64,000 nt of DNA from Nakamurella alba (GTDB taxonomy: Bacteria; Actinomycetota; Actinomycetes; Mycobacteriales; Nakamurellaceae): the NCBI RefSeq assembly GCF_009707545.1, contig NZ_WLYK01000001.1, positions 186,001-250,000 of the forward strand, read 5' to 3'. Position 1 is the stretch's first letter. Each line of letters starts with the position of its first letter. The notes below the pieces were generated by a model. It was not told the origin of the DNA, did not search any database, and saw nothing but the letters and a program-made list of their open reading frames with translations. Both the position numbers and the translations under genes were made by a program. Of this stretch, positions 1-64,000 are shown in pieces.

Positions 1-2
1 AC

Positions 3-239
3 GACAACGGCCGGCCGTGCGCGCGGGAGGCGAACACGGCGAAGTACCTGTGCGCGGATGCAGGTTTCACCGCGGCGGACCGGGCGTTGCAGACGCACGG
101 CGGGATGGGGTATTCGGAGGAGTACCACGTGGCCCGGTACTTCCGGGAGGCCCGGCTGACCCGGATCGCTCCGCTCTCGCAGGAGATGGTGCTCAACTAC
201 CTGGGCGAGCACGTGCTGGGCCTGCCTCGCAGCTACTGA
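3..239 (+). CDS. Acyl-CoA dehydrogenase, C-terminal end (cut by window start)
   Basis: Only the last 78 codons are present; the reading frame is open from base 3 to a TGA at 237-239. The peptide contains QTHGGMGYSEEYHVARYFRE and then LTRIAPLSQEMVLNYLGEHV, the C-terminal helical bundle of flavin acyl-CoA dehydrogenases. There the QxxGGxGY segment binds the FAD of the neighbouring subunit. The enzyme would introduce an alpha,beta double bond into an acyl-CoA and pass electrons to electron-transfer flavoprotein. It lies 77 bases upstream of an SDR, thiolase and CoA-transferase run and probably belongs to the same beta-oxidation operon. The substrate cannot be judged because the active-site base and the N-terminal half lie outside the window. 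Confidence 0.9.
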   Translation, partial: DNGRPCAREANTAKYLCADAGFTAADRALQTHGGMGYSEEYHVARYFREARLTRIAPLSQEMVLNYLGEHVLGLPRSY

Positions 240-316
240 GTCTTCCGGATCCGACGGCTCCGTTCCGACAACTCCATTCCTATAGACACTCTCGAAGACA
301 CGACAGGAAGCGGCGC

Positions 317-1072
317 ATGACCTTCTCACTCGACGGCCGGACCGCGGTCGTCACCGGCGCGGGATCGGGCATCGGTGCCGCGGTGGCCCGTGCCTTCGCC
401 GCAGCCGGCGCCGCCGTGCTCGTCACCGACATCGACGCAGATGCCGCCGAGAAGGTCGCCGGGACGCTGCGGGAGTCGGGGCTGGTCGCCGGATCCGCCG
501 CGCTGGACGTGCGGGACGCGGACCAGGCGACGGCTGCCTTCACCGCCGCCGCCGAACTCGGTGGTACCGGCGCGGTGCACATCCTGGTCAACAACGCCGG
601 TGCCATCGCCCCGGCCATGCTGCCGAAGATGACTGCGGACGCCTTCCGGAAGGTCGTCGACATCCACCTGTTCGGCACCTTCGCCTGCAGCCAGGCGGCG
701 CTGCCCTTCCTGCCCGACGACGGCACCGGGCGGATCATCAATGTCACCTCCGCGGCGGGGCTGGTCGGCACCATCGGGCAGGTGAACTACTCCGCGGCCA
801 AGGCCGGGATCGTCGGTCTCACCAAGTCCCTCGCCAAGGAACTGGCCCGGCGGCAGATCACCGTCAACGCGGTCGCACCGCTGGCCGCCACCCCGATGAC
901 CCAGAACATCCGGGACAACGAGAAGTTGGCCGCACTCACCCTGGCCCGGATCCCGCTCGGCCGCTGGGCCGACCCCGACGAGATCGCCGGCACCTTCGTG
1001 TTCTTCGCCTCGCCCGCGGCGTCCTACATCACCGGCCAGGTGCTGGCCGTCGACGGCGGGACGGTGATCTGA
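317..1072 (+). CDS. SDR-family oxidoreductase, probable 3-hydroxyacyl-CoA dehydrogenase
   Basis: A 251-residue classical short-chain dehydrogenase. The cofactor motif TGAGSGIG is at residues 13-20, NNAG at about 92-95, and the catalytic triad is Ser145, Tyr158 and Lys162 (VNYSAAK). It ends in the usual ITGQVLAVDGG tail. Asp38 after the second strand suggests NAD(H) rather than NADP(H). The ATG at 317 is chosen because AGGAAG precedes it by 6 bases and the upstream in-frame sequence is not SDR-like. One base separates its stop from the thiolase ATG, so a 3-hydroxyacyl-CoA to 3-ketoacyl-CoA step immediately before thiolysis is the natural reading. Substrate identity is inference. Confidence 0.9.
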   Translation: MTFSLDGRTAVVTGAGSGIGAAVARAFAAAGAAVLVTDIDADAAEKVAGTLRESGLVAGSAALDVRDADQATAAFTAAAELGGTGAVHILVNNAGAIAPAMLPKMTADAFRKVVDIHLFGTFACSQAALPFLPDDGTGRIINVTSAAGLVGTIGQVNYSAAKAGIVGLTKSLAKELARRQITVNAVAPLAATPMTQNIRDNEKLAALTLARIPLGRWADPDEIAGTFVFFASPAASYITGQVLAVDGGTVI

Positions 1073-1073
1073 G

Positions 1074-2270
1074 ATGGCCCGCGTCAGTGGACCTTTCCGG
1101 CGCACCGCCCGTGAGGTGTTGGTCGCCGAGGCCGTCCGCACCCCGATGGGCCGGTCGCACGCGGAGAAGGGATGGTTCCGCGACACCCATCCCAACGAAC
1201 TTCTCGGCGCCGTCTACGCCGAACTGCTGCGGCGCGCCGATCTGCCCGCCGCCGCCGTCGAGGACCTGATCATCGGCTGCACCGCGCCGTTCGGCGAGCA
1301 GTCCCGCAACATCGGCCGGAACGCCTGGCTGCAGGCCGGTTTCCCGGCCGAGGTGCCGGCCGTCACCCTCGACCGCCGCTGCGGTTCGGCGCAGACCGCC
1401 GTCGAGATGGGCGCCGCCCTGGTGGGTTCCGGCACCCACGACGTGGTGATCGCGGGCGGCGTGGAGCACATGGGGCACGTCCCGATGAACTCGCCCGCGG
1501 CGATCTCCGAGCTGTTCGGGGAACCCTGGCCGGCGGCCCTGCGCGAGCGGTACGACTTCGTCACCCAGGGCGAGAGCGCCGAGCTGATCGCCGACCGGTG
1601 GGGCATCGACCGGTTGCAGATGGACGAGTTCGCGGCCCGGTCGCACACGCTGGCCGCCGACGCGATCGCCGCCGGGCGGTTCGAACCGGAGATCCTGCCG
1701 TGGGACCTGGACGGCGCCGTGCGCACGTCCGACCAGACGGTCCGCCCCGGTACGACGGTGGAGACGCTCGCCGGTCTGCGCACCGTGTTCCGCCAGGGTG
1801 AGCACGCGAGGATCACCGCCGGTAGCTCGTCCCCGATCTGCGACGGCGCCTCCGGCGTCCTGCTGGCCTCCCGGGACGGGGTCGAGGAGTACGGGCTGCG
1901 GGCCCGCGCGCGGGTCGTCGACCAGACCACGGTCGGGGTCGACCCCATCATCATGCTGACCGGGCCGATCCCCGCCACCCGGAAGATCCTGGAGCGCAAC
2001 GGACTCGACATCACCGACATCGATCTGTTCGAGGTCAACGAGGCGTTCTCCTCGGTCGTGCTCGCCTGGCAGCAGGAACTGAAGCCCGACCCGGACCGGG
2101 TCAACGTCAACGGCGGGGCGATCGCGCTCGGCCACCCCGTCGGCGCGACCGGCGGGCGGCTCATCGCCACGGCGGTCGCCGAGATGGAGCGGCGGGACGT
2201 CGAACTCGCGCTCGTCACCATGTGCTGCGGCGGCGGCCTCGGCACCGCCACCCTGCTGCAGCGGATCTGA
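1074..2270 (+). CDS. Thiolase (acetyl-CoA C-acyltransferase)
   Basis: A 398-residue thiolase of normal length. The nucleophile is Cys103 in DRRCGSAQTAVEM. The C-terminal catalytic elements are NGGAIALGHPVGATGGR (His354) and the acid/base Cys385 in MCCGGGLG. It cleaves a 3-ketoacyl-CoA with CoA to acetyl-CoA and a shortened acyl-CoA. It starts one base after the upstream SDR stop and is followed, after two bases, by a CoA-transferase GTG, so it is translationally coupled within a degradation operon. The degradative direction is inferred from the neighbours. The biosynthetic acetoacetyl-CoA thiolase role is less likely because of the SDR, crotonase and HMG-CoA-lyase-like context. Confidence 0.94.
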   Translation: MARVSGPFRRTAREVLVAEAVRTPMGRSHAEKGWFRDTHPNELLGAVYAELLRRADLPAAAVEDLIIGCTAPFGEQSRNIGRNAWLQAGFPAEVPAVTLDRRCGSAQTAVEMGAALVGSGTHDVVIAGGVEHMGHVPMNSPAAISELFGEPWPAALRERYDFVTQGESAELIADRWGIDRLQMDEFAARSHTLAADAIAAGRFEPEILPWDLDGAVRTSDQTVRPGTTVETLAGLRTVFRQGEHARITAGSSSPICDGASGVLLASRDGVEEYGLRARARVVDQTTVGVDPIIMLTGPIPATRKILERNGLDITDIDLFEVNEAFSSVVLAWQQELKPDPDRVNVNGGAIALGHPVGATGGRLIATAVAEMERRDVELALVTMCCGGGLGTATLLQRI

Positions 2271-2272
2271 TC

Positions 2273-3541
2273 GTGATCGACCTCCGCCCGCTCCTGGCCG
2301 CCGGCGACGGCGTGTTCTGGAACCAGACCTGCGCCGAGCCCACCCCCTTGGTGGACGCCCTCCTCGACCAGGTCGCGGAGATCGGTGACATCCGGGCGTT
2401 CGTCGGCATGACGCTGCACCGGCGACTCACCCAGGACCCGCCGCAACAGCTGCACGTGGTGTCCTACGGCGGTCTGGGCGAGCTCCGGCGGCTCGCCCGT
2501 TCCGGGCGGCTCGAGGTGGTGCCCGCGCACTACTCGGCGCTGGCCGGCCTGTTCGCCGCCCGGCGACTGCCGGGAGATGTTGCCCTGATCCAGGTCTCGC
2601 CGCCGGACAGTGGCGGCTGGTGCACGCTCGGGCTGGGTGTGGACTACATCGCGGACGCTCTGCCGCACGCCCGCGCGGTGATCGCCGAGATCAACGCGCA
2701 GATGCCGGCGACGGCCGGTGCCCCGCGGATCCACGTCGACAGCCTCACCGCCTCGATCCGCACCGACCGGCCGCTGGTGCAGGCGCCGGAGCCGGCCGCG
2801 AGCGAGGTGGAACAGCGGATCGCCGCCCACGTCGCGGGTCTCGTGCAGGACGGCGACACCGTGCAGATCGGTGTCGGTGCGCTGCCCGGTGCAATCCTGG
2901 ACGGTTTGACCGGACACCGGGACCTCGGCCTGCACACCGGACTGATCGGCGACAGCGTCCTGCGGCTCTTCGACAGCGGCGCACTCACCGGCGCCCGCAA
3001 GGAGATCGACACCGGGCTCATGATCACCGGAGCCGCGTTCGGCGGCCCGGAACTGTACGGCCGGATCGGCGGCCTGCCGATCGAGTTCCGGCCGTCCAGC
3101 TACACCCACTCGCCGCAGGTGCTCGGCCGGCTCCGGTCCCTGGTGGCCGTCAACTCGGCGCTCGAGGTCGACCTGAACGGCGACGTCGGTGCGGAACGGG
3201 TCGGCGAACACTGGGTCGGTGCCATCGGCGGGCAGGTCGACTTCAGCCGGGCCGCCGCGCACGGCGGCGGCCGGTCGGTCATCGCACTGCGTTCGACGAT
3301 TCGGGACGCCTCGACCATCCGGGCCACGCTGGCCCAGGGTGCCCCGACCACCGTGGCCGCCGACATCGACCACGTGGTCACCGAGCACGGGGTGGCCGAC
3401 CTGCGCGGCCGCACCGCGGAGCAGCGGGCCGAGCAGTTGATCGCGATCGCAGCGCCCGAACACCGGCGGGAGCTGTCGGAGGCATGGGCCGCGACCGCGG
3501 CCGGCGGGACCAGCAGAAGGACGAAGGAGACGGCGTCATGA
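2273..3541 (+). CDS. Acetyl-CoA hydrolase/4-hydroxybutyrate CoA-transferase family protein
   Basis: A 422-residue protein of the acetyl-CoA hydrolase/transferase family, in which a glutamate forms a glutamyl-CoA thioester. The diagnostic C-terminal part contains IGVGALPGAIL, then SALEVDLNGDVGAERVGE and GGQVDFSRAA, and near the end TTVAADIDHVVTEHGVADLRG, the typical end of this family. The GTG at 2273 is chosen: it lies just after the thiolase stop, and the longer in-frame ATG at 2222 would run deep into the thiolase. Its stop overlaps the next ATG (ATGA at 3538). It would move CoA between an intermediate acid and acetyl-CoA or release a product acid. The specific substrate is not visible. Confidence 0.85.
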   Translation: MIDLRPLLAAGDGVFWNQTCAEPTPLVDALLDQVAEIGDIRAFVGMTLHRRLTQDPPQQLHVVSYGGLGELRRLARSGRLEVVPAHYSALAGLFAARRLPGDVALIQVSPPDSGGWCTLGLGVDYIADALPHARAVIAEINAQMPATAGAPRIHVDSLTASIRTDRPLVQAPEPAASEVEQRIAAHVAGLVQDGDTVQIGVGALPGAILDGLTGHRDLGLHTGLIGDSVLRLFDSGALTGARKEIDTGLMITGAAFGGPELYGRIGGLPIEFRPSSYTHSPQVLGRLRSLVAVNSALEVDLNGDVGAERVGEHWVGAIGGQVDFSRAAAHGGGRSVIALRSTIRDASTIRATLAQGAPTTVAADIDHVVTEHGVADLRGRTAEQRAEQLIAIAAPEHRRELSEAWAATAAGGTSRRTKETAS

Positions 3542-4464
3542 CAACGGTGCAGATCCGCGAGGTGGGTCCGCGGGACGGGTTCCAGAACGAGCCGGAGACG
3601 ATCCCGACTGCGGACAAGATCCGGTTGATCAACGGGCTGGGGCGGGCCGGGTTCTCCCGGATCGAGGTGGCGAGCTTCGTGCGGCCGGACGTGATCCCGC
3701 AGTTGGCGGACGGGGTGGAGGTGCTGCACGGCATCGATGTGCCGGACTCGGTGTCGTTGATGGTGCTGGTGCCGAACTCACGGGGGCTGGACAACGCGTT
3801 GGTGCAGCGGGAGTACTTCCACGAGGTGGCGTTGTTCGTGTCGGCGTCGGAGACGCACAACAAGAAGAACGTGAACCGCACGGTCGAGGAGTCGATGGCC
3901 GACAACGACGTGCTGGTCAAGCGGGTCGTGGCGGAGGACCTGACGTGCGCGGCGGTGATCGCGACGTCGTTCGGTTGCCCGTACGAGGGCAAGGTGGAGA
4001 TGTCGCGGGTGCTGGATCTGGCGGAGCGGTTCGCCGAGCACGGCGCCACCGAGCTGGGATTCGGTGACACCACCGGGATGTGCAACCCGAAGTACGCGAA
4101 CGAGTTCTTCGCGGCGGCGATCGAGCGGCTGCCCGGGGTGGAGGTCACGGCGCACTTCCACAACACGCGTGGGCAGGGTCTGGCGAACGCCTACGCGGCG
4201 CTGGAGGCGGGCTGCCGCAGCTTCGAGTCGAGCTTCGGTGAACTGGGCGGGTGCCCGGTACCGAAGGGGTCGACGGGCAACATCGCGACCGAGGACCTGG
4301 TCAGCATGTTCCACGAGATGGACGTGCAGACCGGGGTCGATCTGGACGTGGTGATCGGCTCGGCGCGGGAGGCGCAGCAGGTGCTGGGCCGCAAACTGAC
4401 CAGCCACTCCATCGTCTCCGGCCCGATCAACTGGACCCCCGGGGTCGACGTCGTCGGTCACTGA
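3538..4464 (+). CDS. HMG-CoA lyase-like retro-aldol enzyme
   Basis: A 308-residue TIM-barrel of the HMG-CoA lyase (DRE-TIM metallolyase) family. REVGPRDGFQNE at residues 7-18 carries the catalytic Arg/Asp pair. GFGDTTGMCNP, the metal-binding HFHNTRG and the signature-loop cysteine in GELGGCPVPKGSTGN are all present. The family cleaves 3-hydroxy-3-methyl-branched acyl-CoAs to acetyl-CoA plus a ketone or keto acid. In a cluster for alicyclic or terpenoid acids it could remove a tertiary-alcohol branch that blocks beta-oxidation; that role is inference. Its ATG overlaps the CoA-transferase stop (ATGA). A 96-base gap with an AGAAGAAGG ribosome site follows before the next gene. Confidence 0.9.
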   Translation: MTTVQIREVGPRDGFQNEPETIPTADKIRLINGLGRAGFSRIEVASFVRPDVIPQLADGVEVLHGIDVPDSVSLMVLVPNSRGLDNALVQREYFHEVALFVSASETHNKKNVNRTVEESMADNDVLVKRVVAEDLTCAAVIATSFGCPYEGKVEMSRVLDLAERFAEHGATELGFGDTTGMCNPKYANEFFAAAIERLPGVEVTAHFHNTRGQGLANAYAALEAGCRSFESSFGELGGCPVPKGSTGNIATEDLVSMFHEMDVQTGVDLDVVIGSAREAQQVLGRKLTSHSIVSGPINWTPGVDVVGH

Positions 4465-4560
4465 CCTTCCCCCGCACAGCACGAGAAGCACGGTCCGACA
4501 CAGCAATCCGACAGTGCCGTCCCCACACCGCAGTCACGAGCAGAGAAGAAGGCCAGTCCC

Positions 4561-5319
4561 ATGAGCAATCGCGTCGCAGTCGTCACCGGTGGTGCCCAGG
4601 GCATCGGCAAGGGGATCTCGGACGCCCTCGGCGCGGCCGGGTTCCGGGTCGCCATCGCCGACCTGAACATCGAGGCGGCGGAGAAGACGGCGGCCGGCAT
4701 CCGGGAGGCGGGCGGTGAAGCGGTGGTGGTGCGGATCGACATCACCGACACCGCGTCGGTGTCCGCCGCCATCGCCTCCGTCGCCGATCAACTCGGCCCG
4801 ATCGAGGTGCTGGTCAACAACGCAGGCTGGGACGACTTCATGCCGTTCCTGGACACCACCGAGGAGTTCTGGGACAAGATCCTGGACATCAACTTCAAGG
4901 GCGCCCTGCGGATGATCCGGAACGTCGTGCCCGGCATGATCGAGCGCGGGTACGGCCGGGTGATCAACATCGGGTCGGACGCCGGCCGGGTCGGATCGTC
5001 CCTCGAGGCCGTCTACTCCGGCGCCAAGGGCGGGATCATCGCCTTCACCAAGACCCTCGCCCGGGAGGTCGCCACCAAGGGCGTCACGGTGAACACGGTG
5101 TGCCCCGGACCCACCGACACCCCGGCACTGCGGAAGTTCGCCGACAACGCCGGCCAGGACGCCGAGAAGGTGATCAGCGGGATGACCCGCGCGGTCCCGA
5201 TGAAGCGACTGGGGCGGCCCGAGGACGTCGGCACCGCCGTGGCCTTCTTCGCCTCCGACGCCACGTCCTTCATCACCGGCCAGACGCTGTCCGTCAGCGG
5301 CGGCCTGACGATGGCGTGA
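4561..5319 (+). CDS. badH: SDR, 2-hydroxycyclohexanecarboxyl-CoA dehydrogenase-like (BadH-like)
   Basis: A 252-residue SDR with TGGAQGIG near the N-terminus, NNAG at 87-90, Ser139, Tyr152 and Lys156. The stretch around the active site (SDAGRVGSSLEAVYSGAKGG, then FTKTLAREVATKGVTVNTV and CPGPTDT) is strongly reminiscent of BadH of Rhodopseudomonas and Thauera. BadH oxidises 2-hydroxycyclohexanecarboxyl-CoA to the 2-keto compound. A BadI-like ring hydrolase is encoded in the same window at 29.2-30.1 kb, which supports a cyclohexane-carboxylate type route. A crotonase start lies five bases after its stop. A general 3-hydroxyacyl-CoA dehydrogenase cannot be excluded without alignment. Confidence 0.8.
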   Translation: MSNRVAVVTGGAQGIGKGISDALGAAGFRVAIADLNIEAAEKTAAGIREAGGEAVVVRIDITDTASVSAAIASVADQLGPIEVLVNNAGWDDFMPFLDTTEEFWDKILDINFKGALRMIRNVVPGMIERGYGRVINIGSDAGRVGSSLEAVYSGAKGGIIAFTKTLAREVATKGVTVNTVCPGPTDTPALRKFADNAGQDAEKVISGMTRAVPMKRLGRPEDVGTAVAFFASDATSFITGQTLSVSGGLTMA

Positions 5320-5324
5320 GCGGC

Positions 5325-6143
5325 ATGACCTCCACCGCGACCACCACCGGCCCCTCCGCCGCGGCTGGTGCCCCCGTGCCTGCCGTGGCCCACGAGATCG
5401 ACGGCGACCTGCAGGTGATCACGCTGCAGCGCCCCAAGGCCAACGCGCTCGGCGAACCGATCATCGACGGCATCAACGCCGCGCTGGACGCTGCCGACGC
5501 CGCCGGCGGCGTCAAGTACGTCGTCGTTGCCTCCGCGCTGCCCGGATTCTTCGCCGCCGGGGCCGACATCAAGCTGATGGCGGAGGCCGATGCCGAGGGG
5601 TTCCTCGCCTACGGCAACCGGCTGCGGGGCGCCCTGGACCGGCTCGCCTCGGCCGACCGCATCACGGTCGCCGCCGTCGACGGGCTCGCGCTGGGCGGCG
5701 GCCTGGAACTGGCCATGGCCTGCACACTCCGGGTCGGCGGCGCCGACGCCTCGTTCGGGCTGCCCGAGGTGCGCCTCGGGCTGATCCCGGGAGCCGGTGG
5801 GACACAACGACTGCCACGACTGGTCGGCCGCGGCCGTGCGCTGGACATCATGCTCACCGCCCGGCAGGTGCCCGCCGAGGAGGCGCACGTCATCGGGCTC
5901 GTCGACCGGCTGGTGCCGGCGGGCACGGCACTGCAGCACGCACTCGAGCTGGTGGCGGGCCTGCGCGGGATGTCCCTGCCGGCGCAGCAGGCGGTCATCC
6001 GGACCGTCGATGCCGCCGCGGACCTCCCGCTGGAGCAGGGGCTGGCCTTCGAGGTGACGCAGGAGCAGGAACTGTTCGAGACCGGTGAGGCGGCCGAGGG
6101 TATCGCCGCCTTCGTCGGCAAACGGGCGCCCCGGTTCGGCTGA
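5325..6143 (+). CDS. Enoyl-CoA hydratase (canonical crotonase)
   Basis: A 272-residue crotonase with both hydratase glutamates in place: Glu128 in GGGLELAMAC and Glu148 in LPEVRLGLIPGAGGTQRL, like the hydratase half of FadB/FadJ. The oxyanion-hole segment is AAGADIKLM. It adds water to a 2-enoyl-CoA to give the 3-hydroxyacyl-CoA. Placed five bases after the BadH-like gene, it could act as a BadK-like cyclohexene-1-carboxyl-CoA hydratase supplying that enzyme; this pairing is inference. The ATG at 5325 is preferred over upstream in-frame codons that lie within the previous gene. The N-terminal 20 residues are Ala/Thr/Pro-rich and outside the fold. Confidence 0.9.
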   Translation: MTSTATTTGPSAAAGAPVPAVAHEIDGDLQVITLQRPKANALGEPIIDGINAALDAADAAGGVKYVVVASALPGFFAAGADIKLMAEADAEGFLAYGNRLRGALDRLASADRITVAAVDGLALGGGLELAMACTLRVGGADASFGLPEVRLGLIPGAGGTQRLPRLVGRGRALDIMLTARQVPAEEAHVIGLVDRLVPAGTALQHALELVAGLRGMSLPAQQAVIRTVDAAADLPLEQGLAFEVTQEQELFETGEAAEGIAAFVGKRAPRFG

Positions 6144-6260
6144 CGTCCGGACCGCAGACCGACAGCCGGAGGTCGATACCGTCCTGGCGGACGTACCTGT
6201 GGCGCCATTGAAGATCCGCCCGCCGGACCCGGCGGGCCGCAGCACCACCGAGGAGAGAAC

Positions 6261-7073
6261 GTGACCGACTGGGCGGCGTCGCTCGAGACGATCAGGATCG
6301 ACCGGCCGGACGAGGGCATCGTGGTGGCCACGCTGCACCGCCCGGAACGGCTCAACGCCATGAACAACACCATGTTCCGCGAGTTCGAGGTGCTCGCCCG
6401 GCGGGTCGACGCCGAGCCGGCGACCCGGGTGCTCGTGCTGACCGGGGCCGGGCGCGGGTTCTGCGCCGGCTACGACCTCGAGGACGCCGAGGAGCTGCCC
6501 GGACTCACCGCGATGGGCATGCTGGACCAGCAGGAACTCGCAGCCCGCGGCCTGTCCGCCCTGCGCGGGATCAAGCAGCCGCTGATCGCCGCCGTCAACG
6601 GCGCGGCCGCCGGTGGCGGGCTGTCGCTGTCGCTGTGCGCGGACATCCGGCTGGCCTCGCCGGCGGCGAGGTTCAACGCCGCCTTCGTCCGCATCGGCCT
6701 CTCCGCGGGGGACCTCGGCGCCTCCTGGCTGCTGCCCCGGCTGATCGGACCGGCCCGGACGGCCGAGATCGCCTACACCGGGCGCATCGTCGGGGCCGAG
6801 GAGGCCGAGGCGATCGGCCTGGTCAACCGGGTGGTGCCGGCCGACGAGCTGCTGCCGGAGACGCTGTCGATGGCCCGGGCGATCGTCGCCAACTCCCCGG
6901 CCGGTATCCAACTGTCCAAGCGGGCGCTGCAGAACAACCTGGAGATCGGCAGCTACGGCGCCGCCCTGGAACTGGAGAACCGGGGCCAGGCGCTCCTCAC
7001 CCGCGGCGCGGACATGGCCGAGGCCCTCGCCGCGTTCAAGGCCAAGCGCGCCCCGCAGTTCACCGGAGCCTGA
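6261..7073 (+). CDS. Crotonase-family protein lacking the hydratase glutamates
   Basis: A 270-residue crotonase starting at GTG 6261 behind AGGAGAG. The fold motifs are clear (GRGFCAGYDLED, AAAGGGLSLSLCADIRLA, LGASWLLPRLIGPARTAEIAYTGR split over residues 66-175). The first catalytic Glu of hydratases is Ser122 and the second position is Gly-Asp (RIGLSAGDLG, Asp151). A simple hydration role is therefore unlikely; isomerase or other crotonase chemistry through the Asp is more plausible. It is a close tandem paralogue of the next gene; both end with IGSY.AALELENRGQALL followed by TRG.DM and a KRAP..FTG tail. A 117-base gap separates it from the preceding hydratase. Confidence 0.88.
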   Translation: MTDWAASLETIRIDRPDEGIVVATLHRPERLNAMNNTMFREFEVLARRVDAEPATRVLVLTGAGRGFCAGYDLEDAEELPGLTAMGMLDQQELAARGLSALRGIKQPLIAAVNGAAAGGGLSLSLCADIRLASPAARFNAAFVRIGLSAGDLGASWLLPRLIGPARTAEIAYTGRIVGAEEAEAIGLVNRVVPADELLPETLSMARAIVANSPAGIQLSKRALQNNLEIGSYGAALELENRGQALLTRGADMAEALAAFKAKRAPQFTGA

Positions 7074-7074
7074 G

Positions 7075-7947
7075 ATGTCCACGCCTGAGCTGTCCACGCC
7101 CGAGAAGTCCACGACCGAGGAGACGAGCGTGCTGCGCAACTACACCCCGCCGGAGCTGGAGACGCTGTCGCTGGAGGTGCTGCCGGGTGGCGTGGTGGTG
7201 CTCTCGATCGACCGGCCGGACCGGATGAACTCCATGACCATCCGGATGTTCGAGGAGTTCGGCATCGTCGCCGACGCGCTGCGCGACACCGGCGCCCGGG
7301 CGATGATCCTGCGTGGGGCGGGGGAGAAGGTCTTCTGCGCAGGTTTCGACCTGGACGAGGTGGGCGTGCTGCCGTCCTACGGGATCCGGGAGTTCCTGGC
7401 CTTCCAGGAGATGGCCACCGGGGGCATCGCGGCCCTGCGGCAGTCGCCGTTCCCGATCATCGCGGCGATCCACGGCGCCGCGGTCGGAGGTGGCATGGCG
7501 CTCGCCCTGGCGGCCGACATCCGGCTGGCCGCACCGACCGCGCGGTTCTCCGCGGCCTTCACCCGGATCGGCTTCTCCGTCGGTGATCTGGGAACCTCCT
7601 GGCTGCTGCAACGGCTGATCGGGCCGGCACGCACCGCCGAGCTGGCCTTCACCGCCAGGATGGTCGAATCCGACGAGGCCGAGCGCATCGGCCTGGTCAA
7701 CCGGATCGTGCCCTCGGCGGACCTGATGGACGAGGCCCTGACGATCGCCGGACAGATCTCGGCGAACTCGCCGGGTGGGGTGCGGATGTCCAAGCGTGCC
7801 CTGCACCGCAACCAGGAGATCGGTTCCTACGCGGCCGCTCTCGAGCTGGAGAACCGGGGACAGGCGCTGCTGACCAGAGGCAGTGACATGCCGGAGGCCC
7901 TGTCTGCGTTCAAGGAGAAGCGAGCACCCGTCTTCACCGGCCGCTGA
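7075..7947 (+). CDS. Crotonase-family protein, tandem paralogue of the preceding gene
   Basis: A 290-residue crotonase whose ATG overlaps the neighbour's stop region (TGAGATG). It matches the 6261-7073 protein almost throughout: EKVFCAGFDLDEVG, AAVGGGMALALAADIRLA, RIGFSVGDLGTSWLLQRLIG and the same C-terminal helix. As in the paralogue, the first hydratase Glu is replaced (Ala) and an Asp stands at the second position. The N-terminus carries a short repeated STPE/STPEKST stretch before the fold begins at about residue 20, so a GTG at 7129 is a possible alternative start. Its last 14 bases overlap the convergent MarR gene. Two near-identical non-hydratase crotonases could form a heteromer or share a step on isomeric ring substrates; that is inference. 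Confidence 0.87.
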   Translation: MSTPELSTPEKSTTEETSVLRNYTPPELETLSLEVLPGGVVVLSIDRPDRMNSMTIRMFEEFGIVADALRDTGARAMILRGAGEKVFCAGFDLDEVGVLPSYGIREFLAFQEMATGGIAALRQSPFPIIAAIHGAAVGGGMALALAADIRLAAPTARFSAAFTRIGFSVGDLGTSWLLQRLIGPARTAELAFTARMVESDEAERIGLVNRIVPSADLMDEALTIAGQISANSPGGVRMSKRALHRNQEIGSYAAALELENRGQALLTRGSDMPEALSAFKEKRAPVFTGR

Positions 7948-8422
7948 CGTCACCCTGGGGTGCGTCGCCGGCGTCCAGGGGTGGTTCGTCGGTGTTGAAC
8001 CGTTCCAGCACGGACCGCAGGTTCTCGATCTCCGCCTCGGTCCAGGACGAGAGCTGCAGGCGCAGCATGCGGTGGCTGCGCTGCAGCATGTCGTCGACCC
8101 GCCGCGCGCCGTCCGGGGTCGCCGCGACCAGCGGCGCCCGCCGGTCGCCCGGATCGGGGAACCGCTCGGCGAGGCCCATCCGGACCAATTGCCCCAGCTG
8201 ACGGCTGATGGCGGCCTTGTCGATGCCGAAGACCTCGGTGAGGTCCCGGTTCCGGACCGGGCCCGACTCCACCAGCCGGCGGAGCAGGCCGAACGCGGCG
8301 GTCGACAGACCGGGGTGGATGTCGCCGGCCGACCGGCGGCCGAAGGTGCGCACCCGGCGGGCCAGATGCCCGATCGCCCGCTCGATGCGGAAGAGATCCT
8401 CGTCGGACGGTGGGTGCACCAC
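7934..8422 (-). CDS. MarR-family transcriptional regulator
   Basis: A 162-residue MarR-type winged-helix protein. Helix-turn-helix: LTEVFGIDKAAISRQLGQLV, followed by the wing LAERFPDPGDRRAPLVAATPDG with the family DxR..P signature. Flanking helices at both ends would form the dimer interface. MarR proteins usually repress neighbouring or divergent catabolic genes and release DNA when bound to an aromatic or acyl-CoA ligand. The gene converges on the crotonase operon, overlapping its last 14 bases, and its start faces the end of the 8489-10102 ligase gene on the same strand, 66 bases away. It could be co-transcribed from the ligase promoter. The target operator is unknown. Confidence 0.9.
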   Translation of the reverse strand: MVHPPSDEDLFRIERAIGHLARRVRTFGRRSAGDIHPGLSTAAFGLLRRLVESGPVRNRDLTEVFGIDKAAISRQLGQLVRMGLAERFPDPGDRRAPLVAATPDGARRVDDMLQRSHRMLRLQLSSWTEAEIENLRSVLERFNTDEPPLDAGDAPQGDVSGR

Positions 8423-8488
8423 TCGACACTAGAGGGCGCACGGGTCGCCGAGCGGTTGGCGGTGCTCCTGGGGTGGTGTCGACTCCGG

Positions 8489-10102
8489 TCAGACCGGGAC
8501 GGCCGTGGCCGGGGGCTGCCCCAGCGCCCAGGCGCGGAGCAGGAACTTCTGGATCTTCCCGGTGGCGGTCACCGGGAACTCGTCGACGAAGAACCACACC
8601 CCGGGCACCTTGAACGAGGCGAGCCGCTCCTTGCAGAAGGCCCGGAGCGACTCCGGGGTGACCTCCGATCCGGGAGCCCGCTGCACGATCGCCGCCACCA
8701 CCTCTCCCCAGTGCGGATCGGGCAGGCCGATGACCGCGGACTGGCGGACCTCCGGATGGGTCGAGAGCAACTGCTCCACCTCCGCCGGGTACACGTTCTC
8801 CCCGCCACGGATCACCATGTCCTTCAGCCGGCCGACGATGCGCAGGTAGCCCCGCTCGTCCATGGTGCCCAGGTCACCGGAGTGCAGCCAGCCGTCGTCG
8901 GACAGCGCCGCGGCGGTGGCGGGCCCGTCGCCGAAGTAGCCCAGCATGGTCTGGTAGCCGCGGACACAGATCTCGCCCGGCTCACCGGTCGGCACCACCT
9001 CGCCCGTCGCGGGATCGGTGACGGCGACCTCGACGTGCGGCAGAGGTGCGCCGATGGTCTCCGACATGTCCTCGGGGCTGTCGGACAGCCGGGTCTGGCT
9101 GATCACACCGTGCATCTCCGTCTGCCCGAACAGGATCGAGAAACCGCACCCGAACGCGGAAGTGGTGCGCCGGACCAGCTCGGCGGGCACGAAGGAAGCG
9201 CCGGACATGACGGTCCCCAGGGACGAGAGGTCCCGGGTGCGGGCGTCCGGATGATCGAGCATCGCGACCAGCATGGTGGGGACCGCGAGCATGATGGTGC
9301 CGCGGTAGGTCTCGATCAACTCGAGCTGCAGTGCAGGGTCGAAAGCCGGTAGCAGGACGTAGGTCCCGTGGTGGGTGAAGGTCCCGAGCTCGGTGAGGGC
9401 GCCGCCGCCGATGTGGAACATGGGCATGGAGTTGACCCACACCGCGCCGTCGGTCACGCCGGCGCCCCTGGCCACGAACCGCGATGCATTCACGAGGCCC
9501 CGGTGGTGCAGGAGCGCGGCTTTCGGGAAACCCGTTGTCCCGGAGGTGTACTGGATCTGACAGGGATCGTCCGGTGTCACCTCCGGCAGCTCGTGCGCGC
9601 CGGGCGTCCCGCCGAGAAAGCCCGCCCAGTCGTCGAACGAGACCACCTGGCGCACATCGGGGAGGTCCGGTTGCATGTCGACGACGGCCTGGTAGGGCCG
9701 GAACCCGCGGTACTCGCCGGCGGCGAACACCCCGGCGGCACCGGAGTTCGACAACACGTGCCGGACCTCGGACTCGCGCAGCGCCGGGTTGACCGTGACC
9801 AGCACCAGCCCGGCCAGTGCCGCGCCATGCTGGAGCAGCACCCAGTCCGCGCTGTTCGGCGACCACACCGCGACCCGTTCGCCGGGTGCGAACCGATCCA
9901 GCAGCAGGAGCGCGATGTGTCGTACCTGGGCATCGAGCTCGGCGTAGGTCCAGGTCCGTCGCGCCTCCGGCGCCGCCACGGCATCGACGAGTGCCACCCG
10001 GTCCGGGCAGGTGGCGACCGCGGAGGCGAGCACCCCGGGAACGGTCGTCTCGATCAGCGGAAGGGAGATGTCGGCAGGTCGATGTGACGTGGATCGCATC
10101 AT
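8489..10102 (-). CDS. Class I adenylate-forming acyl-CoA ligase
   Basis: A 537-residue acyl-CoA ligase from ATG 10102 (a second ATG follows at once). The AMP-binding loop is YTSGTTGFPKA; later motifs are LFGQTEMHG, SGDLGTMDERGYL, VIRGGENVYPAEVE and the C-terminal catalytic lysine in PVTATGKIQKFLLR. It activates a carboxylic acid with ATP to an acyl-AMP and then an acyl-CoA. Longer in-frame starts to 10174 run into the promoter region and are not favoured, though no strong ribosome site is visible at either. It is divergent from the dehydratase/reductase module across a 188-base region carrying two TGGTCnGACCA-type operators, suggesting it makes the CoA ester that this module or the ring pathway uses. 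The substrate is not determined. Confidence 0.92.
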   Translation of the reverse strand: MMRSTSHRPADISLPLIETTVPGVLASAVATCPDRVALVDAVAAPEARRTWTYAELDAQVRHIALLLLDRFAPGERVAVWSPNSADWVLLQHGAALAGLVLVTVNPALRESEVRHVLSNSGAAGVFAAGEYRGFRPYQAVVDMQPDLPDVRQVVSFDDWAGFLGGTPGAHELPEVTPDDPCQIQYTSGTTGFPKAALLHHRGLVNASRFVARGAGVTDGAVWVNSMPMFHIGGGALTELGTFTHHGTYVLLPAFDPALQLELIETYRGTIMLAVPTMLVAMLDHPDARTRDLSSLGTVMSGASFVPAELVRRTTSAFGCGFSILFGQTEMHGVISQTRLSDSPEDMSETIGAPLPHVEVAVTDPATGEVVPTGEPGEICVRGYQTMLGYFGDGPATAAALSDDGWLHSGDLGTMDERGYLRIVGRLKDMVIRGGENVYPAEVEQLLSTHPEVRQSAVIGLPDPHWGEVVAAIVQRAPGSEVTPESLRAFCKERLASFKVPGVWFFVDEFPVTATGKIQKFLLRAWALGQPPATAVPV

Positions 10103-10141
10103 GGGCGGCGACGCTAGCCGAGATGCGGTCCGATGTACAGA

Positions 10142-10152
10142 TGGTCCGACCA
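10142..10152. promoter_or_regulatory. Operator palindrome TGGTCCGACCA
   Basis: A perfect inverted repeat TGGTC-C-GACCA just downstream of the putative minus-strand -10 of the ligase gene, about 40 bases before its ATG. It is one of the recurring sites in this window with consensus TGGTCnGACCA, which fits the T.GT...AC.A pattern of FadR-subfamily GntR operators. Confidence 0.6.
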
Positions 10153-10154
10153 AA

Positions 10155-10182
10155 AATCTGGACTTCCGGAACATCGGGACAA
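10155..10182 (-). promoter_or_regulatory. Putative promoter of the acyl-CoA ligase gene
   Basis: On the minus strand TTGTCC (10182-10177) and CAGATT (10160-10155) are separated by 16 bases. The TGGTCCGACCA operator follows two bases downstream, where a bound repressor would block initiation. Confidence 0.4.
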
Positions 10183-10186
10183 GTCG

Positions 10187-10215
10187 TTGACCGGGACAAC
10201 ATCCTGGCGTACGGT
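10187..10215 (+). promoter_or_regulatory. Putative promoter of the dehydratase/reductase operon
   Basis: TTGACC (10187-10192) and TACGGT (10210-10215) with a 17-base spacer form a sigma-70-like promoter reading toward the ATG at 10291. An operator-like half palindrome begins 8 bases after the -10. Confidence 0.5.
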
Positions 10216-10222
10216 CACCAAC

Positions 10223-10232
10223 TGTCGGACCA
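10223..10232. promoter_or_regulatory. Operator-like site TGTCGGACCA
   Basis: The right half-site GACCA and centre match the TGGTCnGACCA consensus, while the left arm is degenerate. It lies at about the expected transcription start of the dehydratase/reductase operon, 71 bases downstream of the perfect palindrome at 10142. Confidence 0.4.
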
Positions 10233-10290
10233 AACCAGTGCGCCGCCGCCGCACGGGTCGACGACGGTGTGGACAGCGAGGTCGGAACAC

Positions 10291-11472
10291 ATGGTGGACA
10301 TCGAGGACCGGGTCGTTCCCGGTCGGGCGATCGCCCGGTTGACCGCGGTCGCCGGCGACCCGGACGCCTACGTCCGGGAATGGAAGCAGCGCACCGGCGG
10401 CCGGGTCATCGGGGCCTTCCCGATGAACTTCCCCGCCGAGATCGCCCATGCCGCAGGCCTGTTGCCGGTCCTGATCCAGGAGAACCGGGAGACGATCACC
10501 GTCGGCCGCAACCTGCTGACCGAGTTCTACTGCGGATACACCCGGAACATCGCCGACCAGGCCGCCAAGGGCAGGCTGTCGATCTACGACGGGTTCTACA
10601 ACGCCGACCACTGCATCCAGCTGCTGGGTGCGGTCGACGTCACCCGCGAGTTCGAGGAGGACACGCCGGTCTACTTCGGGCAGTTGGAGACCTCCATCGG
10701 CAGCACCTGGGCGATCGACAAGGTGCAGCGCAAGATGGCGGCGTTCCGTGCGGAGATCGCGGGTTTCGTCGGACACGACATCCACGACGACGACCTGCGG
10801 GCCAGCATCGAGCTGTTCAACGAGCAGCGCCGGCTGCTGCGTCGGTTCTACGACGAGCGGCGTTCCGGCAACGCCTACTTCTCGCCGGCCCACCTGCAGG
10901 TCCTCGTGAAGTCCGGGATGGTCATGGACCGGGCGGAACACATCGCCCTGCTGCAGGAGGTGCTGCAGCTCGGCCTGTCCGCCGAGCGGCAGCGCGGTCG
11001 GATCAAGGTCCACCTGTCCGGACACTTCTGCCATGCCCCGCGGACCGAGCTGCTCGAGCTGATCGAGGAGTGCGGCGCCCAGGTCGTCGACGACGACCTG
11101 TTCCACGGGACCCGTTGGATCGCCGCCGACGTGCCGGACGCCGACGACCCGATCGAGGCGATGGCGCTGTGGTACCTGGCGCGCAACGTCGCAGTGCCCT
11201 GCCCGACCCGGGTGCAGCACGACGTCGACTGGGACGGCTACCTGCTCGACGTGCTCGACGGCAGCGGCGCCGAGGGCCTGATCGTCCTGATGGCCAAGTT
11301 CTGCGAGCCGCACATGCTCTACTACCCGGAGCTCCGAAAAGCTCTGGACAGCAAGGGTATCCCGCACCTCTTGATCGAGACCGAGCACGAGGGGATGCCG
11401 CTGGAGTCCATGCGGACCCGGATCGAGGCGCTCCTGGAACGCATCCGCCGGCGCCAGGCCGTCCTGGTCTGA
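10291..11472 (+). CDS. 2-Hydroxyacyl-CoA dehydratase/benzoyl-CoA reductase family subunit (BcrC/HgdB-like)
   Basis: A 393-residue protein of the HgdB/BcrC/BadD family, one of the two [4Fe-4S]-binding subunits that reduce or dehydrate an acyl-CoA by a ketyl-radical mechanism. It starts with the family pattern around RVIGAFPMNFPAEIAHAAG. Conserved cysteines include Cys81, Cys108, Cys247, Cys304 and Cys338. The C-terminal AKFCEPHMLYYPEL, followed by a KGIPHLLIETE segment, is diagnostic. The ATG at 10291 has a weak AGGTCGG site 9 bases upstream. The second subunit and the activator follow within 60 and 41 bases, so this is a complete three-gene system. Dehydratase versus ring-reductase function cannot be decided from sequence alone; a single activator type favours a dehydratase-like arrangement. 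Confidence 0.85.
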   Translation: MVDIEDRVVPGRAIARLTAVAGDPDAYVREWKQRTGGRVIGAFPMNFPAEIAHAAGLLPVLIQENRETITVGRNLLTEFYCGYTRNIADQAAKGRLSIYDGFYNADHCIQLLGAVDVTREFEEDTPVYFGQLETSIGSTWAIDKVQRKMAAFRAEIAGFVGHDIHDDDLRASIELFNEQRRLLRRFYDERRSGNAYFSPAHLQVLVKSGMVMDRAEHIALLQEVLQLGLSAERQRGRIKVHLSGHFCHAPRTELLELIEECGAQVVDDDLFHGTRWIAADVPDADDPIEAMALWYLARNVAVPCPTRVQHDVDWDGYLLDVLDGSGAEGLIVLMAKFCEPHMLYYPELRKALDSKGIPHLLIETEHEGMPLESMRTRIEALLERIRRRQAVLV

Positions 11473-11528
11473 CCCCCCATGCCACTACCTGATCCCGACG
11501 CCACCAGCACCCGAGAGGAACCGAGCCC

Positions 11529-12863
11529 ATGAGCACCGCCGTCGCGAGCCCGATGAACAGGCTCGGCTCCACCGCGCTGGCCGGCGCGATGACCAGCGCC
11601 TACTGGGAAAGGATCTTCACCGCGCGGGAACGCGGGGCGCAAGTGGTCTGGTACAACGGCTCCGCGGTCAACGTCATCTTCCAGGCCGCCGGGCTGGAAT
11701 GGTGCCACGGCGAGGCGTTCTCGGCACGACTGGCCGCCCAGCACCTGGAGAAGCCGGCCCAGCTGGCCGGCGAGGAGTACGGCTACGTCGGCGAGCTGTG
11801 CAGCTACGCCCGGACCCATCTCGGCTGCGCGGTCCTCACGCAGCAGGCGCGCGAGGAGGAGAACTCGGGCGTCGTCGGCATGGTCGACCAGCGGGAGTTG
11901 GCGAGCCGGCTGCCGGCACCGGACTTCTTCGTCAATGCCTACGCGGGCTGCAGCACCGGCCAGCAGTGGGACGAGATCTCCTACCGGGTGTTCGGCAAGG
12001 ACGTCCCCATCTTCAACGTGTCCCTGCCGTTCCTCTGGGGGAACAAGCCGGATGCCGGCTACCTGCGAGGTCAGGAGTGGGAGGAGGCGACCACCTACGT
12101 CTCCGACCAGCTGCACGACCTGATCCGGTTCGTCGAGCAGATGACCGGACGGAAGTTCGACTTCGACCGGCTCCGCGAGGTCATGTCGTACGTGAAGAAG
12201 GCCTCGGAGCTGCGCCGCGAGGCCATGGCCATGTGCAAGGCCGCGCCCACCCCGGCCACCTACTGGGACTGGATCGCCAGCATCGCGCCGATCAACTTCC
12301 TGCCGGCCGGCCCGGAGCTCGTCGCCTACTTCCAGGCAGTGCGGGACGAGGTCGCGCAGCGGCTGGCGGACGGGGTGCCCGGGATCGCGAACGAGCGCTA
12401 CCGCCTCTACTTCGACGGCATCATGAACTGGAACAAGCTCGGCTACCTGGCGCGCAAGTTCGCCGAGTACGACGTCGCAGTGGTCTGCGGGCGCTACACG
12501 CACAATGCGTTCTGGCAGGAGCCGCACCTGATCGACACCGACGACCCGATCCGGGGTATGGCCCAGCACTACCTGCTGTGCCCGACCAACCACGGGGTCC
12601 GGACGCTCAAGTACCTGACGAACCGGGACTGCGCCGACTACGGCGTGGACGGGATCGTCTTCCACTCGACCCGCACCTGCCGGGCCTTCACCAATCCTCA
12701 GCACCTGCTGGCGAAATCGGCGCAGAAGGAACTCGGCATCCCGTCGATGTTCTTCGAGGGCGACGTGGCCGACGCCTCCTTCTACAAGGAGGAGATCCTG
12801 GAGAGCCGGCTGGTCGCCATGCTCGAGGGCATCGACGTCCGCCGTGCCCGGGCACTGGCCTGA
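11529..12863 (+). CDS. 2-Hydroxyacyl-CoA dehydratase/benzoyl-CoA reductase family subunit (BcrB/HgdA-like)
   Basis: A 444-residue partner subunit behind GAGAGGAA. It has the family features WYNGSAVNVIFQAAGLEWCH, ELCSYARTHLGC, YAGCSTGQQWD, VVCGRYTHNAFW and, near the end, GIVFHSTRTCRAFTNPQHL with IPSMFFEGDVAD. Cysteines at 59, 91, 100 and 141 and those in VVCG, LLCP and TRTC are candidates for cluster ligation. With the 10291 protein it would form the catalytic heterodimer that receives single high-energy electrons from the ATP-driven activator. The family is normally found in anaerobes and is oxygen-sensitive; here it stands in a cluster that also encodes a P450, which is unusual. The product (dehydrated or ring-reduced acyl-CoA) is unknown. 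Confidence 0.85.
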   Translation: MSTAVASPMNRLGSTALAGAMTSAYWERIFTARERGAQVVWYNGSAVNVIFQAAGLEWCHGEAFSARLAAQHLEKPAQLAGEEYGYVGELCSYARTHLGCAVLTQQAREEENSGVVGMVDQRELASRLPAPDFFVNAYAGCSTGQQWDEISYRVFGKDVPIFNVSLPFLWGNKPDAGYLRGQEWEEATTYVSDQLHDLIRFVEQMTGRKFDFDRLREVMSYVKKASELRREAMAMCKAAPTPATYWDWIASIAPINFLPAGPELVAYFQAVRDEVAQRLADGVPGIANERYRLYFDGIMNWNKLGYLARKFAEYDVAVVCGRYTHNAFWQEPHLIDTDDPIRGMAQHYLLCPTNHGVRTLKYLTNRDCADYGVDGIVFHSTRTCRAFTNPQHLLAKSAQKELGIPSMFFEGDVADASFYKEEILESRLVAMLEGIDVRRARALA

Positions 12864-12903
12864 CACCCGCAGGCGTCGGAGGAACGGAGAGGTGGTGGAA
12901 CGC

Positions 12904-13869
12904 ATGGTCACCGAAGTCGGGAAGTACTACCTGGGAGTGGATCTCGGGTCCACCACCGCCAAGTCGGTGATCGTCGACGAGCGCGGCGCGATCGTCGGCT
13001 CGAACGTCGTCCAGATGGGCGCCGTGAGCAAAGAGGGCATGCGGCGCTCCGTCGAAGGTGCGCTCCTGGCGGCGGGGCTGGTCCGGGACGACATCAGCGG
13101 CACCATCGGCACCGGGTACGGCCGCCGCCTGGTGCCCGGCGTCGATCGGACCTTCACCGAGATCACCTGTCATGCGCGAGGTGTCGCGGCCATGTGCCCG
13201 GGTGTGGCGCTGGTGATCGACGTCGGCGGGCAGGACAGCAAGGTGATCGCCGTGGACGACGAGGGCCTGGTCGACAACTTCGCCATGAACGACCGGTGCG
13301 CCAGCGGCACCGGACGCTTCTTCGAGGTGCTCGCCCGAGCCATCGAGGTCGATGTCGACGACCTGGGCGCCCTCGCCCTGCGCGGGACCAGGGATCTCGA
13401 GGTCAGCAGCATGTGCGCGACATTCGCCGAGACCGAACTGGTCTCGCTGCTGGCCGAGGGTGCCGAACCCGCCGACATCGCCGCATCCGTGCACCGGGCG
13501 GTGGCTGCCCGGACGCTGGGCATGGTCGCCCAGGTGGGCAAGCGATCCCCGGTGGTCATGACCGGTGGGGTCGCGAAGAACGCGGCAGCGGTGAAGTTCC
13601 TCGCCGACCTGCTCGGTACCGATGTCCGGGTGCCGGCCGACCCCCAGGTGACCGGCGCCTACGGCGCCGCCCTGCTCGCCCTGGAGACCTACGGAGCGAA
13701 CGGGTCGGAACCCGGGTCGGACGTCGAGTTCCCGGTGCGCGCCGCACCGGGCTGTGCCACCTGCGCCTTGGTGAACGGCGGATCGACGTCGACGCCGGGT
13801 GCGCACGATGCCGGCGCACACGCCGCTGCGGCGACCCCACTGCGGCTCACCATCCATTCACACCGCTGA
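12904..13869 (+). CDS. ATP-dependent activator ATPase of the dehydratase/reductase (BadF/BcrA/HgdC family)
   Basis: A 321-residue member of the BadF/BadG/BcrA/BcrD ATPase family (ASKHA fold). Motifs: GVDLGSTTAKSVIVD (phosphate 1), EITCHARG, VIDVGGQDSKVI (phosphate 2) and MTGGVAKN (adenosine). The two cysteines that hold the [4Fe-4S] cluster between two protomers are Cys132 (NDRCASGTGR) and Cys171 (SSMCATFAETE). It hydrolyses ATP to drive one-electron transfer to the catalytic subunits. Only one activator gene is present, implying a homodimer as in hydroxyacyl-CoA dehydratases; class I benzoyl-CoA reductases use two different ATPase subunits. Residues 263-321 are an extra Gly/Ala/Thr-rich tail with a Cys-x2-Cys (284-287). 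GTG 12892 behind GGAGG is an alternative start. Confidence 0.88.
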   Translation: MVTEVGKYYLGVDLGSTTAKSVIVDERGAIVGSNVVQMGAVSKEGMRRSVEGALLAAGLVRDDISGTIGTGYGRRLVPGVDRTFTEITCHARGVAAMCPGVALVIDVGGQDSKVIAVDDEGLVDNFAMNDRCASGTGRFFEVLARAIEVDVDDLGALALRGTRDLEVSSMCATFAETELVSLLAEGAEPADIAASVHRAVAARTLGMVAQVGKRSPVVMTGGVAKNAAAVKFLADLLGTDVRVPADPQVTGAYGAALLALETYGANGSEPGSDVEFPVRAAPGCATCALVNGGSTSTPGAHDAGAHAAAATPLRLTIHSHR

Positions 13870-14112
13870 CCGAGAAACACTGATCGGAAGAAGATGTCGG
13901 TGCGTCCAGCACCCGGGTCATCGGGATTCGTCGCACTTCTGCAACGCACGACCGCACCACCACCGCAGCTCGACCGGAACACAGGCGCCGCCGCAATACA
14001 GCACCGCGAAGACATCACCGAGCAGGTACCGCGGACGACGGAGTGGTCGTCCGCACCGCCCACGGTGGGTCCACTGCCGGATCCACCGCCCGTCATCGAT
14101 CAGGAGCCAGCC

Positions 14113-15444
14113 ATGCCCACTGACGTCGCATCCGCCGGTCGTCCCGCCCGTAGGACCAGTCCGAAACGCGCGGCCACCGCGGCCTTCTTCGGGTCGGTGA
14201 TCGAGTACTACGACCTGGTCGCCTACGGCACCGCCGCCGCGCTGGTGTTCGGTGATCTGTTCTTCAAGGGCGTGACCTCCCATGTCGCGCTGGTGCTGTC
14301 CTTCGCGACGTTCGCCGCCGGGTACGTCGCCCGACCGTTGGGCGGCCTGCTGTTCGGTTACATCGGGGACAAGATCGGCCGTCGCACCTCGGTGTTGCTG
14401 ACCATCGCGTTGATGGGCGGGGCCACCGTGCTGATGGGCCTGCTGCCGACGTACTCGTCGGTCGGCGCCCTTGCGCCGATCCTGCTGGTGCTGCTGAGGA
14501 TCTGCCAGGGGCTGGCGGTCGGCGGCGAGCTCGGTGGCGCCGTGCTGATCTCGGTGGAGCACGCCCCGGCCCACCGACGCGGATTCTTCGGGAGTTTCTC
14601 CACCGCGGGCGCCCAGGCCGGCACGCTGCTGGCCACCGCCGTCTTCTCCCTGGTGACACTGATGCCCTCCGACGACTTCTCGTCCTGGGGCTGGCGCCTG
14701 CCGTTCCTGGGCAGTGCCGTGATCGTGCTGGTGGGGATCCTGATCCGCTACGGGCTGGAGGAGACGCCGGACTTCGAGGAGTCGAAGGCATCCGGCCGGG
14801 TGCGGGCGCCGCTGCGCGAGGCCTTCACCAAGCACCCCGGCAAGATCGTGGCGATTACCCTCGTGATGGCCGGGATGATGTCGATCTGGTACGTCATCAC
14901 CGTCTACAGCCTGTCCTACGCGACCGGTTCCGCAGGGATCGGCAAGACCTCGATGCTGTGGATCATCGCCGCCGCGAACCTGGCGATCGTGGTGATGAAC
15001 CCGGTCTGGGGCGCACTCTCGGACCGCGTCGGGCGCAGCAAACTGATCACGGTGGGTCTGCTGCTCGAGGGTGCCCTGCTGTTCCTGTACTTCACGGCCG
15101 TCGACAGCGGCAGCGTCGGCTTCGTGCTCGTCGCGATGCTGCTGGTGGCCGGCGTCGGTCATGCCATGGTGAACGGCATCTTCCCGGCCTTCATCGCCGA
15201 GAGCCTGCCGACCGAGGTGCGCTACACCGCCGGCTCGTTCGGCATGCAGATGGCCGGGTTGATCGCCGGCTTCGCCCCGCTGGTCGCTGTGTCGCTGGAG
15301 AAGTCCCCGCTCGGCGTGTTCACCATCGCCATCGCCTGCTTCGCCTTCTGCCTGCTCGGTGGGGCCGCCGCCAGTACGGTGCTGCGGGACCGTCGGCGCA
15401 CCGGCGCACCCACCGAGGACCCGCAGTCGGTCCTCGCCGGCTGA
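14113..15444 (+). CDS. MFS transporter, MHS (metabolite:H+ symporter) family
   Basis: A 443-residue protein with about 12 hydrophobic segments and the MHS-type N-terminus FFGSVIEYYDLVAYGTAAAL. The loop 2-3 motif is FGYIGDKIGRR, with RICQGLAVGGELGGA and GALSDRVGRSK in the second half. MHS carriers import organic acids such as shikimate, alpha-ketoglutarate, proline or aromatic acids with protons. It lies in the cytoplasmic membrane and probably brings in an acid substrate of the surrounding pathway. The ATG at 14113 is preceded by CAGGAG at 6 bases. A 243-base leader with nothing recognisable separates it from the activator gene. A strong hairpin 13 bases after its stop closes the transcript. 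Confidence 0.9.
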   Translation: MPTDVASAGRPARRTSPKRAATAAFFGSVIEYYDLVAYGTAAALVFGDLFFKGVTSHVALVLSFATFAAGYVARPLGGLLFGYIGDKIGRRTSVLLTIALMGGATVLMGLLPTYSSVGALAPILLVLLRICQGLAVGGELGGAVLISVEHAPAHRRGFFGSFSTAGAQAGTLLATAVFSLVTLMPSDDFSSWGWRLPFLGSAVIVLVGILIRYGLEETPDFEESKASGRVRAPLREAFTKHPGKIVAITLVMAGMMSIWYVITVYSLSYATGSAGIGKTSMLWIIAAANLAIVVMNPVWGALSDRVGRSKLITVGLLLEGALLFLYFTAVDSGSVGFVLVAMLLVAGVGHAMVNGIFPAFIAESLPTEVRYTAGSFGMQMAGLIAGFAPLVAVSLEKSPLGVFTIAIACFAFCLLGGAAASTVLRDRRRTGAPTEDPQSVLAG

Positions 15445-15456
15445 CCGGGTAGCAAT

Positions 15457-15498
15457 CCCCGGGCGCACCCGGCCCCCTCCGGCCGGGTGCGCCCGGGG
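15457..15498 (+). terminator. Strong hairpin terminator after the MFS gene
   Basis: An 18-bp perfect stem (15457-15474 with 15481-15498) around the 6-base loop CCCTCC, starting 13 bases after the stop. There is no U-run, as is common for actinobacterial terminators. Confidence 0.75.
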
Positions 15499-15588
15499 AG
15501 TCCCTGCCGTACGAGATCCACTGTGCGGGAGAGGAAGTCGGTCACGGGCCACCGATCCTGCCGGATGGTGGTAGGCATCCGGCACTGC

Positions 15589-15616
15589 TAGAATCAAATA
15601 GCGAATGGTTTGACCA
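15589..15616 (+). promoter_or_regulatory. -10 element and operator TGGTTTGACCA upstream of the SDR/ligase operon
   Basis: TAGAAT (15589-15594) is a good -10. TGGTTTGACCA (15606-15616) follows at the expected start of transcription and differs from the palindrome consensus at one arm position. No good -35 is seen. The leader to the GTG at 15712 is about 110 bases. Confidence 0.5.
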
Positions 15617-15711
15617 AAGCGGCTTTGCCGGGAGCCGTGCACGTCCGGCGACCGAGCCGCGCCACCGCACCGTTCGCGACGATCAACGACGCACGTCCCC
15701 AAGGAGTTCTC

Positions 15712-16527
15712 GTGAGTACACCCGATCTTCCCCCGCCGCCGGTCGCCGCGGACGGATTCGACCTGGCCGGGCGCGGAGTCGTGATCACCGGAGGCACCTC
15801 GGGTGTCGGCCTGGCCACCGCGATCGCGTTCGCCCGGGCCGGCGTGCGTCGTCCGGTGCTGGTCGGCCGGAACCAGGAGCGTGGCAAGGATGCGGTGCGC
15901 GCAGTCGTCGCAGCGGTGCCCGATGCGGACCCGCAGTTCCTCGCGGCGGATGCCAACGATCCGGTGATGGTGGAGGACGCCGCCGCCACCGCCGTCGGAC
16001 TGCTCGGCCGGGTGGACGTACTGGTCAACTCCACCGTCGCCCCGTACCAGCCCACGCTGCTGCACCACATCCCGCTCGCCGACGTCGCAACGATCCTGAC
16101 CCAGCAGGCACTCGGGCCGTTGATGATGAGCCGGGCGCTGCTGCCCCACATGCAGCAGAGCGGCGGCGGATCGATCATCAACATCGCTTCGGACGCGGCG
16201 CGGGTGCCGACACCGGGGGAGACCGTGCTGGGCGCGGCGATGGCCGCCATCGTCACCTTCTCCCGGACACTGGCCGTCGAGGGGAAGCGGAACGGGGTGC
16301 GGGTCAACGTCATCACCCCGTCGTTGATCGTCAACACCGGTTCCTACGACCGGGCGATGAGCCTGGAGTTCAGCAAGAAGATCTTCGACAAGATCGTGTC
16401 GCAGGCACATCTGGGACTGACCGAACCGGAGGACCTGGCGAACACCGTGCTGTTCCTGGCTTCCGATCTGTCCCGCCGGATCACCGGTCAGGTGATCAGC
16501 ATCAACGGAGGGATCTCGGTCGCCTGA
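15712..16527 (+). CDS. SDR-family protein with substituted catalytic Tyr and Lys
   Basis: A 271-residue SDR fold protein starting at GTG 15712 behind AAGGAG (5-base spacing); the longer in-frame ATG at 15610 would start inside the operator. The cofactor motif TGGTSGVG is intact, as are the tail TGQVISINGG and the NIASDAARVP strand. Where YxxxK should stand, the sequence reads TVLGAAMAAIV, so Tyr becomes Leu and Lys becomes Met. Canonical hydride-transfer catalysis is therefore doubtful. It may be a binding or scaffold protein, may use another proton relay, or may be degenerating. Asn-Ser-Thr (VNSTVAP) also replaces the usual NNAG. It begins an operon with an acyl-CoA synthetase and a DMT permease. 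Confidence 0.85.
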   Translation: MSTPDLPPPPVAADGFDLAGRGVVITGGTSGVGLATAIAFARAGVRRPVLVGRNQERGKDAVRAVVAAVPDADPQFLAADANDPVMVEDAAATAVGLLGRVDVLVNSTVAPYQPTLLHHIPLADVATILTQQALGPLMMSRALLPHMQQSGGGSIINIASDAARVPTPGETVLGAAMAAIVTFSRTLAVEGKRNGVRVNVITPSLIVNTGSYDRAMSLEFSKKIFDKIVSQAHLGLTEPEDLANTVLFLASDLSRRITGQVISINGGISVA

Positions 16528-16566
16528 TCCGGCGTCCGGGTCCCGCCCAGGAGAGGGAGCTCTGCC

Positions 16567-18492
16567 ATGACGGTTCCTGCGGTGGCGAGGCCGGCGATCG
16601 ACCGGCCGGATTCCCGCCACCTGTTCCGACTTCGCCTGCGCAGTGCCGACGACATCGGCGATCTCGAGATGTACCGCCCGGAGCAGCTGCGCCCGGGCAA
16701 CACCATCCATGCCTGCATCGCGGAGGCCGCCGCCGATCGGCCCGGGAAACCGGCGATGATCGTCGTCGAACCGCCCGACCTGCTGACCCCGCACCGCGAG
16801 GTCAGCTACCTCGAGGTGGTCGAGGGCATCGAACGGTCCGCCTGCCTGTTCCGGTACGCGGCGGGGGACGCCGCGCCGGTTGTGGCGCTCATGCTGCCGA
16901 TGGTGCCGGAGGGGCTGATCGCCACCTGGGGGGCGCAGACGGCGGGGATCGCCGTGCCGCTGAACCCGTTCCTCGAGCACTCCGCGTTGGTCCGGATGCT
17001 CGACGCCACCTCGGCCACCGCGCTGGTCACCGACCGGCGGATCCTGGAGCAGAAGGTCCCGGGCGGGGTGCCCGCGCTCCTGGACCGGGTGGCTTCGCTC
17101 CGCGAGGTGTTCCTGCTGGACGACGAGGACCCTGCACTGGACCTGCGCAGCAGATGGGACGAATTCGCCGACCGTTTCCGGGATCTTGCCGTCGACGAGG
17201 ACCCGCTGCGCGACTCGATGCTGATGCCGACCGGCGGCACCACCGGCACCCCGAAGATGGTGCGGATGTGCCAGGGGCACCAGCTGTCCATCGCGTGGAA
17301 CGTGGGCGCCCTGATGGGCAACGAGAGCGACGGCGTGGTCGGCCACGGCATGCCGAACTTCCACTGCGGGGGCACGATCTCGCTGGGACTCCGGGCGCTG
17401 GTCACCGGACAGACGCTGCTGACGCTGACCTCGGTCGGGTTCCGGTCGCGCGAGGTGATCGAGCACTTCTGGGAGATCGCCGGCCGGTACGGGATGACCT
17501 CGCTGCTGGCCACCCCGACCACCGCCCAGGCGCTGCTCGCCGCCACCGGTACGCCGGCGCCCGGACACCGGCTGACCGATTTCCATGTGGGTGGCAGCAC
17601 GGTGCCGATGGACCTGGTGCGTGCGTTCCACGACCGGTTCGGGGTCTGGCTGCGCGAGAACTGGGGGGCCACTGAGTTCCACGGCACGACCACCGGTCAT
17701 CCCAACGACGGCCGGCAGCCGGTGGTCGGTTCGGTCGGCCGCCCGCTGCCGCACAGCCCGGCCCGGGTGGTGGAACTGCATCCGGACGGGTCCTGGGCCA
17801 GGGACTGCGCGCCCGGCGAGCGCGGGGTCCTGCTGATCGGCGGCCCGAGCGTCACGGCCGGGTACCTCCCCGAGTCGCTGAACGCGGACTTCCATGTGAG
17901 CGGCGTTCCGGAGCCCGGGAAATGGGGCAACACCGGGGATCTCGGCATGATCGACGACGACGGCTACGTATGGGTGTTCGGCCGGGCGAAGGACCTGATC
18001 ATCCGGGGCGGGCACAACATCGATCCCAAGGAGATCGAGGAGGTGCTCGTCGGGCACCCGGCCGTGCAGTTCGCCGCGGCCATCGGGCGCCCGGACCGGG
18101 CGAAGGGCGAGCTGCCGGTGGCCTACGTGCAGTTGCGGGCAGCCGCCGGCGCGACACCGGAGGAGCTCAAGGCCTTCTGCCGGGAACGGGTGCAGGAACA
18201 GGCCGCCGCGCCGGTGCATGTGCATGTGATCGAGCTGATGCCGCTGACACCGGTCGGGAAGGTGTCCAAACCCGCGCTGCGCAACCTCGCGCTGGAGGCG
18301 GAGGTGCGGAGCGTGCTGGACGAGCTGCTGCCGGGGGTGGCCGCGGAGATCGTCATCGACGACGCCGCGCGCCGGACCGCCCGGGTCCGTCTCGCCGCCG
18401 GCGCGGACCCCACCGGGGTGCGCCTGGTGGCAGAACGGCTGGGCGGGTACGAATTCGCGTCGGAGGTCTCCGTGGCCGGCGCCCCGGCGTGA
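16567..18492 (+). CDS. Acyl-CoA synthetase (AMP-forming)
   Basis: A 641-residue adenylate-forming enzyme. The ATP loop is MPTGGTTGTPKM; other motifs are ENWGATEFHG, NTGDLGMIDDDGYV, IIRGGHNIDPKEIEE and the C-terminal lysine motif TPVGKVSKPALRN. It carries an extra C-terminal extension of about 75 residues (from RNLALEAEVRSVL on) beyond the usual end, so it is longer than typical 500-550-residue ligases. It would convert a carboxylic acid to its CoA thioester. The upstream SDR ends 39 bases before its ATG, and its stop overlaps the permease GTG (GTGA). It is the second CoA ligase of the window, with a distinct sequence type, so a different acid or a later free-acid intermediate is likely. Confidence 0.9.
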   Translation: MTVPAVARPAIDRPDSRHLFRLRLRSADDIGDLEMYRPEQLRPGNTIHACIAEAAADRPGKPAMIVVEPPDLLTPHREVSYLEVVEGIERSACLFRYAAGDAAPVVALMLPMVPEGLIATWGAQTAGIAVPLNPFLEHSALVRMLDATSATALVTDRRILEQKVPGGVPALLDRVASLREVFLLDDEDPALDLRSRWDEFADRFRDLAVDEDPLRDSMLMPTGGTTGTPKMVRMCQGHQLSIAWNVGALMGNESDGVVGHGMPNFHCGGTISLGLRALVTGQTLLTLTSVGFRSREVIEHFWEIAGRYGMTSLLATPTTAQALLAATGTPAPGHRLTDFHVGGSTVPMDLVRAFHDRFGVWLRENWGATEFHGTTTGHPNDGRQPVVGSVGRPLPHSPARVVELHPDGSWARDCAPGERGVLLIGGPSVTAGYLPESLNADFHVSGVPEPGKWGNTGDLGMIDDDGYVWVFGRAKDLIIRGGHNIDPKEIEEVLVGHPAVQFAAAIGRPDRAKGELPVAYVQLRAAAGATPEELKAFCRERVQEQAAAPVHVHVIELMPLTPVGKVSKPALRNLALEAEVRSVLDELLPGVAAEIVIDDAARRTARVRLAAGADPTGVRLVAERLGGYEFASEVSVAGAPA

Positions 18493-19499
18493 GGGCAGGA
18501 CCGGGTCAGATCGGTGTGGCACTGGGCCTGGTCTACGTCATCTGGGGGTCGGTGTACCTGGCGGTCCGCCTGGTCATCGACGAGACACCCCCGCTGACCG
18601 CCATGGGCGCCCGCTTCCTGATCGCCGCGGTGCTGCTCGGCGGATACGTCTGGTGGCGACGGGGATTCCGGTCCTTCCGACTCTCCGGTCGACAGATCGC
18701 CGGGGTCATCCTCATGGGTCTGTGCCTGCTGGCCATCGGCAACGGTCTGACCTCTCTGGGGCAGCAGCACGGGGTGTCCTCGGGCGGCGCGGCCCTGCTG
18801 GTGGCCAGCGCGCCGCTCTGGATCGCGCTGCTGCGCACGGCATCCGGTGACCGGCCGCCGTGGCTCGGTCTGCTGGGGGTGCTGGTCGGGTTCGGCGGAC
18901 TGGTGGTGCTGGTGCTCGGCGGCGGCGCCGGGGTGGGGCCACTGCCGGCGCTGGGCGTCGGTGTCATGCTCGTCTCGGCCTTCTGCTGGTCCCTGGGCTC
19001 GTGGATCCGGCCGCGGGTCCCGCTGCCCGCCGACCCGTTGGTCGGTGCGACCTACCAACTGGCCGTGGCGGGGGTGACGCTGGCGACCGCCGGCCTGGTG
19101 TCCGGCGAGCCGTTCGATCCGCACCTGTCGGTCCGCGGCTGGGGAGCGATGGCCTACCTGGTGGTGGTGGTCTCCATCGTCGGCTTCTCGGCCTACACCT
19201 GGCTGCTGCAGCACGCACCGGTGTCCGTGGTGTCGACGCACGCGTACGTCAACCCGGTGGTGGCGGTGCTGCTCGGGGCCGTGGTGCTGCACGAGCCGGT
19301 CACGGCGGCGGTGCTGGTCGGGGGCGGGGTGGTGGTACTGGCCGTGGTGCTGGTCATCGGCGCCGAGCAGCGCGCGCGGCGTCGGAACAGAAGTCCCGTC
19401 GGCCGCAACGGTGGGGACGTCACTCCGGTCGACGACCGCCCGCTTGGCCCCGCGGGACGTGCGGCGGCAGGCGGGGTGCAGCCTGTCGCGGAGCGCTGA
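18489..19499 (+). CDS. DMT/EamA-family permease
   Basis: A 336-residue membrane protein with ten predicted hydrophobic helices in two five-helix EamA repeats. The first starts LGLVYVIWGSVYLAVRLVI; the second contains SAFCWSLGSWI and ends VNPVVAVLLGAVVLHEP, the typical conserved end of drug/metabolite transporters. The C-terminal 40 residues are charged and cytoplasmic. The GTG at 18489 overlaps the synthetase stop (GTGA). EamA proteins export or exchange small metabolites; the substrate here is unknown. A short CCCCC/GGGGG hairpin lies 60 bases after the stop. Confidence 0.88.
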   Translation: MRAGPGQIGVALGLVYVIWGSVYLAVRLVIDETPPLTAMGARFLIAAVLLGGYVWWRRGFRSFRLSGRQIAGVILMGLCLLAIGNGLTSLGQQHGVSSGGAALLVASAPLWIALLRTASGDRPPWLGLLGVLVGFGGLVVLVLGGGAGVGPLPALGVGVMLVSAFCWSLGSWIRPRVPLPADPLVGATYQLAVAGVTLATAGLVSGEPFDPHLSVRGWGAMAYLVVVVSIVGFSAYTWLLQHAPVSVVSTHAYVNPVVAVLLGAVVLHEPVTAAVLVGGGVVVLAVVLVIGAEQRARRRNRSPVGRNGGDVTPVDDRPLGPAGRAAAGGVQPVAER

Positions 19500-19558
19500 A
19501 GCCGCCGCCGCCGGGCGCCGTCGGACTGCGGCCACCCCCACTTGGTGGTGGCGAAACA

Positions 19559-19571
19559 CCCCCGATGGGGG
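19559..19571 (+). terminator. Short hairpin after the DMT permease gene
   Basis: CCCCC-GAT-GGGGG, 60 bases beyond the stop codon. It is a weak terminator candidate closing the SDR, synthetase and permease operon. Confidence 0.3.
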
Positions 19572-19586
19572 ATTCCTGTGGGTCAA

Positions 19587-19597
19587 TGTTCAGACCA
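19587..19597. promoter_or_regulatory. Operator-like site TGTTCAGACCA before the LIV-type importer
   Basis: Differs by one base from the perfect palindrome TGGTCAGACCA at 38206 and is likewise followed by TT. It overlaps a CAAT -10-like element (GTCAAT, 19582-19587). It lies 84 bases before the GTG of the substrate-binding protein. Confidence 0.45.
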
Positions 19598-19680
19598 TTG
19601 TCGGTGAGAGCGGCGTCACAGACGGACGTCGCCCGCCGGAGCCATGGCGCGCTCCTCGATTCCCTCCGAAGAGGTAGGCA

Positions 19681-20943
19681 GTGACAAAGACGTCCCGCGC
19701 AGTGATGTCGCTCCTGTTGATCGCCGGTCTCGCAGCCGGCTGCGGCACCCCCTCGACCGGCGATGCCGCCACGACCACGGGAGTGGCGTCGGCCGGCGGA
19801 AGCTCCGCCGCACCGTCGGCCGACGGCCCCATCAAGATCGCGGTGATCGGCCCGAGCAGTGGCGCCCTGGCCCAGTTCGGCGCCGACGCGGTCGACGCCT
19901 GGCAGTTCGCGGTCGACGAGGTCAACTCCTCCGGCGGGCTGCTGGGCCGCCAGGTCGAGCTGGTCAAGAAGGACACCGACGGTGCCGCGGCGACGACGCT
20001 GCGCGAGGCGAAGGCGGCCGTCACCCAGGACGGAGCTTCCTTCATCGGCGCTGTCATGACCTCCACCGAACACGGTGCGCTGAACGCACAGCTCGACACC
20101 CTCGGCGCCCTGTCGATCAACTCGCTCGGCAAGGACGACGGCCTGTCCGGGAAGGACTGCAACGACAACGCGTTCCGGGTCGTGCAGTCGACCACCATGG
20201 ACGTCAACGCGATGGCCGCCGCGATCGACAAGATCCCGGGTGAGAAGTGGGCCATCCAGGCCGTCGACTACTCCACCGGCCACACCTCGGCCGAGGTGTT
20301 CAAGGCAGCGGCGGCGAAGGCCGGCAAGGAGGTGGTGCTCGAGCAGTACGCCCCGCTCAACACCACGGACTTCGGCACCTACATCACCAAGATCCAGGAC
20401 TCCGGCGCCGACGCGCTGCTCGCCGTCGAGTACGGCGCGGACGGTGTCGCGTTCGTCAACCAGGCGGCACAGTTCGGTCTGCCGGCCCAGTTGAAGTCGG
20501 TGCTGGGCTTCAACATGGTCTCCCAGCCGCTCTTCCCGGCGCTGGGTGACAAGGTGCTCGGCTTCTTCAACAACGTCGGGTACGACCCGAGCCTGGACAA
20601 CGAGCTGAACAAGAAGTTCGTCGAGGCGTGGAAGGCCGCCCACGACGGTGCCGAGCCCTACTACGTGCAGGCCGACAACTACCTGGGCGCGCAGCTGCTG
20701 TTCGAGGCGATCAAGAAGGCCGGCAGCACCGACGTCGACGCCGTCCGCACCGCCATGGAGGGCCTGACCTTCGACAGCATCGTCGGCTCGGTCGAGATGC
20801 GCGCCGGGGACCACCAGCTGATCCGTCCGTCCTACGTCGGGCAGGTCGAGAAGGACAGCGCCGGTGAGCTCGGGTTCACCCTGATCAGCGAGTCGGACGG
20901 GGCGGCGATCATGCCCCCGGTCAACACCGAGTGCAAGCTCTGA
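19681..20943 (+). CDS. ABC importer substrate-binding lipoprotein, LIV type
   Basis: A 420-residue periplasmic-binding protein of the branched-chain amino acid/urea/amide (LivK-like) class. The N-terminus is a lipoprotein signal with lipobox LAAGC at about residues 17-21, followed by a Ser/Thr/Ala linker. IKIAVIGPSSGALAQFGADA opens the first lobe, with INSLGKDDGLSG and IQAVDYSTGHTSAEVFKAAA further on. The GTG at 19681 has a GAAGAGG site. It would be anchored outside the membrane and deliver ligand to the permeases downstream. In catabolic clusters such proteins often bind aromatic or alicyclic acids, so an amino acid substrate should not be assumed. A strong hairpin separates it from the permease genes. 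Confidence 0.9.
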   Translation: MTKTSRAVMSLLLIAGLAAGCGTPSTGDAATTTGVASAGGSSAAPSADGPIKIAVIGPSSGALAQFGADAVDAWQFAVDEVNSSGGLLGRQVELVKKDTDGAAATTLREAKAAVTQDGASFIGAVMTSTEHGALNAQLDTLGALSINSLGKDDGLSGKDCNDNAFRVVQSTTMDVNAMAAAIDKIPGEKWAIQAVDYSTGHTSAEVFKAAAAKAGKEVVLEQYAPLNTTDFGTYITKIQDSGADALLAVEYGADGVAFVNQAAQFGLPAQLKSVLGFNMVSQPLFPALGDKVLGFFNNVGYDPSLDNELNKKFVEAWKAAHDGAEPYYVQADNYLGAQLLFEAIKKAGSTDVDAVRTAMEGLTFDSIVGSVEMRAGDHQLIRPSYVGQVEKDSAGELGFTLISESDGAAIMPPVNTECKL

Positions 20944-20956
20944 CAGCAGTCCGCCG

Positions 20957-20986
20957 CCCGGCCGCCGCGGTGACGCGGCGGCCGGG
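20957..20986 (+). terminator. Hairpin between binding-protein and permease genes
   Basis: A 13-bp perfect G+C stem around the loop GTGA, beginning 14 bases after the stop of the binding protein and about 110 bases before livH. It probably acts as a partial terminator or 3'-end stabiliser, giving more binding protein than permease. Confidence 0.65.
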
Positions 20987-21097
20987 TCCGCACCGGTTCC
21001 GTCCCGGCCGACAGACCCTGTCACACAGAGGATCCGGCCGGGGGACGGCACCGATCACAACCGCGCCGCACGCCGGTGGCGGGTGCAGGAGTCGACG

Positions 21098-21949
21098 ATG
21101 AACTTCGCCCAGGTGCTCAACGGCATCGCCCTCGGGTCCTTGCTGATGATCCTCAGCTCGGGTCTGTCCATGATCTACGGACTCCGTGGCGTGACCAACT
21201 TCGCCCACGGTGCGCTGTACATGTCCGGCGCCTACGTGGCCTACAGCGTCAGCACGAACGTCAGCTTCTGGCTGGCCCTCGTCGTCGCGCCGCTGGTCCT
21301 CGCGGTCCTCGGCGCGCTGCTGGAGCTGGTCTTCTTCCGGCGGCTGCAGCACCGCTCGCACATCGAAACCGGGCTGGTCACCTTCGGGATCGCCATGGTG
21401 ATCGAACGGGTCATCGTGCTGATCTGGGGAGAGCGGACGCTCGGGGTGAGTGCCCCGGCCGGTCTGGACGGCTCGACCAGCGTGCTCGGCGTCGGGTACC
21501 CCACCTACCGCCTCTTCGTGATCGGCGTCGCGCTGGCGCTGGCCCTGGCGCTCGTGCTCTGGATCAGGCGGAGCGTCACCGGACTGCACATCCGTGCTGC
21601 CAGCACCGATGTCGAGACCGCCGCGATCCTCGGCATCAACGTCGACAAGGTCAGCCTGATCGTGGTGTGCGTCGGCGCGGCCCTGGCCGGGCTCGCCGGA
21701 ACCCTTGCCGCACCCTATGTCTCGGTCTCGCCCTCGATGGGAGTCTCCATCCTGGTCACCGTCCTCATCGTGGTCGTGATCGGTGGGGCCGGCAGCATCG
21801 GCGGCGCGATGGTGGCCGGCATGGGGCTGGGCATCGTGCAGACGGTCGGTGCGATCTGGCTGCCGAGCGTGGCCGTTCTCGTTCCCTATGCGGCGCTGGT
21901 CGCCGTGCTGCTCTGGCGACCCGCCGGTCTGGCCGGAAGGAAGGCGTGA
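21098..21949 (+). CDS. livH: ABC importer permease, LivH family
   Basis: A 283-residue membrane permease from ATG 21098 with AGGAG 6 bases upstream (an earlier in-frame start at 21083 lacks such spacing). Eight or so hydrophobic segments, the N-terminal LNGIALGSLLMILSSGLSMI, the NFAHGALYM motif and the EAA-like loop RAASTDVETAAILGINVDKV identify LivH. It forms the membrane channel together with LivM. Its TGA overlaps the livM ATG (TGATG), so the two are coupled. The symbol reflects family membership; the transported ligand may be a carboxylic acid rather than leucine. Confidence 0.9.
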   Translation: MNFAQVLNGIALGSLLMILSSGLSMIYGLRGVTNFAHGALYMSGAYVAYSVSTNVSFWLALVVAPLVLAVLGALLELVFFRRLQHRSHIETGLVTFGIAMVIERVIVLIWGERTLGVSAPAGLDGSTSVLGVGYPTYRLFVIGVALALALALVLWIRRSVTGLHIRAASTDVETAAILGINVDKVSLIVVCVGAALAGLAGTLAAPYVSVSPSMGVSILVTVLIVVVIGGAGSIGGAMVAGMGLGIVQTVGAIWLPSVAVLVPYAALVAVLLWRPAGLAGRKA

Positions 21950-23151
21950 TGAGCACCCCTGGTTCGATCTCACCCGTGGAGGCCGGCCCCGCCGATGCCC
22001 CGACCGTCCCGGGCCCGCCGCGCTACGGCGGGCTGTCCGGAATGGTCGCCCGGCACCTGCGCCCCGCGCCGGCGACCGGGCTGACCCGCCCGCTGGTGCT
22101 GCGGGGGGCACTGTTCGCCCTGGTGCTGCTCGGTGCCGGCCTGGCCGTGCCGTACATCGTGCTGGACCGCTTCTGGATCGGCACCCTCTTCGACGGCCTC
22201 ATCCTGGCCATGCTCGCCCTCTCGATCGGCTTCCTGGCACGGCATCTCGGGCTGATCAGCCTGGGACACACCGCGTTCTTCGGCGGGTCGGCCTACGCAC
22301 TGGGCATCGCGGTCACCCAATGGGGCTGGAGCCCGCTGCCGGCCGCTCTCTTCGGGGTACTGGCCGGGACGGTGCTGTCGGTGGTGATGGGGCTGCTGGT
22401 GGTGCGGGCCTCCGGCATGGGCTTCCTGATGCTCACCCTCGCGCTGGGACAGGCGCTGTACCAGTTCTCGGTGCAGCAGGTCGCCATCCCGTGGACCGGC
22501 GCCTACGACGGTCTGCAGATCCCTTTCGAGGGCGACTTCCTCGGCTACACGCCGCGGGAGATGATGGCGGGCGGCGTGTTCTGGCCCGTGGTGTGGATCC
22601 CGTTGGTGCTGCTGGCCCTTGTGCTGTGGCTCGTCGGACGGTCCCGTTTCGGCACCGTCATGGAGGGAGTGCGGGAGAACGAGGAGCGGATGCGTTTCTC
22701 CGGTTTCAACACCTTCCGGCCGCGGCTGATCGCGTTCGTGCTGTCCGGGTTCGTCGCATCGGTCGCCGGGGTGCTGTTCGCGCTCAACGCCGCCTACGTC
22801 TCGCCGGACACCCTGGGATTCCTCAAGGCCGGCGACGCACTGACGGCCGCGATCATCGGCGGGCTGGGATTCCTGGCGGGCCCGCTGGTGGGCGGCATGC
22901 TCTACATCGTCGCTCAGTCCGAGTTCAACGCGGGCGGCAATCTGCACCTGTACATGGGCATCGTGCTGATCGTGGTGCTGATGTTCCTGCCCGGCGGCAT
23001 CGTCGGCATGGTGGTGCGGGGCGCACGCCGGATCCTCCGGCGACGTTCCGGGCCGTCGGCTCCCGACGGACCGGCCGGTCTCGAGGACCGGGCGAAGGAC
23101 CCCTTCGTCGACGAACCCGCCGCGATCGACCCGCAGGAGGTGGCGCGGTGA
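21949..23151 (+). CDS. livM: ABC importer permease, LivM family
   Basis: A 400-residue permease with an extended cytoplasmic N-terminus of about 50 residues and a charged C-terminal tail of about 45. LivM signatures are present: SIGFLARHLGLISLGHTAFF, MLTLALGQALYQ, the cytoplasmic loop GVRENEERMRFSGFNTF and AAIIGGLGFLAGPLVGGML. It partners LivH in the membrane. The ATG overlaps the livH stop and its own stop overlaps the livG GTG (GTGA), giving a continuous translationally coupled transport operon. Confidence 0.9.
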   Translation: MSTPGSISPVEAGPADAPTVPGPPRYGGLSGMVARHLRPAPATGLTRPLVLRGALFALVLLGAGLAVPYIVLDRFWIGTLFDGLILAMLALSIGFLARHLGLISLGHTAFFGGSAYALGIAVTQWGWSPLPAALFGVLAGTVLSVVMGLLVVRASGMGFLMLTLALGQALYQFSVQQVAIPWTGAYDGLQIPFEGDFLGYTPREMMAGGVFWPVVWIPLVLLALVLWLVGRSRFGTVMEGVRENEERMRFSGFNTFRPRLIAFVLSGFVASVAGVLFALNAAYVSPDTLGFLKAGDALTAAIIGGLGFLAGPLVGGMLYIVAQSEFNAGGNLHLYMGIVLIVVLMFLPGGIVGMVVRGARRILRRRSGPSAPDGPAGLEDRAKDPFVDEPAAIDPQEVAR

Positions 23152-23852
23152 CCGCCCTCTTCGTCGCCGAGAAGGTGTCCGTGCGCTACGGCGCCGTCAA
23201 GGCGCTCACCGACGTGGACGTGGTGCTGGAGCCGGGGGTGGTGCACGGTGTGATCGGCCCGAACGGCGCCGGCAAGTCCACCTTCATCGATGCCCTCTCC
23301 GGGCGCACCCGGACCACCTCCGGCAGGGTGCTGCTGGACGGCGTCGAGATCACCCGACGCCCGGTGGGTTGGCGGCGCCACCGTGGCATCTCGCGGTCCT
23401 TCCAGCGGACCAGTGTCTTCGGCTCGATGACGGTGCGGGCACAGTTGGAGATGATCGCCCACCGGCACCGGGAGACCGACCTGGACGGGATCGTGACGGC
23501 ACTCGACCTGGTCCCGGTCCTCGACCGGGTGTGCAGTGAGATCGCCTATGGGACACAGCGTTCCGTCGACCTTGCGATGGCGCTGATCGGCCGTCCCAGG
23601 GTCGTCCTACTGGACGAGCCGTGCGCCGGGCTGGTGCAGGACGAGTCGGTGCGGATGCTCGCCCACGTCCGGGACCTCTGCAAGGAGCGGGAGGTCGCAG
23701 CGCTGCTGGTGGAGCACGACGTCGACGGGGTGTTCCGCACCTGCGACCGCATCACGGTGCTCGATCTCGGCCGGGTGCTGGCCTCCGGGGATCCCGCCGA
23801 GGTGCGGGCCAACGAGGACGTCGTCCGTGCCTACCTGGGGAGTGCCGCGTGA
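23148..23852 (+). CDS. livG: ABC importer ATPase, LivG family
   Basis: A 234-residue ABC ATPase. Walker A is GPNGAGKST, the Q-loop lies near RSFQRTSVFGSMTV, and Walker B is VVLLDEPCAGL with the H-loop in LLVEHDVDGVF. The signature region reads EIAYGTQRSVDLAMAL, the LivG variant of LSGGQ. It hydrolyses ATP in a heterodimer with LivF. The GTG overlaps the livM stop and its stop overlaps the livF GTG. Confidence 0.9.
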   Translation: MTALFVAEKVSVRYGAVKALTDVDVVLEPGVVHGVIGPNGAGKSTFIDALSGRTRTTSGRVLLDGVEITRRPVGWRRHRGISRSFQRTSVFGSMTVRAQLEMIAHRHRETDLDGIVTALDLVPVLDRVCSEIAYGTQRSVDLAMALIGRPRVVLLDEPCAGLVQDESVRMLAHVRDLCKEREVAALLVEHDVDGVFRTCDRITVLDLGRVLASGDPAEVRANEDVVRAYLGSAA

Positions 23853-24541
23853 GCCCGGTCCTGGAGTTCCGGTCGGTGTCCGCCGCCTACGCGGGAGCGC
23901 AGGTGCTGCAGGACGTCTCGTTCGCGATCGAGCCGGGGGAGACCGTCGGCCTGGTCGGCCGCAACGGCGCCGGCAAGAGCACGGCGCTGCTGTCGGTGTA
24001 CGGCGTGCCCTCGGTGACCGGTGAGATCCTGGTCGACGGGACACCTCTCGGCCGGCGACGGTACGAGCCCAGCAGCCGCGGGGTCAGCCTGGTGCCGCAG
24101 GGCAAGCGCATCTTCGGGCACCTCACGGTCGAGGAGAACATGATGCTCGGCCGGGCATCCCGGCGGAAGGGCCAATGGACCACCGCTCGGCTCTTCGAAC
24201 TCTTCCCCAACCTCGAGCGTGGCCGCTCCCGGCCCGGCACCGCACTGTCCGGCGGCGAGCAGCAGATGCTGGCCATCGCCCGGGCGCTGATGGCCGAGCC
24301 GACCCTGCTGATGCTGGATGAACCCACCGAGGGCCTGGCCCCGGTCATCATCGACCAGCTGGTGACCGCCTTCCGGAAGATCCAGGAGACCGGCACCGCG
24401 CTGCTGCTCGTCGAGCAGCACATCGGCATGATCCAGAAGGTCGCCGACCGCTACCTGGCGCTGCGCAAGGGCGAGTTGGTCGGCAGCGGACCGGTGGCCG
24501 ATCTCGCAAATCGCGAGGTGCAGGAGCTCATCGCCCTGTAG
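23849..24541 (+). CDS. livF: ABC importer ATPase, LivF family
   Basis: A 230-residue ABC ATPase. Walker A is GRNGAGKST, followed by the LivF-typical SLVPQGKRIFGHLTVEENMM, the signature LSGGEQQMLAIARAL, Walker B LLMLDEPTEGLAP and LVEQHIGMIQ. It pairs with LivG to energise the LivHM channel. It starts at a GTG overlapping livG. A CaiB-like CoA-transferase gene follows after 94 bases on the same strand and may be read through from this operon. Confidence 0.92.
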   Translation: MSPVLEFRSVSAAYAGAQVLQDVSFAIEPGETVGLVGRNGAGKSTALLSVYGVPSVTGEILVDGTPLGRRRYEPSSRGVSLVPQGKRIFGHLTVEENMMLGRASRRKGQWTTARLFELFPNLERGRSRPGTALSGGEQQMLAIARALMAEPTLLMLDEPTEGLAPVIIDQLVTAFRKIQETGTALLLVEQHIGMIQKVADRYLALRKGELVGSGPVADLANREVQELIAL

Positions 24542-24635
24542 GGCTGTGGACACCGGGTCCCGCCGGTGGGGAAGTCGACACCGGCGCGGACCGCACGATG
24601 CGAAGGAGCGGATCGGCGCTGCCATCATCGGTCCC

Positions 24636-25820
24636 ATGAGAACCGGTGGCCCGCTGGCGGGGATGAAGGTCGTCGAACTGGCCGGGTGGGGCCCCGGCCC
24701 GTTCTGCTGCATGCTGCTTGCCGACCTGGGTGCCGAGGTGCTGCGCATCGACCGGGCCCACGGGGCGGTGCTCTCCGGCCCCAACGCCGACTTCCGGGTG
24801 GAACTCCTGCACCGCGGGCGGCGTTCGGTGGCAGTGGATCTGAAGGACCCGGCCGGGGTCGCGCTGGTGCTGGAGCTGGTGGAACAGGCCGACGTGCTCA
24901 CCGAGGGCTTCCGCCCGGGTGTCACCGAGCGCATGGGGCTCGGGCCGCAGGTGTGCCTGCAGCGCAACCCGGGACTGGTCTACGGCCGGATGACCGGCTA
25001 CGGGCAGAGCGGCCCGATGGCCCAGGAGGTGGGGCACGACCTCAACTACGTCGCGATGAGCGGGATGCAGTCGTTGATCGGCCGGCTGGACCAGCCGCCG
25101 ACCCCACCGCTCAGCCTGGTCGGCGACTTCGGCGGTGGCGGGATGCTGCTGGCAATGGGCGTTCTCGCCGCAATCTTCGAGCGCAGCCGTTCCGGCCGCG
25201 GCCAGGTGGTCGACGCCGCGATGGTGGACGGCGCGATGCTGCTGGGCATGCCGTTCTTCGGGTTCTGGCAGACGGGCACCTGGCGTGCCCCACGCGGCGC
25301 CAACATCGTCGACAGCGGCGCACCGTTCTACGACAACTACGAGACCGCCGACGGGAAGTGGTTGTCCTGTGCCGCCATCGAGGCACACTTCTACCGTGAC
25401 CTGGTGATCCTGCTGGAGCTCCCGGAAGGCCTGCCCGACCAGAACGACCGGGCGGCCTGGCCCGCGCTCAAGAAGGTAGTCGCGGATGCGGTGCGCCGGC
25501 GCACGCGGGACGAGTGGATGGCCAGAGTCGCCGCACTCGGCCTGCAGCCGTGCGTCTCGCCGGTGCTCGACCTCGACGAGGTGGGGCAGCACGAGCACCA
25601 TGTGGCGCGGCAGAGCCTGGTGGAGATCGACGGGATCGTGCAGCCCGCGCCGGCGCCGCGCTTCGACCGCACCCCGGCGAGTCCCGGACCGCGGCCGCCC
25701 GTTCCGGGTGAGCACACCCGTGAGGCCCTGCTGGACTGGGGTTTCACCGTCGACCGGATCGATACCTGGTTGTCCGACGGCGTCCTGGCGCAGCCGGATC
25801 CGGAGGATGTCAACCGCTGA
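24636..25820 (+). CDS. CaiB/BaiF family CoA-transferase or alpha-methylacyl-CoA racemase
   Basis: A 394-residue class III CoA-transferase-fold protein. PLAGMKVVELAGWGPGPFCCMLLADLGAEVLRID is the family N-terminus (residues 6-39), followed by DLKDPAG, VLTEGFRPGVTERMGLG, GRMTGYGQSGPMAQEVGHD and the catalytic Asp in GHDLNYVAMSG. The GHDLNY form is typical of alpha-methylacyl-CoA racemases, which epimerise 2-methyl branches before stereospecific beta-oxidation. A CoA-transferase role between acids is the alternative. The ATG at 24636 is chosen over the in-frame ATG at 24546 because homology begins there. It is probably part of the importer transcription unit. Confidence 0.87.
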   Translation: MRTGGPLAGMKVVELAGWGPGPFCCMLLADLGAEVLRIDRAHGAVLSGPNADFRVELLHRGRRSVAVDLKDPAGVALVLELVEQADVLTEGFRPGVTERMGLGPQVCLQRNPGLVYGRMTGYGQSGPMAQEVGHDLNYVAMSGMQSLIGRLDQPPTPPLSLVGDFGGGGMLLAMGVLAAIFERSRSGRGQVVDAAMVDGAMLLGMPFFGFWQTGTWRAPRGANIVDSGAPFYDNYETADGKWLSCAAIEAHFYRDLVILLELPEGLPDQNDRAAWPALKKVVADAVRRRTRDEWMARVAALGLQPCVSPVLDLDEVGQHEHHVARQSLVEIDGIVQPAPAPRFDRTPASPGPRPPVPGEHTREALLDWGFTVDRIDTWLSDGVLAQPDPEDVNR

Positions 25821-25981
25821 GCGATCGGTGGTGGGTCGGCCTCGTGCACCTTCGATGTGGTGCAGTCCGCAGGCCGACCGGCGCCGATCAGCCCGGCCGG
25901 ACGATAAGATCGACCTGACTGGCGAAGGCGCCGGAAGGGAGTTGCTGCGATGCAGATCACCTGTGGTACCTGGATTCTCCG

Positions 25982-27028
25982 ATGAACTGGGACTGGTCGG
26001 CGGAACAGCTCGGCACCCTCGCCGGATTCCTTCAGGAACGCGGCATCACCTCCGGGCCGGTGACCACCAGGCCGATCGGCGACGGCCACTCGAACCTGAC
26101 CTACCTGGTGTCCGACGGCGAGCACGACGTGGTGCTGCGGCGCCCGCCGCCGCCCCCAGTCCCTGCGGGCGCGCACGACATGCTCCGCGAGGCACGGCTG
26201 ATCGGCGCACTCGGGTCCTCCGAGGTGCCCGTCGCCGATCTGCTGGCGGTCGGTCAGGCCGGCGACGTCATCGACGTGCCGTTCTACGTGATGAGCCACG
26301 TGCGCGGACCGGTGGTGACCGCCGCGACGCCCCCGCCGCTGGACAGGCCGGACGACCGGCGGCGGATCGGTGAGTCGTTGATCGACACTCTCGCTGCGCT
26401 GCACCAGGTGGACTGGGAGCAGGCGGGTCTGGCCGGGCTCGGCCGCCCGGACAACTTCAACGCCCGGCACCTGCGCAGCGTCGGCCGGCTGGTCAACGCC
26501 GAGGACGGCACACCGCCGCCGGAGTTCGCCGCGATCGATGCCTGGCTGAAGTCCGCGGTCCCCGCCCAGTCCGGCGCGGCCATCGTGCACAACGACTACC
26601 GCATCGGCAATGTCATCCTGGCTCCCGAATCCCCGGGCCGGATAGCGGCGGTACTCGACTGGGAGCTCGCCACCATCGGCGACCCGCTCTTCGACCTCGG
26701 CTACTTCCTGTCCTCCTACCCCGAGCCGGGCGAGACCCTCACCCCCACCGGCGAGTTCGGTGTTGCGGTCTTCGAGCCCGGCTATCCCTCGCGGGCCGAG
26801 CTCGCCGACCGGTACGCGGCCACCACCGGACGCGACCTGTCCGGGATCGCCTGGTACCAGGCGCTGGCCCTGTGGAAACTGGCCGCGCTCTACGAGTACG
26901 GACGGCGGCGTGCCGTCCGCGGGGTCGGTGATCCGTACTACCGCGAGCGGACCAAGGTCGAAGCGTTCCTGGTGGCCGCGCACCAGGTTGCCGGACTCGA
27001 CGCCCCGGTGGTCCCGGCCGGCGACTGA
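25982..27028 (+). CDS. APH-fold phosphotransferase (ACAD10/11 kinase-domain type)
   Basis: A 348-residue protein of the aminoglycoside-phosphotransferase fold, of the subgroup found with acyl-CoA metabolism. The nucleotide-binding N-lobe contains RPIGDGHSNLTYLV and VLRRPP. The Brenner-type catalytic loop is HNDYRIGNVIL (His203, Asp205, Asn210) and the metal-binding motif is LDWELATIGDPLFDLGYFL (Asp226). These proteins resemble the kinase domain fused to acyl-CoA dehydrogenase in mammalian ACAD10/ACAD11, which acts on 4-hydroxyacyl-CoA. Antibiotic resistance is unlikely in this setting. A TAAGAT -10-like element lies at 25905-25910. The gene ends at a bidirectional hairpin shared with the convergent SDR gene. 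Confidence 0.85.
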   Translation: MNWDWSAEQLGTLAGFLQERGITSGPVTTRPIGDGHSNLTYLVSDGEHDVVLRRPPPPPVPAGAHDMLREARLIGALGSSEVPVADLLAVGQAGDVIDVPFYVMSHVRGPVVTAATPPPLDRPDDRRRIGESLIDTLAALHQVDWEQAGLAGLGRPDNFNARHLRSVGRLVNAEDGTPPPEFAAIDAWLKSAVPAQSGAAIVHNDYRIGNVILAPESPGRIAAVLDWELATIGDPLFDLGYFLSSYPEPGETLTPTGEFGVAVFEPGYPSRAELADRYAATTGRDLSGIAWYQALALWKLAALYEYGRRRAVRGVGDPYYRERTKVEAFLVAAHQVAGLDAPVVPAGD

Positions 27029-27117
27029 CCTGCCTGGTGCTGCGCCCTGCCGCGCCCGGTGTCCCCGCGCCGGTCCGAGGGGTCGTGCCACGCAGGATCC
27101 GGACCGGGAAACGGAGA

Positions 27118-27151
27118 ACCCCGGCACACCACTGCTGTGGGGTGCCGGGGT
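27118..27151. terminator. Bidirectional hairpin between convergent genes
   Basis: ACCCCGGCAC (27118-27127) pairs with GTGCCGGGGT (27142-27151), with an inner CCAC/GTGG stem and a TGCT loop. It sits between the APH kinase and the minus-strand SDR gene and can terminate both. Confidence 0.7.
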
Positions 27152-27178
27152 CGGCCCGGGCTCGCGGACTGCCGGCGG

Positions 27179-28075
27179 TCAGGTGCCGCGCTGTGCCTTC
27201 GCCGCAGCGGAGGCAGCCTTGCTGCGTTCCTTCGCGTCGGCCCAGTCCTGCGCGGACATGCTGTTCAGCCCGGCGAAAGTGCCCGGCCCGGCCAACATCT
27301 GACCGCCGTCCATCGCGATGGTCTGACCGGTCAGGTAATCGCAGGCATCCGACAGCAGGAAGATCGTCAGGTTCGCGAGCTCGTCGATCGTGCCCATCCG
27401 GCCGGCCGGGACCTGGTCGGCCTGCGTCGCACCCACCGAGCTCTTGTCTGTCGGGTTGAGCATCTCCCAGGCGTAGTCCGTCGGGATCGGTCCGGGGGCC
27501 AGCGCGTTGAGCCGGATCCCGTACTTCGCCCATTCCACCGCGAGCGACATCGTCATCGCGTGCACGGCCGCCTTGCCCATCGCCGACGGGACGACGAACG
27601 CCGAGCCGGTCCAGACCCAGGTGGTCAGGGTGGAGAGCACCGAGCCGGGCAGGCCTGCGGCGATCCAACGCTTCCCGGCGGCGTGGGTGGTGTGGAAGGA
27701 GCCGTCCATCACCGTGGAGGACACCGCCTCGTAGCCGCGGGCACTGAGCGTCTCGGTCGGTGCGATGAAGTTCGCCGCGGCGTTGTTGATCACCGAGGTC
27801 AGCGGTCCGTGGGTGGTGAACAGCTCCTCCATCGCGGTATCGACCATCTCCGGCTGTCGCACGTCGACGGTCTGCACGTGCACCGCGCCCGGCACGTCCG
27901 CCCCCGCGATCGCCGCGGCCTCCTCCAGCACGGCGGGCCGACGCCCCCACAGATGCACCTGGGCGCCGTGCCCGGCCAGGTGGGCGGCCACACCACGGCC
28001 GAGACCGGTGCCGCCGCCGGTGATCAACACCCGCTTCCCGGCCAGGACATCGGGGCGGAACGGGGAAGTGGTCAC
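27179..28075 (-). CDS. 2,4-Dienoyl-CoA reductase-like SDR
   Basis: A 298-residue SDR starting at GTG 28075 behind GAGAGGA. TGGGTGLGRGVA binds the cofactor and NNAAANFIAP replaces NNAG. The segment TGSAFVVPSAMGK and the following SLAVEWAKYGIRLN with APGPIPT track the mitochondrial 2,4-dienoyl-CoA reductase (DECR1) rather than classical SDRs. DECR enzymes lack YxxxK and use Ser-x3-Lys plus a Tyr eleven residues before that Ser; here the Ser and Lys are kept (SAMGK) but the Tyr position is Trp (WVWTGSAF). NADPH-dependent reduction of an unsaturated acyl-CoA is the best guess. It is the last gene of the BadI-like, dehydrogenase and SDR operon, 22 bases after the dehydrogenase. Confidence 0.82.
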   Translation of the reverse strand: MTTSPFRPDVLAGKRVLITGGGTGLGRGVAAHLAGHGAQVHLWGRRPAVLEEAAAIAGADVPGAVHVQTVDVRQPEMVDTAMEELFTTHGPLTSVINNAAANFIAPTETLSARGYEAVSSTVMDGSFHTTHAAGKRWIAAGLPGSVLSTLTTWVWTGSAFVVPSAMGKAAVHAMTMSLAVEWAKYGIRLNALAPGPIPTDYAWEMLNPTDKSSVGATQADQVPAGRMGTIDELANLTIFLLSDACDYLTGQTIAMDGGQMLAGPGTFAGLNSMSAQDWADAKERSKAASAAAKAQRGT

Positions 28076-28097
28076 GTGCAGGTCCTCTCGGGTGCGG

Positions 28098-29237
28098 TCA
28101 TCGGAGACCGAGGTTCTTGCTGATGATCTCGCGCTGGATCTCGTTGGTGCCGCCGTAGATCGGGGGAGCCAGGGCGCGGCGCACCTGCTCCTCCATGCCG
28201 TACTCGCGGGCGTAGCCGTATCCGCCCATCATCTGCATGGCCTCCAGAGCGGCCTTCTTGGCCACCTCGGTGCACCGCAGTTTCGCCATCGAGCCCTCGG
28301 TGGCCAGGTCGTCCTCCTGGCCGGCGTCGATCCGGTCGGCGACGTCGTAGACGAACGAGCGGCAGAAGGTGATGTCGGTGGCCAGGTCGGCGATCCGGTG
28401 CCGGATCGCCTGGAAGCTGCCGATGGTGGCGCCGAACTGCTCGCGCTGCTTGACGTAGGCCAGCACGTCGTCCAGCGATCGGGCCGCGGCACCGAGCGAC
28501 ATCGCGGCGATGATCAGCCGCTCGACCGACAATCCCCGCATCAGATGCCGCCAGGCCTGATCGATCTCGCCGACCACCGCGGACTCCGGTAGCTGCACCG
28601 AGGTGAAGAAGAGGTCGTTGACGGTGTGCGCCTCCATGGTGGGGATCTCGCGGATCTCCAGACCGGGGGTGTCCCGGGGGACCATGAAGAGGGTGAGGCC
28701 ACGGTGCTTGCCGCCGGAGGCGTCGGTGCGGGTGAGCAGCAGGATGTTCTCCGCGACATGGGCGGCGCTGCACCAGGTCTTCTGACCGTCGACGACGAAG
28801 CGGTCCCCGTCGCGGACCGCCTTGATCTGCACGCCGCCGAGGTCGGAGCCCGCACCGGGTTCGGAGAGCGAGATCGCCTCCAACCGGCCGCCGGCCAGAT
28901 TGCCGACCACGGTGCGTCGCTGCTCGTCGGTGCCGTACCGGAGGTAGGTCTGCGCGGCCGTGAGGCCCGTGGAGTAGGCCGTGATCGGTGCCAGTCCGCG
29001 GGAGGTCTCCTCCAGCAGGATGCACTCCTCGACCATGCCGGCGCCGCCGCCGCCGAACTCGGCGGGCAGGGAGACGCCCAGCCAACCCAGGGCGGCCAGA
29101 TCGGCCAGCGCCCGCGGGCTGTTCGCCAGGGTGCCGTCGGCGGTCAGCGCGTCCCGCTGCGCCTTGGTCCCGTAGTGCTGTGCGCAGAAGCCGCGCACAG
29201 CGCTACGGAACGCCTGCTGCTCGTCGCTGAACCTCAT
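28098..29237 (-). CDS. Acyl-CoA dehydrogenase
   Basis: A 379-residue flavin acyl-CoA dehydrogenase, full length. LSEPGAGSDLGGVQ binds flavin and substrate, and MMGGYGYAREYGMEEQVRRA is followed by IYGGTNEIQREIISKNLGLR at the C-terminus. At the position of the medium-chain enzyme's catalytic Glu (YEGT) there is Gly (YGGT), so the base must come from elsewhere, as in isovaleryl-type and several actinobacterial enzymes. It would oxidise a cyclic or branched acyl-CoA and pass electrons to ETF. It lies 7 bases after the BadI-like gene and is therefore co-translated with the ring-cleavage step. Whether it desaturates the ring before cleavage or the chain after it is not visible. Confidence 0.92.
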   Translation of the reverse strand: MRFSDEQQAFRSAVRGFCAQHYGTKAQRDALTADGTLANSPRALADLAALGWLGVSLPAEFGGGGAGMVEECILLEETSRGLAPITAYSTGLTAAQTYLRYGTDEQRRTVVGNLAGGRLEAISLSEPGAGSDLGGVQIKAVRDGDRFVVDGQKTWCSAAHVAENILLLTRTDASGGKHRGLTLFMVPRDTPGLEIREIPTMEAHTVNDLFFTSVQLPESAVVGEIDQAWRHLMRGLSVERLIIAAMSLGAAARSLDDVLAYVKQREQFGATIGSFQAIRHRIADLATDITFCRSFVYDVADRIDAGQEDDLATEGSMAKLRCTEVAKKAALEAMQMMGGYGYAREYGMEEQVRRALAPPIYGGTNEIQREIISKNLGLR

Positions 29238-29244
29238 CGAGGGA

Positions 29245-30057
29245 TCAGCTGGTGCGGTAGGCGCCGAAGTTCGGCGGCCGCTTCTCGTTGAAGGCCGTGA
29301 TGCCCTCGCGGGCCTCCTCGGTCTCGCCGAACAGCTTGAGGCTGGTGTAGGCGAGGTTGCCGAGGGAGACGAACTGCTCGGTGTCGGCGTTCAGGGACTG
29401 CTTGAGCACCTTCAGAGCAGTGGGCGAGAGCAGCAGGATCTCGTCGGCCCAGGCCCGCACCTCCTCGCGCAGCTTGTCGGGCGCGACCACCTTGTTGACC
29501 AGGCCCCAGTCGTAGGCCTGTGCCGCGGAGTAGCGCCGGCAGAGGAACCAGATCTCCCGCGCGCGCTTCTCGCCGACGACACGGGCCAGGTACCCGGTGC
29601 CCAGCCCGGCGTCGAAAGAGCCCACCCGGGGACCGTTCTGACCGAGGATCGCGGTCTCGCTGGCGATCGACAGGTCGCAGATCAGGTGCAGCACGTGACC
29701 GCCGCCGACGGCGAAGCCGTTGACCGCGGCGATGACCGGCTTCGGGATGTCCCGCACCACCCGGTGCAGGGACTCGATCTCGAACAGCCCGGAGTCGGAC
29801 GGGCCGTAGTCGCCGGTCTCCATCCGCTGCTTCTGGTCCCCGCCGGTGCAGAACGCCTTGTCACCGGCACCGGTCAGACAGACGACGCCGACGTCGGGGC
29901 TGACCCACGCCTTCTTGAAGCTCTTCACCAGTTCGTCGACGGTCTGCGCCCGGAAGGCGTTGTACCGGTCGGGACGGTTGATGGTGATCGTGGCCAGGCC
30001 GTTCTCGACCTCGTAGGTGACGTCGGTGAACAGCGAAACGTCGGTGTTGGCAGCCAT
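29245..30057 (-). CDS. badI: 2-Ketocyclohexanecarboxyl-CoA hydrolase-like crotonase (BadI-like)
   Basis: A 270-residue crotonase very similar in pattern to BadI, which hydrolytically opens 2-ketocyclohexanecarboxyl-CoA to pimeloyl-CoA. Matching stretches are INRPDRYNAFRAQTVDELVK, GAGDKAFCTGGDQ, VRDIPKPVIAAVNGFAVGGG, GPRVGSFDAGLGTGYLARVV and GEKRAREIWFLCRRYSAAQA. BadI and MenB share this subgroup, using an Asp/Tyr-type active site and no hydratase Glu pair. The ATG at 30057 has GGAAGGA upstream. It begins the minus-strand operon with an acyl-CoA dehydrogenase and a dienoyl-reductase-like SDR. A strong -35/-10 with an operator precedes it. Together with the BadH-like protein at 4.6 kb it argues for alicyclic ring degradation. 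Confidence 0.85.
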   Translation of the reverse strand: MAANTDVSLFTDVTYEVENGLATITINRPDRYNAFRAQTVDELVKSFKKAWVSPDVGVVCLTGAGDKAFCTGGDQKQRMETGDYGPSDSGLFEIESLHRVVRDIPKPVIAAVNGFAVGGGHVLHLICDLSIASETAILGQNGPRVGSFDAGLGTGYLARVVGEKRAREIWFLCRRYSAAQAYDWGLVNKVVAPDKLREEVRAWADEILLLSPTALKVLKQSLNADTEQFVSLGNLAYTSLKLFGETEEAREGITAFNEKRPPNFGAYRTS

Positions 30058-30115
30058 GCCGTGCGTCCTTCCGGGGTGGCAGGCATGACGTCGGGAGGCG
30101 CCGCGCTGCACCATT

Positions 30116-30126
30116 TGGTCTGATCG
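30116..30126. promoter_or_regulatory. Operator-like site TGGTCTGATCG
   Basis: The left arm and centre of the TGGTCnGACCA consensus are intact and the right arm merges into GATCGTTCAC, the reverse complement of GTGAACGATC. It lies at the expected start of minus-strand transcription of the BadI-like operon. Confidence 0.45.
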
Positions 30127-30133
30127 TTCACCC

Positions 30134-30162
30134 AATCTAGCGCTGTGAACGATCGTTTTCAA
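30134..30162 (-). promoter_or_regulatory. Putative promoter of the BadI-like operon
   Basis: Minus-strand TTGAAA (30162-30157) and TAGATT (30139-30134) with a 17-base spacer are the best sigma-70-like pair in the window. The spacer holds the AACGATCGTT palindrome and the operator-like site lies downstream, leaving a leader of about 70 bases to the ATG. Confidence 0.6.
30148..30157. promoter_or_regulatory. Palindrome AACGATCGTT (second operator motif)
   Basis: A perfect 10-bp palindrome preceded by GTG and followed by TTCA. The same block, GTGAACGATCGTTT, occurs at 38246-38259 in another divergent promoter region. It sits between the -35 and -10 of the BadI-like promoter. Confidence 0.5.
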
Positions 30163-30325
30163 GTGGTGGTTCCCGGCTGGTCCCGCCGGTGGTGGGGTGA
30201 CCGAGACCCGCTGTCCCGGAACGACCTCCGCAGTGCAGGGGACCGCCCTCCGCGGCCTTCCGGCCCGTGTGGCGCCGACCCGACGGCTGTCGGCCGCGCC
30301 ATCGGGACGGTCGTAGGCTCGCCCC

Positions 30326-31183
30326 ATGACAACACCCGAAGCCGGCGCGGACCCGGTGCTGTGGTCCCCGGCCGGCGACTACCAGGACATCCGGTACGAG
30401 CACAGCGCGGATGGGATCGCGAAGATCACCATCAACCGGCCGGAGGTGCGCAACGCGTTCCGGCCGCAGACGTTGATGGAGATCTCCGACGCGCTCGTCG
30501 AGGCCCGGGAGAACCCGGAGATCGGCGTGATCGTGCTGACGGGCGAGGGCCCGAATGCCTTCTGCTCCGGCGGTGACCAGCGGGTGCGGGGGGACACCGG
30601 GTATCTGACGGAACCCGGCAGCGCCCGGGCGGTGGGCCGGTTCCACGTGACCGACCTGCACATCCAGATCCGGCGCCTGCCCAAGCCGGTGGTGGCGATG
30701 GTGGCCGGGTACGCGATCGGGGGCGGCCACGTGTTGCACCTGGTCTGCGATCTCACCATTGCCGCCGACAACGCCCGGTTCGGCCAGGTCGGCCCGAAGG
30801 TGGGTTCCTTCGACGGAGGGTTCGGGGCCGGGCTGCTGGCCGAACTGGTCGGGGTCAAGAAGGCCAAGGAGATCTGGTTCCTCTGCCGGCAGTACGACGC
30901 CGCGCAGGCGCTCTCGATGGGACTGGTCAACACCGTCGTCCCGCTGGCCGATCTGGAGTCCGAGACGGTGCAGTGGTGCCGGGAGATGCTGCAGATGTCG
31001 CCGTTCGCCCTGCGCCTGATGAAGGCCAGCTTCAACGCCGCCGAGGACGGTCTGTCCGGCATCCAGCAGCTCGCCCATGACGCGAACCTGCTCTTCTACT
31101 CGACCGAGGAGGCCAAGGAGGGGCGGGAGGCGTTCAAGGCCAAGCGCACCCCGGACTTCGGCCGCTTCCCCCGCCGCCCCTGA
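30326..31183 (+). CDS. MenB-like crotonase (DHNA-CoA synthase family), likely catabolic
   Basis: A 285-residue crotonase of the MenB/BadI subgroup, strikingly like the Escherichia type of 1,4-dihydroxy-2-naphthoyl-CoA synthase. Features are [90 protein letters not shown] and the C-terminal [10 protein letters not shown]. MenB closes a ring by Claisen chemistry; close relatives run the reverse reaction and open 2-ketocycloalkyl-CoA rings. No other menaquinone gene lies nearby and it is divergent from the BadI-like operon across a 268-base shared promoter region. A second ring-opening hydrolase is therefore more likely than menaquinone synthesis, but this is inference. A hairpin terminator follows. 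Confidence 0.83.
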
Positions 31184-31189
31184 CCCCGG

Positions 31190-31231
31190 GATGTCCTGCA
31201 CCCGGTGGGCGATCACCGGATGCAGGACATC
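31190..31231. terminator. Bidirectional hairpin terminator
   Basis: GATGTCCTGCA (31190-31200) pairs with TGCAGGACATC (31221-31231), with an inner CCGGTG/CACCGG stem. It lies between the MenB-like gene and the convergent aldehyde dehydrogenase gene and can serve both. Confidence 0.75.
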
Positions 31232-31259
31232 GCCAGAGGTTTCGCCTGGCAATGCCTCG

Positions 31260-32714
31260 TCAGGCCTTGGGTGGGTCCAGGTAGATGGTCTTGTAGACCT
31301 GGTAGGCGGCCAGGCCCTCGGGGCCCATCTCGCGACCGAGCCCGCTGGCCTTGATCCCACCGAACGGCGCGGTCGGGTCGTTGGTGTAGGCGTTGATGCC
31401 GATGGTCCCGGACTGCACCCGCCGGGCCACCGCCTCGCCTCGCTCGGGATCGGTGGTCCACACACTGCCGCCGAGGCCGTAGTCGCTCTGGTTCGCGATC
31501 GCCACCGCCTCGTCCTCGGTCGAGTAGGGGATCACCGAGAGCACCGGGCCGAAGATCTCCTCCTGGGCGATGGTGGACCCGTTGTCGACATCGGCGAAGA
31601 TCGTCGGCTCGACGAACCAGCCGCTGTCCAGGCCGGCCGGGCGACCGCCGCCGGTGGTGATCCGGGCACCCTCGGACAGGCCCTTGGCGATGTAACCCTC
31701 GACCCGGTCACGTTGGCGCTGCGAGACCAACGGACCCATCTGCGTGGACGGGTCCAGCGGGTCACCCAGCTTCACCGACGAGGCGAGATCGGAGATGGTG
31801 TCGACGATCTCGGCGTAGCGGGACCGCGGGGCGAGCACCCGGGAGTTCAGCCAGCAGATCTGCCCGTTGTTGAGCAGGGTGACGCCGAAGAACGCCTCGA
31901 GCTGCTGGGACAGGTTGGCGTCGTCGAGCACGATGGCCGCCGACTTGCCACCGAGCTCCAGGGTGACCGGGCGCAGCAGCTGACCGCAGGTCGAGGCGAT
32001 CGACCGACCGGCGGCGGTGGAGCCGGTGAAGGAGACCTTGTCGACCTTCGGGTGGGAGATCAGGTACGCGCCCAGTTCCCGACCGCCGGGGACGATGTTC
32101 AGCACCCCGTCCGGCAGGCCCGCCTCGGCGGCGGCCTCGCCGAGCAGCATGGCGTCCAGCACCGTCTCCGGGGCCGGCTTCAGCACGACGGTGCAGCCGG
32201 CGGCCAGCGACGGGCCCAGCTTGAGGAAGCTGATCGCCTGCGGGACGTTCCACGGCACGATCGCCGCCACCACCCCGATGGGCTCCTTGATCACCCGGGA
32301 GGCGCCGCCGAGCATCCCCGGCCGGGTCTCCTCCTGCGGCAGGTCCTGCATCATCCGGGCGAAGTAGCGCACCAGCACCGGTGGGAAGCCGCCCTCGAAG
32401 GCCTGCGCGAGGGTGATCGGCATGCCGTTCTGGATGCTGACCCGCCGGGAGAACTCCGCGCCGCGCTGCTCCAGCGCGACGGCGAACCGCTCGAGGACCT
32501 CGCCGCGGCGTGCCGGGGTCCACCGGGACCAGCCCTGCGGGTCGTCGAACGCCGTCCGGGCCGCGGCCACCGCACGGTCGATGTCGGTCTCGTCGGCCTC
32601 GGGGACCGAGCCGAGCCGGTCCCCGGTCAGCGGGGAGTGCACCGCGATGGTGCCGCGGCCGGCCGGAGCGGTGAACGAACCGCCGACGTAGAGCTGGTCG
32701 TAGTCGATCGTCAT
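31260..32714 (-). CDS. NAD(P)-dependent aldehyde dehydrogenase
   Basis: A 484-residue aldehyde dehydrogenase. PWNVPQAISFLKLGPSLAAG and FTGSTAAGR shape the cofactor site, LELGGKSA carries the general-base Glu, and LLNNGQICWLNSR the nucleophilic Cys. EEIFGPVLSVIPY and PFGGIKASGLGREMGPEGL close the protein. It oxidises an aldehyde to the acid. It is the last gene of the P450, reductase, ferredoxin, alcohol dehydrogenase and aldehyde dehydrogenase operon, so it probably completes the oxidation of a P450-hydroxylated methyl group to a carboxylate. A close paralogue lies at 42252-43703. It is followed by a bidirectional hairpin. Confidence 0.93.
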   Translation of the reverse strand: MTIDYDQLYVGGSFTAPAGRGTIAVHSPLTGDRLGSVPEADETDIDRAVAAARTAFDDPQGWSRWTPARRGEVLERFAVALEQRGAEFSRRVSIQNGMPITLAQAFEGGFPPVLVRYFARMMQDLPQEETRPGMLGGASRVIKEPIGVVAAIVPWNVPQAISFLKLGPSLAAGCTVVLKPAPETVLDAMLLGEAAAEAGLPDGVLNIVPGGRELGAYLISHPKVDKVSFTGSTAAGRSIASTCGQLLRPVTLELGGKSAAIVLDDANLSQQLEAFFGVTLLNNGQICWLNSRVLAPRSRYAEIVDTISDLASSVKLGDPLDPSTQMGPLVSQRQRDRVEGYIAKGLSEGARITTGGGRPAGLDSGWFVEPTIFADVDNGSTIAQEEIFGPVLSVIPYSTEDEAVAIANQSDYGLGGSVWTTDPERGEAVARRVQSGTIGINAYTNDPTAPFGGIKASGLGREMGPEGLAAYQVYKTIYLDPPKA

Positions 32715-32751
32715 GGGGTGCCTGTCCTGTCAGCTGGTGGTGGGTACGGGA

Positions 32752-33855
32752 TCACCGGTGGGTGAGGACGATCTTGACGGCCTCGCCGCGGGCCTGCCGC
32801 TCGACCGCCTCGTTGATCTCGGTGAAAGGTGCCGTCGTGATCAGCTTCTCGATCGGGAAGCGGCCCGAACGGTGCAGTTCCAGCAACTCCGGGATGAACA
32901 CGTCCGGATCGCTGTCGCCCTCGACGATGCCCACCACGGTGAGCCCGATCATCTGCGCCTGGATGAGGCCGACGGGCAGGGCCGCGGTCGGGTCGGACGG
33001 CACCCCGATGATCCCGACCTTGCCGCGCTGGGCGAGTGACTGCACCGCGGCCTCCAGCACCGTGACCAGCCCGGTGGTGTCGATGGCGTGGTCGACGCCT
33101 TCCGGCAGGATCGCCCGGACCTGCTCCGGCAGCGGGCCGTCGGCCGGGTCCAGGGCGTGGGTGGCGCCGAGTTCGAGGGCCAGCGCGCGGCGGGCCTCGT
33201 GCGGCTCCAGCACCAGGATGGTGGACAGCCCGCGGGCGGCCGCGGCCATCACCGCGGACAGGCCGACCGACCCGCCGCCGAGCACCAGGATCGAGGACCC
33301 GGGCGGGCAGTCCAACGAGTTCAGCACCGCGCCCGCCCCGGTCTGGATGCCACACCCCAAGGGGCCCAGGATCTCCAGCGGTGCGTCGTCCGGCACCTTG
33401 ACCACGTTGCGTTCGTGGGCGAGGGCGTGGGTGCCGAAGGAGGACTGGCCGAAGAACTCCGAGCCGAGCGAGGTGTCGCCCGCGTGCAGCGTCGCACGAC
33501 CGTCCGGCCGGGCCCCGCCGAAGTTCAGCGGCATGAACTGCAGGCAATAGGCGGGTGCGCCGGTCTTGCACTGGGTGCACTGCCCGCAGCTGTGGAAGCT
33601 GAGCACGACGTTGTCGCCGGGTGCGACCTTCGTGACCGCGGAGCCGACCCGGAGGACGGTCCCGCTGCCTTCGTGCCCGAAGACCCCGGGCAGCGGGAAC
33701 GGGAGATGGCCGTCCTTGGCGGCGAGGTCGGTGTGGCAGAGGCCGACGCCGGCGATCTCCAGGAGAACCTCGTCGGGGTCGGGTGCGTCCAGGGTGACGG
33801 TGCGAAGGTGGAAGGGGCCGCCGACCTCGTCGACGACGGCTGCGGTGATGTCCAT
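32752..33855 (-). CDS. Zinc-dependent alcohol dehydrogenase (class III-like MDR)
   Basis: A 367-residue medium-chain dehydrogenase. The catalytic zinc is held by the Cys in GLCHTDLAAKDG, by GHEGSG and by LGCGIQTGAG; the structural zinc by CGQCTQCKTGAPAYC. The Rossmann motif is VLGGGSVGLSAVMAAAARG with an acidic residue (LEPHEARR) after it, suggesting NAD. Arrangement and length match aryl/terpene alcohol dehydrogenases. Located between ferredoxin and aldehyde dehydrogenase genes of the P450 operon, it should oxidise the primary alcohol made by the P450 to an aldehyde. The P450terp operon of Pseudomonas also carries dehydrogenase genes beside its P450. Exact substrate unknown. Confidence 0.93.
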   Translation of the reverse strand: MDITAAVVDEVGGPFHLRTVTLDAPDPDEVLLEIAGVGLCHTDLAAKDGHLPFPLPGVFGHEGSGTVLRVGSAVTKVAPGDNVVLSFHSCGQCTQCKTGAPAYCLQFMPLNFGGARPDGRATLHAGDTSLGSEFFGQSSFGTHALAHERNVVKVPDDAPLEILGPLGCGIQTGAGAVLNSLDCPPGSSILVLGGGSVGLSAVMAAAARGLSTILVLEPHEARRALALELGATHALDPADGPLPEQVRAILPEGVDHAIDTTGLVTVLEAAVQSLAQRGKVGIIGVPSDPTAALPVGLIQAQMIGLTVVGIVEGDSDPDVFIPELLELHRSGRFPIEKLITTAPFTEINEAVERQARGEAVKIVLTHR

Positions 33856-33975
33856 GGTGCTCCTCGTTGAACTGGGTGGATCGATGGGCCACCGCCGGGG
33901 TTCATTCGACTCCGGACGCCGGCGTCCGGCGCGGTCACGGTGGGAACCGCGGATGTGGGGATCGACAGGTGGTGA

Positions 33976-34296
33976 TCAGCCGTTGGTGTCGGGGACAACG
34001 ACCCGCACCGCCGGGCAGCCGGCCCCGACGATCAACTGACAGGACAGCCGGGAGTTCGGTTGCGCGCCCTCGGCGAACTCCAGCAGGTCGCGTTCCTCGT
34101 CGCTCGGTGCGTCGAACCGGCCGGAGTCGCCCTCGTCCAGGAACACGTGGCAGGTGGCGCACGAACAGCTGCCGCCGCACTCGGCCACGATCCCGGGCAG
34201 GTTGTTCCGGACGGATCCGTCCATCACACTCTGTCCGGCCGGAACGTCGATCTCGTGGACCGAGCCGTCGGACAGCTCGTAGATCACGGTGGGCAC
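33976..34296 (-). CDS. [2Fe-2S] ferredoxin (terpredoxin/putidaredoxin type)
   Basis: A 106-residue ferredoxin from GTG 34296 behind GAGGAGG. Cluster ligands are Cys40, Cys46 and Cys49 in ECGGSCSCATC (the C-x5-C-x2-C pattern) and Cys86 in SRLSCQLIVG, as in adrenodoxin-like proteins; Cys44 is additional. It would shuttle single electrons from the flavin reductase to the P450. Its first 13 bases overlap the end of the reductase gene, so both are made together, and 120 bases without a gene follow before the alcohol dehydrogenase. Confidence 0.93.
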   Translation of the reverse strand: MPTVIYELSDGSVHEIDVPAGQSVMDGSVRNNLPGIVAECGGSCSCATCHVFLDEGDSGRFDAPSDEERDLLEFAEGAQPNSRLSCQLIVGAGCPAVRVVVPDTNG

Positions 34297-35528
34297 GAAG
34301 CCTCCTCGGAGGTCAGGACCGCGTCCTGCACCCGGACCGAGAGGTCGGCGAGCAGTGCGGGGTCGATGCGGCTGCCGGCCGCGATGAACTTCTTCGCGGC
34401 CATGAAGTCGGCAGGGGCGTTGGCGGTCTCGGCGGCGGTGACCACCCCGCCGACGTGGTGGTAGAGGGCGAAGCGGCCTTCGTCCGGGGACCCGCGCAGC
34501 ACCACTGCGGTCCCGGGGACCACCACCCCGGCGATCTTGATCTTCAGGTCGTTCTGGTCGGACCAGAACCAGGGCACCTCCGGCGCCGGCGCCGCGGTGC
34601 CGAGGACGACCGAGCACGCCTGCCGCGCCTGCTCGGTCCCGCTCGGAATGCTCTCCAGGCGGCGCAACCCGTCCAGCCCGAGGACCGGGCGCCGGGTCAC
34701 GTCACCGATCGCGAGCACCTTCGGGTCGCTGGTACGCGCGCACTCGTCGACCAGCACCCCCTGCTCGCAGCCCAGGCCGGCGGCGACCGCGAGCTCGTCG
34801 GCCGGGACCGCGCCGACACCGACGAGCACTGCGTCGCAGGCGATCTCACTGCCGTCACCGAGCCGGACCGCGCGCACCCGGCCGGCCTCACCCACGAACC
34901 CGGCAACGTCCGCCCGGGTCACGACACGGGTCCCGGCGCGGGAGTGGTACCGGGCCAGGATCTCCGACAGACGGTCGCTCGCCACCCGGGCCAGCAATCG
35001 CGACTCCCGCTCCAGGACGGTGACCTCGGTTCCGGCCGATCTCGCGACCGCGGCGACCTCGAGACCGATGTACCCGCCACCGATGATGACCAGGTGGCCG
35101 CTGCCGGCGCCGGCGAGCCGGCGGAGCTCCCGGGCGTGCGACAGCGTGCGCAACCCGATCACGCCGTCGAGATCCGCCCCCGGTACCGGTAACTCGCGCG
35201 GCCGCGCCCCGGTGGCGAGCACCAGGTGGTCGTAGTCGAGACTCCCGCCTCCGGCCAGCTCCACCCGGTGCCGGCGCCGGTCGATGGCGGTCGCCGTCGT
35301 GCCGAGCCGGAGGTCGATCCGCTGTTCGGGCCAGAACTCCGCCGGTCGCAGCCACTGCTCCAGGGCGGCGTCGGTGAACTTCTTCGACAGCGGCGGCCGG
35401 TGGTACGGCGGGTCGGTCTCCGCGGACAGCACGGTGATCTCGCCGTCGTACCCGCCCTGCCGCAGCAGACCCGCCAGGGCCGCGCCGGCGTGCCCGCCGC
35501 CGACCACCACGACGCGGCCCGTGGTCAC
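34284..35528 (-). CDS. FAD-dependent ferredoxin reductase (P450 partner)
   Basis: A 414-residue putidaredoxin/terpredoxin-reductase-type flavoprotein. The FAD motif [17 protein letters not shown] is at the N-terminus, the NADH motif [17 protein letters not shown] in the middle, [11 protein letters not shown] binds FAD, and the family C-terminal domain contains [15 protein letters not shown]. It transfers electrons from NAD(P)H to the adjacent ferredoxin. The GTG at 35528 overlaps the P450 stop (GTGA); the longer in-frame ATG at 35684 would lie inside the P450 gene and is rejected. Confidence 0.93.
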
Positions 35529-36850
35529 CGCAGCACCAGCTGCACCGGCAGTTTCCGGAGCCCGCCGACGAAGTTCGTCTGCACGACCTTGCGCGGCCCG
35601 GTGGTCGAGACACTCGCGATCCGCGGGATCAGCTCCTCGAGCATGATCCGGAGCTCGAGCTTGGCCAGGTGCTGGCCGATGCACATGTGCGGGCCGTAGC
35701 CGAAAGCGATGTGCTTGTTCGGGCGCCGGGTCAGGTCGAACGCGTCCGGGTCGGCGAAGACGTCGGGGTCCCGGTTCGCCGACTGGTAGAGCAACATGAA
35801 CCGGTCACCTTCGTGGATCTCCTGTCCGCGCAGCGTGTAGTTCGTGGTGGCACGGCGGGTGAACTGCTTCACCGGTGACGCCCACCGCAGTCCTTCGTTC
35901 ACCAGATCCGGTATCAGGGCGCGGTTCTCCTGCACCTTCGCCAACTGATCCGGGTTCTCGGCGAGTGCCTCGATGAGGCCGGCCATGGTGCTGGAGGTGG
36001 TGTCGTGGCCGGCGGTGGCGATGGCGATGAACCAGCCGTAGGCGAACGTCTTGCGGAAGTACTCGCCGTCGGCGTCCTTCGCGACGGCGATCACCGTGGC
36101 CAGGTCGTCCCGCGGGGCCGCGCGACGGTCCTCGACCAGGGCGTCGAAGTAGGCGTAGAAGTCCTGGATCGCCGCCGACCACTGCTGGGCGGCGGCCTCG
36201 GGGGTGAGCGGCTCGACGTCCGCCCGTTGGGTGTCCGGGTCGGCCGTTCCGAAGAAGTCCTGGGTCAGCGCCATCATCCTGGGCTCGTCCGACTCCGGGA
36301 CGCCGAACAGCGTCATGATGACGTGCAGGGGGTAGTAGACGGCGAAATCCTGCACGAAGTCGATGTCGTTGGCGCCTTCGACGAGGTACTTGTCGATGGC
36401 TTCCCGTGCCAGGGACCGGATCTGGTCCTCCCACTTCTTGAGGTTCGCCGGCCGGAACCAGTCGGCGGCGATGTCCTTGACCGCCGTGTGCTCCGGTGGG
36501 TCGAGATAGGTGAGGGTGTCCAGGATCCGCAGGCTGCCGCCGGTCAGTGACTGGGTGAACGCGTCGCCCGCCTGGTTCTGCAGGATGGGGTTGTGCGAGC
36601 CCGGCTCGTCGCCGCCACCGCTGGTGAAGATGTGCGGCTGGCGCTCGATCTCCATGATGTCGGCGTGCTTGGTCACCAGGAAGACGGGGTCGTAGCCCTC
36701 GACCTGCACCTTGGCCAGCGGTGCGTTCTCCCGCAACCAGCGGTAGGCCTCGAACAGCGGACCGTCCTCCCGGTGGCCCTCGGGAAGGACGACGGTACGG
36801 GCGACGGAGTCGGGAACGCTGATGGTGTCCGGGATCTGGGTGGTGGTCAT
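35525..36850 (-). CDS. Cytochrome P450, P450terp (CYP108)-like
   Basis: A 441-residue soluble P450 from ATG 36850 with GGAGGG upstream. The I-helix is [12 protein letters not shown], the ExxR segment is NEGLRW, and the heme cysteine is Cys390 in [18 protein letters not shown]. From memory of the P450terp sequence, extended segments correspond: the [10 protein letters not shown] start, [28 protein letters not shown], and [13 protein letters not shown] at the end. P450terp hydroxylates the allylic methyl of alpha-terpineol. The operon also supplies reductase, ferredoxin and two dehydrogenases, as in the Pseudomonas terp operon. The substrate is therefore probably a monocyclic terpenoid or similar alkyl-cyclohexene; that is inference and needs alignment. 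Confidence 0.9.
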
Positions 36851-36991
36851 CGGCCCTCCGGAAGAGGTGGCCGGGGCGGCGGCCCCGGACATCCCGCGGC
36901 GGTGCGGGACGTACGGCCATCGTCGGCGTGCCGTGATGTGACCCGCGTCTCCCTGTTGGGGGAGATTTCTGCCCCATCCCCGCGAGCGCGA

Positions 36992-38098
36992 TCAGCCGTC
37001 CGTTCCGGACTGCCGGAAGGCGTGGTAGCGCGCGACCGCCTCACCGCGCGAGTTCACCCCGAGCTTGTGGAGGACGTTCTTGACGTGGGTCTTCACCGTG
37101 CCGGGAGCGACGTAGAGGGCTTCGGCGAGCTGTGCGCTGGTCCGGCCCTCGGCGAGCAGTCGCAGCACCTCCATCTCCCTGCGGGTGAGGTCCGCCAGTG
37201 GTCCGCCGGCCGCGTACACCGGTCCGGGATGACCGCCGGCGTCCTCCGGCAGCGGATCGAGATCAAAACCGCCTGAGGTGATCTCGTCGAGAGAGCGGGA
37301 CTGCTCGTCCAGCTTGCGCCGGAACCTGGCCAGTCGCTCGCCGACCATCGCCCGCTCCAGGATGCAGCCCAGGCCCTCGCTGAAGAGTTCCAGCACCTCC
37401 CGGTCGAACTCGGTCACCCGGTCGCTCACCACGTGCTGGTCGGCGTGCAGGATGCCGACCACCTCGCCGCTCACCACCAGCGGCGCCACGATGTAGACCT
37501 CGGTGCCGGCCAGGTCGATGAGATGGTGGTGCACGTTGGGGTTGTGGCGCGCGTCCTTCACCAGCAGTGCGGTGCGGCTGCGGACCACCTCGGTCTCCGG
37601 GATCTCCCGGCCGAGTCGGCCGGGGATCGCCTGACCGACCCGCAGCAGCGCGGCCTGGAGCTCCGGGTCGTGGTCGGCGAACGACGACCGGGGTGTCCAC
37701 GAGCGCCCCGACAACCGCGAGAGCAGGGACCTGTTGTAGCCGAGCCGGCGGATCTCCAGCGGGGTCTGCGCGATCAGGCGGTCGATGGAGTCGATGGCAC
37801 GCAGTCGTCGCAACGACTCGTGGACCTGGGTGACCGAGGTGGCCCGGCGCTCCGACTCCAGCTCGCGCAACGACGCGCGGACATCGGAGAGTGACACCAG
37901 AGCGGCGCCGGCCTCCATCCCGACGACCGGGTCCGGAGGCCGTCGTAGCAGGTCGATGACCGCCTGCTGGGCCGCGTGCACCACGTCGCCGGCGGTTGCC
38001 GGCGAGGCCAGTCGGCGGTCGTCGACGATGTCCGGCCGGGCGGTCAGTTGCGCGGCGTGCTCGACGGCCCGGCGGACGCGGGGCAGGAGTTCGTCCAC
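36992..38098 (-). CDS. GAF domain-containing LuxR-family transcriptional regulator
   Basis: A 368-residue regulator from GTG 38098 behind GAGGAG. An alpha-helical N-terminal half is followed by a GAF-like sensor domain at about residues 120-265 (RSRTALLVKDARHNPNVHHH and VYIVAPLVVSGEVVGILHAD are typical). A C-terminal LuxR helix-turn-helix is at about 298-360 (LTRREMEVLRLLAEGRTSAQ, then VKTHVKNVLHKLGVNSRGEA). Such proteins activate nearby catabolic genes on binding a small molecule. It is encoded 141 bases upstream of the P450 on the same strand and is divergent from the 38305 acyl-CoA dehydrogenase. That shared region holds two TGGTCnGACCA operators and an AACGATCGTT palindrome. Its own target site is unproven. 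Confidence 0.88.
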   Translation of the reverse strand: MDELLPRVRRAVEHAAQLTARPDIVDDRRLASPATAGDVVHAAQQAVIDLLRRPPDPVVGMEAGAALVSLSDVRASLRELESERRATSVTQVHESLRRLRAIDSIDRLIAQTPLEIRRLGYNRSLLSRLSGRSWTPRSSFADHDPELQAALLRVGQAIPGRLGREIPETEVVRSRTALLVKDARHNPNVHHHLIDLAGTEVYIVAPLVVSGEVVGILHADQHVVSDRVTEFDREVLELFSEGLGCILERAMVGERLARFRRKLDEQSRSLDEITSGGFDLDPLPEDAGGHPGPVYAAGGPLADLTRREMEVLRLLAEGRTSAQLAEALYVAPGTVKTHVKNVLHKLGVNSRGEAVARYHAFRQSGTDG

Positions 38099-38205
38099 TG
38101 TGCTCCTCGTCGAGCCCTGCGGCGGGGTGATGTGGCGGGTGGTGCGCTCAGGCGGGTGGTGCGGTGATCCGGTCGGACGGCGACGACTGCGAGGATCGAC
38201 ATTGT

Positions 38206-38221
38206 TGGTCAGACCATTCTA
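38206..38221 (-). promoter_or_regulatory. Perfect operator TGGTCAGACCA overlapping the -10 of the LuxR-type gene
   Basis: TGGTCAGACCA (38206-38216) is a perfect 5-1-5 palindrome. On the minus strand TAGAAT (38221-38216) runs straight into it, so a bound protein would cover the -10 of the regulator gene. No good -35 is present, which hints at an activator or a weak basal promoter. Confidence 0.6.
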
Positions 38222-38245
38222 CCTGGCAACGGGATGGTCGGCGAT

Positions 38246-38263
38246 GTGAACGATCGTTTGCAC
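38246..38263. promoter_or_regulatory. Palindromic motif GTGAACGATCGTTTGCAC
   Basis: Contains AACGATCGTT (38249-38258) flanked by GTG and TGCAC. Fourteen bases are identical to the site at 30145-30158. It lies between the two divergent start regions, about 12 bases before the plus-strand -10. Confidence 0.5.
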
Positions 38264-38270
38264 CTGCTGA

Positions 38271-38286
38271 TACAATGGTCGGACCG
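38271..38286 (+). promoter_or_regulatory. -10 TACAAT overlapping operator TGGTCGGACCG
   Basis: TACAAT (38271-38276) merges with TGGTCGGACCG (38276-38286), the same -10/operator fusion as on the minus strand at 38206-38221. It drives the acyl-CoA dehydrogenase gene whose GTG is at 38305. Confidence 0.55.
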
Positions 38287-38304
38287 ATCGACGAGGAGGT
38301 CGCC

Positions 38305-39459
38305 GTGCTGTCCTTCGCCTTCGACGACGAGCAGGAGCAGTTCCGCAAGGAACTCGTCGCGTTCGCCGCCAAGGAACTCGCGCCGCACTACCGCAGGCGC
38401 GCCGCCGTCGCCGAGTTCCCCTGGGACGCGCATCGCCGGCTGGGTGATCTCGGGGTCCTGGGGATCGGGATCCCGGCCGAGTACGGCGGGACCGGCGATC
38501 CGGATCCGATCACCCTGGGCATGGCGGTCGAGGCACTTTCCTACGGTGACGTGAACGTGGGTGCCGGTCCGATCTACGTGGGCCTGGTGGCGGCGCAGAT
38601 CGCGGCCCACGGGTCGGCGGAGGTGTGCGGCGAGTGGCTGCCCCGGATCGTCGCCGGGACGGCGATGGTGGCCATCGCCGTGACCGAACCCGCAGCAGGG
38701 TCGGATGTCTCGGGGCTGTTGACGACCGCTCGCCAGGTCCCCGGCGGGTATCGGATCTCCGGGGAGAAGATCGCGATCTCGCACGCGATCACCGCCCAGG
38801 CCGCCCTGGTGTACGCCCGGGAACCGGGGTCGACCGGCCATCAGGGGATCAGCTGCTTCCTGGTGCCGCTCGACGCCGACGGGGTCGAGCGCCGACACAT
38901 GCCGGGGATGGGTGCCCTCCCGCTCGGCTGGGGCGGACTGGCCTTCACCGATGTGTTCGTCCCGGACACGCACCTCGTCGGTGAACCCGGCCGCGGGTTC
39001 GCGGGGGCGATGTCGCATTTCGACTTCAGCCGCCCTGCCATCGGTCTCGCCTGTCTCGGTGCGGCGCAGGCGAGCATCGACGAGACCGTGGAGTGGTCGC
39101 TGCAGCGGCAGGCCTTCGGCCGGCCGATCGCGGCGTTCCAGGGGGTCACCTTCCCGATCGCCGAACATGCCACCTTTCTCGAGGCGGCGCGCTGGCTCTG
39201 CTACCGCTCACTGTGGACGCGGGACGCCGGCGGCGCGCACACCAGCTACGCCGCGATGTGCAAGTGGTGGCCGCCGCAGGTGGCGAAGGATGCGATCGAG
39301 ACGGCGATGGTGACCTTCGGGAACATCGGCTACTCCACGGAATCGCCGTTGCAGCAGCGCTACCGCGACGTGTGCAGCTATCTCATCGGCGACGGGACGG
39401 CAGGGATCCAGAAGCGGATCATCGCCACCTCCCTCTTCGGACGGGTGGCGGCATCGTGA
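38305..39459 (+). CDS. Acyl-CoA dehydrogenase
   Basis: A 384-residue acyl-CoA dehydrogenase. The GTG at 38305 is chosen because GAGGAGG precedes it by 6 bases; the in-frame ATG at 38275 lies inside the operator. VTEPAAGSDVSG binds flavin/substrate, RQAFGRPIAAFQGVTFPIAE lies in the C-terminal bundle, and the end reads IGDGTAGIQKRIIA, with Asp in the YEGT position where medium-chain enzymes have the catalytic Glu. It overlaps an LLM oxidoreductase (GTGA) and is followed by an SDR, forming a three-gene operon under the TGGTCnGACCA operator. It differs from the 28098 enzyme, so it serves a different acyl-CoA, possibly with a bulky or branched chain. Confidence 0.9.
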   Translation: MLSFAFDDEQEQFRKELVAFAAKELAPHYRRRAAVAEFPWDAHRRLGDLGVLGIGIPAEYGGTGDPDPITLGMAVEALSYGDVNVGAGPIYVGLVAAQIAAHGSAEVCGEWLPRIVAGTAMVAIAVTEPAAGSDVSGLLTTARQVPGGYRISGEKIAISHAITAQAALVYAREPGSTGHQGISCFLVPLDADGVERRHMPGMGALPLGWGGLAFTDVFVPDTHLVGEPGRGFAGAMSHFDFSRPAIGLACLGAAQASIDETVEWSLQRQAFGRPIAAFQGVTFPIAEHATFLEAARWLCYRSLWTRDAGGAHTSYAAMCKWWPPQVAKDAIETAMVTFGNIGYSTESPLQQRYRDVCSYLIGDGTAGIQKRIIATSLFGRVAAS

Positions 39460-40361
39460 CCACGGTCGGCATCTCGCTCCCGCACGACGCCGTCGTCGGC
39501 CCCGAACGCCGGGCGGTGCTGGACCGGGTCGCCGCAGCCGGACTGGACGGCCTGACCGTCGGCGACCACATCAGCTTCCACGGGGGCACCGGCTTCGACG
39601 GCATCGTCTCCGCCACGTCCGTCCTGGCGGCGAGGGACGATCTCGACGTCCTGATCGGCGTCTACCTGCTCGGACTGCGACACCCGATGCTGGCGGCCCG
39701 GCAGATCGCCACCCTCGCCGAGCTGGCGCCGGGCCGGTTGGTGCTCGGTGCCGGCGTCGGCGGCGAGGACCGTAACGAGATCAGCAACGCCGGCGTCGAT
39801 CCGGCGAGTCGCGGCCGCCGGCTGGACGAGACCCTCGGACTGCTGCGGCAGTTGCTCACCGGCGCCCCGGTGACCCACCACGGCGAGTTCTTCGACCTGG
39901 TGGACGCCGTCATCTTCCCGCCCCCGGCGCCGGCGGTGCCGATCGTCATCGGCGGCACCAGCCCTTCGGCGATCCGGCGGACCGCGAAGTACGGGGACGG
40001 CTGGCTGGGCATCTTCTGCTCGGCGCGACGGTTGGCTGCCACCCGCACCGAGATCCTCGAGCAGGCAGCCGGTCTGGGCCGGGCACCGGACTGGTTCGGG
40101 GTGAACATCTGGTGCGGGATCGATCCCGACCCGGGCCGGGCCAGGGAGCTGCTGGCGGCGAAACTCGAAGGCATGTACCGGTTGCCGTACGAGAAGTTCC
40201 AGTACATCGCGCCGGCCGGCACGCCGGAGCAGATCGCGGAGTTCGCGGCAGCTTTCGTGGCCGGCGGTGCCGGGCACGTCACGCTGATCCCGGTCGCCGG
40301 CACGGTGACCGACAGCATCGACCTCAGTGCCGAGGTGCGCCGGCTCCTGGTCGCCGGATGA
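39456..40361 (+). CDS. LLM-class (F420- or flavin-dependent) oxidoreductase
   Basis: A 301-residue luciferase-like TIM barrel. VGISLPHDAVVGPERRAVLD, GLTVGDHISFHGG, TLAELAPGRLVLGAGVGG, VPIVIGGTSPSAIRRTAKYG and GAGHVTLIPV are family landmarks. In actinobacteria most such proteins use coenzyme F420, though FMN cannot be excluded. They act as hydroxyacid or alcohol oxidoreductases or double-bond reductases. The GTG overlaps the acyl-CoA dehydrogenase stop and its own stop overlaps the next ATG (ATGA), so it acts on an intermediate between those two enzymes. The reaction itself is unknown. Confidence 0.87.
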   Translation: MTTVGISLPHDAVVGPERRAVLDRVAAAGLDGLTVGDHISFHGGTGFDGIVSATSVLAARDDLDVLIGVYLLGLRHPMLAARQIATLAELAPGRLVLGAGVGGEDRNEISNAGVDPASRGRRLDETLGLLRQLLTGAPVTHHGEFFDLVDAVIFPPPAPAVPIVIGGTSPSAIRRTAKYGDGWLGIFCSARRLAATRTEILEQAAGLGRAPDWFGVNIWCGIDPDPGRARELLAAKLEGMYRLPYEKFQYIAPAGTPEQIAEFAAAFVAGGAGHVTLIPVAGTVTDSIDLSAEVRRLLVAG

Positions 40362-41140
40362 CGGGCGACTTCGCCGGACGCACGGTGATCGTCACCGGCG
40401 CGGCGGGCGGGATCGGCAGCGTCACCGCCGCGCGGTTCGCCGCGAGCGGGGCGCAGGTGGTGCTGGTGGACCGGAGCGCCGACGGCCTGGCCGATCCGGC
40501 CGCGGCGATCGCCGCCGGTAGCGACCGGCCGGACGCCGTGCACGTGGTGGCGGCCGACCTGCGCGCCGACGGCGCCGCGGGGGCGGTGGTGGAGGCGACC
40601 CTCGCGGCGACCGGGCGGATCGACGTGCTGGTCAACATCGCCGGCTTCTTCCCCGGTGGCGAGGGCCGGTTGCACGAAGCCGGCCGCAAGAGCTGGGATC
40701 TCACCCTCGACGTCAACCTGCGGGCATCGGCCGATCTCGTGGCGGCGGTGGTCCCCGTGATGATCGACGCCGGCGGCGGGGCGATCGTGAACACCTCGTC
40801 GGCGCAGGGCCGGGCCGGCGACATCGCCTGGACCTCCTACGGTGTGGCGAAGGCGGGCGTGGAGTCGCTCACCCGGTACGTGGCCACCCAGTACGGCGGT
40901 GACGGGATCCGGTGCAACGCCGTGGCACCGGGTCTGATCGCCACCGCCGGCGCGCTGGGCAGGTTGCCGGCGGACAAGCCCGCGGCGATCGAGCGGCAGA
41001 CACCCCTGGGCCGGCTGGGGCGCCCGGAGGAGATCGCCGAGGTGGTGCTCTTCCTCGCCTCGGACCGGGCGTCGTACCTCACCGGGCAGGTGATCGCCGT
41101 CGATGGCGGGATGCTCTGCCACATGCCTCCCACCGGCTGA
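40358..41140 (+). CDS. SDR-family oxidoreductase
   Basis: A 260-residue classical SDR with TGAAGGIG, an NIAG motif in VLVNIAGFFPGG, Ser-Ser in NTSSAQGR, and the catalytic pair in TSYGVAKAGV. The C-terminus reads LTGQVIAVDGGMLCHMPPTG. Asp38 (VDRSAD) favours NAD. It ends the dehydrogenase, LLM and SDR operon, with an ATGA overlap. It may act as a 3-hydroxyacyl-CoA or ring-alcohol dehydrogenase. Two inverted repeats lie in the 144 bases between it and the next gene. Confidence 0.9.
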   Translation: MTGDFAGRTVIVTGAAGGIGSVTAARFAASGAQVVLVDRSADGLADPAAAIAAGSDRPDAVHVVAADLRADGAAGAVVEATLAATGRIDVLVNIAGFFPGGEGRLHEAGRKSWDLTLDVNLRASADLVAAVVPVMIDAGGGAIVNTSSAQGRAGDIAWTSYGVAKAGVESLTRYVATQYGGDGIRCNAVAPGLIATAGALGRLPADKPAAIERQTPLGRLGRPEEIAEVVLFLASDRASYLTGQVIAVDGGMLCHMPPTG

Positions 41141-41153
41141 GGGATCCTGCGGA

Positions 41154-41167
41154 TGTCGGACCCGACA
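41154..41167. promoter_or_regulatory. Inverted repeat TGTCGG-AC-CCGACA
   Basis: A perfect 6-bp inverted repeat with a 2-base spacer, 14 bases after the SDR stop and about 120 bases before the hydrolase ATG. It could be an operator or a short hairpin. Confidence 0.3.
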
Positions 41168-41219
41168 GCGGGCTCGGGTTGCGGGTTCCCGCGGGCCGAC
41201 CGACGCTGACCCGGACAGT

Positions 41220-41233
41220 TCAACGATCGGTGA
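41220..41233. promoter_or_regulatory. Palindrome TCAACGATCGGTGA
   Basis: A near-perfect palindrome (TCAnCGATCGnTGA) sharing the ACGATCG core with the motif at 30148 and 38249. It lies 51 bases before the hydrolase ATG and is a possible third site for the same regulator. Confidence 0.35.
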
Positions 41234-41284
41234 CGAGTACCTCGGCGCGCGGCCGGGTCCGGACCCGGGAACCGGAGCGCAGAG

Positions 41285-42160
41285 ATGGTCGAACCGGAGT
41301 CGTCCGAGGTCCTGGTGCCGGACGGTGCCCGCATCGCCACCTACCGGTGGGACCCGGTCGGGACGCCGAAGGCCGTCGTGCAGATCGTGCACGGCGTGGG
41401 GGAGTACGCACTCCGCTACCGACCGCTCGCCCGTGCCCTGGTCGATGCCGGGTACGTGGTGTACGCCCACGACCACCGCGGGCACGGCAGGACGGCGGTC
41501 TCGCCCGCCGACTTCGGTGTGCTGGGCGAGGACGGCTGGGGCGAACTGGTCGCGGACATCGGCAGGGTGGGCGCGACGGCCCGGGCGGCGCATCCCGATC
41601 TGCCGTCGGCGATCGTCGCGCACAGCCTGGGATCCTTCGCCACGCAGCAGTACCTGCTCGACCACAGCGCCGACGTCGCGGCGGTGGTGCTGTCCGGAAC
41701 CGCCGTCATCGACCTGCTGGAACCGATGATGGACCTGGACGCACCGATGGACCTCAGCATGTTCAACGCCGCGTTCCAGCCGCAGCGCACGGACTTCGAC
41801 TGGCTGAGCCGGGACGAGGCGCAGGTGGACGCCTACATCGCCGACCCGCTCTGCGGGTTCGGGCTCGACATCCCCGGCGGGCGAGCGATGTTCGTCGGGG
41901 CCCGGCAGCTCGCCGATCCCGCGCGGGTGGCCGGGATGCGCCCCGAACTGCCGGTGTACGTGGTGGTCGGTGAGATGGATCCGGTCAACGGCGGGATGGC
42001 CCTGGTGGACGAGTTGGTGCGCCGGTACCGGGAGCGCGGCCTCACGGACGTCACCCTGGTGTCCTACCCCGACGCCCGGCACGAGGTCTTCAACGAGACC
42101 AACCGCGACGAGGTGGTTGCCGGCGTGATCGATTGGCTGGACGCGAGACTCGCGACCTGA
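41285..42160 (+). CDS. Alpha/beta hydrolase (lysophospholipase/monoacylglycerol lipase-like)
   Basis: A 291-residue serine hydrolase of the Hydrolase_4 type. The oxyanion region is VQIVHGVGEYALRY, followed by AHDHRGHGRT. The nucleophile Ser is in IVAHSLGSFA, the acid Asp in VVVGEMDPVN and the His in YPDARHEVFNET. It lacks a signal peptide and acts in the cytoplasm on an ester or possibly a thioester. In this cluster it may release an acid or alcohol from an ester substrate or act on a lactone; the substrate is unknown. It has its own upstream region of 144 bases with palindromes and ends at a strong hairpin shared with the convergent aldehyde dehydrogenase gene. Confidence 0.88.
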   Translation: MVEPESSEVLVPDGARIATYRWDPVGTPKAVVQIVHGVGEYALRYRPLARALVDAGYVVYAHDHRGHGRTAVSPADFGVLGEDGWGELVADIGRVGATARAAHPDLPSAIVAHSLGSFATQQYLLDHSADVAAVVLSGTAVIDLLEPMMDLDAPMDLSMFNAAFQPQRTDFDWLSRDEAQVDAYIADPLCGFGLDIPGGRAMFVGARQLADPARVAGMRPELPVYVVVGEMDPVNGGMALVDELVRRYRERGLTDVTLVSYPDARHEVFNETNRDEVVAGVIDWLDARLAT

Positions 42161-42206
42161 TCGGCAGACTGCAGACCCCGGCCGCCGGCACGGCGCGCAG
42201 GAGTCG

Positions 42207-42245
42207 CGGGGTGCGGACCGCCGCGATCCGGCGGCCCGCACCCCG
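42207..42245. terminator. Bidirectional hairpin terminator
   Basis: CGGGGTGCGG (42207-42216) pairs with CCGCACCCCG (42236-42245), with an inner CCGCCG/CGGCGG stem and loop CGATC; one A-C mismatch joins the two stems. It lies between convergent genes. Confidence 0.72.
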
Positions 42246-42251
42246 TGGGCT

Positions 42252-43703
42252 TCAGGACGCCCGGGGGTCCAGGTAGATGGTTTTGTAGACCTGGAACGAG
42301 GAGAGCGCCTCGGGGCCGAGTTCCCGGCCCATGCCGCTGGACTTGATGCCGCCGAACGGGGCGTGCGGATCGTTGCTGTAGGCGTTGATCCCGACGGTGC
42401 CGGACCTGATCCGGCGGGCAACGGCTTCGCCGCGGGACGGGTCCGAGGTCCACACCGTGCCGCCGAGTCCGTACTCGCTGTCGTTGGCGATCGCGACCGC
42501 GTCGTCCACGTCGTCGTAGGGGATGATCGTCAGCACCGGCCCGAAGATCTCCTCGCGGGCGATGGTTGCGGAGTTGTCCAGATCGGCGAAGATCGTCGGC
42601 TCGACGAAGAAGCCCTGGTCCAGATCCCCGGGGCGACGGCCGCCCGTGGTCATCCGACCGCCCTCCGCGAGGCCCTTGCTGATGTAGCCCTCGACCCGCT
42701 CACGTTGCCGTCCGGAGACGAGCGGGCCGATCGCGGTTTCCCGGTCGAGCGGGTCGCCGACCTTCAGGGACTTCGCGAGATCGGTGATCGTGTCGACGAT
42801 CTCGCCGTACCGACTGCGCGGCGCGACGACCCTCGTGTTCAGCCAGCAGATCTGGCCGTTGTTGAGCAGGGTGGCGCCGAAGAAGCTCTCCATCGAGGAG
42901 GCGAGGTCGGCATCGTCCAGCACGACCGCGGCGGACTTGCCGCCGAGCTCGAGGGTCACCGGGCGGAGCAGCCGGCCACAGGTCTCGGCGATCTTCCGGC
43001 CGGCAGCGGTGGATCCGGTGAAGGACACCTTGTCGACCCCGGGGTGTTCGACCAGGTAGGCACCGACCGCCCGGCCCCCCGGGACCACGTTCAGCACGCC
43101 CCGGGGCAGGCCGGCCGCCACCGCCGCCTCCGCCATGAGATACGCGTCGAGCACGGTCTCCTCGGCCGGCTTGATGACGACCGTGCAGCCGGCCGCCAGG
43201 GCCGGGGCCAGCTTCAGGAAGCTGATCGCCTGGGGCACGTTCCACGGGACGATGGCGCCGACGACTCCGACCGGCTCCTTCCGGACGAGCGAGGTCCCGC
43301 CCATCATCCCCGGGCGCCGCTCCTCGGCCGGGCCGTCGATCATCAACTGCGAGTAGTACCGCAACAGCACCGGCGGGAATCCGCCCTCGAACGCCTCGGC
43401 CAGCGTGATCGGCATACCGTTCTGGCTCGACACCCGACGGGCCGTTTCCGGACTGCGCTTCTCGAGCTCGTCCGCGAAACGGCCGAGCGCCTCGCCGCGC
43501 CGCTCCGGGCTCCAGGCCGGCCAACCGGAGGGATCGTCGAACGCGGCCCGGGCCGCGGACACCGCCCGGTCGATGTCGGTCGTGGTGCTGACCGGCACCG
43601 AACCGATCGCGCTCTCGGTCGTGGGGGAGACGACGTCGAGCCGCTCGGTGCCGGCCGGAGCGGCCCAGTCCCCGTCGATGTAGAACTCGTTGTAGGTGAT
43701 CAT
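42252..43703 (-). CDS. NAD(P)-dependent aldehyde dehydrogenase (paralogue)
   Basis: A 483-residue aldehyde dehydrogenase with LELGGKSA, LLNNGQICWLNTR (nucleophilic Cys), EEIFGPVLTIIPY and PFGGIKSSGMGRELGPEAL. It parallels the enzyme at 31260-32714 over the whole length, including FEGGFPPVLLRYY and PWNVPQAISFLKLAP, so the two arose by duplication. Here it follows an APH kinase and an unknown protein in a minus-strand operon and has AAGGAA before its ATG. It probably oxidises a different aldehyde, or the same one under another control. It ends at a bidirectional hairpin. Confidence 0.92.
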   Translation of the reverse strand: MITYNEFYIDGDWAAPAGTERLDVVSPTTESAIGSVPVSTTTDIDRAVSAARAAFDDPSGWPAWSPERRGEALGRFADELEKRSPETARRVSSQNGMPITLAEAFEGGFPPVLLRYYSQLMIDGPAEERRPGMMGGTSLVRKEPVGVVGAIVPWNVPQAISFLKLAPALAAGCTVVIKPAEETVLDAYLMAEAAVAAGLPRGVLNVVPGGRAVGAYLVEHPGVDKVSFTGSTAAGRKIAETCGRLLRPVTLELGGKSAAVVLDDADLASSMESFFGATLLNNGQICWLNTRVVAPRSRYGEIVDTITDLAKSLKVGDPLDRETAIGPLVSGRQRERVEGYISKGLAEGGRMTTGGRRPGDLDQGFFVEPTIFADLDNSATIAREEIFGPVLTIIPYDDVDDAVAIANDSEYGLGGTVWTSDPSRGEAVARRIRSGTVGINAYSNDPHAPFGGIKSSGMGRELGPEALSSFQVYKTIYLDPRAS

Positions 43704-43786
43704 GTTTCCTTCTCTTCGGATGGTGGGGAGTGATGTCCGCTGGTGGTCACGGGTGGGTCGAGCAAGAACCCGGTCGCGGGGCCGAC

Positions 43787-44332
43787 TCAGCCGGATCGTT
43801 CCAGGGAGTCCTGCATCCCACTGATCAGGTCGGGCAGGTCGGGCAACGGGCTGTCCGGGCCCTCGTACCCCATGGCGGCGAAGTAGGCGCGGTACCGGTC
43901 GGCGGCGGCGCGCTCGTGCCGGATGGTGATGAGCGCGGTGGTGCGGAAGGTCTCGTCACCGCCGTCCTCGCCGACGGCCCGGATGACGTCCCGGATGGCC
44001 GCTCCCAGTGCGGAATGCGCCGCCCGCACCTCCGGCAGGGTCAGCGGGACCGGCTCTGCCAGCAGCGACCGGAGTTGTCCCACCGCAGACGTTGTCGCGG
44101 GCCCACCGTGCGCGGCGCCCTCGAGGTCCCGCGCGAACTCGCGCAGCAGGAGGTTGTCGAGCCGCTCGAACTGGGCCGACCAGGGGTCCTGGACCTGCAG
44201 GACGGCGAGGTGCCCGAGCAGCAGCCGGGCCTGCTCGAGCGCGAAGGGCTGGTCGTCGCCGAGTGCCGGGATGATCACCGACTCGATCGCCCTCGACACG
44301 CTCGAGATCCGGATGCGGGTGGACGGGATCAT
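43787..44332 (-). CDS. Uncharacterised helical protein linked to an APH kinase
   Basis: A 181-residue protein that I do not recognise. It is predicted to be largely alpha-helical, with IPSTRIRISSVSRAIESVII at the start, LEQARLLLGHLAVLQ, a DNLLLREFARDLEG helix and TALITIRHERAAADRYRAYF near the end. It has no signal peptide or membrane segment. The ATG at 44332 overlaps the stop of the upstream APH kinase (ATGA) and has GAAGGAG before it, so the two proteins are made together and probably interact or act in sequence. An 83-base gap separates it from the aldehyde dehydrogenase. Confidence 0.75.
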   Translation of the reverse strand: MIPSTRIRISSVSRAIESVIIPALGDDQPFALEQARLLLGHLAVLQVQDPWSAQFERLDNLLLREFARDLEGAAHGGPATTSAVGQLRSLLAEPVPLTLPEVRAAHSALGAAIRDVIRAVGEDGGDETFRTTALITIRHERAAADRYRAYFAAMGYEGPDSPLPDLPDLISGMQDSLERSG

Positions 44333-45504
44333 GCCGACAACTCCTTCTCGATGAGCGCGCACAGGTCGGTGGCGAAGTGGTAGCCGACCGGTGACATCCA
44401 GGCCAGCAGGGCGTCCTGGTGGTTCTGCGCGTCCCTGGCGGCCTTGGCCGAGGAGGCGAGCGTGATGGCCAGGCACTTCCAGGCGTTGAGCACGACGTAC
44501 CAGCGGAGGGTCTCCGGATCGACGGTACGGCCGGAGAGCTGCTCGTACCGCTGCACGAAGGTCGCGGCGGGGTAGAGCCCGCAGATCAGCTCCTCGCCGT
44601 CCTCGACGGACCTGAAGAGCTGCTGCATCATCCAGCCGAGGTCCTCGTGGAAGTCGCCCAGGTGCACGTACTCCCAGTCCAGGACGGCGGTGATGCGCCC
44701 GGTGCTCTCGTCGAACAGGAAGTTGCCGGTGCGGAAGTCGCCGTGGATCATCACCGGTTCGGCGGTGGAGGCCGGAATGTGCCGGCGCAGCCACTCCTCG
44801 GTCAGCGCCGCGATCGGCACCGCCTCCACAGCGTCGTCGGCCCACACCCGGGACCACCAGTTCAGTGCCCAGCGGGCGGGCTGCCAGGGGTCGGCGGTCG
44901 GCGCCTCGAAGCTCGGCAGCCGTGCGGTGTCGACCGGATGGTTGTGGATGGCGGCCAGGTGGCCGAGGTACTGATCTGCCAGACTCTCGCGGAGCGATCC
45001 GGAGAAGGTCGTCCCGATGCCAGTGACCTTCAGGTCGTCCGACGGTGCCGTCGGCTTGGTGACACCGGGGACGAATCCCATGATGACCGCCGGCTGGCCG
45101 AAGTGCGCACCCTCATGGTCCAGCCATTCCGGTGCTGGGGCAGGCACCACGGAGCGGTACACGTCGAGTGCCTCGAACTCCCGGCGGCGGTCGGTCTCGC
45201 TGGCCGTCTGCACCGGGTCGATCCGCAGGATGTGCCCGGTGCGGTTGCCTGATGCGTCGGTGAGTTCGAAGAAGAACTGCTCCTTCGACGCACCGCCACC
45301 GATCCGGCCGACCCCGGAGACACTCGCTCCGGGCACCACTGTCGCGAAGTAGTCCACCAACAGTTGGGTGGTCTGTTCGACAGTGAGCGGGGTGTACGGC
45401 CCGCCGGCGGCGACGCGGTCCCGCTTCCGATCGAGGAGTGCATGCACCCCCGGGTCGACGTCGAGGTGGTGCCGGGCGGTGCCGGCAGGTGAAGCGATCG
45501 ACAT
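44329..45504 (-). CDS. APH-fold phosphotransferase
   Basis: A 391-residue kinase-fold protein. The N-lobe glycine-rich stretch is VGRIGGGASKEQFFFEL and HILRIDP ends the nucleotide-binding strand. The catalytic loop is MIHGDFRTGNFLFD and the metal motif is VLDWEYVHLGDFHEDLGWM. ATG 45504, with AGGAG upstream, is preferred over an in-frame ATG at 45555. It belongs to the same broad group as the kinases at 25982 and 62022 but is longer at the N-terminus by about 40 residues. It may phosphorylate a hydroxylated acyl intermediate; a resistance function is not supported by the context. It leads the operon with an unknown protein and an aldehyde dehydrogenase. Confidence 0.83.
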   Translation of the reverse strand: MSIASPAGTARHHLDVDPGVHALLDRKRDRVAAGGPYTPLTVEQTTQLLVDYFATVVPGASVSGVGRIGGGASKEQFFFELTDASGNRTGHILRIDPVQTASETDRRREFEALDVYRSVVPAPAPEWLDHEGAHFGQPAVIMGFVPGVTKPTAPSDDLKVTGIGTTFSGSLRESLADQYLGHLAAIHNHPVDTARLPSFEAPTADPWQPARWALNWWSRVWADDAVEAVPIAALTEEWLRRHIPASTAEPVMIHGDFRTGNFLFDESTGRITAVLDWEYVHLGDFHEDLGWMMQQLFRSVEDGEELICGLYPAATFVQRYEQLSGRTVDPETLRWYVVLNAWKCLAITLASSAKAARDAQNHQDALLAWMSPVGYHFATDLCALIEKELSA

Positions 45505-45780
45505 GAGATCTCCTAGGAGCCTGGCGCGTTCGTCGGCCGGCCAGGACCCGGCCACCGGTCACGCCTGCGCTGCTCTGCGCGTGCGCACATGCCAACACGG
45601 GCCCGATGGATCGGCCAGATCGGACATCAGGGGTGGTGTAGGAGTCTCCACCGGAGCCCTCCCGGGGTCGGTCGATCGGGCTCCCGGAGGGCCCGGCGGG
45701 GCTGGAGAGCCCCCTGTCAGGCTCGCGATGGGGGCCTTCGGGAGGCTTCCGCCGGAGCGTCGGTGTGCTGGCTCACAGTT

Positions 45781-45791
45781 TGGTCCAATTG
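45781..45791. promoter_or_regulatory. Degenerate operator TGGTCCAATTG
   Basis: The left half-site and centre match TGGTCnGACCA but the right arm does not. It lies six bases upstream of the -35 of the AttH-like gene promoter. Confidence 0.3.
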
Positions 45792-45796
45792 TTCCA

Positions 45797-45825
45797 TTGA
45801 CAGTCTCTGCAGCGCCTCGTAGGGT
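45797..45825 (+). promoter_or_regulatory. Putative promoter of the AttH-like gene
   Basis: TTGACA (45797-45802) and TAGGGT (45820-45825) with a 17-base spacer. The leader to GTG 45940 is about 110 bases. Confidence 0.5.
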
Positions 45826-45939
45826 CGCCTCCAGCCGTGGTCCGGAGCCTGTGTGCGGCTGGCCGAAGCGTCAGCTGATCCGGACGAGAAGTTCTGTGCT
45901 GCACGGTGTTCGAACCCGACCGATCCGAAGGATTCGCTT

Positions 45940-46944
45940 GTGATCACCCCTGCCGATCTGCAGTTCCACACCCCGGCCGACGTGGACCACATCTGGGCCG
46001 AGACGTATTGGTTCGGCCTCTACGTCCCCGAGGACGATCTGTACGGCTGGGTGTACATGGTCTTCCGGGCCGGCACCGGTGCGGTGATGTGCGATGTCGA
46101 GTTCGTCGACAGCAAGTCGCAATTCATGTACGACGCCCGGTACATCGACATCCAGAACCACATCCCGATCCCGGAGCGGCTCGACTCCTTCACACTCCCG
46201 AACGGTCTCACTTTCGAGGCCCGGAGCCCGTCGGAGTACCGGATCGACTACGTCGGCGCGGACGAGACCGAGATGCACCTGGACTGCGTGGGCATCCACA
46301 TCCCCTACGACATCCACGATCCCGCGATCGACCCGATGGCGCGCGACACCGAGGAGACCCGAATCGAGCACAGCGGCTTCGGCACCGCGTACTCGAGCCA
46401 CTTCGACCTGACCACCCGGGTGACCGGCACCGTGAAGGTGCGGGGGAAGTCGTACGACGTGAACTGCCTGGCCACCCAGGACCACAGCTGGGGCCCGCGC
46501 CCGGAGCGCGGGATGAACCCGATGACGTACATGAACGCACACTTCCCGGACGACTTCGTGGTGCAGACCATCTTCGCCTTCGACCCGACGCAGCCGGACG
46601 GCGCGCAGCACGAGTTCAAGCACGGCTACACCGTGCGGGACGGTGTGCTCACCGGGCTGGTCGGCGGCACGCTGAAGGTCGACCACCGCGGGATCTACCC
46701 GGAGCTGATCACCCTGTCCGTGCGCGACGTGAACGGCCGGACCGACGAGATGACCGCCACCGCAAGAACCTTCAACAACTGGCTGCCCTACGGCGTGTGT
46801 CTGACCGGGCACTCCATGCTCGACTGGACCACCTCCGACGCGATCACCGGTATCGGCACGCTGATGGAGGCCTACCCGCTCGACCACGCCACCGGCGGCC
46901 GGCTGACCACCGACATCACCACGTCGGGATCCAGCGCCTTCTGA
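45940..46944 (+). CDS. Conserved hypothetical, AttH/CrtC-like lipocalin-fold protein
   Basis: A 334-residue protein from GTG 45940, with GAAGGA at 7 bases; the longer in-frame ATG at 45853 lacks a ribosome site. It has no signal peptide or membrane helix. A beta-rich composition and the motif CLATQDHSWGPRPERGMNP resemble the AttH/CrtC/tocopherol-cyclase-like double-lipocalin group, in which a HSWGxR segment is conserved. Two domains are suggested, an N-terminal one to about residue 160 and a C-terminal one from about 165. Such proteins bind or hydrate isoprenoid-like molecules in characterised cases, which would fit a terpenoid pathway, but the role here is unproven. It precedes a sugar-type ABC importer by 174 bases. 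Confidence 0.7.
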   Translation: MITPADLQFHTPADVDHIWAETYWFGLYVPEDDLYGWVYMVFRAGTGAVMCDVEFVDSKSQFMYDARYIDIQNHIPIPERLDSFTLPNGLTFEARSPSEYRIDYVGADETEMHLDCVGIHIPYDIHDPAIDPMARDTEETRIEHSGFGTAYSSHFDLTTRVTGTVKVRGKSYDVNCLATQDHSWGPRPERGMNPMTYMNAHFPDDFVVQTIFAFDPTQPDGAQHEFKHGYTVRDGVLTGLVGGTLKVDHRGIYPELITLSVRDVNGRTDEMTATARTFNNWLPYGVCLTGHSMLDWTTSDAITGIGTLMEAYPLDHATGGRLTTDITTSGSSAF

Positions 46945-46952
46945 CCAGGGCG

Positions 46953-46966
46953 GGGCCATCAGGCCC
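46953..46966 (+). terminator. Weak hairpin after the AttH-like gene
   Basis: GGGCC-ATCA-GGCCC, 8 bases after the stop, within a larger imperfect GC-rich structure. It could partly separate this gene from the ABC operon. Confidence 0.3.
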
Positions 46967-47118
46967 GCCTGCGCACATCGACGAACTTCGCACCACCACA
47001 CCCGCCCGCGAACCGGCCGGGACGGCCAACGGCGGCCGCGGTCCACACCCCCTGGTGACTCGGCACCGCGCCGGCAGGCAGTCCCGATCGACCTGCGGCC
47101 GACACCACAGGAGACATC

Positions 47119-48333
47119 GTGCCCCGGTCCACCCGCTTGAACCGCATCGTGGCAGTGGCCGCGCTCGCGGTCCTGGTGCCCACCATGCTCGCCGCCTGCG
47201 GCAGCGACACCACCTCCACCACCTCGTCCACGTCCGCCGCGGGCAGCGGCGCGGCGACAGCGCCCGGCAGCAGCACGGGTGGCGCCGGCACCGCGTCCCC
47301 CAGCGCCGGCGAACCGGACTTCGTGGCAGCGGCCAAGGCGGCGGTCGAGAAGTACACGGCGGTGCCGGCCGGTCCGGACGACCTGCAGCCGTTCACCCCG
47401 GCGGCCGGGCCGTTCAAGGTGGGGATCAGTGGCTGCGGGCAGAACATCCCGTCGTGCCAGACCCTGGTCGCGGCCGCCACCGAGGCCGTCGAGGAACTCG
47501 GCTGGACACCGGTGTTCTACGACGGCACGCAGAGCCAGTCGGGCTGGATCGCCGGCATGTCCTCGCTCATCAACCAGGACGTCGACGGCATCATCAAGTT
47601 CGTCCAGCCGGACAGCTTCATGCCGAACTCGATGGAGGATGCGAAGGCGGCCGGGATCCCGGTGGTCTGCGGCGTGTGCGGCAACTACGCCGAGGACCCG
47701 GTCGCAAGCCCGTCGCTGGCCAACACCGACGTCGACTACGCGGAGCAGGGCAAGGTGCTGGCCGACTGGGTGATTGCGGCCGGGAACGGCACCTCGAAGG
47801 TCTCGGTGATGGACAACAAGCTGGCCACCCCGGTGCGGCTGCGGACCGAGGGCTTCGTCGGCGAGATGGGCACCTGCAGCACGTGCACCGTCCTGGACAA
47901 CACCGAGATCGCACAGGATGCCACCATTCTCGACCGCATCCGGTCCAACGTTGCGGCAAAACTCGCGCAGTACCCGGAGGGCGACATCAACTACATCGAG
48001 TCGCCGACCGACGCCTACTTCGAGGCCATCGCGCCGCCGATCGAGTCCTCCGGCCGCACCGACGTCAAGCTCGTCGCCTACGACGCCAGCGCCGCGGGTC
48101 TCGACTCGCTCCGGCAGGCCGACGGCATCCTCGAGGCGACCGTCGACACCCCGCTGCAGTGGCTCGCCTACGCCGCGGTCGACCAGATGGCACGGCAGCT
48201 CTCGGACCAGCCGGTCACCAAGGACGTCTCCATCCCGTTCCGCCTGATCACCCGCGACAACGTGCCGGCCGGGGACGAGCCGCCCACCGGCTTCGACCAC
48301 AAGGCCTACTACGCCGGCCTGTGGGGCAAGTGA
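47119..48333 (+). CDS. Cysteine-rich ABC substrate-binding lipoprotein, sugar-type (RbsB fold)
   Basis: A 404-residue type I periplasmic-binding protein. The GTG at 47119 follows CAGGAG. The signal peptide ends in the lipobox LAAC with Cys27 lipidated, followed by a Ser/Thr/Gly linker to about residue 65. The fold is indicated by GPFKVGISGCG, INQDVDGIIKFVQPDSF and LVAYDASAAGLDSLRQADG. Six further cysteines occur in pairs: 106/113, 184/187 (VCGVCG) and 253/256 (TCSTC). Typical sugar-binding relatives have few or none, so disulfides or a metal/ligand site are possible. It would sit outside the membrane and feed the ATPase/permease pair behind it. The ligand is unknown and need not be a sugar. 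Confidence 0.87.
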   Translation: MPRSTRLNRIVAVAALAVLVPTMLAACGSDTTSTTSSTSAAGSGAATAPGSSTGGAGTASPSAGEPDFVAAAKAAVEKYTAVPAGPDDLQPFTPAAGPFKVGISGCGQNIPSCQTLVAAATEAVEELGWTPVFYDGTQSQSGWIAGMSSLINQDVDGIIKFVQPDSFMPNSMEDAKAAGIPVVCGVCGNYAEDPVASPSLANTDVDYAEQGKVLADWVIAAGNGTSKVSVMDNKLATPVRLRTEGFVGEMGTCSTCTVLDNTEIAQDATILDRIRSNVAAKLAQYPEGDINYIESPTDAYFEAIAPPIESSGRTDVKLVAYDASAAGLDSLRQADGILEATVDTPLQWLAYAAVDQMARQLSDQPVTKDVSIPFRLITRDNVPAGDEPPTGFDHKAYYAGLWGK

Positions 48334-49769
48334 TGCCGCCGACCCTGTCGGTGCACGGTCTGCGAAAGTCCTTCGGCATCAAACGTGTGCTCGACGACGT
48401 GTCGTTCCGGATCCGCCCAGGCACGTTGCACGCGCTGCTCGGTGCCAACGGCGCCGGGAAGTCGACGCTCATCAAGATCCTCACCGGGATCGAGCGCTCC
48501 GATGCCGGCGAGATCTCCGTCCGGGGCGCGGAGGGGGGCCCCGGACGGATCGGGGTGATCCACCAGGACCTCGGTCTGGTCTCGTCGATGTCGGTCGCCG
48601 ACAACCTCTACCTGGTACCGGGAGCCGGGCCACTGCACCGGGTGTCGCCCTCGGGTGACGTCAGGCGGGCCAGGGTGCAGCTGGCCGGGGTGAACGTGGA
48701 AGTCGACCCGCGACGCGAACTGGGTTCGCTGTCGCTCGGCGAACGGACGATGGTGGCGATCAGCAGGCTGTTCGAACGGGACGAGCCCGATCTGATCATC
48801 CTGGACGAAGTGACGGCGGCGCTGAACCGGGTCGAGAGCGACTGGCTGCTGGGTAGGGTGCGGGAGTTCGTCGACCGCGGCGGCGCGGCGATGGTGGTGA
48901 CCCACCGGCTGCACGAGGTCACCACCCATTGCGACGAGGTGACCGTGCTGAGGGACGGGAAGGTCGTGAGAACCGGTCCGGTGCCGGCGCTTCCGGACCT
49001 GCACGACGACCTCGCCGCCGGCGACATCACGACACAGGAACCGGTCGACGCGGGCGCCGCGGCCTCCGGCGCGGTCGTGCTGGCGGCGACCGCGGCGACA
49101 ACTGCTGCGGTCGGACCGATCTCGCTGGACGTCCGGGCCGGGGAGGTGGTGGCCGTGGTCGGTGCGCTGTCCTCCCGGCTGTACGAGATCGGCCATCTGC
49201 TGGCCGGCATCGTCGGTCCGGTGTCCGGCCGGGTCGTCGTGAGCGCCCCGGCCGGCGGCCCGGGCCGGGCCGCGCTGCTCCCGGAGGAGAGGCTGACACA
49301 GGGCGTGCTGACCGGCCTGACCGTCGCCGACAACGCCGTGCTCGACACCCGTCCCCGGGGTCGGACCGGCCTGTGGCGTGGGGTGAACCGCCGGCGCGGC
49401 CTGCGCACGGCATCGGAGGTGGTGGAACGGATGAACGTCCGCCCGGAGGGATGTGAGGGGATGCCGATGCTGGCACTCAGCGGCGGTAACCAGCAGAAGG
49501 TGCTGCTCGGCCGGATAGCGCTGCAGGAACCGGATCTCTACGTGCTCTGTGAGCCCACCCGCGGGGTGGACCTGCCGACCAGGGCCGCGATCCGCAGATT
49601 CGTGCTCGAGCGGAAGGCGGAGGGGGCCGCTGTGGTCGTGGCGACGATCGACGTCGACGACGCGCTGGCGGTGGCGGACCGGCTGGCGATCGCCGAGAAC
49701 GGCCGACTGGTCTCGGTCGTCGACCGCGCCGGTGTGCAGCTCGACGACCTGCTGGAGCGTGTGTCGTGA
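48333..49769 (+). CDS. Sugar-type ABC importer ATPase with two nucleotide-binding domains
   Basis: A 478-residue tandem ABC ATPase of the RbsA/MglA kind. The N-terminal domain has Walker A GANGAGKST, Q-loop IGVIHQDLGLV, signature SLSLGERTMVAISRL and Walker B DLIILDEVTAAL. The C-terminal domain has a degenerate Walker A (VVGALSSRLYEI, no Lys), signature LALSGGNQQKVLLGR and LYVLCEPTRGVDLPT, as in RbsA-type proteins where the second site is inactive. The glutamate after Walker B in the second domain is retained (CEPT). The ATG shares bases with the binding-protein stop (TGATG) and its stop overlaps the permease GTG. Confidence 0.9.
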   Translation: MPPTLSVHGLRKSFGIKRVLDDVSFRIRPGTLHALLGANGAGKSTLIKILTGIERSDAGEISVRGAEGGPGRIGVIHQDLGLVSSMSVADNLYLVPGAGPLHRVSPSGDVRRARVQLAGVNVEVDPRRELGSLSLGERTMVAISRLFERDEPDLIILDEVTAALNRVESDWLLGRVREFVDRGGAAMVVTHRLHEVTTHCDEVTVLRDGKVVRTGPVPALPDLHDDLAAGDITTQEPVDAGAAASGAVVLAATAATTAAVGPISLDVRAGEVVAVVGALSSRLYEIGHLLAGIVGPVSGRVVVSAPAGGPGRAALLPEERLTQGVLTGLTVADNAVLDTRPRGRTGLWRGVNRRRGLRTASEVVERMNVRPEGCEGMPMLALSGGNQQKVLLGRIALQEPDLYVLCEPTRGVDLPTRAAIRRFVLERKAEGAAVVVATIDVDDALAVADRLAIAENGRLVSVVDRAGVQLDDLLERVS

Positions 49770-50809
49770 CGGCCCGCCCGACCGCGGAGACCGACGCGGG
49801 GCCGGTCGCCCGGGCGCCCGGCGCCACGGCGAGCAGGCGGGTGCGGTCGATCCCGTGGGAACGGTTCGTGACGATCGGATTCTTCCTCGTCGTGTACCTG
49901 GTGATCTGCGTGGTCGGGAACTGGAGCTTCCTCTCGCAGAGCAACATCACCAACGTCTTCGCACAGAACGCGCACACGGCCTTCGCCGCCGCGGCGATCA
50001 CCATGACGTTGATCGCCGGACAGTTCGACCTCTCGGTGGGTGCCCTGGTCGGTCTCTGCGCGGTGCTGACCGCCGGACTGTCGGCGAACGAAGGCCTGCC
50101 GCCGGCGATGATCGTCGTGGTCATCGTGGTGATCGGGACGCTGACCGGTCTGCTGAACTCCTTCCTGGTCAGTGGTCTCAAGGTCAATGCGTTCATCGCC
50201 ACGCTCGGGACAGGTACCGCTTTCAGCGGGGTCGCCCTGCTCTACACCGGCGGTCAGCTGATCTACAGCGGCATCGACCCGGCGCTCACCGAACCGATGC
50301 GGGTGAAGGTGGCCGGGTTCCCGTTGGTGCTGCTGCTGCCGTTGGTGCTGCTGCTTGCCTTGTGGCTGCTGACGAAGAGGGTGGTGTTCGGTCGTTTCCT
50401 CTACGCGACCGGGGCGAATCCGACCGCGGCCGGTCTCGCCGGGGTACCGACCCGCAAGGTGACCCGGTGGGCGTTCGTGGTGACCGGCGTGGTCGCGGCG
50501 ATCGGCGGGATCGTGATGACCGGCACCATCGGATCGGCGAACCCGACCTCCGGACCGGAGCTGCTGCTCCCGGCCTTCGCCGCGGCGTTCCTCGGGTCCT
50601 CGCTCATGGGCACCGAGTCCTTCAGTGTCGTCGGGTCGATCATCGCCACGTTCCTGCTGGGCCTGGCGCTGAACGGCCTGGACATCATGGGCCTGTCAGC
50701 GGGTGCGAAGCCCATCTTCAACGGCGTGGTGCTGATCGGTGCGGTCGCGCTGTCACAGGCGCTCCGGACCCGGAAACGGAGGTCGCGGAGCCTGCGGGCG
50801 GACCGGTGA
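49766..50809 (+). CDS. Sugar-type ABC importer permease (RbsC-like)
   Basis: A 347-residue integral membrane protein with about 8-10 hydrophobic segments. Family marks are TMTLIAGQFDLSVGALVGLC, NAFIATLGTGTAFSGVALL, GRFLYATGANPTAAGLAGV and AAAFLGSSLMGTESFSVVG, all typical of RbsC/XylH permeases. A homodimer would form the channel, since only one permease gene is present. It starts at a GTG overlapping the ATPase stop. The gene ends 41 bases before the convergent MocR gene, with a GC-rich imperfect hairpin between. Confidence 0.92.
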   Translation: MTARPTAETDAGPVARAPGATASRRVRSIPWERFVTIGFFLVVYLVICVVGNWSFLSQSNITNVFAQNAHTAFAAAAITMTLIAGQFDLSVGALVGLCAVLTAGLSANEGLPPAMIVVVIVVIGTLTGLLNSFLVSGLKVNAFIATLGTGTAFSGVALLYTGGQLIYSGIDPALTEPMRVKVAGFPLVLLLPLVLLLALWLLTKRVVFGRFLYATGANPTAAGLAGVPTRKVTRWAFVVTGVVAAIGGIVMTGTIGSANPTSGPELLLPAFAAAFLGSSLMGTESFSVVGSIIATFLLGLALNGLDIMGLSAGAKPIFNGVVLIGAVALSQALRTRKRRSRSLRADR

Positions 50810-50820
50810 CTGACGTGCCC

Positions 50821-50856
50821 GCCTGGCCCCGGCCCGATGGTCGGCCGGTGTCAGGC
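50821..50856. terminator. Two-stage hairpin between permease and MocR genes
   Basis: Outer arms GCCTG/CAGGC and inner arms CCGGCC/GGCCGG (50829-50834 with 50843-50848). It covers the stop of the minus-strand MocR gene and is a candidate terminator for the ABC operon. Confidence 0.4.
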
Positions 50857-52296
50857 GAGCAGGTAGCGGTTGGACGCCAGCACACCCGCCAACCGGGACA
50901 GCGCCGGCTCCACCCGGGAAGCCGGGTGGCCGAGAGGGAGCCGCATGTGTGTGGTGTGGCCGCCGGACAACGAGAAGGACGGCCCGGCGGCGACATGGAT
51001 GCCGATCTCCAGTGCGTGGATGGCGAGTTCGACGCTGTTGTAACCGGTGTCGACCCACAGTCCGGTGCCGCCGTCCGGCGGCGACGACGTCCAGCTCGGG
51101 CAGTAGGTGCCCAGCAGGTCGACAGCGGCCTCCATCGTCGAGCGCAACTGGTCCCGTCGCCTGGCCCGGGCACCGGCGATGTCCGACACCAGGTCGACGA
51201 CCAGCAACTGGTCGACGACCGAGGTGGCCAGATCGATGGTGGCCTTGACCTCCGAGAGCAACCCGATGGTGCGTGCCGAACCGCGGATCCAACCGATGCG
51301 CAGCCCGCCCCACAGCACCTTGGAGAAGGTACCGATGGTCACCAGCAGGTCGGGGTCGACCAGCCCGGTCAGGCCCGACGCGGGGCGGTCGCCGTCCATC
51401 AGCAGGTCACGGGACGAGCAGTCCTCGATCGTCATGAGTCCGTGGTGCTGCACGATCCGGGCCAGTTCGGCCCGCCCGGCCTCGCTCATCAACCGACCGG
51501 TCGGGCTGTGCACCGCCGGCTGGCAGTAGAGCAACCGCGCACCGGCCGCGGCCTGCAGGCTGAGCCCGGACAGATCGGGATCGAACGGGTAGCCGACGGC
51601 CCGGGTGCCGATCGACCCGAAGGTGGACAACGCGCCGCGGTAGGTCGGGTCCTCGACCAGCACGGCATCGCCGTGTCGGGTCAGTGCGCGAGCGGCGATC
51701 GCCAGTCCCTGCTGTGCGCCGGAGGTGATGAGGATCTGGTCCGGCTGGGTGGGGATGCCGTCGTCGGTGAGCATCCGGGCGACCGCGGACCGCAGCACGG
51801 GTAGTCCGCAGGCGAAGTACCCGCCGGTTTCGAGGTAGGGGTCCATCACCTCGCGCCCGAGCCGGGCGATGGCGTCCCGGACGCCGGTGGCCGCCTGCAA
51901 CGACTGGACCGACAGGTCCAGGATCCCGCTGGTGCCCGGTGGGACCGAGGACGCCTGTACATGACCGTGCGCGGACCGCCGGACGCTGTTGTTGACATGC
52001 GTGCCGCGCCCCACTTCGCAGGTGACATAGCCTGCCCCGGCGAGGATGTCGTAGGCCGAGTTCACCGTGCCGCGGGCGATACCGAGGGAGGTCGCCAGCG
52101 CGCGCTGGGCCGGTAGCCGGCTCTCCGGGGCCAACCGGCCGGACTCGATCAGGTTGCCCATCGCCGAGGCCAACGAGACCCCGAGCGACCCCGGCCCCAC
52201 CCGCCAGGTGCCCAGCAGCGCGACGAGCTCCTCAGCGCGGACCGTGCCGGAGAGGGCAGCCGTCCGCTGCCGCCCGGCGGAGCCGTGGCCGCTCAC
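50851..52296 (-). CDS. MocR-type GntR regulator with aminotransferase domain
   Basis: A 481-residue PLP-dependent regulator from GTG 52296. A GntR winged helix occupies about residues 25-95 (ESRLPAQRALATSLGIARGT, then NSAYDILAGAGYVTCEVGRG). A fold-type I aminotransferase domain fills the rest, with ITSGAQQGLAIAARAL, LVEDPTYRG and the PLP lysine in GTFSKVLWGGLRIGW. MocR proteins sense PLP or amino-donor ligands and usually control neighbouring genes. The GTG overlaps the thioesterase stop (GTGA), so the two are co-expressed. It is not of the FadR (FCD) subfamily expected for the TGGTCnGACCA sites. Confidence 0.9.
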   Translation of the reverse strand: MSGHGSAGRQRTAALSGTVRAEELVALLGTWRVGPGSLGVSLASAMGNLIESGRLAPESRLPAQRALATSLGIARGTVNSAYDILAGAGYVTCEVGRGTHVNNSVRRSAHGHVQASSVPPGTSGILDLSVQSLQAATGVRDAIARLGREVMDPYLETGGYFACGLPVLRSAVARMLTDDGIPTQPDQILITSGAQQGLAIAARALTRHGDAVLVEDPTYRGALSTFGSIGTRAVGYPFDPDLSGLSLQAAAGARLLYCQPAVHSPTGRLMSEAGRAELARIVQHHGLMTIEDCSSRDLLMDGDRPASGLTGLVDPDLLVTIGTFSKVLWGGLRIGWIRGSARTIGLLSEVKATIDLATSVVDQLLVVDLVSDIAGARARRRDQLRSTMEAAVDLLGTYCPSWTSSPPDGGTGLWVDTGYNSVELAIHALEIGIHVAAGPSFSLSGGHTTHMRLPLGHPASRVEPALSRLAGVLASNRYLLA

Positions 52297-53105
52297 ATCC
52301 GGCCGCTCATCACGGATCTGACGACGGTGGCGCTGGTGCACAACTTGCCCCGCTCGTCGAAGCCCCGGACCCTGACGATGCCGAAGGTGCGGCCCAGGTG
52401 TTCGACCTCCGGTCGGAGGGTCAACAGGGAGCCCGACACCACAGGACGGACGAAGTGCACCCGGATGGACTCGGTGAAGGATGGGATCGGCATCGCGCGA
52501 CAGGCGACCAGATCGGCCAGACAGACGGTGATCCCGCCGTGCAGGTTGCCGAGCGGGTTGCCGAACATCGGATCCGCGAGGAAGGTGGCGCCACCCTCCG
52601 GAGCGGGACGCATCGCCTTCGCCAGCGCGCCGACCGGCGATGCACCCGGTCGGGCCTGGACATTCGGTGGTGATTGTTCCGCGGCGGACGGCACGCAGCC
52701 GGTTTTCCGGCCACGGAAGGTGCCGTAGGCCAGGACTGTTCCGGAGCCGTCGGTGATCTCGCCGCGCGCCATGCCGTCCGTGCCGTCGGCGTGCGCGCTG
52801 CGGGCGTGCGTGTGGACGGTGCCGGCCAGTCGGGGTGCGAGGAACTCCAGTGCGATGTCGGTGGTGACGAACCAGCCGTCGGAGGTGTTGTTCAGCGAGT
52901 AGCCCAGGACGCTGTCGGCGAGCACCCCGATCGCGCCGGAGAGCGGTGCGACCGGTTCCGGTCCGCCTGGGTCGGCGCATCCGGCGTCGACGTCCATCGA
53001 CCCGGTGACCGTGCCGTCCGGGGCGATCCTGATCGGGGTCAGCCCGAACAGCGACTCCGGCCTGCCCGGCGGGACTGTGCGGGCGGGTGCGGTGGCCCTG
53101 CTCAT
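52293..53105 (-). CDS. Double-hotdog acyl-CoA thioesterase-like protein
   Basis: A 270-residue protein with two hotdog domains. The first covers about residues 50-135 (LSGAIGVLADSVLGYSLNNT, TTDIALEFLAPRLAGTVHTH). The second covers about 165-265 (FGNPLGNLHGGITVCLADLV, ESIRVHFVRPVVSGSLLTLR). The HGG motif of PaaI-type thioesterases is present in the second. It probably hydrolyses acyl-CoAs to free CoA when pathway intermediates build up. It starts the operon with the MocR regulator. A -10 element with a TGGTCnGACCA-type operator lies about 150 bases upstream. Confidence 0.82.
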   Translation of the reverse strand: MSRATAPARTVPPGRPESLFGLTPIRIAPDGTVTGSMDVDAGCADPGGPEPVAPLSGAIGVLADSVLGYSLNNTSDGWFVTTDIALEFLAPRLAGTVHTHARSAHADGTDGMARGEITDGSGTVLAYGTFRGRKTGCVPSAAEQSPPNVQARPGASPVGALAKAMRPAPEGGATFLADPMFGNPLGNLHGGITVCLADLVACRAMPIPSFTESIRVHFVRPVVSGSLLTLRPEVEHLGRTFGIVRVRGFDERGKLCTSATVVRSVMSGRM

Positions 53106-53253
53106 CGGTGATCACCGGATGCCCGCGCCACGACTGCACCGCGCGGCCACCGTCCCGTGTGTCGCATCGACGGCTCCTCTCCTTCGCTGCAGAGCTCCGA
53201 TCGCACCCCTTCGCGATGCGGCCCTCGATCGCATCGTAGGCGTCTTGCCGTAT

Positions 53254-53269
53254 CGGTCCGACCTTTCTA
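53254..53269 (-). promoter_or_regulatory. Operator CGGTCCGACCT fused to a -10 (TAGAAA)
   Basis: CGGTCCGACCT (53254-53264) has the perfect GGTC-C-GACC core. On the minus strand TAGAAA (53269-53264) runs directly into it, the same layout as at the LuxR-type gene (38206-38221). It would control the thioesterase and MocR genes. Confidence 0.5.
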
Positions 53270-53487
53270 CCATTGGATGACTTCCGTCACTGTCGAAGGG
53301 AAGGTCCGCCGTGGGTGGCAATGCCATCGACATCGAGTTCTCCGTTCCGGACACCGACCCGTCGGGGCTGGCGGGCGACCGGGCTCGACGGCGGGTGGGC
53401 ACCATTTGCGATGGCATGCCGACGACATGAACCTGGTCGATCAGGCGGGGAGGTCAGGAGTGCATGACGCACCGGCCGGCGAGAGTT

Positions 53488-53523
53488 GTGCCCCCAGTAG
53501 GATTCGAACCTACGACACACGGT
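53488..53523 (-). other. tRNA 3'-end fragment, probable att site remnant
   Basis: On the minus strand the 36 bases begin ACCGTGTGTC and continue as a complete T-arm (GTAGG-TTCGAAT-CCTAC) and the 3' acceptor strand TGGGGGCAC. No matching 5' acceptor strand (GCCCCC type), D-arm or acceptable anticodon loop lies upstream, so this is not a functional tRNA gene. It resembles the 3' half of a tRNA-Arg(UCU)-like gene. Such fragments mark the far attachment site of elements that integrate into tRNA 3' ends. The orientation places the element at higher coordinates, where lower-GC genes begin. Confidence 0.65.
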
Positions 53524-53774
53524 GTCGCGGAGCCTGTGTTTCAGGCGCTGCGATCTGCTTCGAACCTGTTGGTGGACAACGACTTCGGGCTTTGGGTGCA
53601 TGTGACCAGATGTGGCTCTCTTTCGTCTTTAAGCATGGCTGAATCCTGGGCGGAGCTGGCGACCGGACGAGCCTGCATCGGTCGTGTGTTGCAGTCCAGC
53701 GGGGGGATGGAGCCAGGTGCCCACGGCGATGGCCGGGTACGCAGGTAGCGGACTAAAGTTCAACGCGGTGCGAT
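53524..53774. other. Non-coding stretch after the tRNA fragment
   Basis: About 250 bases of mixed, less G+C-biased sequence between the tRNA fragment and the first island gene. I see no convincing gene, integrase remnant or repeat in it. The stretch 53270-53487 before the fragment is likewise without a recognisable feature. Confidence 0.4.
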
Positions 53775-54365
53775 TCACACCGTCCACTTCAGGTACGTCT
53801 GAGTGACAGCGCTCCGATGCGAACGAAACCTCAGTTCATACCTGCGGCCGCCGGGCGCTGTGTCCAGCACCTCGATGGTTGCCTCGAGCTTGTCGCCCGA
53901 GATCATCACCGAAGTGGTCTCCAAGCGGTTTGCGGGCACACCCGCATGGATCGCCACGGCTCGCTTCGCTCGTTCGACTGTGCGCTCTTCGGTCAGCGGA
54001 TCGGCGCCCGCGTCCCGCTTCCGGCGGACGTGGTCGATGATCCGCTCCGCCATGATCCCCATGCCGGCTGTCGCGATCGTTTCAAAGGCTTGGGCTGCGA
54101 TGTCGATGATGAGCGACCAGGTCTGCGAGTCTGCACCCCAGGAGACTTGGCGTCGGACCTCCTGAGCGACGAATCGGTCGTCCCCCAACCCCATCTGGAT
54201 GTCTTGTCGGATTGCGTCTACCGGGGCCAAGGCATCGGGTGTTCGAAACTCGAACATGATCACCTCCCCGTCAACGTGATCAGGGCCGAAACGGGGATCG
54301 TCAACGGGGCGTAGGATGACGGTGAAGAGGTCGGCGTAGGCCTCCACCGGCGTGGACTCGGTCAT
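53775..54365 (-). CDS. Hypothetical island protein
   Basis: A 196-residue protein from ATG 54365 that I do not recognise. It contains DRFVAQEVRRQVSWGADSQT, then a mildly hydrophobic helix IIDIAAQAFETIATAGMGIM, a charged helix (AERIIDHVRRKRDAG, TEERTVERAKRAVA) and a beta-rich C-terminus ending RSAVTQTYLKWTV. It has no signal peptide and no clear ribosome site. Codon use is less G/C-biased at third positions than in the surrounding catabolic genes. It lies just inside the tRNA-fragment boundary and is divergent from the SEC-C gene. The combination suggests imported accessory DNA; no function can be given. Confidence 0.6.
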   Translation of the reverse strand: MTESTPVEAYADLFTVILRPVDDPRFGPDHVDGEVIMFEFRTPDALAPVDAIRQDIQMGLGDDRFVAQEVRRQVSWGADSQTWSLIIDIAAQAFETIATAGMGIMAERIIDHVRRKRDAGADPLTEERTVERAKRAVAIHAGVPANRLETTSVMISGDKLEATIEVLDTAPGGRRYELRFRSHRSAVTQTYLKWTV

Positions 54366-54568
54366 GGCGACAGACGCTACTCTTCGCGCTACCGATCTTC
54401 CTGAACGCTGTGCGCGGTCTAGTGTGGCGCGACTCAAGGTGCTGCGATCCCACTCAGCAAGTCGCGGACGAGTCTCCGGCAGTGGTGACGATGAAGACTC
54501 TGGGCTCGAGCGCGCTCGCAGATGCAAAGAATTTCCGGCACGAGCATGCATGGCCGCTACAATGACTC

Positions 54569-55675
54569 ATGACCTTCGGCATCGGCTTCGTCCACCCCTT
54601 GTATGCCGGAGTCGTCACTGATCGGAGGATCAGTCGAGATAGCCGCGCGCTGAGCGATCAGTACGAGAAAGCAGGGTTGGTCGAGTTCAGTGACGGTCGA
54701 TTCGCTTATACTATGACTGGTCTGGTGCAGGCGCCTGGCTTTGATGCTGCCAAGTGGGTTGCCATGTCTCTCGCTGAAGCTGGAACGGGGGGTGTCGAAT
54801 TCTGGAAGGCACTTGCCAGATTCTCAGCGATCTGCAGCCATAGGTTTGCAATGCTGCCGAATGTCCGCACTGACCACCTGAAGTTTTCGGTTCTCTTCGC
54901 GGGCTATCAGCGCACTGAGAGTGGATCGATAAGCCGAATGGCGATGGTCAGCAACTTTCAGGAACTGAGTCCCATATCCGGAACGGACATCTGGCCCCGG
55001 CCGTTTGAACGGTTCCGTCTCTCCTTCCAAGAGACGTCGCCGGTGCGCTGTCTGGCCGTGCCGATTGGCAGTGGCGGCTATCGCGAAGACAGCGAACTGG
55101 CGAAGAAGCTAGTCGACCGGCTTGTCAGTCTGAAAATGTCGGCTGCCGGCGTTGTCGCGGTACTAGTCGACATCATTCGTCAAGGCGCGAACGAAGTCAT
55201 CGGAGAGGATTGCACCAGTATCGTGATCCCGAGAAATTTTGATGCGGAACCTGAGGCGTCCTACCGGCCGAATCGAGCAAGTAATGAGTTCAAGTTCCCT
55301 GCCTTCGTTCAAGCATCGCATGGAGATAAGGGTGCTGGAATAGCGATGAACGGTGCGACTGTGTACGGCGGCACAGTCGATCGGATGGCTGTTGTAACGG
55401 CTCCGGCGCCGACGTATAAGCGCCAGAAATGTCCGTGTGGGTCCGGGTCCGAGTATCGAAGATGTCACGGCAGGCTGGGGCTTTCGCGGAATACCCCACC
55501 TGTCGGCGCGACCATTGAGAAGTTCGGCCTGGACACCCGTGAACTCGCTTCAGCGGCGGGAGGCGCACCGTTCGAGATGCCGTCATATTTGTTTTTGCCC
55601 GGCACCACGCGAAAGGACTACAAGATCACCAATACCAGGACGGGTAAGGTTGTTCAAGATCCTGAAATTTGGTAG
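54569..55675 (+). CDS. SEC-C motif protein with an Ntn-hydrolase-like N-terminus
   Basis: A 368-residue protein with clearly lower G+C than the rest of the window. The C-terminal third carries a complete SEC-C zinc-binding motif, QKCPCGSGSEYRRCHG (C-x-C...C-H). The N-terminus MTFGIGFVHPLYAGVVTDRR followed by GRFAYTMTGLVQ resembles the start of proteasome/HslV-like Ntn hydrolases, where a residue after the initiator Met is the nucleophile; this comparison is tentative. SEC-C motifs occur in SecA, in stress proteins and in many island-borne accessory proteins of unknown or defence-related function. The gene stands alone, divergent from the hypothetical gene, on the presumed integrated segment. 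Confidence 0.7.
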   Translation: MTFGIGFVHPLYAGVVTDRRISRDSRALSDQYEKAGLVEFSDGRFAYTMTGLVQAPGFDAAKWVAMSLAEAGTGGVEFWKALARFSAICSHRFAMLPNVRTDHLKFSVLFAGYQRTESGSISRMAMVSNFQELSPISGTDIWPRPFERFRLSFQETSPVRCLAVPIGSGGYREDSELAKKLVDRLVSLKMSAAGVVAVLVDIIRQGANEVIGEDCTSIVIPRNFDAEPEASYRPNRASNEFKFPAFVQASHGDKGAGIAMNGATVYGGTVDRMAVVTAPAPTYKRQKCPCGSGSEYRRCHGRLGLSRNTPPVGATIEKFGLDTRELASAAGGAPFEMPSYLFLPGTTRKDYKITNTRTGKVVQDPEIW

Positions 55676-55733
55676 ACGAAACACTCGGAGTGCACTCTTG
55701 GGTCAGTGCATAGCTGGAAGGCCCCGCGCCGGG

Positions 55734-56879
<1,146 letters not shown>

Positions 56880-56900
56880 TCAGCTGCAGCGTGAGGATCG

Positions 56901-57524
56901 ATGAACCCGTACCCATCGAGTGACGGCTCCGGCCAGGACGAGTACGACCGCGCCCAGGCGTCCACGCCGCACGTCACCACACGGATCGGTCGGACGATCC
57001 GGCGGATCCGGACCGAGCGTGGTCTGACGCTGCAGGACGTGAGTGTTGGCGCGAACGTGTCCGCTTCCTTCGTGGGAGCCCTCGAACGCGGCGAGACCGA
57101 CATAGCGATCGGTCGACTGGAGCGCATCGCGGCCTACCTGAAAGAAGATCTGCGGTCGATCCTGGGCTACTCCCGGGACGAGGTCCGGTTCAACTACGTC
57201 CCTGCCGAGGACTGGGTGCGAAAGGACGTCGGGCCCGGCATCGACTATCTGGAGTGCTTGGTTCCCGGCACCTCCCAGCGTCTCACCCGATTGACTCTGG
57301 AGCCGGACGCACGCCACAGCGGACCGGAGGTCGACGACGGGATGGTCACGGTCTACGTCGTGGAGGGCGACGTGCAGGTCGCAGTCGACGACCGACTGTT
57401 CACCTTGCACGTCGGCGACTCAGGCGCTTTTGCCGCCGGGAATGCCCATGTGTTCGTGAATCGATCGGATGCGCCGGCCACCACTTTGATCAACACCGTG
57501 GTCGCCGTCCGTGCGGACTCCTGA
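56901..57524 (+). CDS. XRE-family regulator with C-terminal cupin domain
   Basis: A 207-residue regulator. The helix-turn-helix is at residues 27-82 (IGRTIRRIRTERGLTLQDVS, NVSASFVGALERGETDIAIG). The cupin is at about 120-205 (RLTLEPDARHSGPEVDDGMV, VYVVEGDVQVAVDD, FAAGNAHVFVNRSDAPATTL). Such XRE-cupin proteins commonly repress catabolic operons and sense a small molecule through the cupin barrel. It is located between a divergent NMO-like gene and the downstream operon beginning at 57922, which it probably controls. An inverted repeat at 57831-57846 is a candidate operator. Confidence 0.9.
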   Translation: MNPYPSSDGSGQDEYDRAQASTPHVTTRIGRTIRRIRTERGLTLQDVSVGANVSASFVGALERGETDIAIGRLERIAAYLKEDLRSILGYSRDEVRFNYVPAEDWVRKDVGPGIDYLECLVPGTSQRLTRLTLEPDARHSGPEVDDGMVTVYVVEGDVQVAVDDRLFTLHVGDSGAFAAGNAHVFVNRSDAPATTLINTVVAVRADS

Positions 57525-57611
57525 GTCGTCCACGATCGTCCGGGCGGCGTTGTCATGACCTCGATGCTCGCAGCGTCAGTACCGAAGTCGAACGAGTCGC
57601 GGGCGGCCGAC

Positions 57612-57737
57612 CAGTTCCCACGCTGCCGCACCCAACCTGCCGAATTCGCGCAGTTGGTCCTGGTTCCGGCCGACGACACCCATCTCGACGGCAGGACCAT
57701 CGGGATGGATGGTGCCCTCCGGAGGGCTTGGCAGTAG
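57612..57737 (+). pseudogene. SDR C-terminal remnant
   Basis: The frame ending at a TAG at 57735 reads FPRCRTQPAEFAQLVLVPAD and then HLDGRTIGMDGALRRAWQ. This corresponds piece by piece to the last 40 residues of short-chain dehydrogenases (PLGR..xPEEIA.LVLFLASD...ITGxTIxVDGG). The rest of an SDR is missing upstream and the Asp-Gly-Gly tail is altered to DGA. It looks like a decayed gene end left between the regulator and the operon it may once have controlled. The match is by eye only. Confidence 0.45.
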
Positions 57738-57830
57738 TCCGTTCGAATCCGCTCCGGCGGGCCTACGTCGTGCGGCGGACCGTCGATTGACACCGTGATC
57801 CCGGCGGCAGTAACGTCCGCTACAAGCGAG

Positions 57831-57846
57831 AACCAATATTGTGGTT
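57831..57846. promoter_or_regulatory. Inverted repeat AACCA-ATATTG-TGGTT
   Basis: A 5-bp inverted repeat around a CAATATTG palindrome, the only strongly AT-rich stretch of this intergenic region, about 75 bases before the ATG of the dehydrogenase gene. It is a candidate binding site for the XRE-cupin regulator. The remainder of 57525-57921 holds only the SDR remnant. Confidence 0.35.
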
Positions 57847-57921
57847 GTCCAGCAGTATTCAGTGCTATCAGACGAGGATGTCGATGACGATATCGCCGCA
57901 ACGGCGCGCCCGGGGAGCGGC

Positions 57922-58950
57922 ATGAGTACCGCCCGGTCGCGACCCCTCGTGCTGCAGAACTACCCCTCCCTGCACCCGGTCCTCGACGAACTGCTGAGCG
58001 ATGAGTTCGAACTGACGACATCTCCCTCCCCGGACGCGGAATCGCTCATCACCGTCGGCACGGGTGCCGTGGCGATCATCGCGCGCGGGCCGGCGACACT
58101 TCCACGCGGCGTGCTCGAACGACTCGACACGGTGCGGTTCGTGGTTGCCCCCGGATCGGGAACGGACAACATCGATCTGGATGCCGCCACCGAGCTGGGA
58201 ATCGCGGTGGTCAACAACGCGGGTGTGGCCCCGCAACCCGTGGCCGAGTACGTGATCGGCGCGATCGTGGCCGGCCTGAAACGGTTCCGTGAGGCGGATT
58301 TGGCGCTCCGTGCCGGCGCCGGATGGGACCAGCGCGATTGGAGTCTGCGCGGTCGCGAAGCCGCCCACCGGACACTGGGCATCATCGGGTACGGCCACAT
58401 CGGCCGGGACGTCGCCCGGCGAGCCCGGGCCGGTCTCGACATGAACGTCGTGATCAGTGATCCCGTTGCCGCACCGGCCGACATCGAGCGAGCCGGGATG
58501 ACGGTGGTGACCCTCGCAGAGTTGCTCGAGCGCTCCGACGTGATCACCGTTCACGTGCCGGCGACACCGAAGACCCGGCACCTGATCGGGAGGGCCGAGA
58601 TCGCTGTGATGCGACCGGACGCGCTACTGATCAACACCTCGCGCGGTGAAGTAGTGCACCAGGCTGCCCTGACCGACGCTCTGCGCGCGGGTCGACTCGG
58701 TGGAGCGGTGCTCGACGTACTGGACCCGGAACCGGCCGATCTCTCCGATCCGATCCTGGACCTGCCGAACGTCCTGGCGACCCCACATCTGGCGGGAATG
58801 ACCGACGAAGGCATGGACCGGCTCTGCCGGGCCACCGCAGCAAAGGTTCTCGCACTCTCGCGTGGCGAGCGCCCCGACCGCACGGTGAACGACATCGAAT
58901 GGCCGCCGGGGCGTGCAGTTGCGCTCGGCTGGCCGCTGGGAAAGGACTGA
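57922..58950 (+). CDS. D-isomer-specific 2-hydroxyacid dehydrogenase
   Basis: A 342-residue NAD-dependent 2-hydroxyacid dehydrogenase of the phosphoglycerate-dehydrogenase type without a C-terminal ACT domain. The Rossmann motif is LGIIGYGHIGRDVARRARAG followed by an acidic residue (ISDPVA). The catalytic Arg is in LINTSRGEVVHQ, Glu in DPEPADLSDP, and His in TPHLAGMT. ATG 57922, behind GGGGAG, is chosen rather than an in-frame GTG at 57841 that lies in the palindrome. It interconverts a 2-keto acid and a D-2-hydroxy acid. Its stop is one base from the next ATG, opening the operon that runs to the window end. Confidence 0.9.
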   Translation: MSTARSRPLVLQNYPSLHPVLDELLSDEFELTTSPSPDAESLITVGTGAVAIIARGPATLPRGVLERLDTVRFVVAPGSGTDNIDLDAATELGIAVVNNAGVAPQPVAEYVIGAIVAGLKRFREADLALRAGAGWDQRDWSLRGREAAHRTLGIIGYGHIGRDVARRARAGLDMNVVISDPVAAPADIERAGMTVVTLAELLERSDVITVHVPATPKTRHLIGRAEIAVMRPDALLINTSRGEVVHQAALTDALRAGRLGGAVLDVLDPEPADLSDPILDLPNVLATPHLAGMTDEGMDRLCRATAAKVLALSRGERPDRTVNDIEWPPGRAVALGWPLGKD

Positions 58951-58951
58951 C

Positions 58952-59893
58952 ATGGCTTACGTCGACTCCGCCGACCGCGGACGGATCCGACTGCGCAGGT
59001 CGTCGCTCATCTGTCCGGGCGACGACACGAAACTCCTGGGAAAGATGGAGACGGTGGCCGCCGACGTCTGCATCGTGGACTGGGAAGACGGCGTCGTCCC
59101 GGCTCGCAAGGAGGAGGCCCGCCGGTTGACCGCCGAGGCCTTGCAGAAGGCCTGGCGGTGTCCGGAGCGGGTGATCCGTACCAACGGGATGGACTCGGAC
59201 CTGTTCGAAACGGACGTCTTCGCTGCAGTGGCGGCCGGTGTCGATTCGATCATGCTGCCAAAGGTCGAGAACGCCGAGCAGATCATCGAGGCCAACCTGC
59301 TCATCGATCGTGCCGAGCAAGCGGCCGGACGCGAGGCAGGGACGGTCGAGGTATGGGCTCTGGCCGAAACGGTGCAGTCGGTCCAGAACGCCGACGCGAT
59401 CGCGGAAGTCCCACGGGTCACCTGTCTGATCTTCGGTGGAGGCGACCTGGGGGCGGATCTGCGGCTCAAGCGCATCCAGCTCGGGTCGAACCGCACGCTG
59501 GGCATCCACCGTTACGAGTACTTCTACGCCTACAGCCGCATGATCACCGCTGCCCGCGCGGCCGGCATCGACATCCAGGTCACAGGTTTCACCTCCTACA
59601 CCGATCTGGACGCCTCTCGTGAGGACGCGGAGATCTCCGCCCAGTTCGGCGCGACCGGCGCGCTGGCCATCAGCCCCCGCCAGCTACCGATCTACAACGA
59701 GGTGTTCGGGCCCGGCGCCGACGATCTCGTCTGGGCCGACAAGGTTCTGGCCGCGGTGGATGCCGCGGCGGCCGAGCAGCGCGCCGTCGTGGTGGTCGAC
59801 GGCAGCATGGTCGACGGTCCGTTCATCCGTAACGCCCGCTTCCTGCGGTCTCTGCAGGATCTGATCGATGCCCACGACGGGAGCGTCGGATGA
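58952..59893 (+). CDS. HpcH/HpaI (CitE-like) aldolase/CoA-ester lyase
   Basis: A 313-residue TIM barrel of the citrate lyase beta/malyl-CoA lyase group. RRSSLICPGDDTKLLGKM, VCIVDWEDGVVPARKEEAR, RTNGMDSDLF, the metal-binding Glu in IMLPKVENAEQI and VWALAETVQSV are the expected landmarks. It would cleave or form a C-C bond in a beta-hydroxyacyl-CoA, for example malyl-CoA-type compounds giving glyoxylate or pyruvate. The ATG at 58952 is one base past the preceding stop and its own stop overlaps the next ATG (ATGA). With a 2-hydroxyacid dehydrogenase before it and an acyl-CoA synthetase after it, a 2-keto acid product seems likely. Confidence 0.88.
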   Translation: MAYVDSADRGRIRLRRSSLICPGDDTKLLGKMETVAADVCIVDWEDGVVPARKEEARRLTAEALQKAWRCPERVIRTNGMDSDLFETDVFAAVAAGVDSIMLPKVENAEQIIEANLLIDRAEQAAGREAGTVEVWALAETVQSVQNADAIAEVPRVTCLIFGGGDLGADLRLKRIQLGSNRTLGIHRYEYFYAYSRMITAARAAGIDIQVTGFTSYTDLDASREDAEISAQFGATGALAISPRQLPIYNEVFGPGADDLVWADKVLAAVDAAAAEQRAVVVVDGSMVDGPFIRNARFLRSLQDLIDAHDGSVG

Positions 59894-62001
59894 TCGAGTT
59901 CGCCGATCTGCGCGAGTTGATCGCCCCGCGATCGATCACCCTCATTGGTGCCGGGGAAACCGGTCTCGGAGCGTGGCTCACCCGGAACGTGTTGGAGCAC
60001 TCGACCTTCGCCGGACCGATCCACCTGGTCACGGACCGGCGGCCGGAGGTTTTCGGTCGACCGACATTCCCGTCGGTCGCCGACATCGACGGCGAGATCG
60101 ACGTCGCCCTGATCCTGTTGCCCCGCGGACTGGTACCGCAGGCGCTGCGGGACGCGCAGGCCAAGGGGGCGCGATTCGCAGTCATCATGGCCGGCGGATT
60201 CGGCGAGTTCGGCGATGAGGAGGGCATCGCACTGGACCGCGAACTGCGCGAGGTGATCGCAGCCGGATCGACCCGGGTGGTCGGGCCGAACTCGCCCGGG
60301 GTGGGATCGATCCTGGCGCCGCTCGGATTGACCATCCAGCCGGGCTTCAAGGACGAACTGTCGCCCGGTCCGATCGGGCTGATCGCGCAGAGCGGCGGTG
60401 TCACTCGCGCGGTGCTCCAGGACTCGCACCGCGGAGTCGGTTTCTCCGCCTTCTTCGCCACCGGCAACCAGATGGACCTGGACGTCGCGGACTACCTCAA
60501 TTACTTCGTCCAGGACGCGGCGACGAAGGGTGTGGCGCTGGCCATCGAGAGTGTTCCGTCGTCGGACCGCTTTGTCGAGGCCGCCGAACGCGCGCGGGCA
60601 GCCGGTAAACCGGTGGTCATGCTCAAGACGGGCACATCGGAGGCAGGACGGAAGGCGGCCAGCTCGCACACCGGCGCGGTCGTCGGTGAGCAGGGAGCGA
60701 TGCGCGCGGTCGCTGCGCAGCACGGGATCTCGGTCGTCGATGATCTGATTCACCTGGTCAACGTGGTGCACTACCGGCTCGCCGTCACCCACGGGAACCA
60801 GGGCTGGACCCCACGCAGCCGGGAGGTCGCAATCGTCGGCATGTCCGGCGGTTCGGGCGTCCTGGTGGCTGACGCACTGGCCACCAACGGCGTCGGACTC
60901 GCCGAACTGGACCCGAGCACCAAGGATCGGATGCGGCTGTTCCTCCCGCCGACCTTGCCGCTGTCCAACCCGCTGGACCTGGCCGATGCAAGCTTCCGGG
61001 AGAACGCCTTCGAGGACTCCCTGCGCCTGGTAGCCCAGGATCCGGGCGTCGGTGCCCTGCTTGTCATCTTCAACGCCTGGTACGAGAACAACTCCATGCG
61101 ATACGCCAAGGCCGCGATCGCCGTGGCGGCCGAGGCCGACGTGCCGGTGATCCCGGTCTGGATGTCGGCGCGCGGTGGTCCGGAGCTCGATGTACTGGTC
61201 CAGGCCGGCCTGCTGCCGGTCCGATCGGCGACGGAGGCCGCGGCCACGGTGCAGTCCCTCATGGCCGACGCGGCCGGCCCACCAACGGCCACGACATCAC
61301 CAGTCAACGAGATGATCTCGACGCCTCGACTGCCCGACGGCACGATCCTGGAGGACCGTGCCAAGCAACTGCTCGATGCACGCGGTGTGCGCGTCTCCCG
61401 GGAACTGGTGGTCGACACCCTGGAAGCGGCGAAGGCGGCGGCCGACGCGATCGGCTACCCGGTCATCCTCAAGGGTTTGGACGACTCCGCCACCCACCGG
61501 GCCGGCACCGGGCTGGTGTCCGGCGCCGTGCGCACCGCGAAGCAACTGGTGGACGCCTGGAACGGCATCGCCGACGCCTTCCGCACGCACACCGGCCGCG
61601 ACGGCTGCCCGGTGCTGGTGGCCGAGTTCGTCGAAGGCGAACTGGAGGCCTACATCGGGCTGAAGCGCGATCCCGAGTGGGGGATGATCCTCAGCCTGGG
61701 ATTGGGCGGCCGGTGGATCGAGGAGATCGCCGACGCCGCGGTCTTGCCGCTGCCGGCCACGGCAGAAGCCATCGAGAACGCCCTGACAGCATCAAAACTC
61801 GCTCGAGCGATCGAGCGATCACAGCTCCACGGCGCTCCGCGGGCGGGACTGCTCGACATCGCTGTCCGGATCGCCGCGCTGGGGGCCGAACACCCGGAGA
61901 TCTCCGAGCTGGACGTGAACCCGGTGATCCTCACCCGGGTCGCCGCGGTCGCGGTCGATGCGCTCATCACAGTCGAGCGCTGCGGCACGGACTCCGGGTG
62001 A
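59890..62001 (+). CDS. ADP-forming acyl-CoA synthetase (acetate-CoA ligase family, fused subunits)
   Basis: A 703-residue single-chain NDP-forming acyl-CoA synthetase. Domain order: CoA-binding Rossmann (residues 1-130, LIGAGETGLGAWLTRNVLE), succinyl-CoA-ligase-like domain with the phospho-histidine His260 in KAASSHTGAVVG, a linker domain, and a C-terminal ATP-grasp domain from about 480 (AIGYPVILKGLDDSATHRAG, VLVAEFVEGELEAYIGLKRD, ELDVNPVIL). It reversibly couples acyl-CoA and ADP to acid and ATP without making AMP. The enzyme therefore either activates an acid cheaply or recovers ATP from an acyl-CoA. It is coupled to the lyase by an ATGA overlap. Confidence 0.9.
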   Translation: MIEFADLRELIAPRSITLIGAGETGLGAWLTRNVLEHSTFAGPIHLVTDRRPEVFGRPTFPSVADIDGEIDVALILLPRGLVPQALRDAQAKGARFAVIMAGGFGEFGDEEGIALDRELREVIAAGSTRVVGPNSPGVGSILAPLGLTIQPGFKDELSPGPIGLIAQSGGVTRAVLQDSHRGVGFSAFFATGNQMDLDVADYLNYFVQDAATKGVALAIESVPSSDRFVEAAERARAAGKPVVMLKTGTSEAGRKAASSHTGAVVGEQGAMRAVAAQHGISVVDDLIHLVNVVHYRLAVTHGNQGWTPRSREVAIVGMSGGSGVLVADALATNGVGLAELDPSTKDRMRLFLPPTLPLSNPLDLADASFRENAFEDSLRLVAQDPGVGALLVIFNAWYENNSMRYAKAAIAVAAEADVPVIPVWMSARGGPELDVLVQAGLLPVRSATEAAATVQSLMADAAGPPTATTSPVNEMISTPRLPDGTILEDRAKQLLDARGVRVSRELVVDTLEAAKAAADAIGYPVILKGLDDSATHRAGTGLVSGAVRTAKQLVDAWNGIADAFRTHTGRDGCPVLVAEFVEGELEAYIGLKRDPEWGMILSLGLGGRWIEEIADAAVLPLPATAEAIENALTASKLARAIERSQLHGAPRAGLLDIAVRIAALGAEHPEISELDVNPVILTRVAAVAVDALITVERCGTDSG

Positions 62002-62021
62002 ACAGGGAGCAGGGGGAGCGG

Positions 62022-63017
62022 GTGACTCACTGGTTCGCCGCCCGCGGTCACCAGTTCGACGCATCCGGCGCGCGCCGATTCACCGGCGGTCTGGCCAACG
62101 TCAACCAACTCGTCACGTTCGACGGGCGGCCGGCTGTGCTCCGTCACCCACCGGTCGGTCCACGGCAGGTAGGAGCCAACGACATGGCGCGGGAGTGGAA
62201 GGTGCTGTCCGGGTTGGGTGCCGTGTACCCGCTCGCCCCTCTCGGGCTGGCCTACTGCGACGACGAATCCGTGCTCGGGGTGCCGTTCCTGCTTGTGGAG
62301 TTCCGCGACGGCATCGCGATCGGTGCGGACATGCCACCGATGGGCGCCGTCGATGCGCCGAAAAGGCTCACCGGTGCGCTGGTGGGTGTCATGGCGGAGC
62401 TGCACGACGTCGACCCGGCAGCCGCCGGTGTGGCAGATCTCGGCCGGCCCGAGAACTTTCTGTCGCGACAGGTGACGTCGTGGCACAAGCGGGCCGGCGC
62501 CGTCTGGCCGCAGGACATACCCGCCGGAATCGACCGGATGTCCGCCGCACTGGCTGCGAAAGTACCGGTCGACGACGAGGTGTGCTTGTTGCACATGGAT
62601 CTCAAGTTCGACAACATGTTGGTGAACCCGGACACCTGCGACGCACAGGCGGTCATCGACTGGGACATGGCCACCCGTGGGACGCCGCTGTTCGACCTGG
62701 CGGTGCTGCTGGCCTACTGGATCGAGCCGTCGGATCCGGCGGACGTGCAGGCGTTGGAACGTGTCCCGTCCCTGCGTGACGGATTCGGCAGCCGGACCGA
62801 TCTGGCCGAGCAGTACCTCGCCCGGACCGGGCGCTCGGGCGACAACCTGGTCTGGTTGGTCGCCCTCGCCCGCTACCGGCTCGCGGTGTTGTGGATGCAA
62901 CTGTTCCGGCTGTGGCAACAGGGATCGGTCATCGGCGACGGATACGCGGACTTCGAACGACTGGCGCTGGCCCTGTTGGACCTTGCCGAGCACAACTACC
63001 TGAAAGGCACGCTGTGA
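62022..63017 (+). CDS. APH-fold kinase paired with acyl-CoA dehydrogenase
   Basis: A 331-residue kinase-fold protein from GTG 62022 with GGGGGAG 4 bases upstream; an alternative GTG at 61998 overlaps the synthetase stop but lacks a ribosome site. The N-lobe has RRFTGGLANVNQLVTFDGR and VLRHPP. The catalytic loop is LLHMDLKFDNMLVN and the metal motif is VIDWDMATRGTPLFDLAVLL. The stop overlaps the start of an acyl-CoA dehydrogenase gene (GTGA). This exact pairing mirrors mammalian ACAD10/ACAD11, where the same two domains are fused and handle 4-hydroxyacyl-CoAs through phosphorylation. The role here is inference from that parallel. Confidence 0.83.
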   Translation: MTHWFAARGHQFDASGARRFTGGLANVNQLVTFDGRPAVLRHPPVGPRQVGANDMAREWKVLSGLGAVYPLAPLGLAYCDDESVLGVPFLLVEFRDGIAIGADMPPMGAVDAPKRLTGALVGVMAELHDVDPAAAGVADLGRPENFLSRQVTSWHKRAGAVWPQDIPAGIDRMSAALAAKVPVDDEVCLLHMDLKFDNMLVNPDTCDAQAVIDWDMATRGTPLFDLAVLLAYWIEPSDPADVQALERVPSLRDGFGSRTDLAEQYLARTGRSGDNLVWLVALARYRLAVLWMQLFRLWQQGSVIGDGYADFERLALALLDLAEHNYLKGTL

Positions 63018-64000
63018 TCGACTTCTCCATCCCCGAGGACCTGGTCGCCAAGCGTGACCGCGTCAGGCAGTGGGTGATCGACGAGATCATCCCGTACGAG
63101 ACCGATCCGCGGCTGACCCAGCACGGCCCGACCGACGGACTCCGCCAGGAGCTCGTCGAGAAGGCCCGCGCCGCCGGTCTGCTGACCATCCAGGCCCCGG
63201 TGGAGTACGGCGGCTGGGGCCTGTCGCACCTCGAGCAGGCCGTGCTGTACGAGGCGGCCGGATGGTCCACCCTGGGACCGGTCGCGATGAACTGCGCCGC
63301 CCCGGACGAGGGCAACATGTTCCTGCTCAACAAGATCACCGACGCAGCGCAGGCCGAGCGCTACCTCCGCCCGGTCATCGAAGGCCACCAGCGTTCGGTG
63401 TTCGCGATGACCGAGCCGGACGGCGCCGGGTCCGACCCCGGGCAGCTACGGACGACGGCCACCTTCGACGGCACCCACTTCCGCATCGACGGACTCAAGT
63501 GGCTGATCACCGGGGCCAACGGCGCCAGGACCTGGATCATCATGGCGGACCTGCAGGAGAACCCGCACCTGCCGTCGGGCCCGACCCTCTTCCTCGCCGA
63601 CGGCGACGCGCCGGGGATCGTCATCGAGCGGGTGATGAACTCGATGGACCGCAACTATGTGGAAGGACACTGCGTCGTCAGGTTCGACGGGCTGTCCCTG
63701 CCGCGGGAAGCCCTGCTCGGTGAGGCCGGCGCGGCGTTCCGGTACGCCCAGTTGCGGCTCGCACCGGCCAGATTGACGCACGCGATGCGCTGGCTCGGTG
63801 CCGCTGAGCGCGCGCAGAGCATCGCCATCGACCACGCCCGCACACGCACTGCGTTCGGCAAGCCCATCGCCGAGCACCAGGGTGTCTCGTTCAAGATCGC
63901 CGACAACGAGATTGCCTTGCATCACTGCCGTCTGTCCGTCTGGTACGTCGCATGGTTGCTCGATCAGGGTGAGAAGGCAAGGCACGAGAGCTCCGTCGCG
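63014..64000 (+). CDS. Acyl-CoA dehydrogenase (cut by window end), ACAD10/11-type partner
   Basis: The first 329 codons are present, open to the window end. IDFSIPEDLVAKRDRVRQWV, MTEPDGAGSDPGQLRTTATF, LKWLITGANGART, MNSMDRNYVEGHCVVRFDGL and RTRTAFGKPIAEHQGVSFKI match acyl-CoA dehydrogenases of the ACAD10/11 and FadE subgroup, which read TEP.vASSDa in that loop; here it is TEPDGAGSDPG. The GTG at 63014 overlaps the kinase stop (GTGA), indicating a fixed stoichiometry with it. The C-terminal active-site helix and the QxxGGxGY segment lie beyond 64000, so the catalytic residue cannot be judged. Confidence 0.92.
   Translation, partial: MIDFSIPEDLVAKRDRVRQWVIDEIIPYETDPRLTQHGPTDGLRQELVEKARAAGLLTIQAPVEYGGWGLSHLEQAVLYEAAGWSTLGPVAMNCAAPDEGNMFLLNKITDAAQAERYLRPVIEGHQRSVFAMTEPDGAGSDPGQLRTTATFDGTHFRIDGLKWLITGANGARTWIIMADLQENPHLPSGPTLFLADGDAPGIVIERVMNSMDRNYVEGHCVVRFDGLSLPREALLGEAGAAFRYAQLRLAPARLTHAMRWLGAAERAQSIAIDHARTRTAFGKPIAEHQGVSFKIADNEIALHHCRLSVWYVAWLLDQGEKARHESSVA

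Follow-up and report, generated by a model that had tools for sequence, protein, structure and literature searches.

BCR/HAD enzymes are generally considered to be highly sensitive to oxygen and characteristic of anaerobic organisms. The closest described systems are (R)-2-hydroxyisocaproyl-CoA dehydratase with its activator (HadBC/HadI; 3o3m, 4eht), 3-methylbenzoyl-CoA reductase (MbdONPQ; 9g87, 9gai) and the class I benzoyl-CoA reductase BzdNOPQ (8s02), whose BzdN subunit holds a double-cubane cluster on six cysteines (PMC11971306). We herein describe a trio of this family in the window, i.e., the whole 64,000-nucleotide stretch of Nakamurella alba DNA that was analysed, in which the initial annotation had recognised a single-activator, dehydratase-like architecture within an oxygen-using, ring-degrading cluster. 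Among the matches listed, the open-licence PMC literature held no description of the branch to which the trio belongs, and no open-licence PMC paper combined '2-hydroxyacyl-CoA dehydratase' with Rhodococcus or 4-isopropylbenzoyl-CoA with p-cymene; the available portions of a Rhodococcus monoterpene paper (PMC11881993) and of a monoterpene review (PMC4097962) were of no help on the trio enzyme.

Results

The trio comprises two subunits and an activator:

10291..11472, + strand: HadC/BzdN-like beta subunit, 393 aa (PF06050 209 bits; best PDB match HadC 3o3m_B, 136 bits)
11529..12863, + strand: HadB/BzdO-like alpha (active-site) subunit, 444 aa (PF06050 169 bits; best PDB match HadB 3o3m_A, 91 bits)
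12904..13869, + strand: ATPase activator, HgdC/HadI type (PF01869 202 bits; TIGR00241 240 bits, above cut-off; HadI 4eht 221 bits)

All three frames are open, with a coding GC pattern, and the PF06050 pair (cut-off 28.4 bits) and the PF01869 activator exceed the curated cut-offs for the family, which bears out the earlier view that two Fe-S subunits (starting at 10291 and 11529) and their activator are intact. Across the 6.05 Mb genome, PF06050 has two matches, both in the trio, and PF01869 has four, namely the trio activator (203 bits), one at 59 bits and two under the cut-off; apart from the trio activator, the genome has no strong activator match. The equivalog cut-offs (NCBIfam) were not reached for HadB and HadC (141/750 and 148/700 bits), nor for BcrB/C and BzdN/O, where the trio scores far below them, and the beta subunit scores nearly equally against the HadC, BcrC and BzdN models, all far under cut-off. 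An AF2 model of the alpha subunit (pLDDT 87.6) has HadB, MbdO and BzdO as its top Foldseek matches.

The branch of the family into which both subunits fall is deep and strongly supported (91 alpha rows, including two identical pairs, and 90 beta rows); it forms its own clade with 100% SH-aLRT support, with long branches and no firm deep order. Each tree held three solved references, HadB/C (the sole solved dehydratase), BzdO/N and MbdO/N; HgdAB, FldBC and BcrBC, with which a comparison had also been proposed, are absent from the trees, and BcrB/C was compared as profile models only. The clade stands apart from the solved references and, as judged from the sequences, appears to be a new branch with no characterised member. 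It is not the oddity of one genome: in a genome scan seeded with clade members, which retained the best 80 of 97 relatives, at least 78 clade loci lie in named records, from fewer than 78 genomes, all Actinomycetota and Pseudomonadota. The carrier genera are mostly known as aerobes (e.g., Rhodococcus, Nocardia, Gordonia and Sphingopyxis) and include the denitrifiers Aromatoleum, Azoarcus and Paracoccus. Clade loci are sometimes found on plasmids.

The cluster cysteines are kept throughout this clade; the outcome that the initial annotation had named as speaking against its view, a place in a clade of known function together with loss of these cysteines, did not arise. Those of the alpha subunit (C91, C141, C384) are present in 90 (with one gap), 91 and 91 of the 91 rows, and those of the beta subunit (C81, C108, C338) in 90/90 rows each. 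Cys132 and Cys171 of the activator, as numbered in the initial annotation, are correct provided that translation begins with the ATG at 12904; they align with the HadI cysteines, and both are kept in 77/77 clade activators. The beta subunit lacks two of the six putative double-cubane cysteines, the ligands being assigned by conservation: position 44 is Pro in 89/90 clade rows and position 271 is Tyr, Phe or Trp in 90/90, whereas cysteines occupy both positions in BzdN and in 26/28 distant rows (the comparison set comprised 28-29 such rows) and are missing in HadC, as in the clade. The trio does not match a double-cubane cluster protein (DCCP): the genes form a heterodimeric pair, the cysteines at beta 44 and 271 are absent and the DCCP model scores 112 bits against a cut-off of 350.

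In the alpha subunit, Glu62 (equivalent to BzdO Glu65) and Tyr93 (BzdO Tyr97) are kept, while the residues around benzoyl-CoA or the cluster of BzdO are replaced: Trp46 mostly by Ala (81/91 clade rows), His131 by Gly (91/91) and Gln274 by Ile (84/91), the last being Ile in HadB as well. At the position of HadB Ser37 (BzdO Ser44), a residue with a catalytic role, 27/29 distant rows carry Ser and 90/91 clade rows carry Gly, with one gap. Asn300, Arg322 and Glu331 occur in 91/91 clade rows each, together with extra cysteines at 236 (90) and 351 (91). The loss of His131, Trp46 and Gln274 was rejected as an argument that would settle the matter against ring reduction. These residues and both beta cysteines are missing in MbdO/MbdN too, although that enzyme does reduce rings, and hence the replacements do not exclude reduction.

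Within 5 kb of the 91 clade alpha genes, exactly one activator was found in 77 cases, none in 14 and two in no case, whereas two bzd-type loci of Aromatoleum (L163, L164) carry two each. The class I benzoyl-CoA reductase trait of two different activators is thus absent from the trio and its clade. A genome search limited to one donor type, the 2-oxoacid:acceptor oxidoreductase alpha subunit (OAFO_sf), gave no match above cut-off, which suits an enzyme that needs priming electrons only. A ferredoxin motif lies within 5 kb of 3/91 clade alpha genes; the control bzd loci have none either, and the missing ferredoxin gene was dropped as an argument against reduction.

The trio is linked to ring-cleavage and alcohol-to-acid genes:

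1074..2270, + strand: thiolase (PF00108, PF02803; TIGR01930 above cut-off)
2222..3541, + strand: acetyl-CoA hydrolase/transferase-family CoA transferase (PF13336 132 bits)
3538..4464, + strand: HMG-CoA lyase-like (PRK05692 324 bits, above cut-off 246)
4561..5319, + strand: BadH/MrcD-like 2-hydroxycyclohexanecarboxyl-CoA dehydrogenase candidate (TIGR03206 323 bits, cut-off 431; YxxxK intact, YSGAK)
8489..10174, - strand: AMP-forming acyl-CoA ligase 1 (PF00501 289 bits)
15610..16527 (true start uncertain), + strand: SDR2, BadH-like short-chain dehydrogenase that has lost the catalytic Tyr and Lys (PF13561/PF00106)
16567..18492, + strand: AMP-forming acyl-CoA ligase 2 (PF00501 150 bits)
27179..28075, - strand: 2,4-dienoyl-CoA-reductase-like SDR (PRK07677 223 bits, cut-off 318)
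29245..30327, - strand: BadI/MrcE-like ring-cleaving hydrolase candidate (TIGR03210 330 bits, cut-off 468)
30326..31183, + strand: MenB-like crotonase, second ring-cleavage candidate (MenB models above cut-off; BadI 278 bits, not passed)
31260..32714, - strand: aldehyde dehydrogenase (PF00171 520 bits)
32752..33855, - strand: zinc alcohol dehydrogenase, benzyl-alcohol-dehydrogenase type (5tnx 342 bits; benzyl alcohol dehydrogenase 1f8f 316 bits)
33976..34299 (start approximate), - strand: [2Fe-2S] ferredoxin frame beside the P450 (motif CGGSCSCATC)
34284..35684, - strand: ferredoxin reductase (PF07992, PF14759)
35525..36892, - strand: CYP108-type P450, proposed C7-methyl hydroxylase (P450tol 7v40 699.5 bits; P450terp 1cpt 467 bits)
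38164..39459, + strand: cyclohexanecarboxyl-CoA-dehydrogenase-like acyl-CoA dehydrogenase (TIGR03207 326 bits, cut-off 575)

The window also encodes an LLM enzyme, so that the P450, ferredoxin chain and LLM enzymes reported initially are all represented; the BadH/BadI likeness stands, but neither candidate reaches its equivalog cut-off, and the gene at 30326-31183 passes as MenB, not BadI. Given the CYP108 P450, the alcohol and aldehyde dehydrogenases, the CoA ligases, the BadH/BadI-like cleavage genes, the HMG-CoA lyase, the CoA transferase and the thiolase, the island probably represents a p-menthane monoterpenoid pathway for degrading plant terpene-like ring compounds. According to PMC11279926, CYP108N12 and CYP108N14 act on p-cymene, and CYP108N14 hydroxylates alpha-terpineol. 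Two Rieske dioxygenase alpha matches lie outside the island.

SDR2 is the most constant partner of the trio. Under identity thresholds that we set ourselves, it occurs in the fetched flanks of 64/82 clade loci, a ligase or CaiB in 68/82, ADH in 16/82, and thiolase and HMG-CoA lyase (at >=60% identity) in 2/82 each; the catalytic Tyr of SDR2 is lost in 67/67 rows and the Lys in 65/67, and a simple dehydration would leave SDR2 nothing to do. CYP108 (at >=67%) was found in 7 of 15 genomes chosen for diversity rather than at random, in 6 on the same contig as the trio. In all six chosen proteobacterial genomes a BadI-like crotonase lies at most 4 kb from a CoA transferase, on the trio's contig in five, and a BadH-like SDR (50-54%) is present in the fetched stretch of 5/6. 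In Solimonas (G458), the SDR adjoining the BadI-like gene resembles BadH at only 29%, and the ring-cleavage genes of Zhongshania (G460) and of Gordonia polyisoprenivorans (G464) lie on a contig other than the trio's. The plasmid of Azoarcus KH32C, named in PMC4109377 as a carrier of the closest Mrc homologues, has a BadK/H/I-like set ~25 kb from its trio; these genes are probably those homologues.

The MenB-like gene was rejected as an island marker, since its orthologues (72-84%) occur in 4/60 relatives that all lack a close alpha homologue. In 80 kb surrounding each of three of these orthologues, nothing matched the trio, a ligase, the P450, the CoA transferase or the HMG-CoA lyase, and other window genes matched only weakly (<=48%), which also disposes of the idea that they mark ring cleavage without the dehydratase. 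This weakens the MenB-like half of the Actinomycetota linkage count, while the CoA transferase half holds.

Discussion

We tentatively favour, short of regarding it as probable, the reading that the trio encodes a ketyl-radical dehydratase that is primed by ATP, belongs to a new BCR/HAD branch and acts on a substrate of the 1-hydroxy-p-menthan-7-oyl-CoA type. HadB, HadC and HadI give the highest scores; in addition, the single activator, the HadC-like beta cysteines, the replaced BzdO residues and the missing OAFO_sf match favour dehydration over benzoyl-CoA-reductase chemistry, as far as sequence can tell. By analogy with the family, ATP hydrolysis by the activator would drive a single electron into the alpha/beta dimer; this electron would be recycled afterwards, as in 2-hydroxyacyl-CoA dehydratases. 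The predicted alpha-hydroxyacyl-CoA dehydratase would take off the tertiary hydroxyl adjoining the thioester and so let the ring enter BadK/H/I-type cleavage; the linkage to ligase or CaiB, ADH, CYP108, BadI-like and CoA transferase genes and the BadH-like gene supports this position in a p-menthane pathway. Of the original designation, 'dehydratase/benzoyl-CoA reductase-type', the reductase half is less likely than the dehydratase half; the substrate is probably new, as had been proposed. Several points count against the dehydratase: the change of Ser to Gly at the HadB Ser37 position, the near-equal beta model scores, the constant presence of SDR2, the ring-cleavage exceptions in Solimonas, Zhongshania and G. 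polyisoprenivorans, and oxygen sensitivity, which it leaves unexplained. Moreover, we know of no 1-hydroxy acid shown in such a pathway.

A bolder reading, which we consider unlikely and less likely than the dehydratase, is aerobic reductive dearomatisation, in which p-cumoyl-CoA, derived from p-cymene via the CYP108 P450, would be converted by a one-activator, benzoyl-CoA-reductase-like trio to cyclohexadiene/-ene carboxyl-CoA for BadK/H/I-like cleavage; in Rhodopseudomonas, the BadK/H/I steps indeed come after benzoyl-CoA reductase. It would accommodate the similarity of the P450 to P450tol and the p-cymene use of CYP108N12/N14, the benzyl-alcohol-type ADH, the dienoyl-CoA-reductase-like SDR, the Foldseek rank of MbdO next to HadB and the several residue states that MbdO/N and the clade have in common, but it has to contend with the absent second activator and OAFO_sf match, the BcrB/C and BzdN/O models far under cut-off and the Rieske matches elsewhere in the genome. 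Aerobes have cheaper dioxygenase routes. Similarly unlikely is that the same chemistry, whichever reading applies, is confined to oxygen-poor niches, the enzyme being expressed or active once respiration has removed oxygen; the oxygen sensitivity of the characterised relatives and the presence of Aromatoleum, Azoarcus and Paracoccus among the carriers speak for it, while most carriers belong to genera known as aerobes and the linked P450 requires oxygen. We are more doubtful still that aerobic soil bacteria perform a Birch-type reduction of p-cumoyl-CoA in air, helped by the altered BadH-like SDR and feeding an oxygen-dependent terpene pathway. Finally, a late step, in which HMG-CoA lyase, CoA transferase and thiolase bring alpha-terpineol-type substrates (C8 hydroxyl; cf. 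CYP108N14) down to 2-hydroxyisobutyryl-CoA and the trio dehydrates this to methacrylyl-CoA for valine catabolism, is very unlikely, for while the three genes required are consecutive at 1074-4464 and Prauserella (L068) has thiolase- and CoA-transferase-like genes immediately before its trio, most loci pair the trio with SDR2 and a ligase or CaiB, neither of which this step requires, and rarely with thiolase or HMG-CoA lyase.

A branch found in soil bacteria mostly known as aerobes, sometimes beside oxygen-dependent P450s, opens two questions to testing: by what means a radical Fe-S enzyme primed with ATP could operate in air, and how aerobes that degrade terpenoids remove a tertiary hydroxyl by a carboxyl group or reduce an aromatic ring. 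A member that tolerates oxygen, if there is one, would be a useful biocatalyst.

Among known systems, the mrc/geo/ctm island of Castellaniella defragrans follows the same logic of acid, CoA ligase and BadK/BadH/BadI-like steps, but the accessible part of its description (PMC4109377) names no such dehydratase, and its first oxidation is oxygen-independent, whereas we propose a CYP108 P450 for the window island. BzdNOPQ has in common with the trio the fold, the Glu65/Glu62 and Tyr97/Tyr93 pairs and the three catalytic-cluster cysteines, and differs in its two activators and in Trp46, His131 and Gln274. MbdONPQ is similar in fold, in the cluster cysteines, in the Arg after the last of them and in lacking Cys at beta 44 and 271, and MbdQ is the second-best activator match; it differs in having two different activators (MbdP, MbdQ), in 19% identity in the structural match and in Tyr for Trp301. 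HadBC/HadI is the best sequence match and the top fold match, and agrees with the trio in three cluster cysteines per subunit, a single activator, the beta cysteine pattern and Ile at the BzdO Gln274 position. Unlike HadBC, with which identity in the structural match is 22%, the trio belongs to a separate clade with Gly in place of Ser37 and with its own Asn300, Arg322, Glu331, Cys236 and Cys351, carried by genera known as aerobes and accompanied by P450 islands.

Gene integrity and family membership

The hydroxyacyl-CoA dehydratase-like trio consists of three real genes, each with an intact frame and profile matches:

10291-11472, + strand: beta subunit (PF06050)
11529-12863, + strand: alpha subunit (PF06050)
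12904-13869, + strand: activator (PF01869), with the ATG at 12904 as the best start

Profile searches of the whole 6.05 Mb genome returned exactly two PF06050 matches, both in the trio, and a single strong PF01869 match, the trio activator (203 bits; runner-up, 59 bits). The system is complete, as the initial annotation had observed, and includes the sole PF06050 pair of the genome. Cys132 and Cys171 of the activator, named there as cluster cysteines, are confirmed by alignment to HadI, provided that residues are counted from 12904. The interpretation offered there, a possible oxygen-tolerant member or low-oxygen branch with dehydratase-like architecture and signs of ring chemistry, proved partly right.

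Comparison with PDB sequences placed both subunits closest to HadB/HadC (a dehydratase), followed by the ring reductases MbdO/N and BzdO/N, and the activator closest to HadI, MbdQ and HgdC, in these orders. In a profile scan, the trio subunits passed none of the HadB/C, BcrB/C and BzdN/O equivalog models. An AlphaFold2 model of alpha, built from a 38-row alignment (A2), reached a mean pLDDT of 87.6 and a pTM of 0.89; in Foldseek, this predicted fold matched HadB (3o3m; TM 0.80 by query, 0.88 by target), MbdO (9g87; 0.82 and 0.83) and BzdO (8s02; 0.80 and 0.81). In trees whose named references were HadB/C, MbdO/N and BzdO/N only, the trio and its relatives formed one clade for alpha (91 rows, 100% SH-aLRT, stem 3.49), apart from HadB, MbdO and BzdO, and one for beta (90 rows, 100% SH-aLRT, stem 1.51), apart from HadC, MbdN and BzdN; branches are long and the deep order is unresolved. 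Judged from sequence, the trio belongs to a branch within the radical dehydratase/reductase family that has mostly aerobic carriers and probably a new substrate. We found no description of this clade among the matches listed for open-licence PMC papers.

Distribution of the clade

No close alpha homologue was found among 60 relatives of the host, which gave three weak matches (at most 27%) and none in 16 same-genus genomes; the remaining 395 genomes of the phylum sample held nothing above 34% identity. Relatives at 66-68% lie on plasmids of Rhodococcus ruber, Sphingopyxis macrogoltabida and Rhodobacteraceae QY30, and one at 50% occurs in Azoarcus KH32C. Among the best 80 of 97 relatives, a scan of named genomes yielded 78 loci (50-82% identity, some metagenome-assembled), which by record titles comprise 45 from Actinomycetota (Rhodococcus, Nocardia, Gordonia, Amycolatopsis, Pseudonocardia, Nocardioides, Saccharopolyspora, Citricoccus, Brevibacterium and others) and 33 from Pseudomonadota (Zhongshania, Hydrocarboniphaga, Sphingopyxis, Novosphingobium, Paracoccus, Mesorhizobium, Solimonas, Aromatoleum and others). 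Most carrier genera are aerobes, with a few denitrifiers.

Two clade pairs per genome occurred in 7 of 15 genomes searched (G452-G457, G461). Doubling within one genome or locus was also seen at L041/L063, L042/L069, L047, L061, L064, L092 and L098, each pair often with a ligase or the short-chain dehydrogenase SDR2 close by, and such pairs may serve different isomers. An additional, very distant PF06050 pair, with long stems in both trees, was present in Rhodococcus jostii NBRC 16295 (L166, G453:C23) and Citricoccus zhacaiensis (L167, G454:C12).

Other PF06050 loci were also recorded. In the Aromatoleum genome (G451), a single 733-aa open frame (L162, 4514-6712) matches both activator and beta profiles and is a predicted fused activator-subunit protein; it is preceded by a second activator and followed by another weak PF06050 frame. 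A plasmid of Rhizobium leguminosarum ATCC 14479 (L130, 7887-13315) carries a distant pair accompanied by two annotated activases, an arrangement typical of benzoyl-CoA reductases, near symporter, rhodanese and sulphate permease genes. Plasmid p1 of Novosphingobium sp. ES2-1 (L131, 7833-9134) encodes a lone annotated 2-hydroxyacyl-CoA dehydratase-family protein flanked by CoA transferase and TRAP transporter genes, with no annotated activator within the stretch.

Dehydratase or ring reductase

In BzdN, six cysteines carry a double-cubane cluster, of which HAD retains only a remnant, and in BzdO, Trp46, Tyr97, Glu65, His131, Gln274 and Tyr298 enclose benzoyl-CoA and its cluster (PMC11971306). 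Alignment of the clade beta subunits showed C81, C108, C338 and C304 in all 90 rows and no cysteine at position 44 (Pro in 89/90) or 271 (Tyr 62, Phe 21, Trp 7). Cysteines at both positions, which we infer to be double-cubane ligands, are present in BzdN and 26 of 28 distant rows; HadC and MbdN lack them, as the clade does. In alpha, Glu62, C91, Tyr93, C141, Tyr323 and C384 are each conserved in 90 or 91 of 91 rows, while the positions of BzdO Trp46, His131 and Gln274 hold Ala (81/91), Gly (91/91) and Ile (84/91), and a Ser common to HadB and BzdO is Gly in 90/91. These BzdO-residue losses are a weak argument against reduction, because MbdO, a true reductase, lacks the same three residues. Additional alpha cysteines (C236, 90/91; C351, 91/91, in a CPT motif like beta C304; C100, 85/91) possibly serve cluster protection.

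The activator count is the stronger argument: within 5 kb of the clade alpha genes, exactly one activator was found in 77 of 91 cases, none in 14 and two in none, and both cluster cysteines are kept in all 77 activators aligned. The Aromatoleum genome combines a one-activator clade member with a pair of bzd-type loci, each of which encodes two activators. Moreover, a search of the host genome for one donor type, OAFO_sf (2-oxoacid:acceptor oxidoreductase alpha), gave no match over the cut-off. Taken together, the beta cysteines, alpha residues, single activator and lack of an OAFO_sf match over the cut-off favour a putative alpha-hydroxyacyl-CoA dehydratase requiring priming electrons only.

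Dearomatisation of p-cumoyl-CoA is a bolder and less likely alternative. The trio's most constant partner is:

15610-16527, + strand: SDR2, BadH-like short-chain dehydrogenase

By eye, SDR2 matches the window's BadH-like SDR residue by residue around the active site, and it retains the Gly-rich nucleotide motif, yet the catalytic Tyr is lost in 67/67 rows (Leu 33, Ile 32, Ala 2) and the Lys is Met in 65/67; Ser194, Asp195, Thr201, Pro202, Gly203 and Glu204 are invariant. SDR2 could act as an isomerase or as a reductase that uses different acid/base residues, or could simply bind a partner protein. Simple dehydration leaves SDR2 unexplained, which keeps the dearomatisation reading alive.

Association with ring cleavage

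Further genes of the island include:

1074-4464: thiolase, CoA transferase and HMG-CoA lyase, consecutive
35525-36892: CYP108-like P450 (P450tol, 699.5 bits; P450terp, 467 bits)

The P450 is accompanied by a ferredoxin, a reductase, a benzyl-alcohol-type ADH and an ALDH; the island also encodes ligases, a BadH-like SDR, BadI-like and MenB-like crotonases, a cyclohexanecarboxyl-CoA-dehydrogenase-like ACAD and a dienoyl-CoA-reductase-like SDR. An APH-type kinase (25982-27028) adjoins CoA-ester genes and resembles LvaA, the kinase of 4-hydroxyacyl-CoA pathways; of 82 clade loci, 16 have it in their flanks. Orthologues of the MenB-like crotonase (30326-31183), at 74-84%, occur in three genomes of the host's genus (G013, G001, G006), around which the rest of the island is absent (80 kb examined). 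In Rhodococcus globerulus, p-cymene and limonene are hydroxylated at the ring methyl by both CYP108N12 and CYP108N14, and the latter also acts at this position on alpha-terpineol and 4-terpineol (PMC11279926). Cleavage of a 4-isopropyl ring would give 3-isopropylpimelyl-CoA and, by beta-oxidation, 3-hydroxy-3-isopropylglutaryl-CoA, which the lyase would split into acetyl-CoA and 4-methyl-3-oxopentanoate; CoA transferase and thiolase could convert the latter to isobutyryl-CoA.

Across 15 hand-chosen genomes, no more than a few kb separate a CoA transferase from a BadI/MenB-like gene. In all nine Actinomycetota, the CoA transferase (48-62%) adjoins the MenB-like gene (75-87%), and in eight of them this pair shares a contig with the trio; in all six Pseudomonadota, the transferase (34-41%) lies at most 4 kb from a BadI-like crotonase (49-55%), and five of these genomes, Zhongshania being the exception, have both genes on the trio's contig. 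The fetched stretches of five of these six hold a BadH-like SDR (50-54%), adjoining the BadI-like gene in four; in Solimonas the SDR nearest that gene reaches only 29%. CYP108 at 67% or more occurs in 7 of the 15 genomes, on the trio's contig in six. In the flanks fetched for 82 loci, and at identity thresholds we set, SDR2 was found in 64, a ligase in 60, a ligase or CaiB in 68, ADH in 16, ALDH in 9 and CYP108 in 7. Hence, given this linkage, the trio looks like a front-end module attached to ring cleavage.

Plasmid pmega_1 of R. ruber carries an island set very similar to the window's, with the P450 at 195 kb and the trio at 226-230 kb. Azoarcus pAZKH has a BadK/BadH/BadI-like set about 25 kb from its trio, which probably represents the genes linked to monoterpene ring cleavage in the Castellaniella study (PMC4109377). 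In Castellaniella, cyclic monoterpenes must have an sp2 C1, and the pathway, in the available part of that paper, includes no such dehydratase. At the core of our proposal, the dehydratase favoured here would turn C1 of a 1-hydroxy acid into sp2 and, if so, would broaden the substrate range beyond monoterpenes with an sp2 C1.
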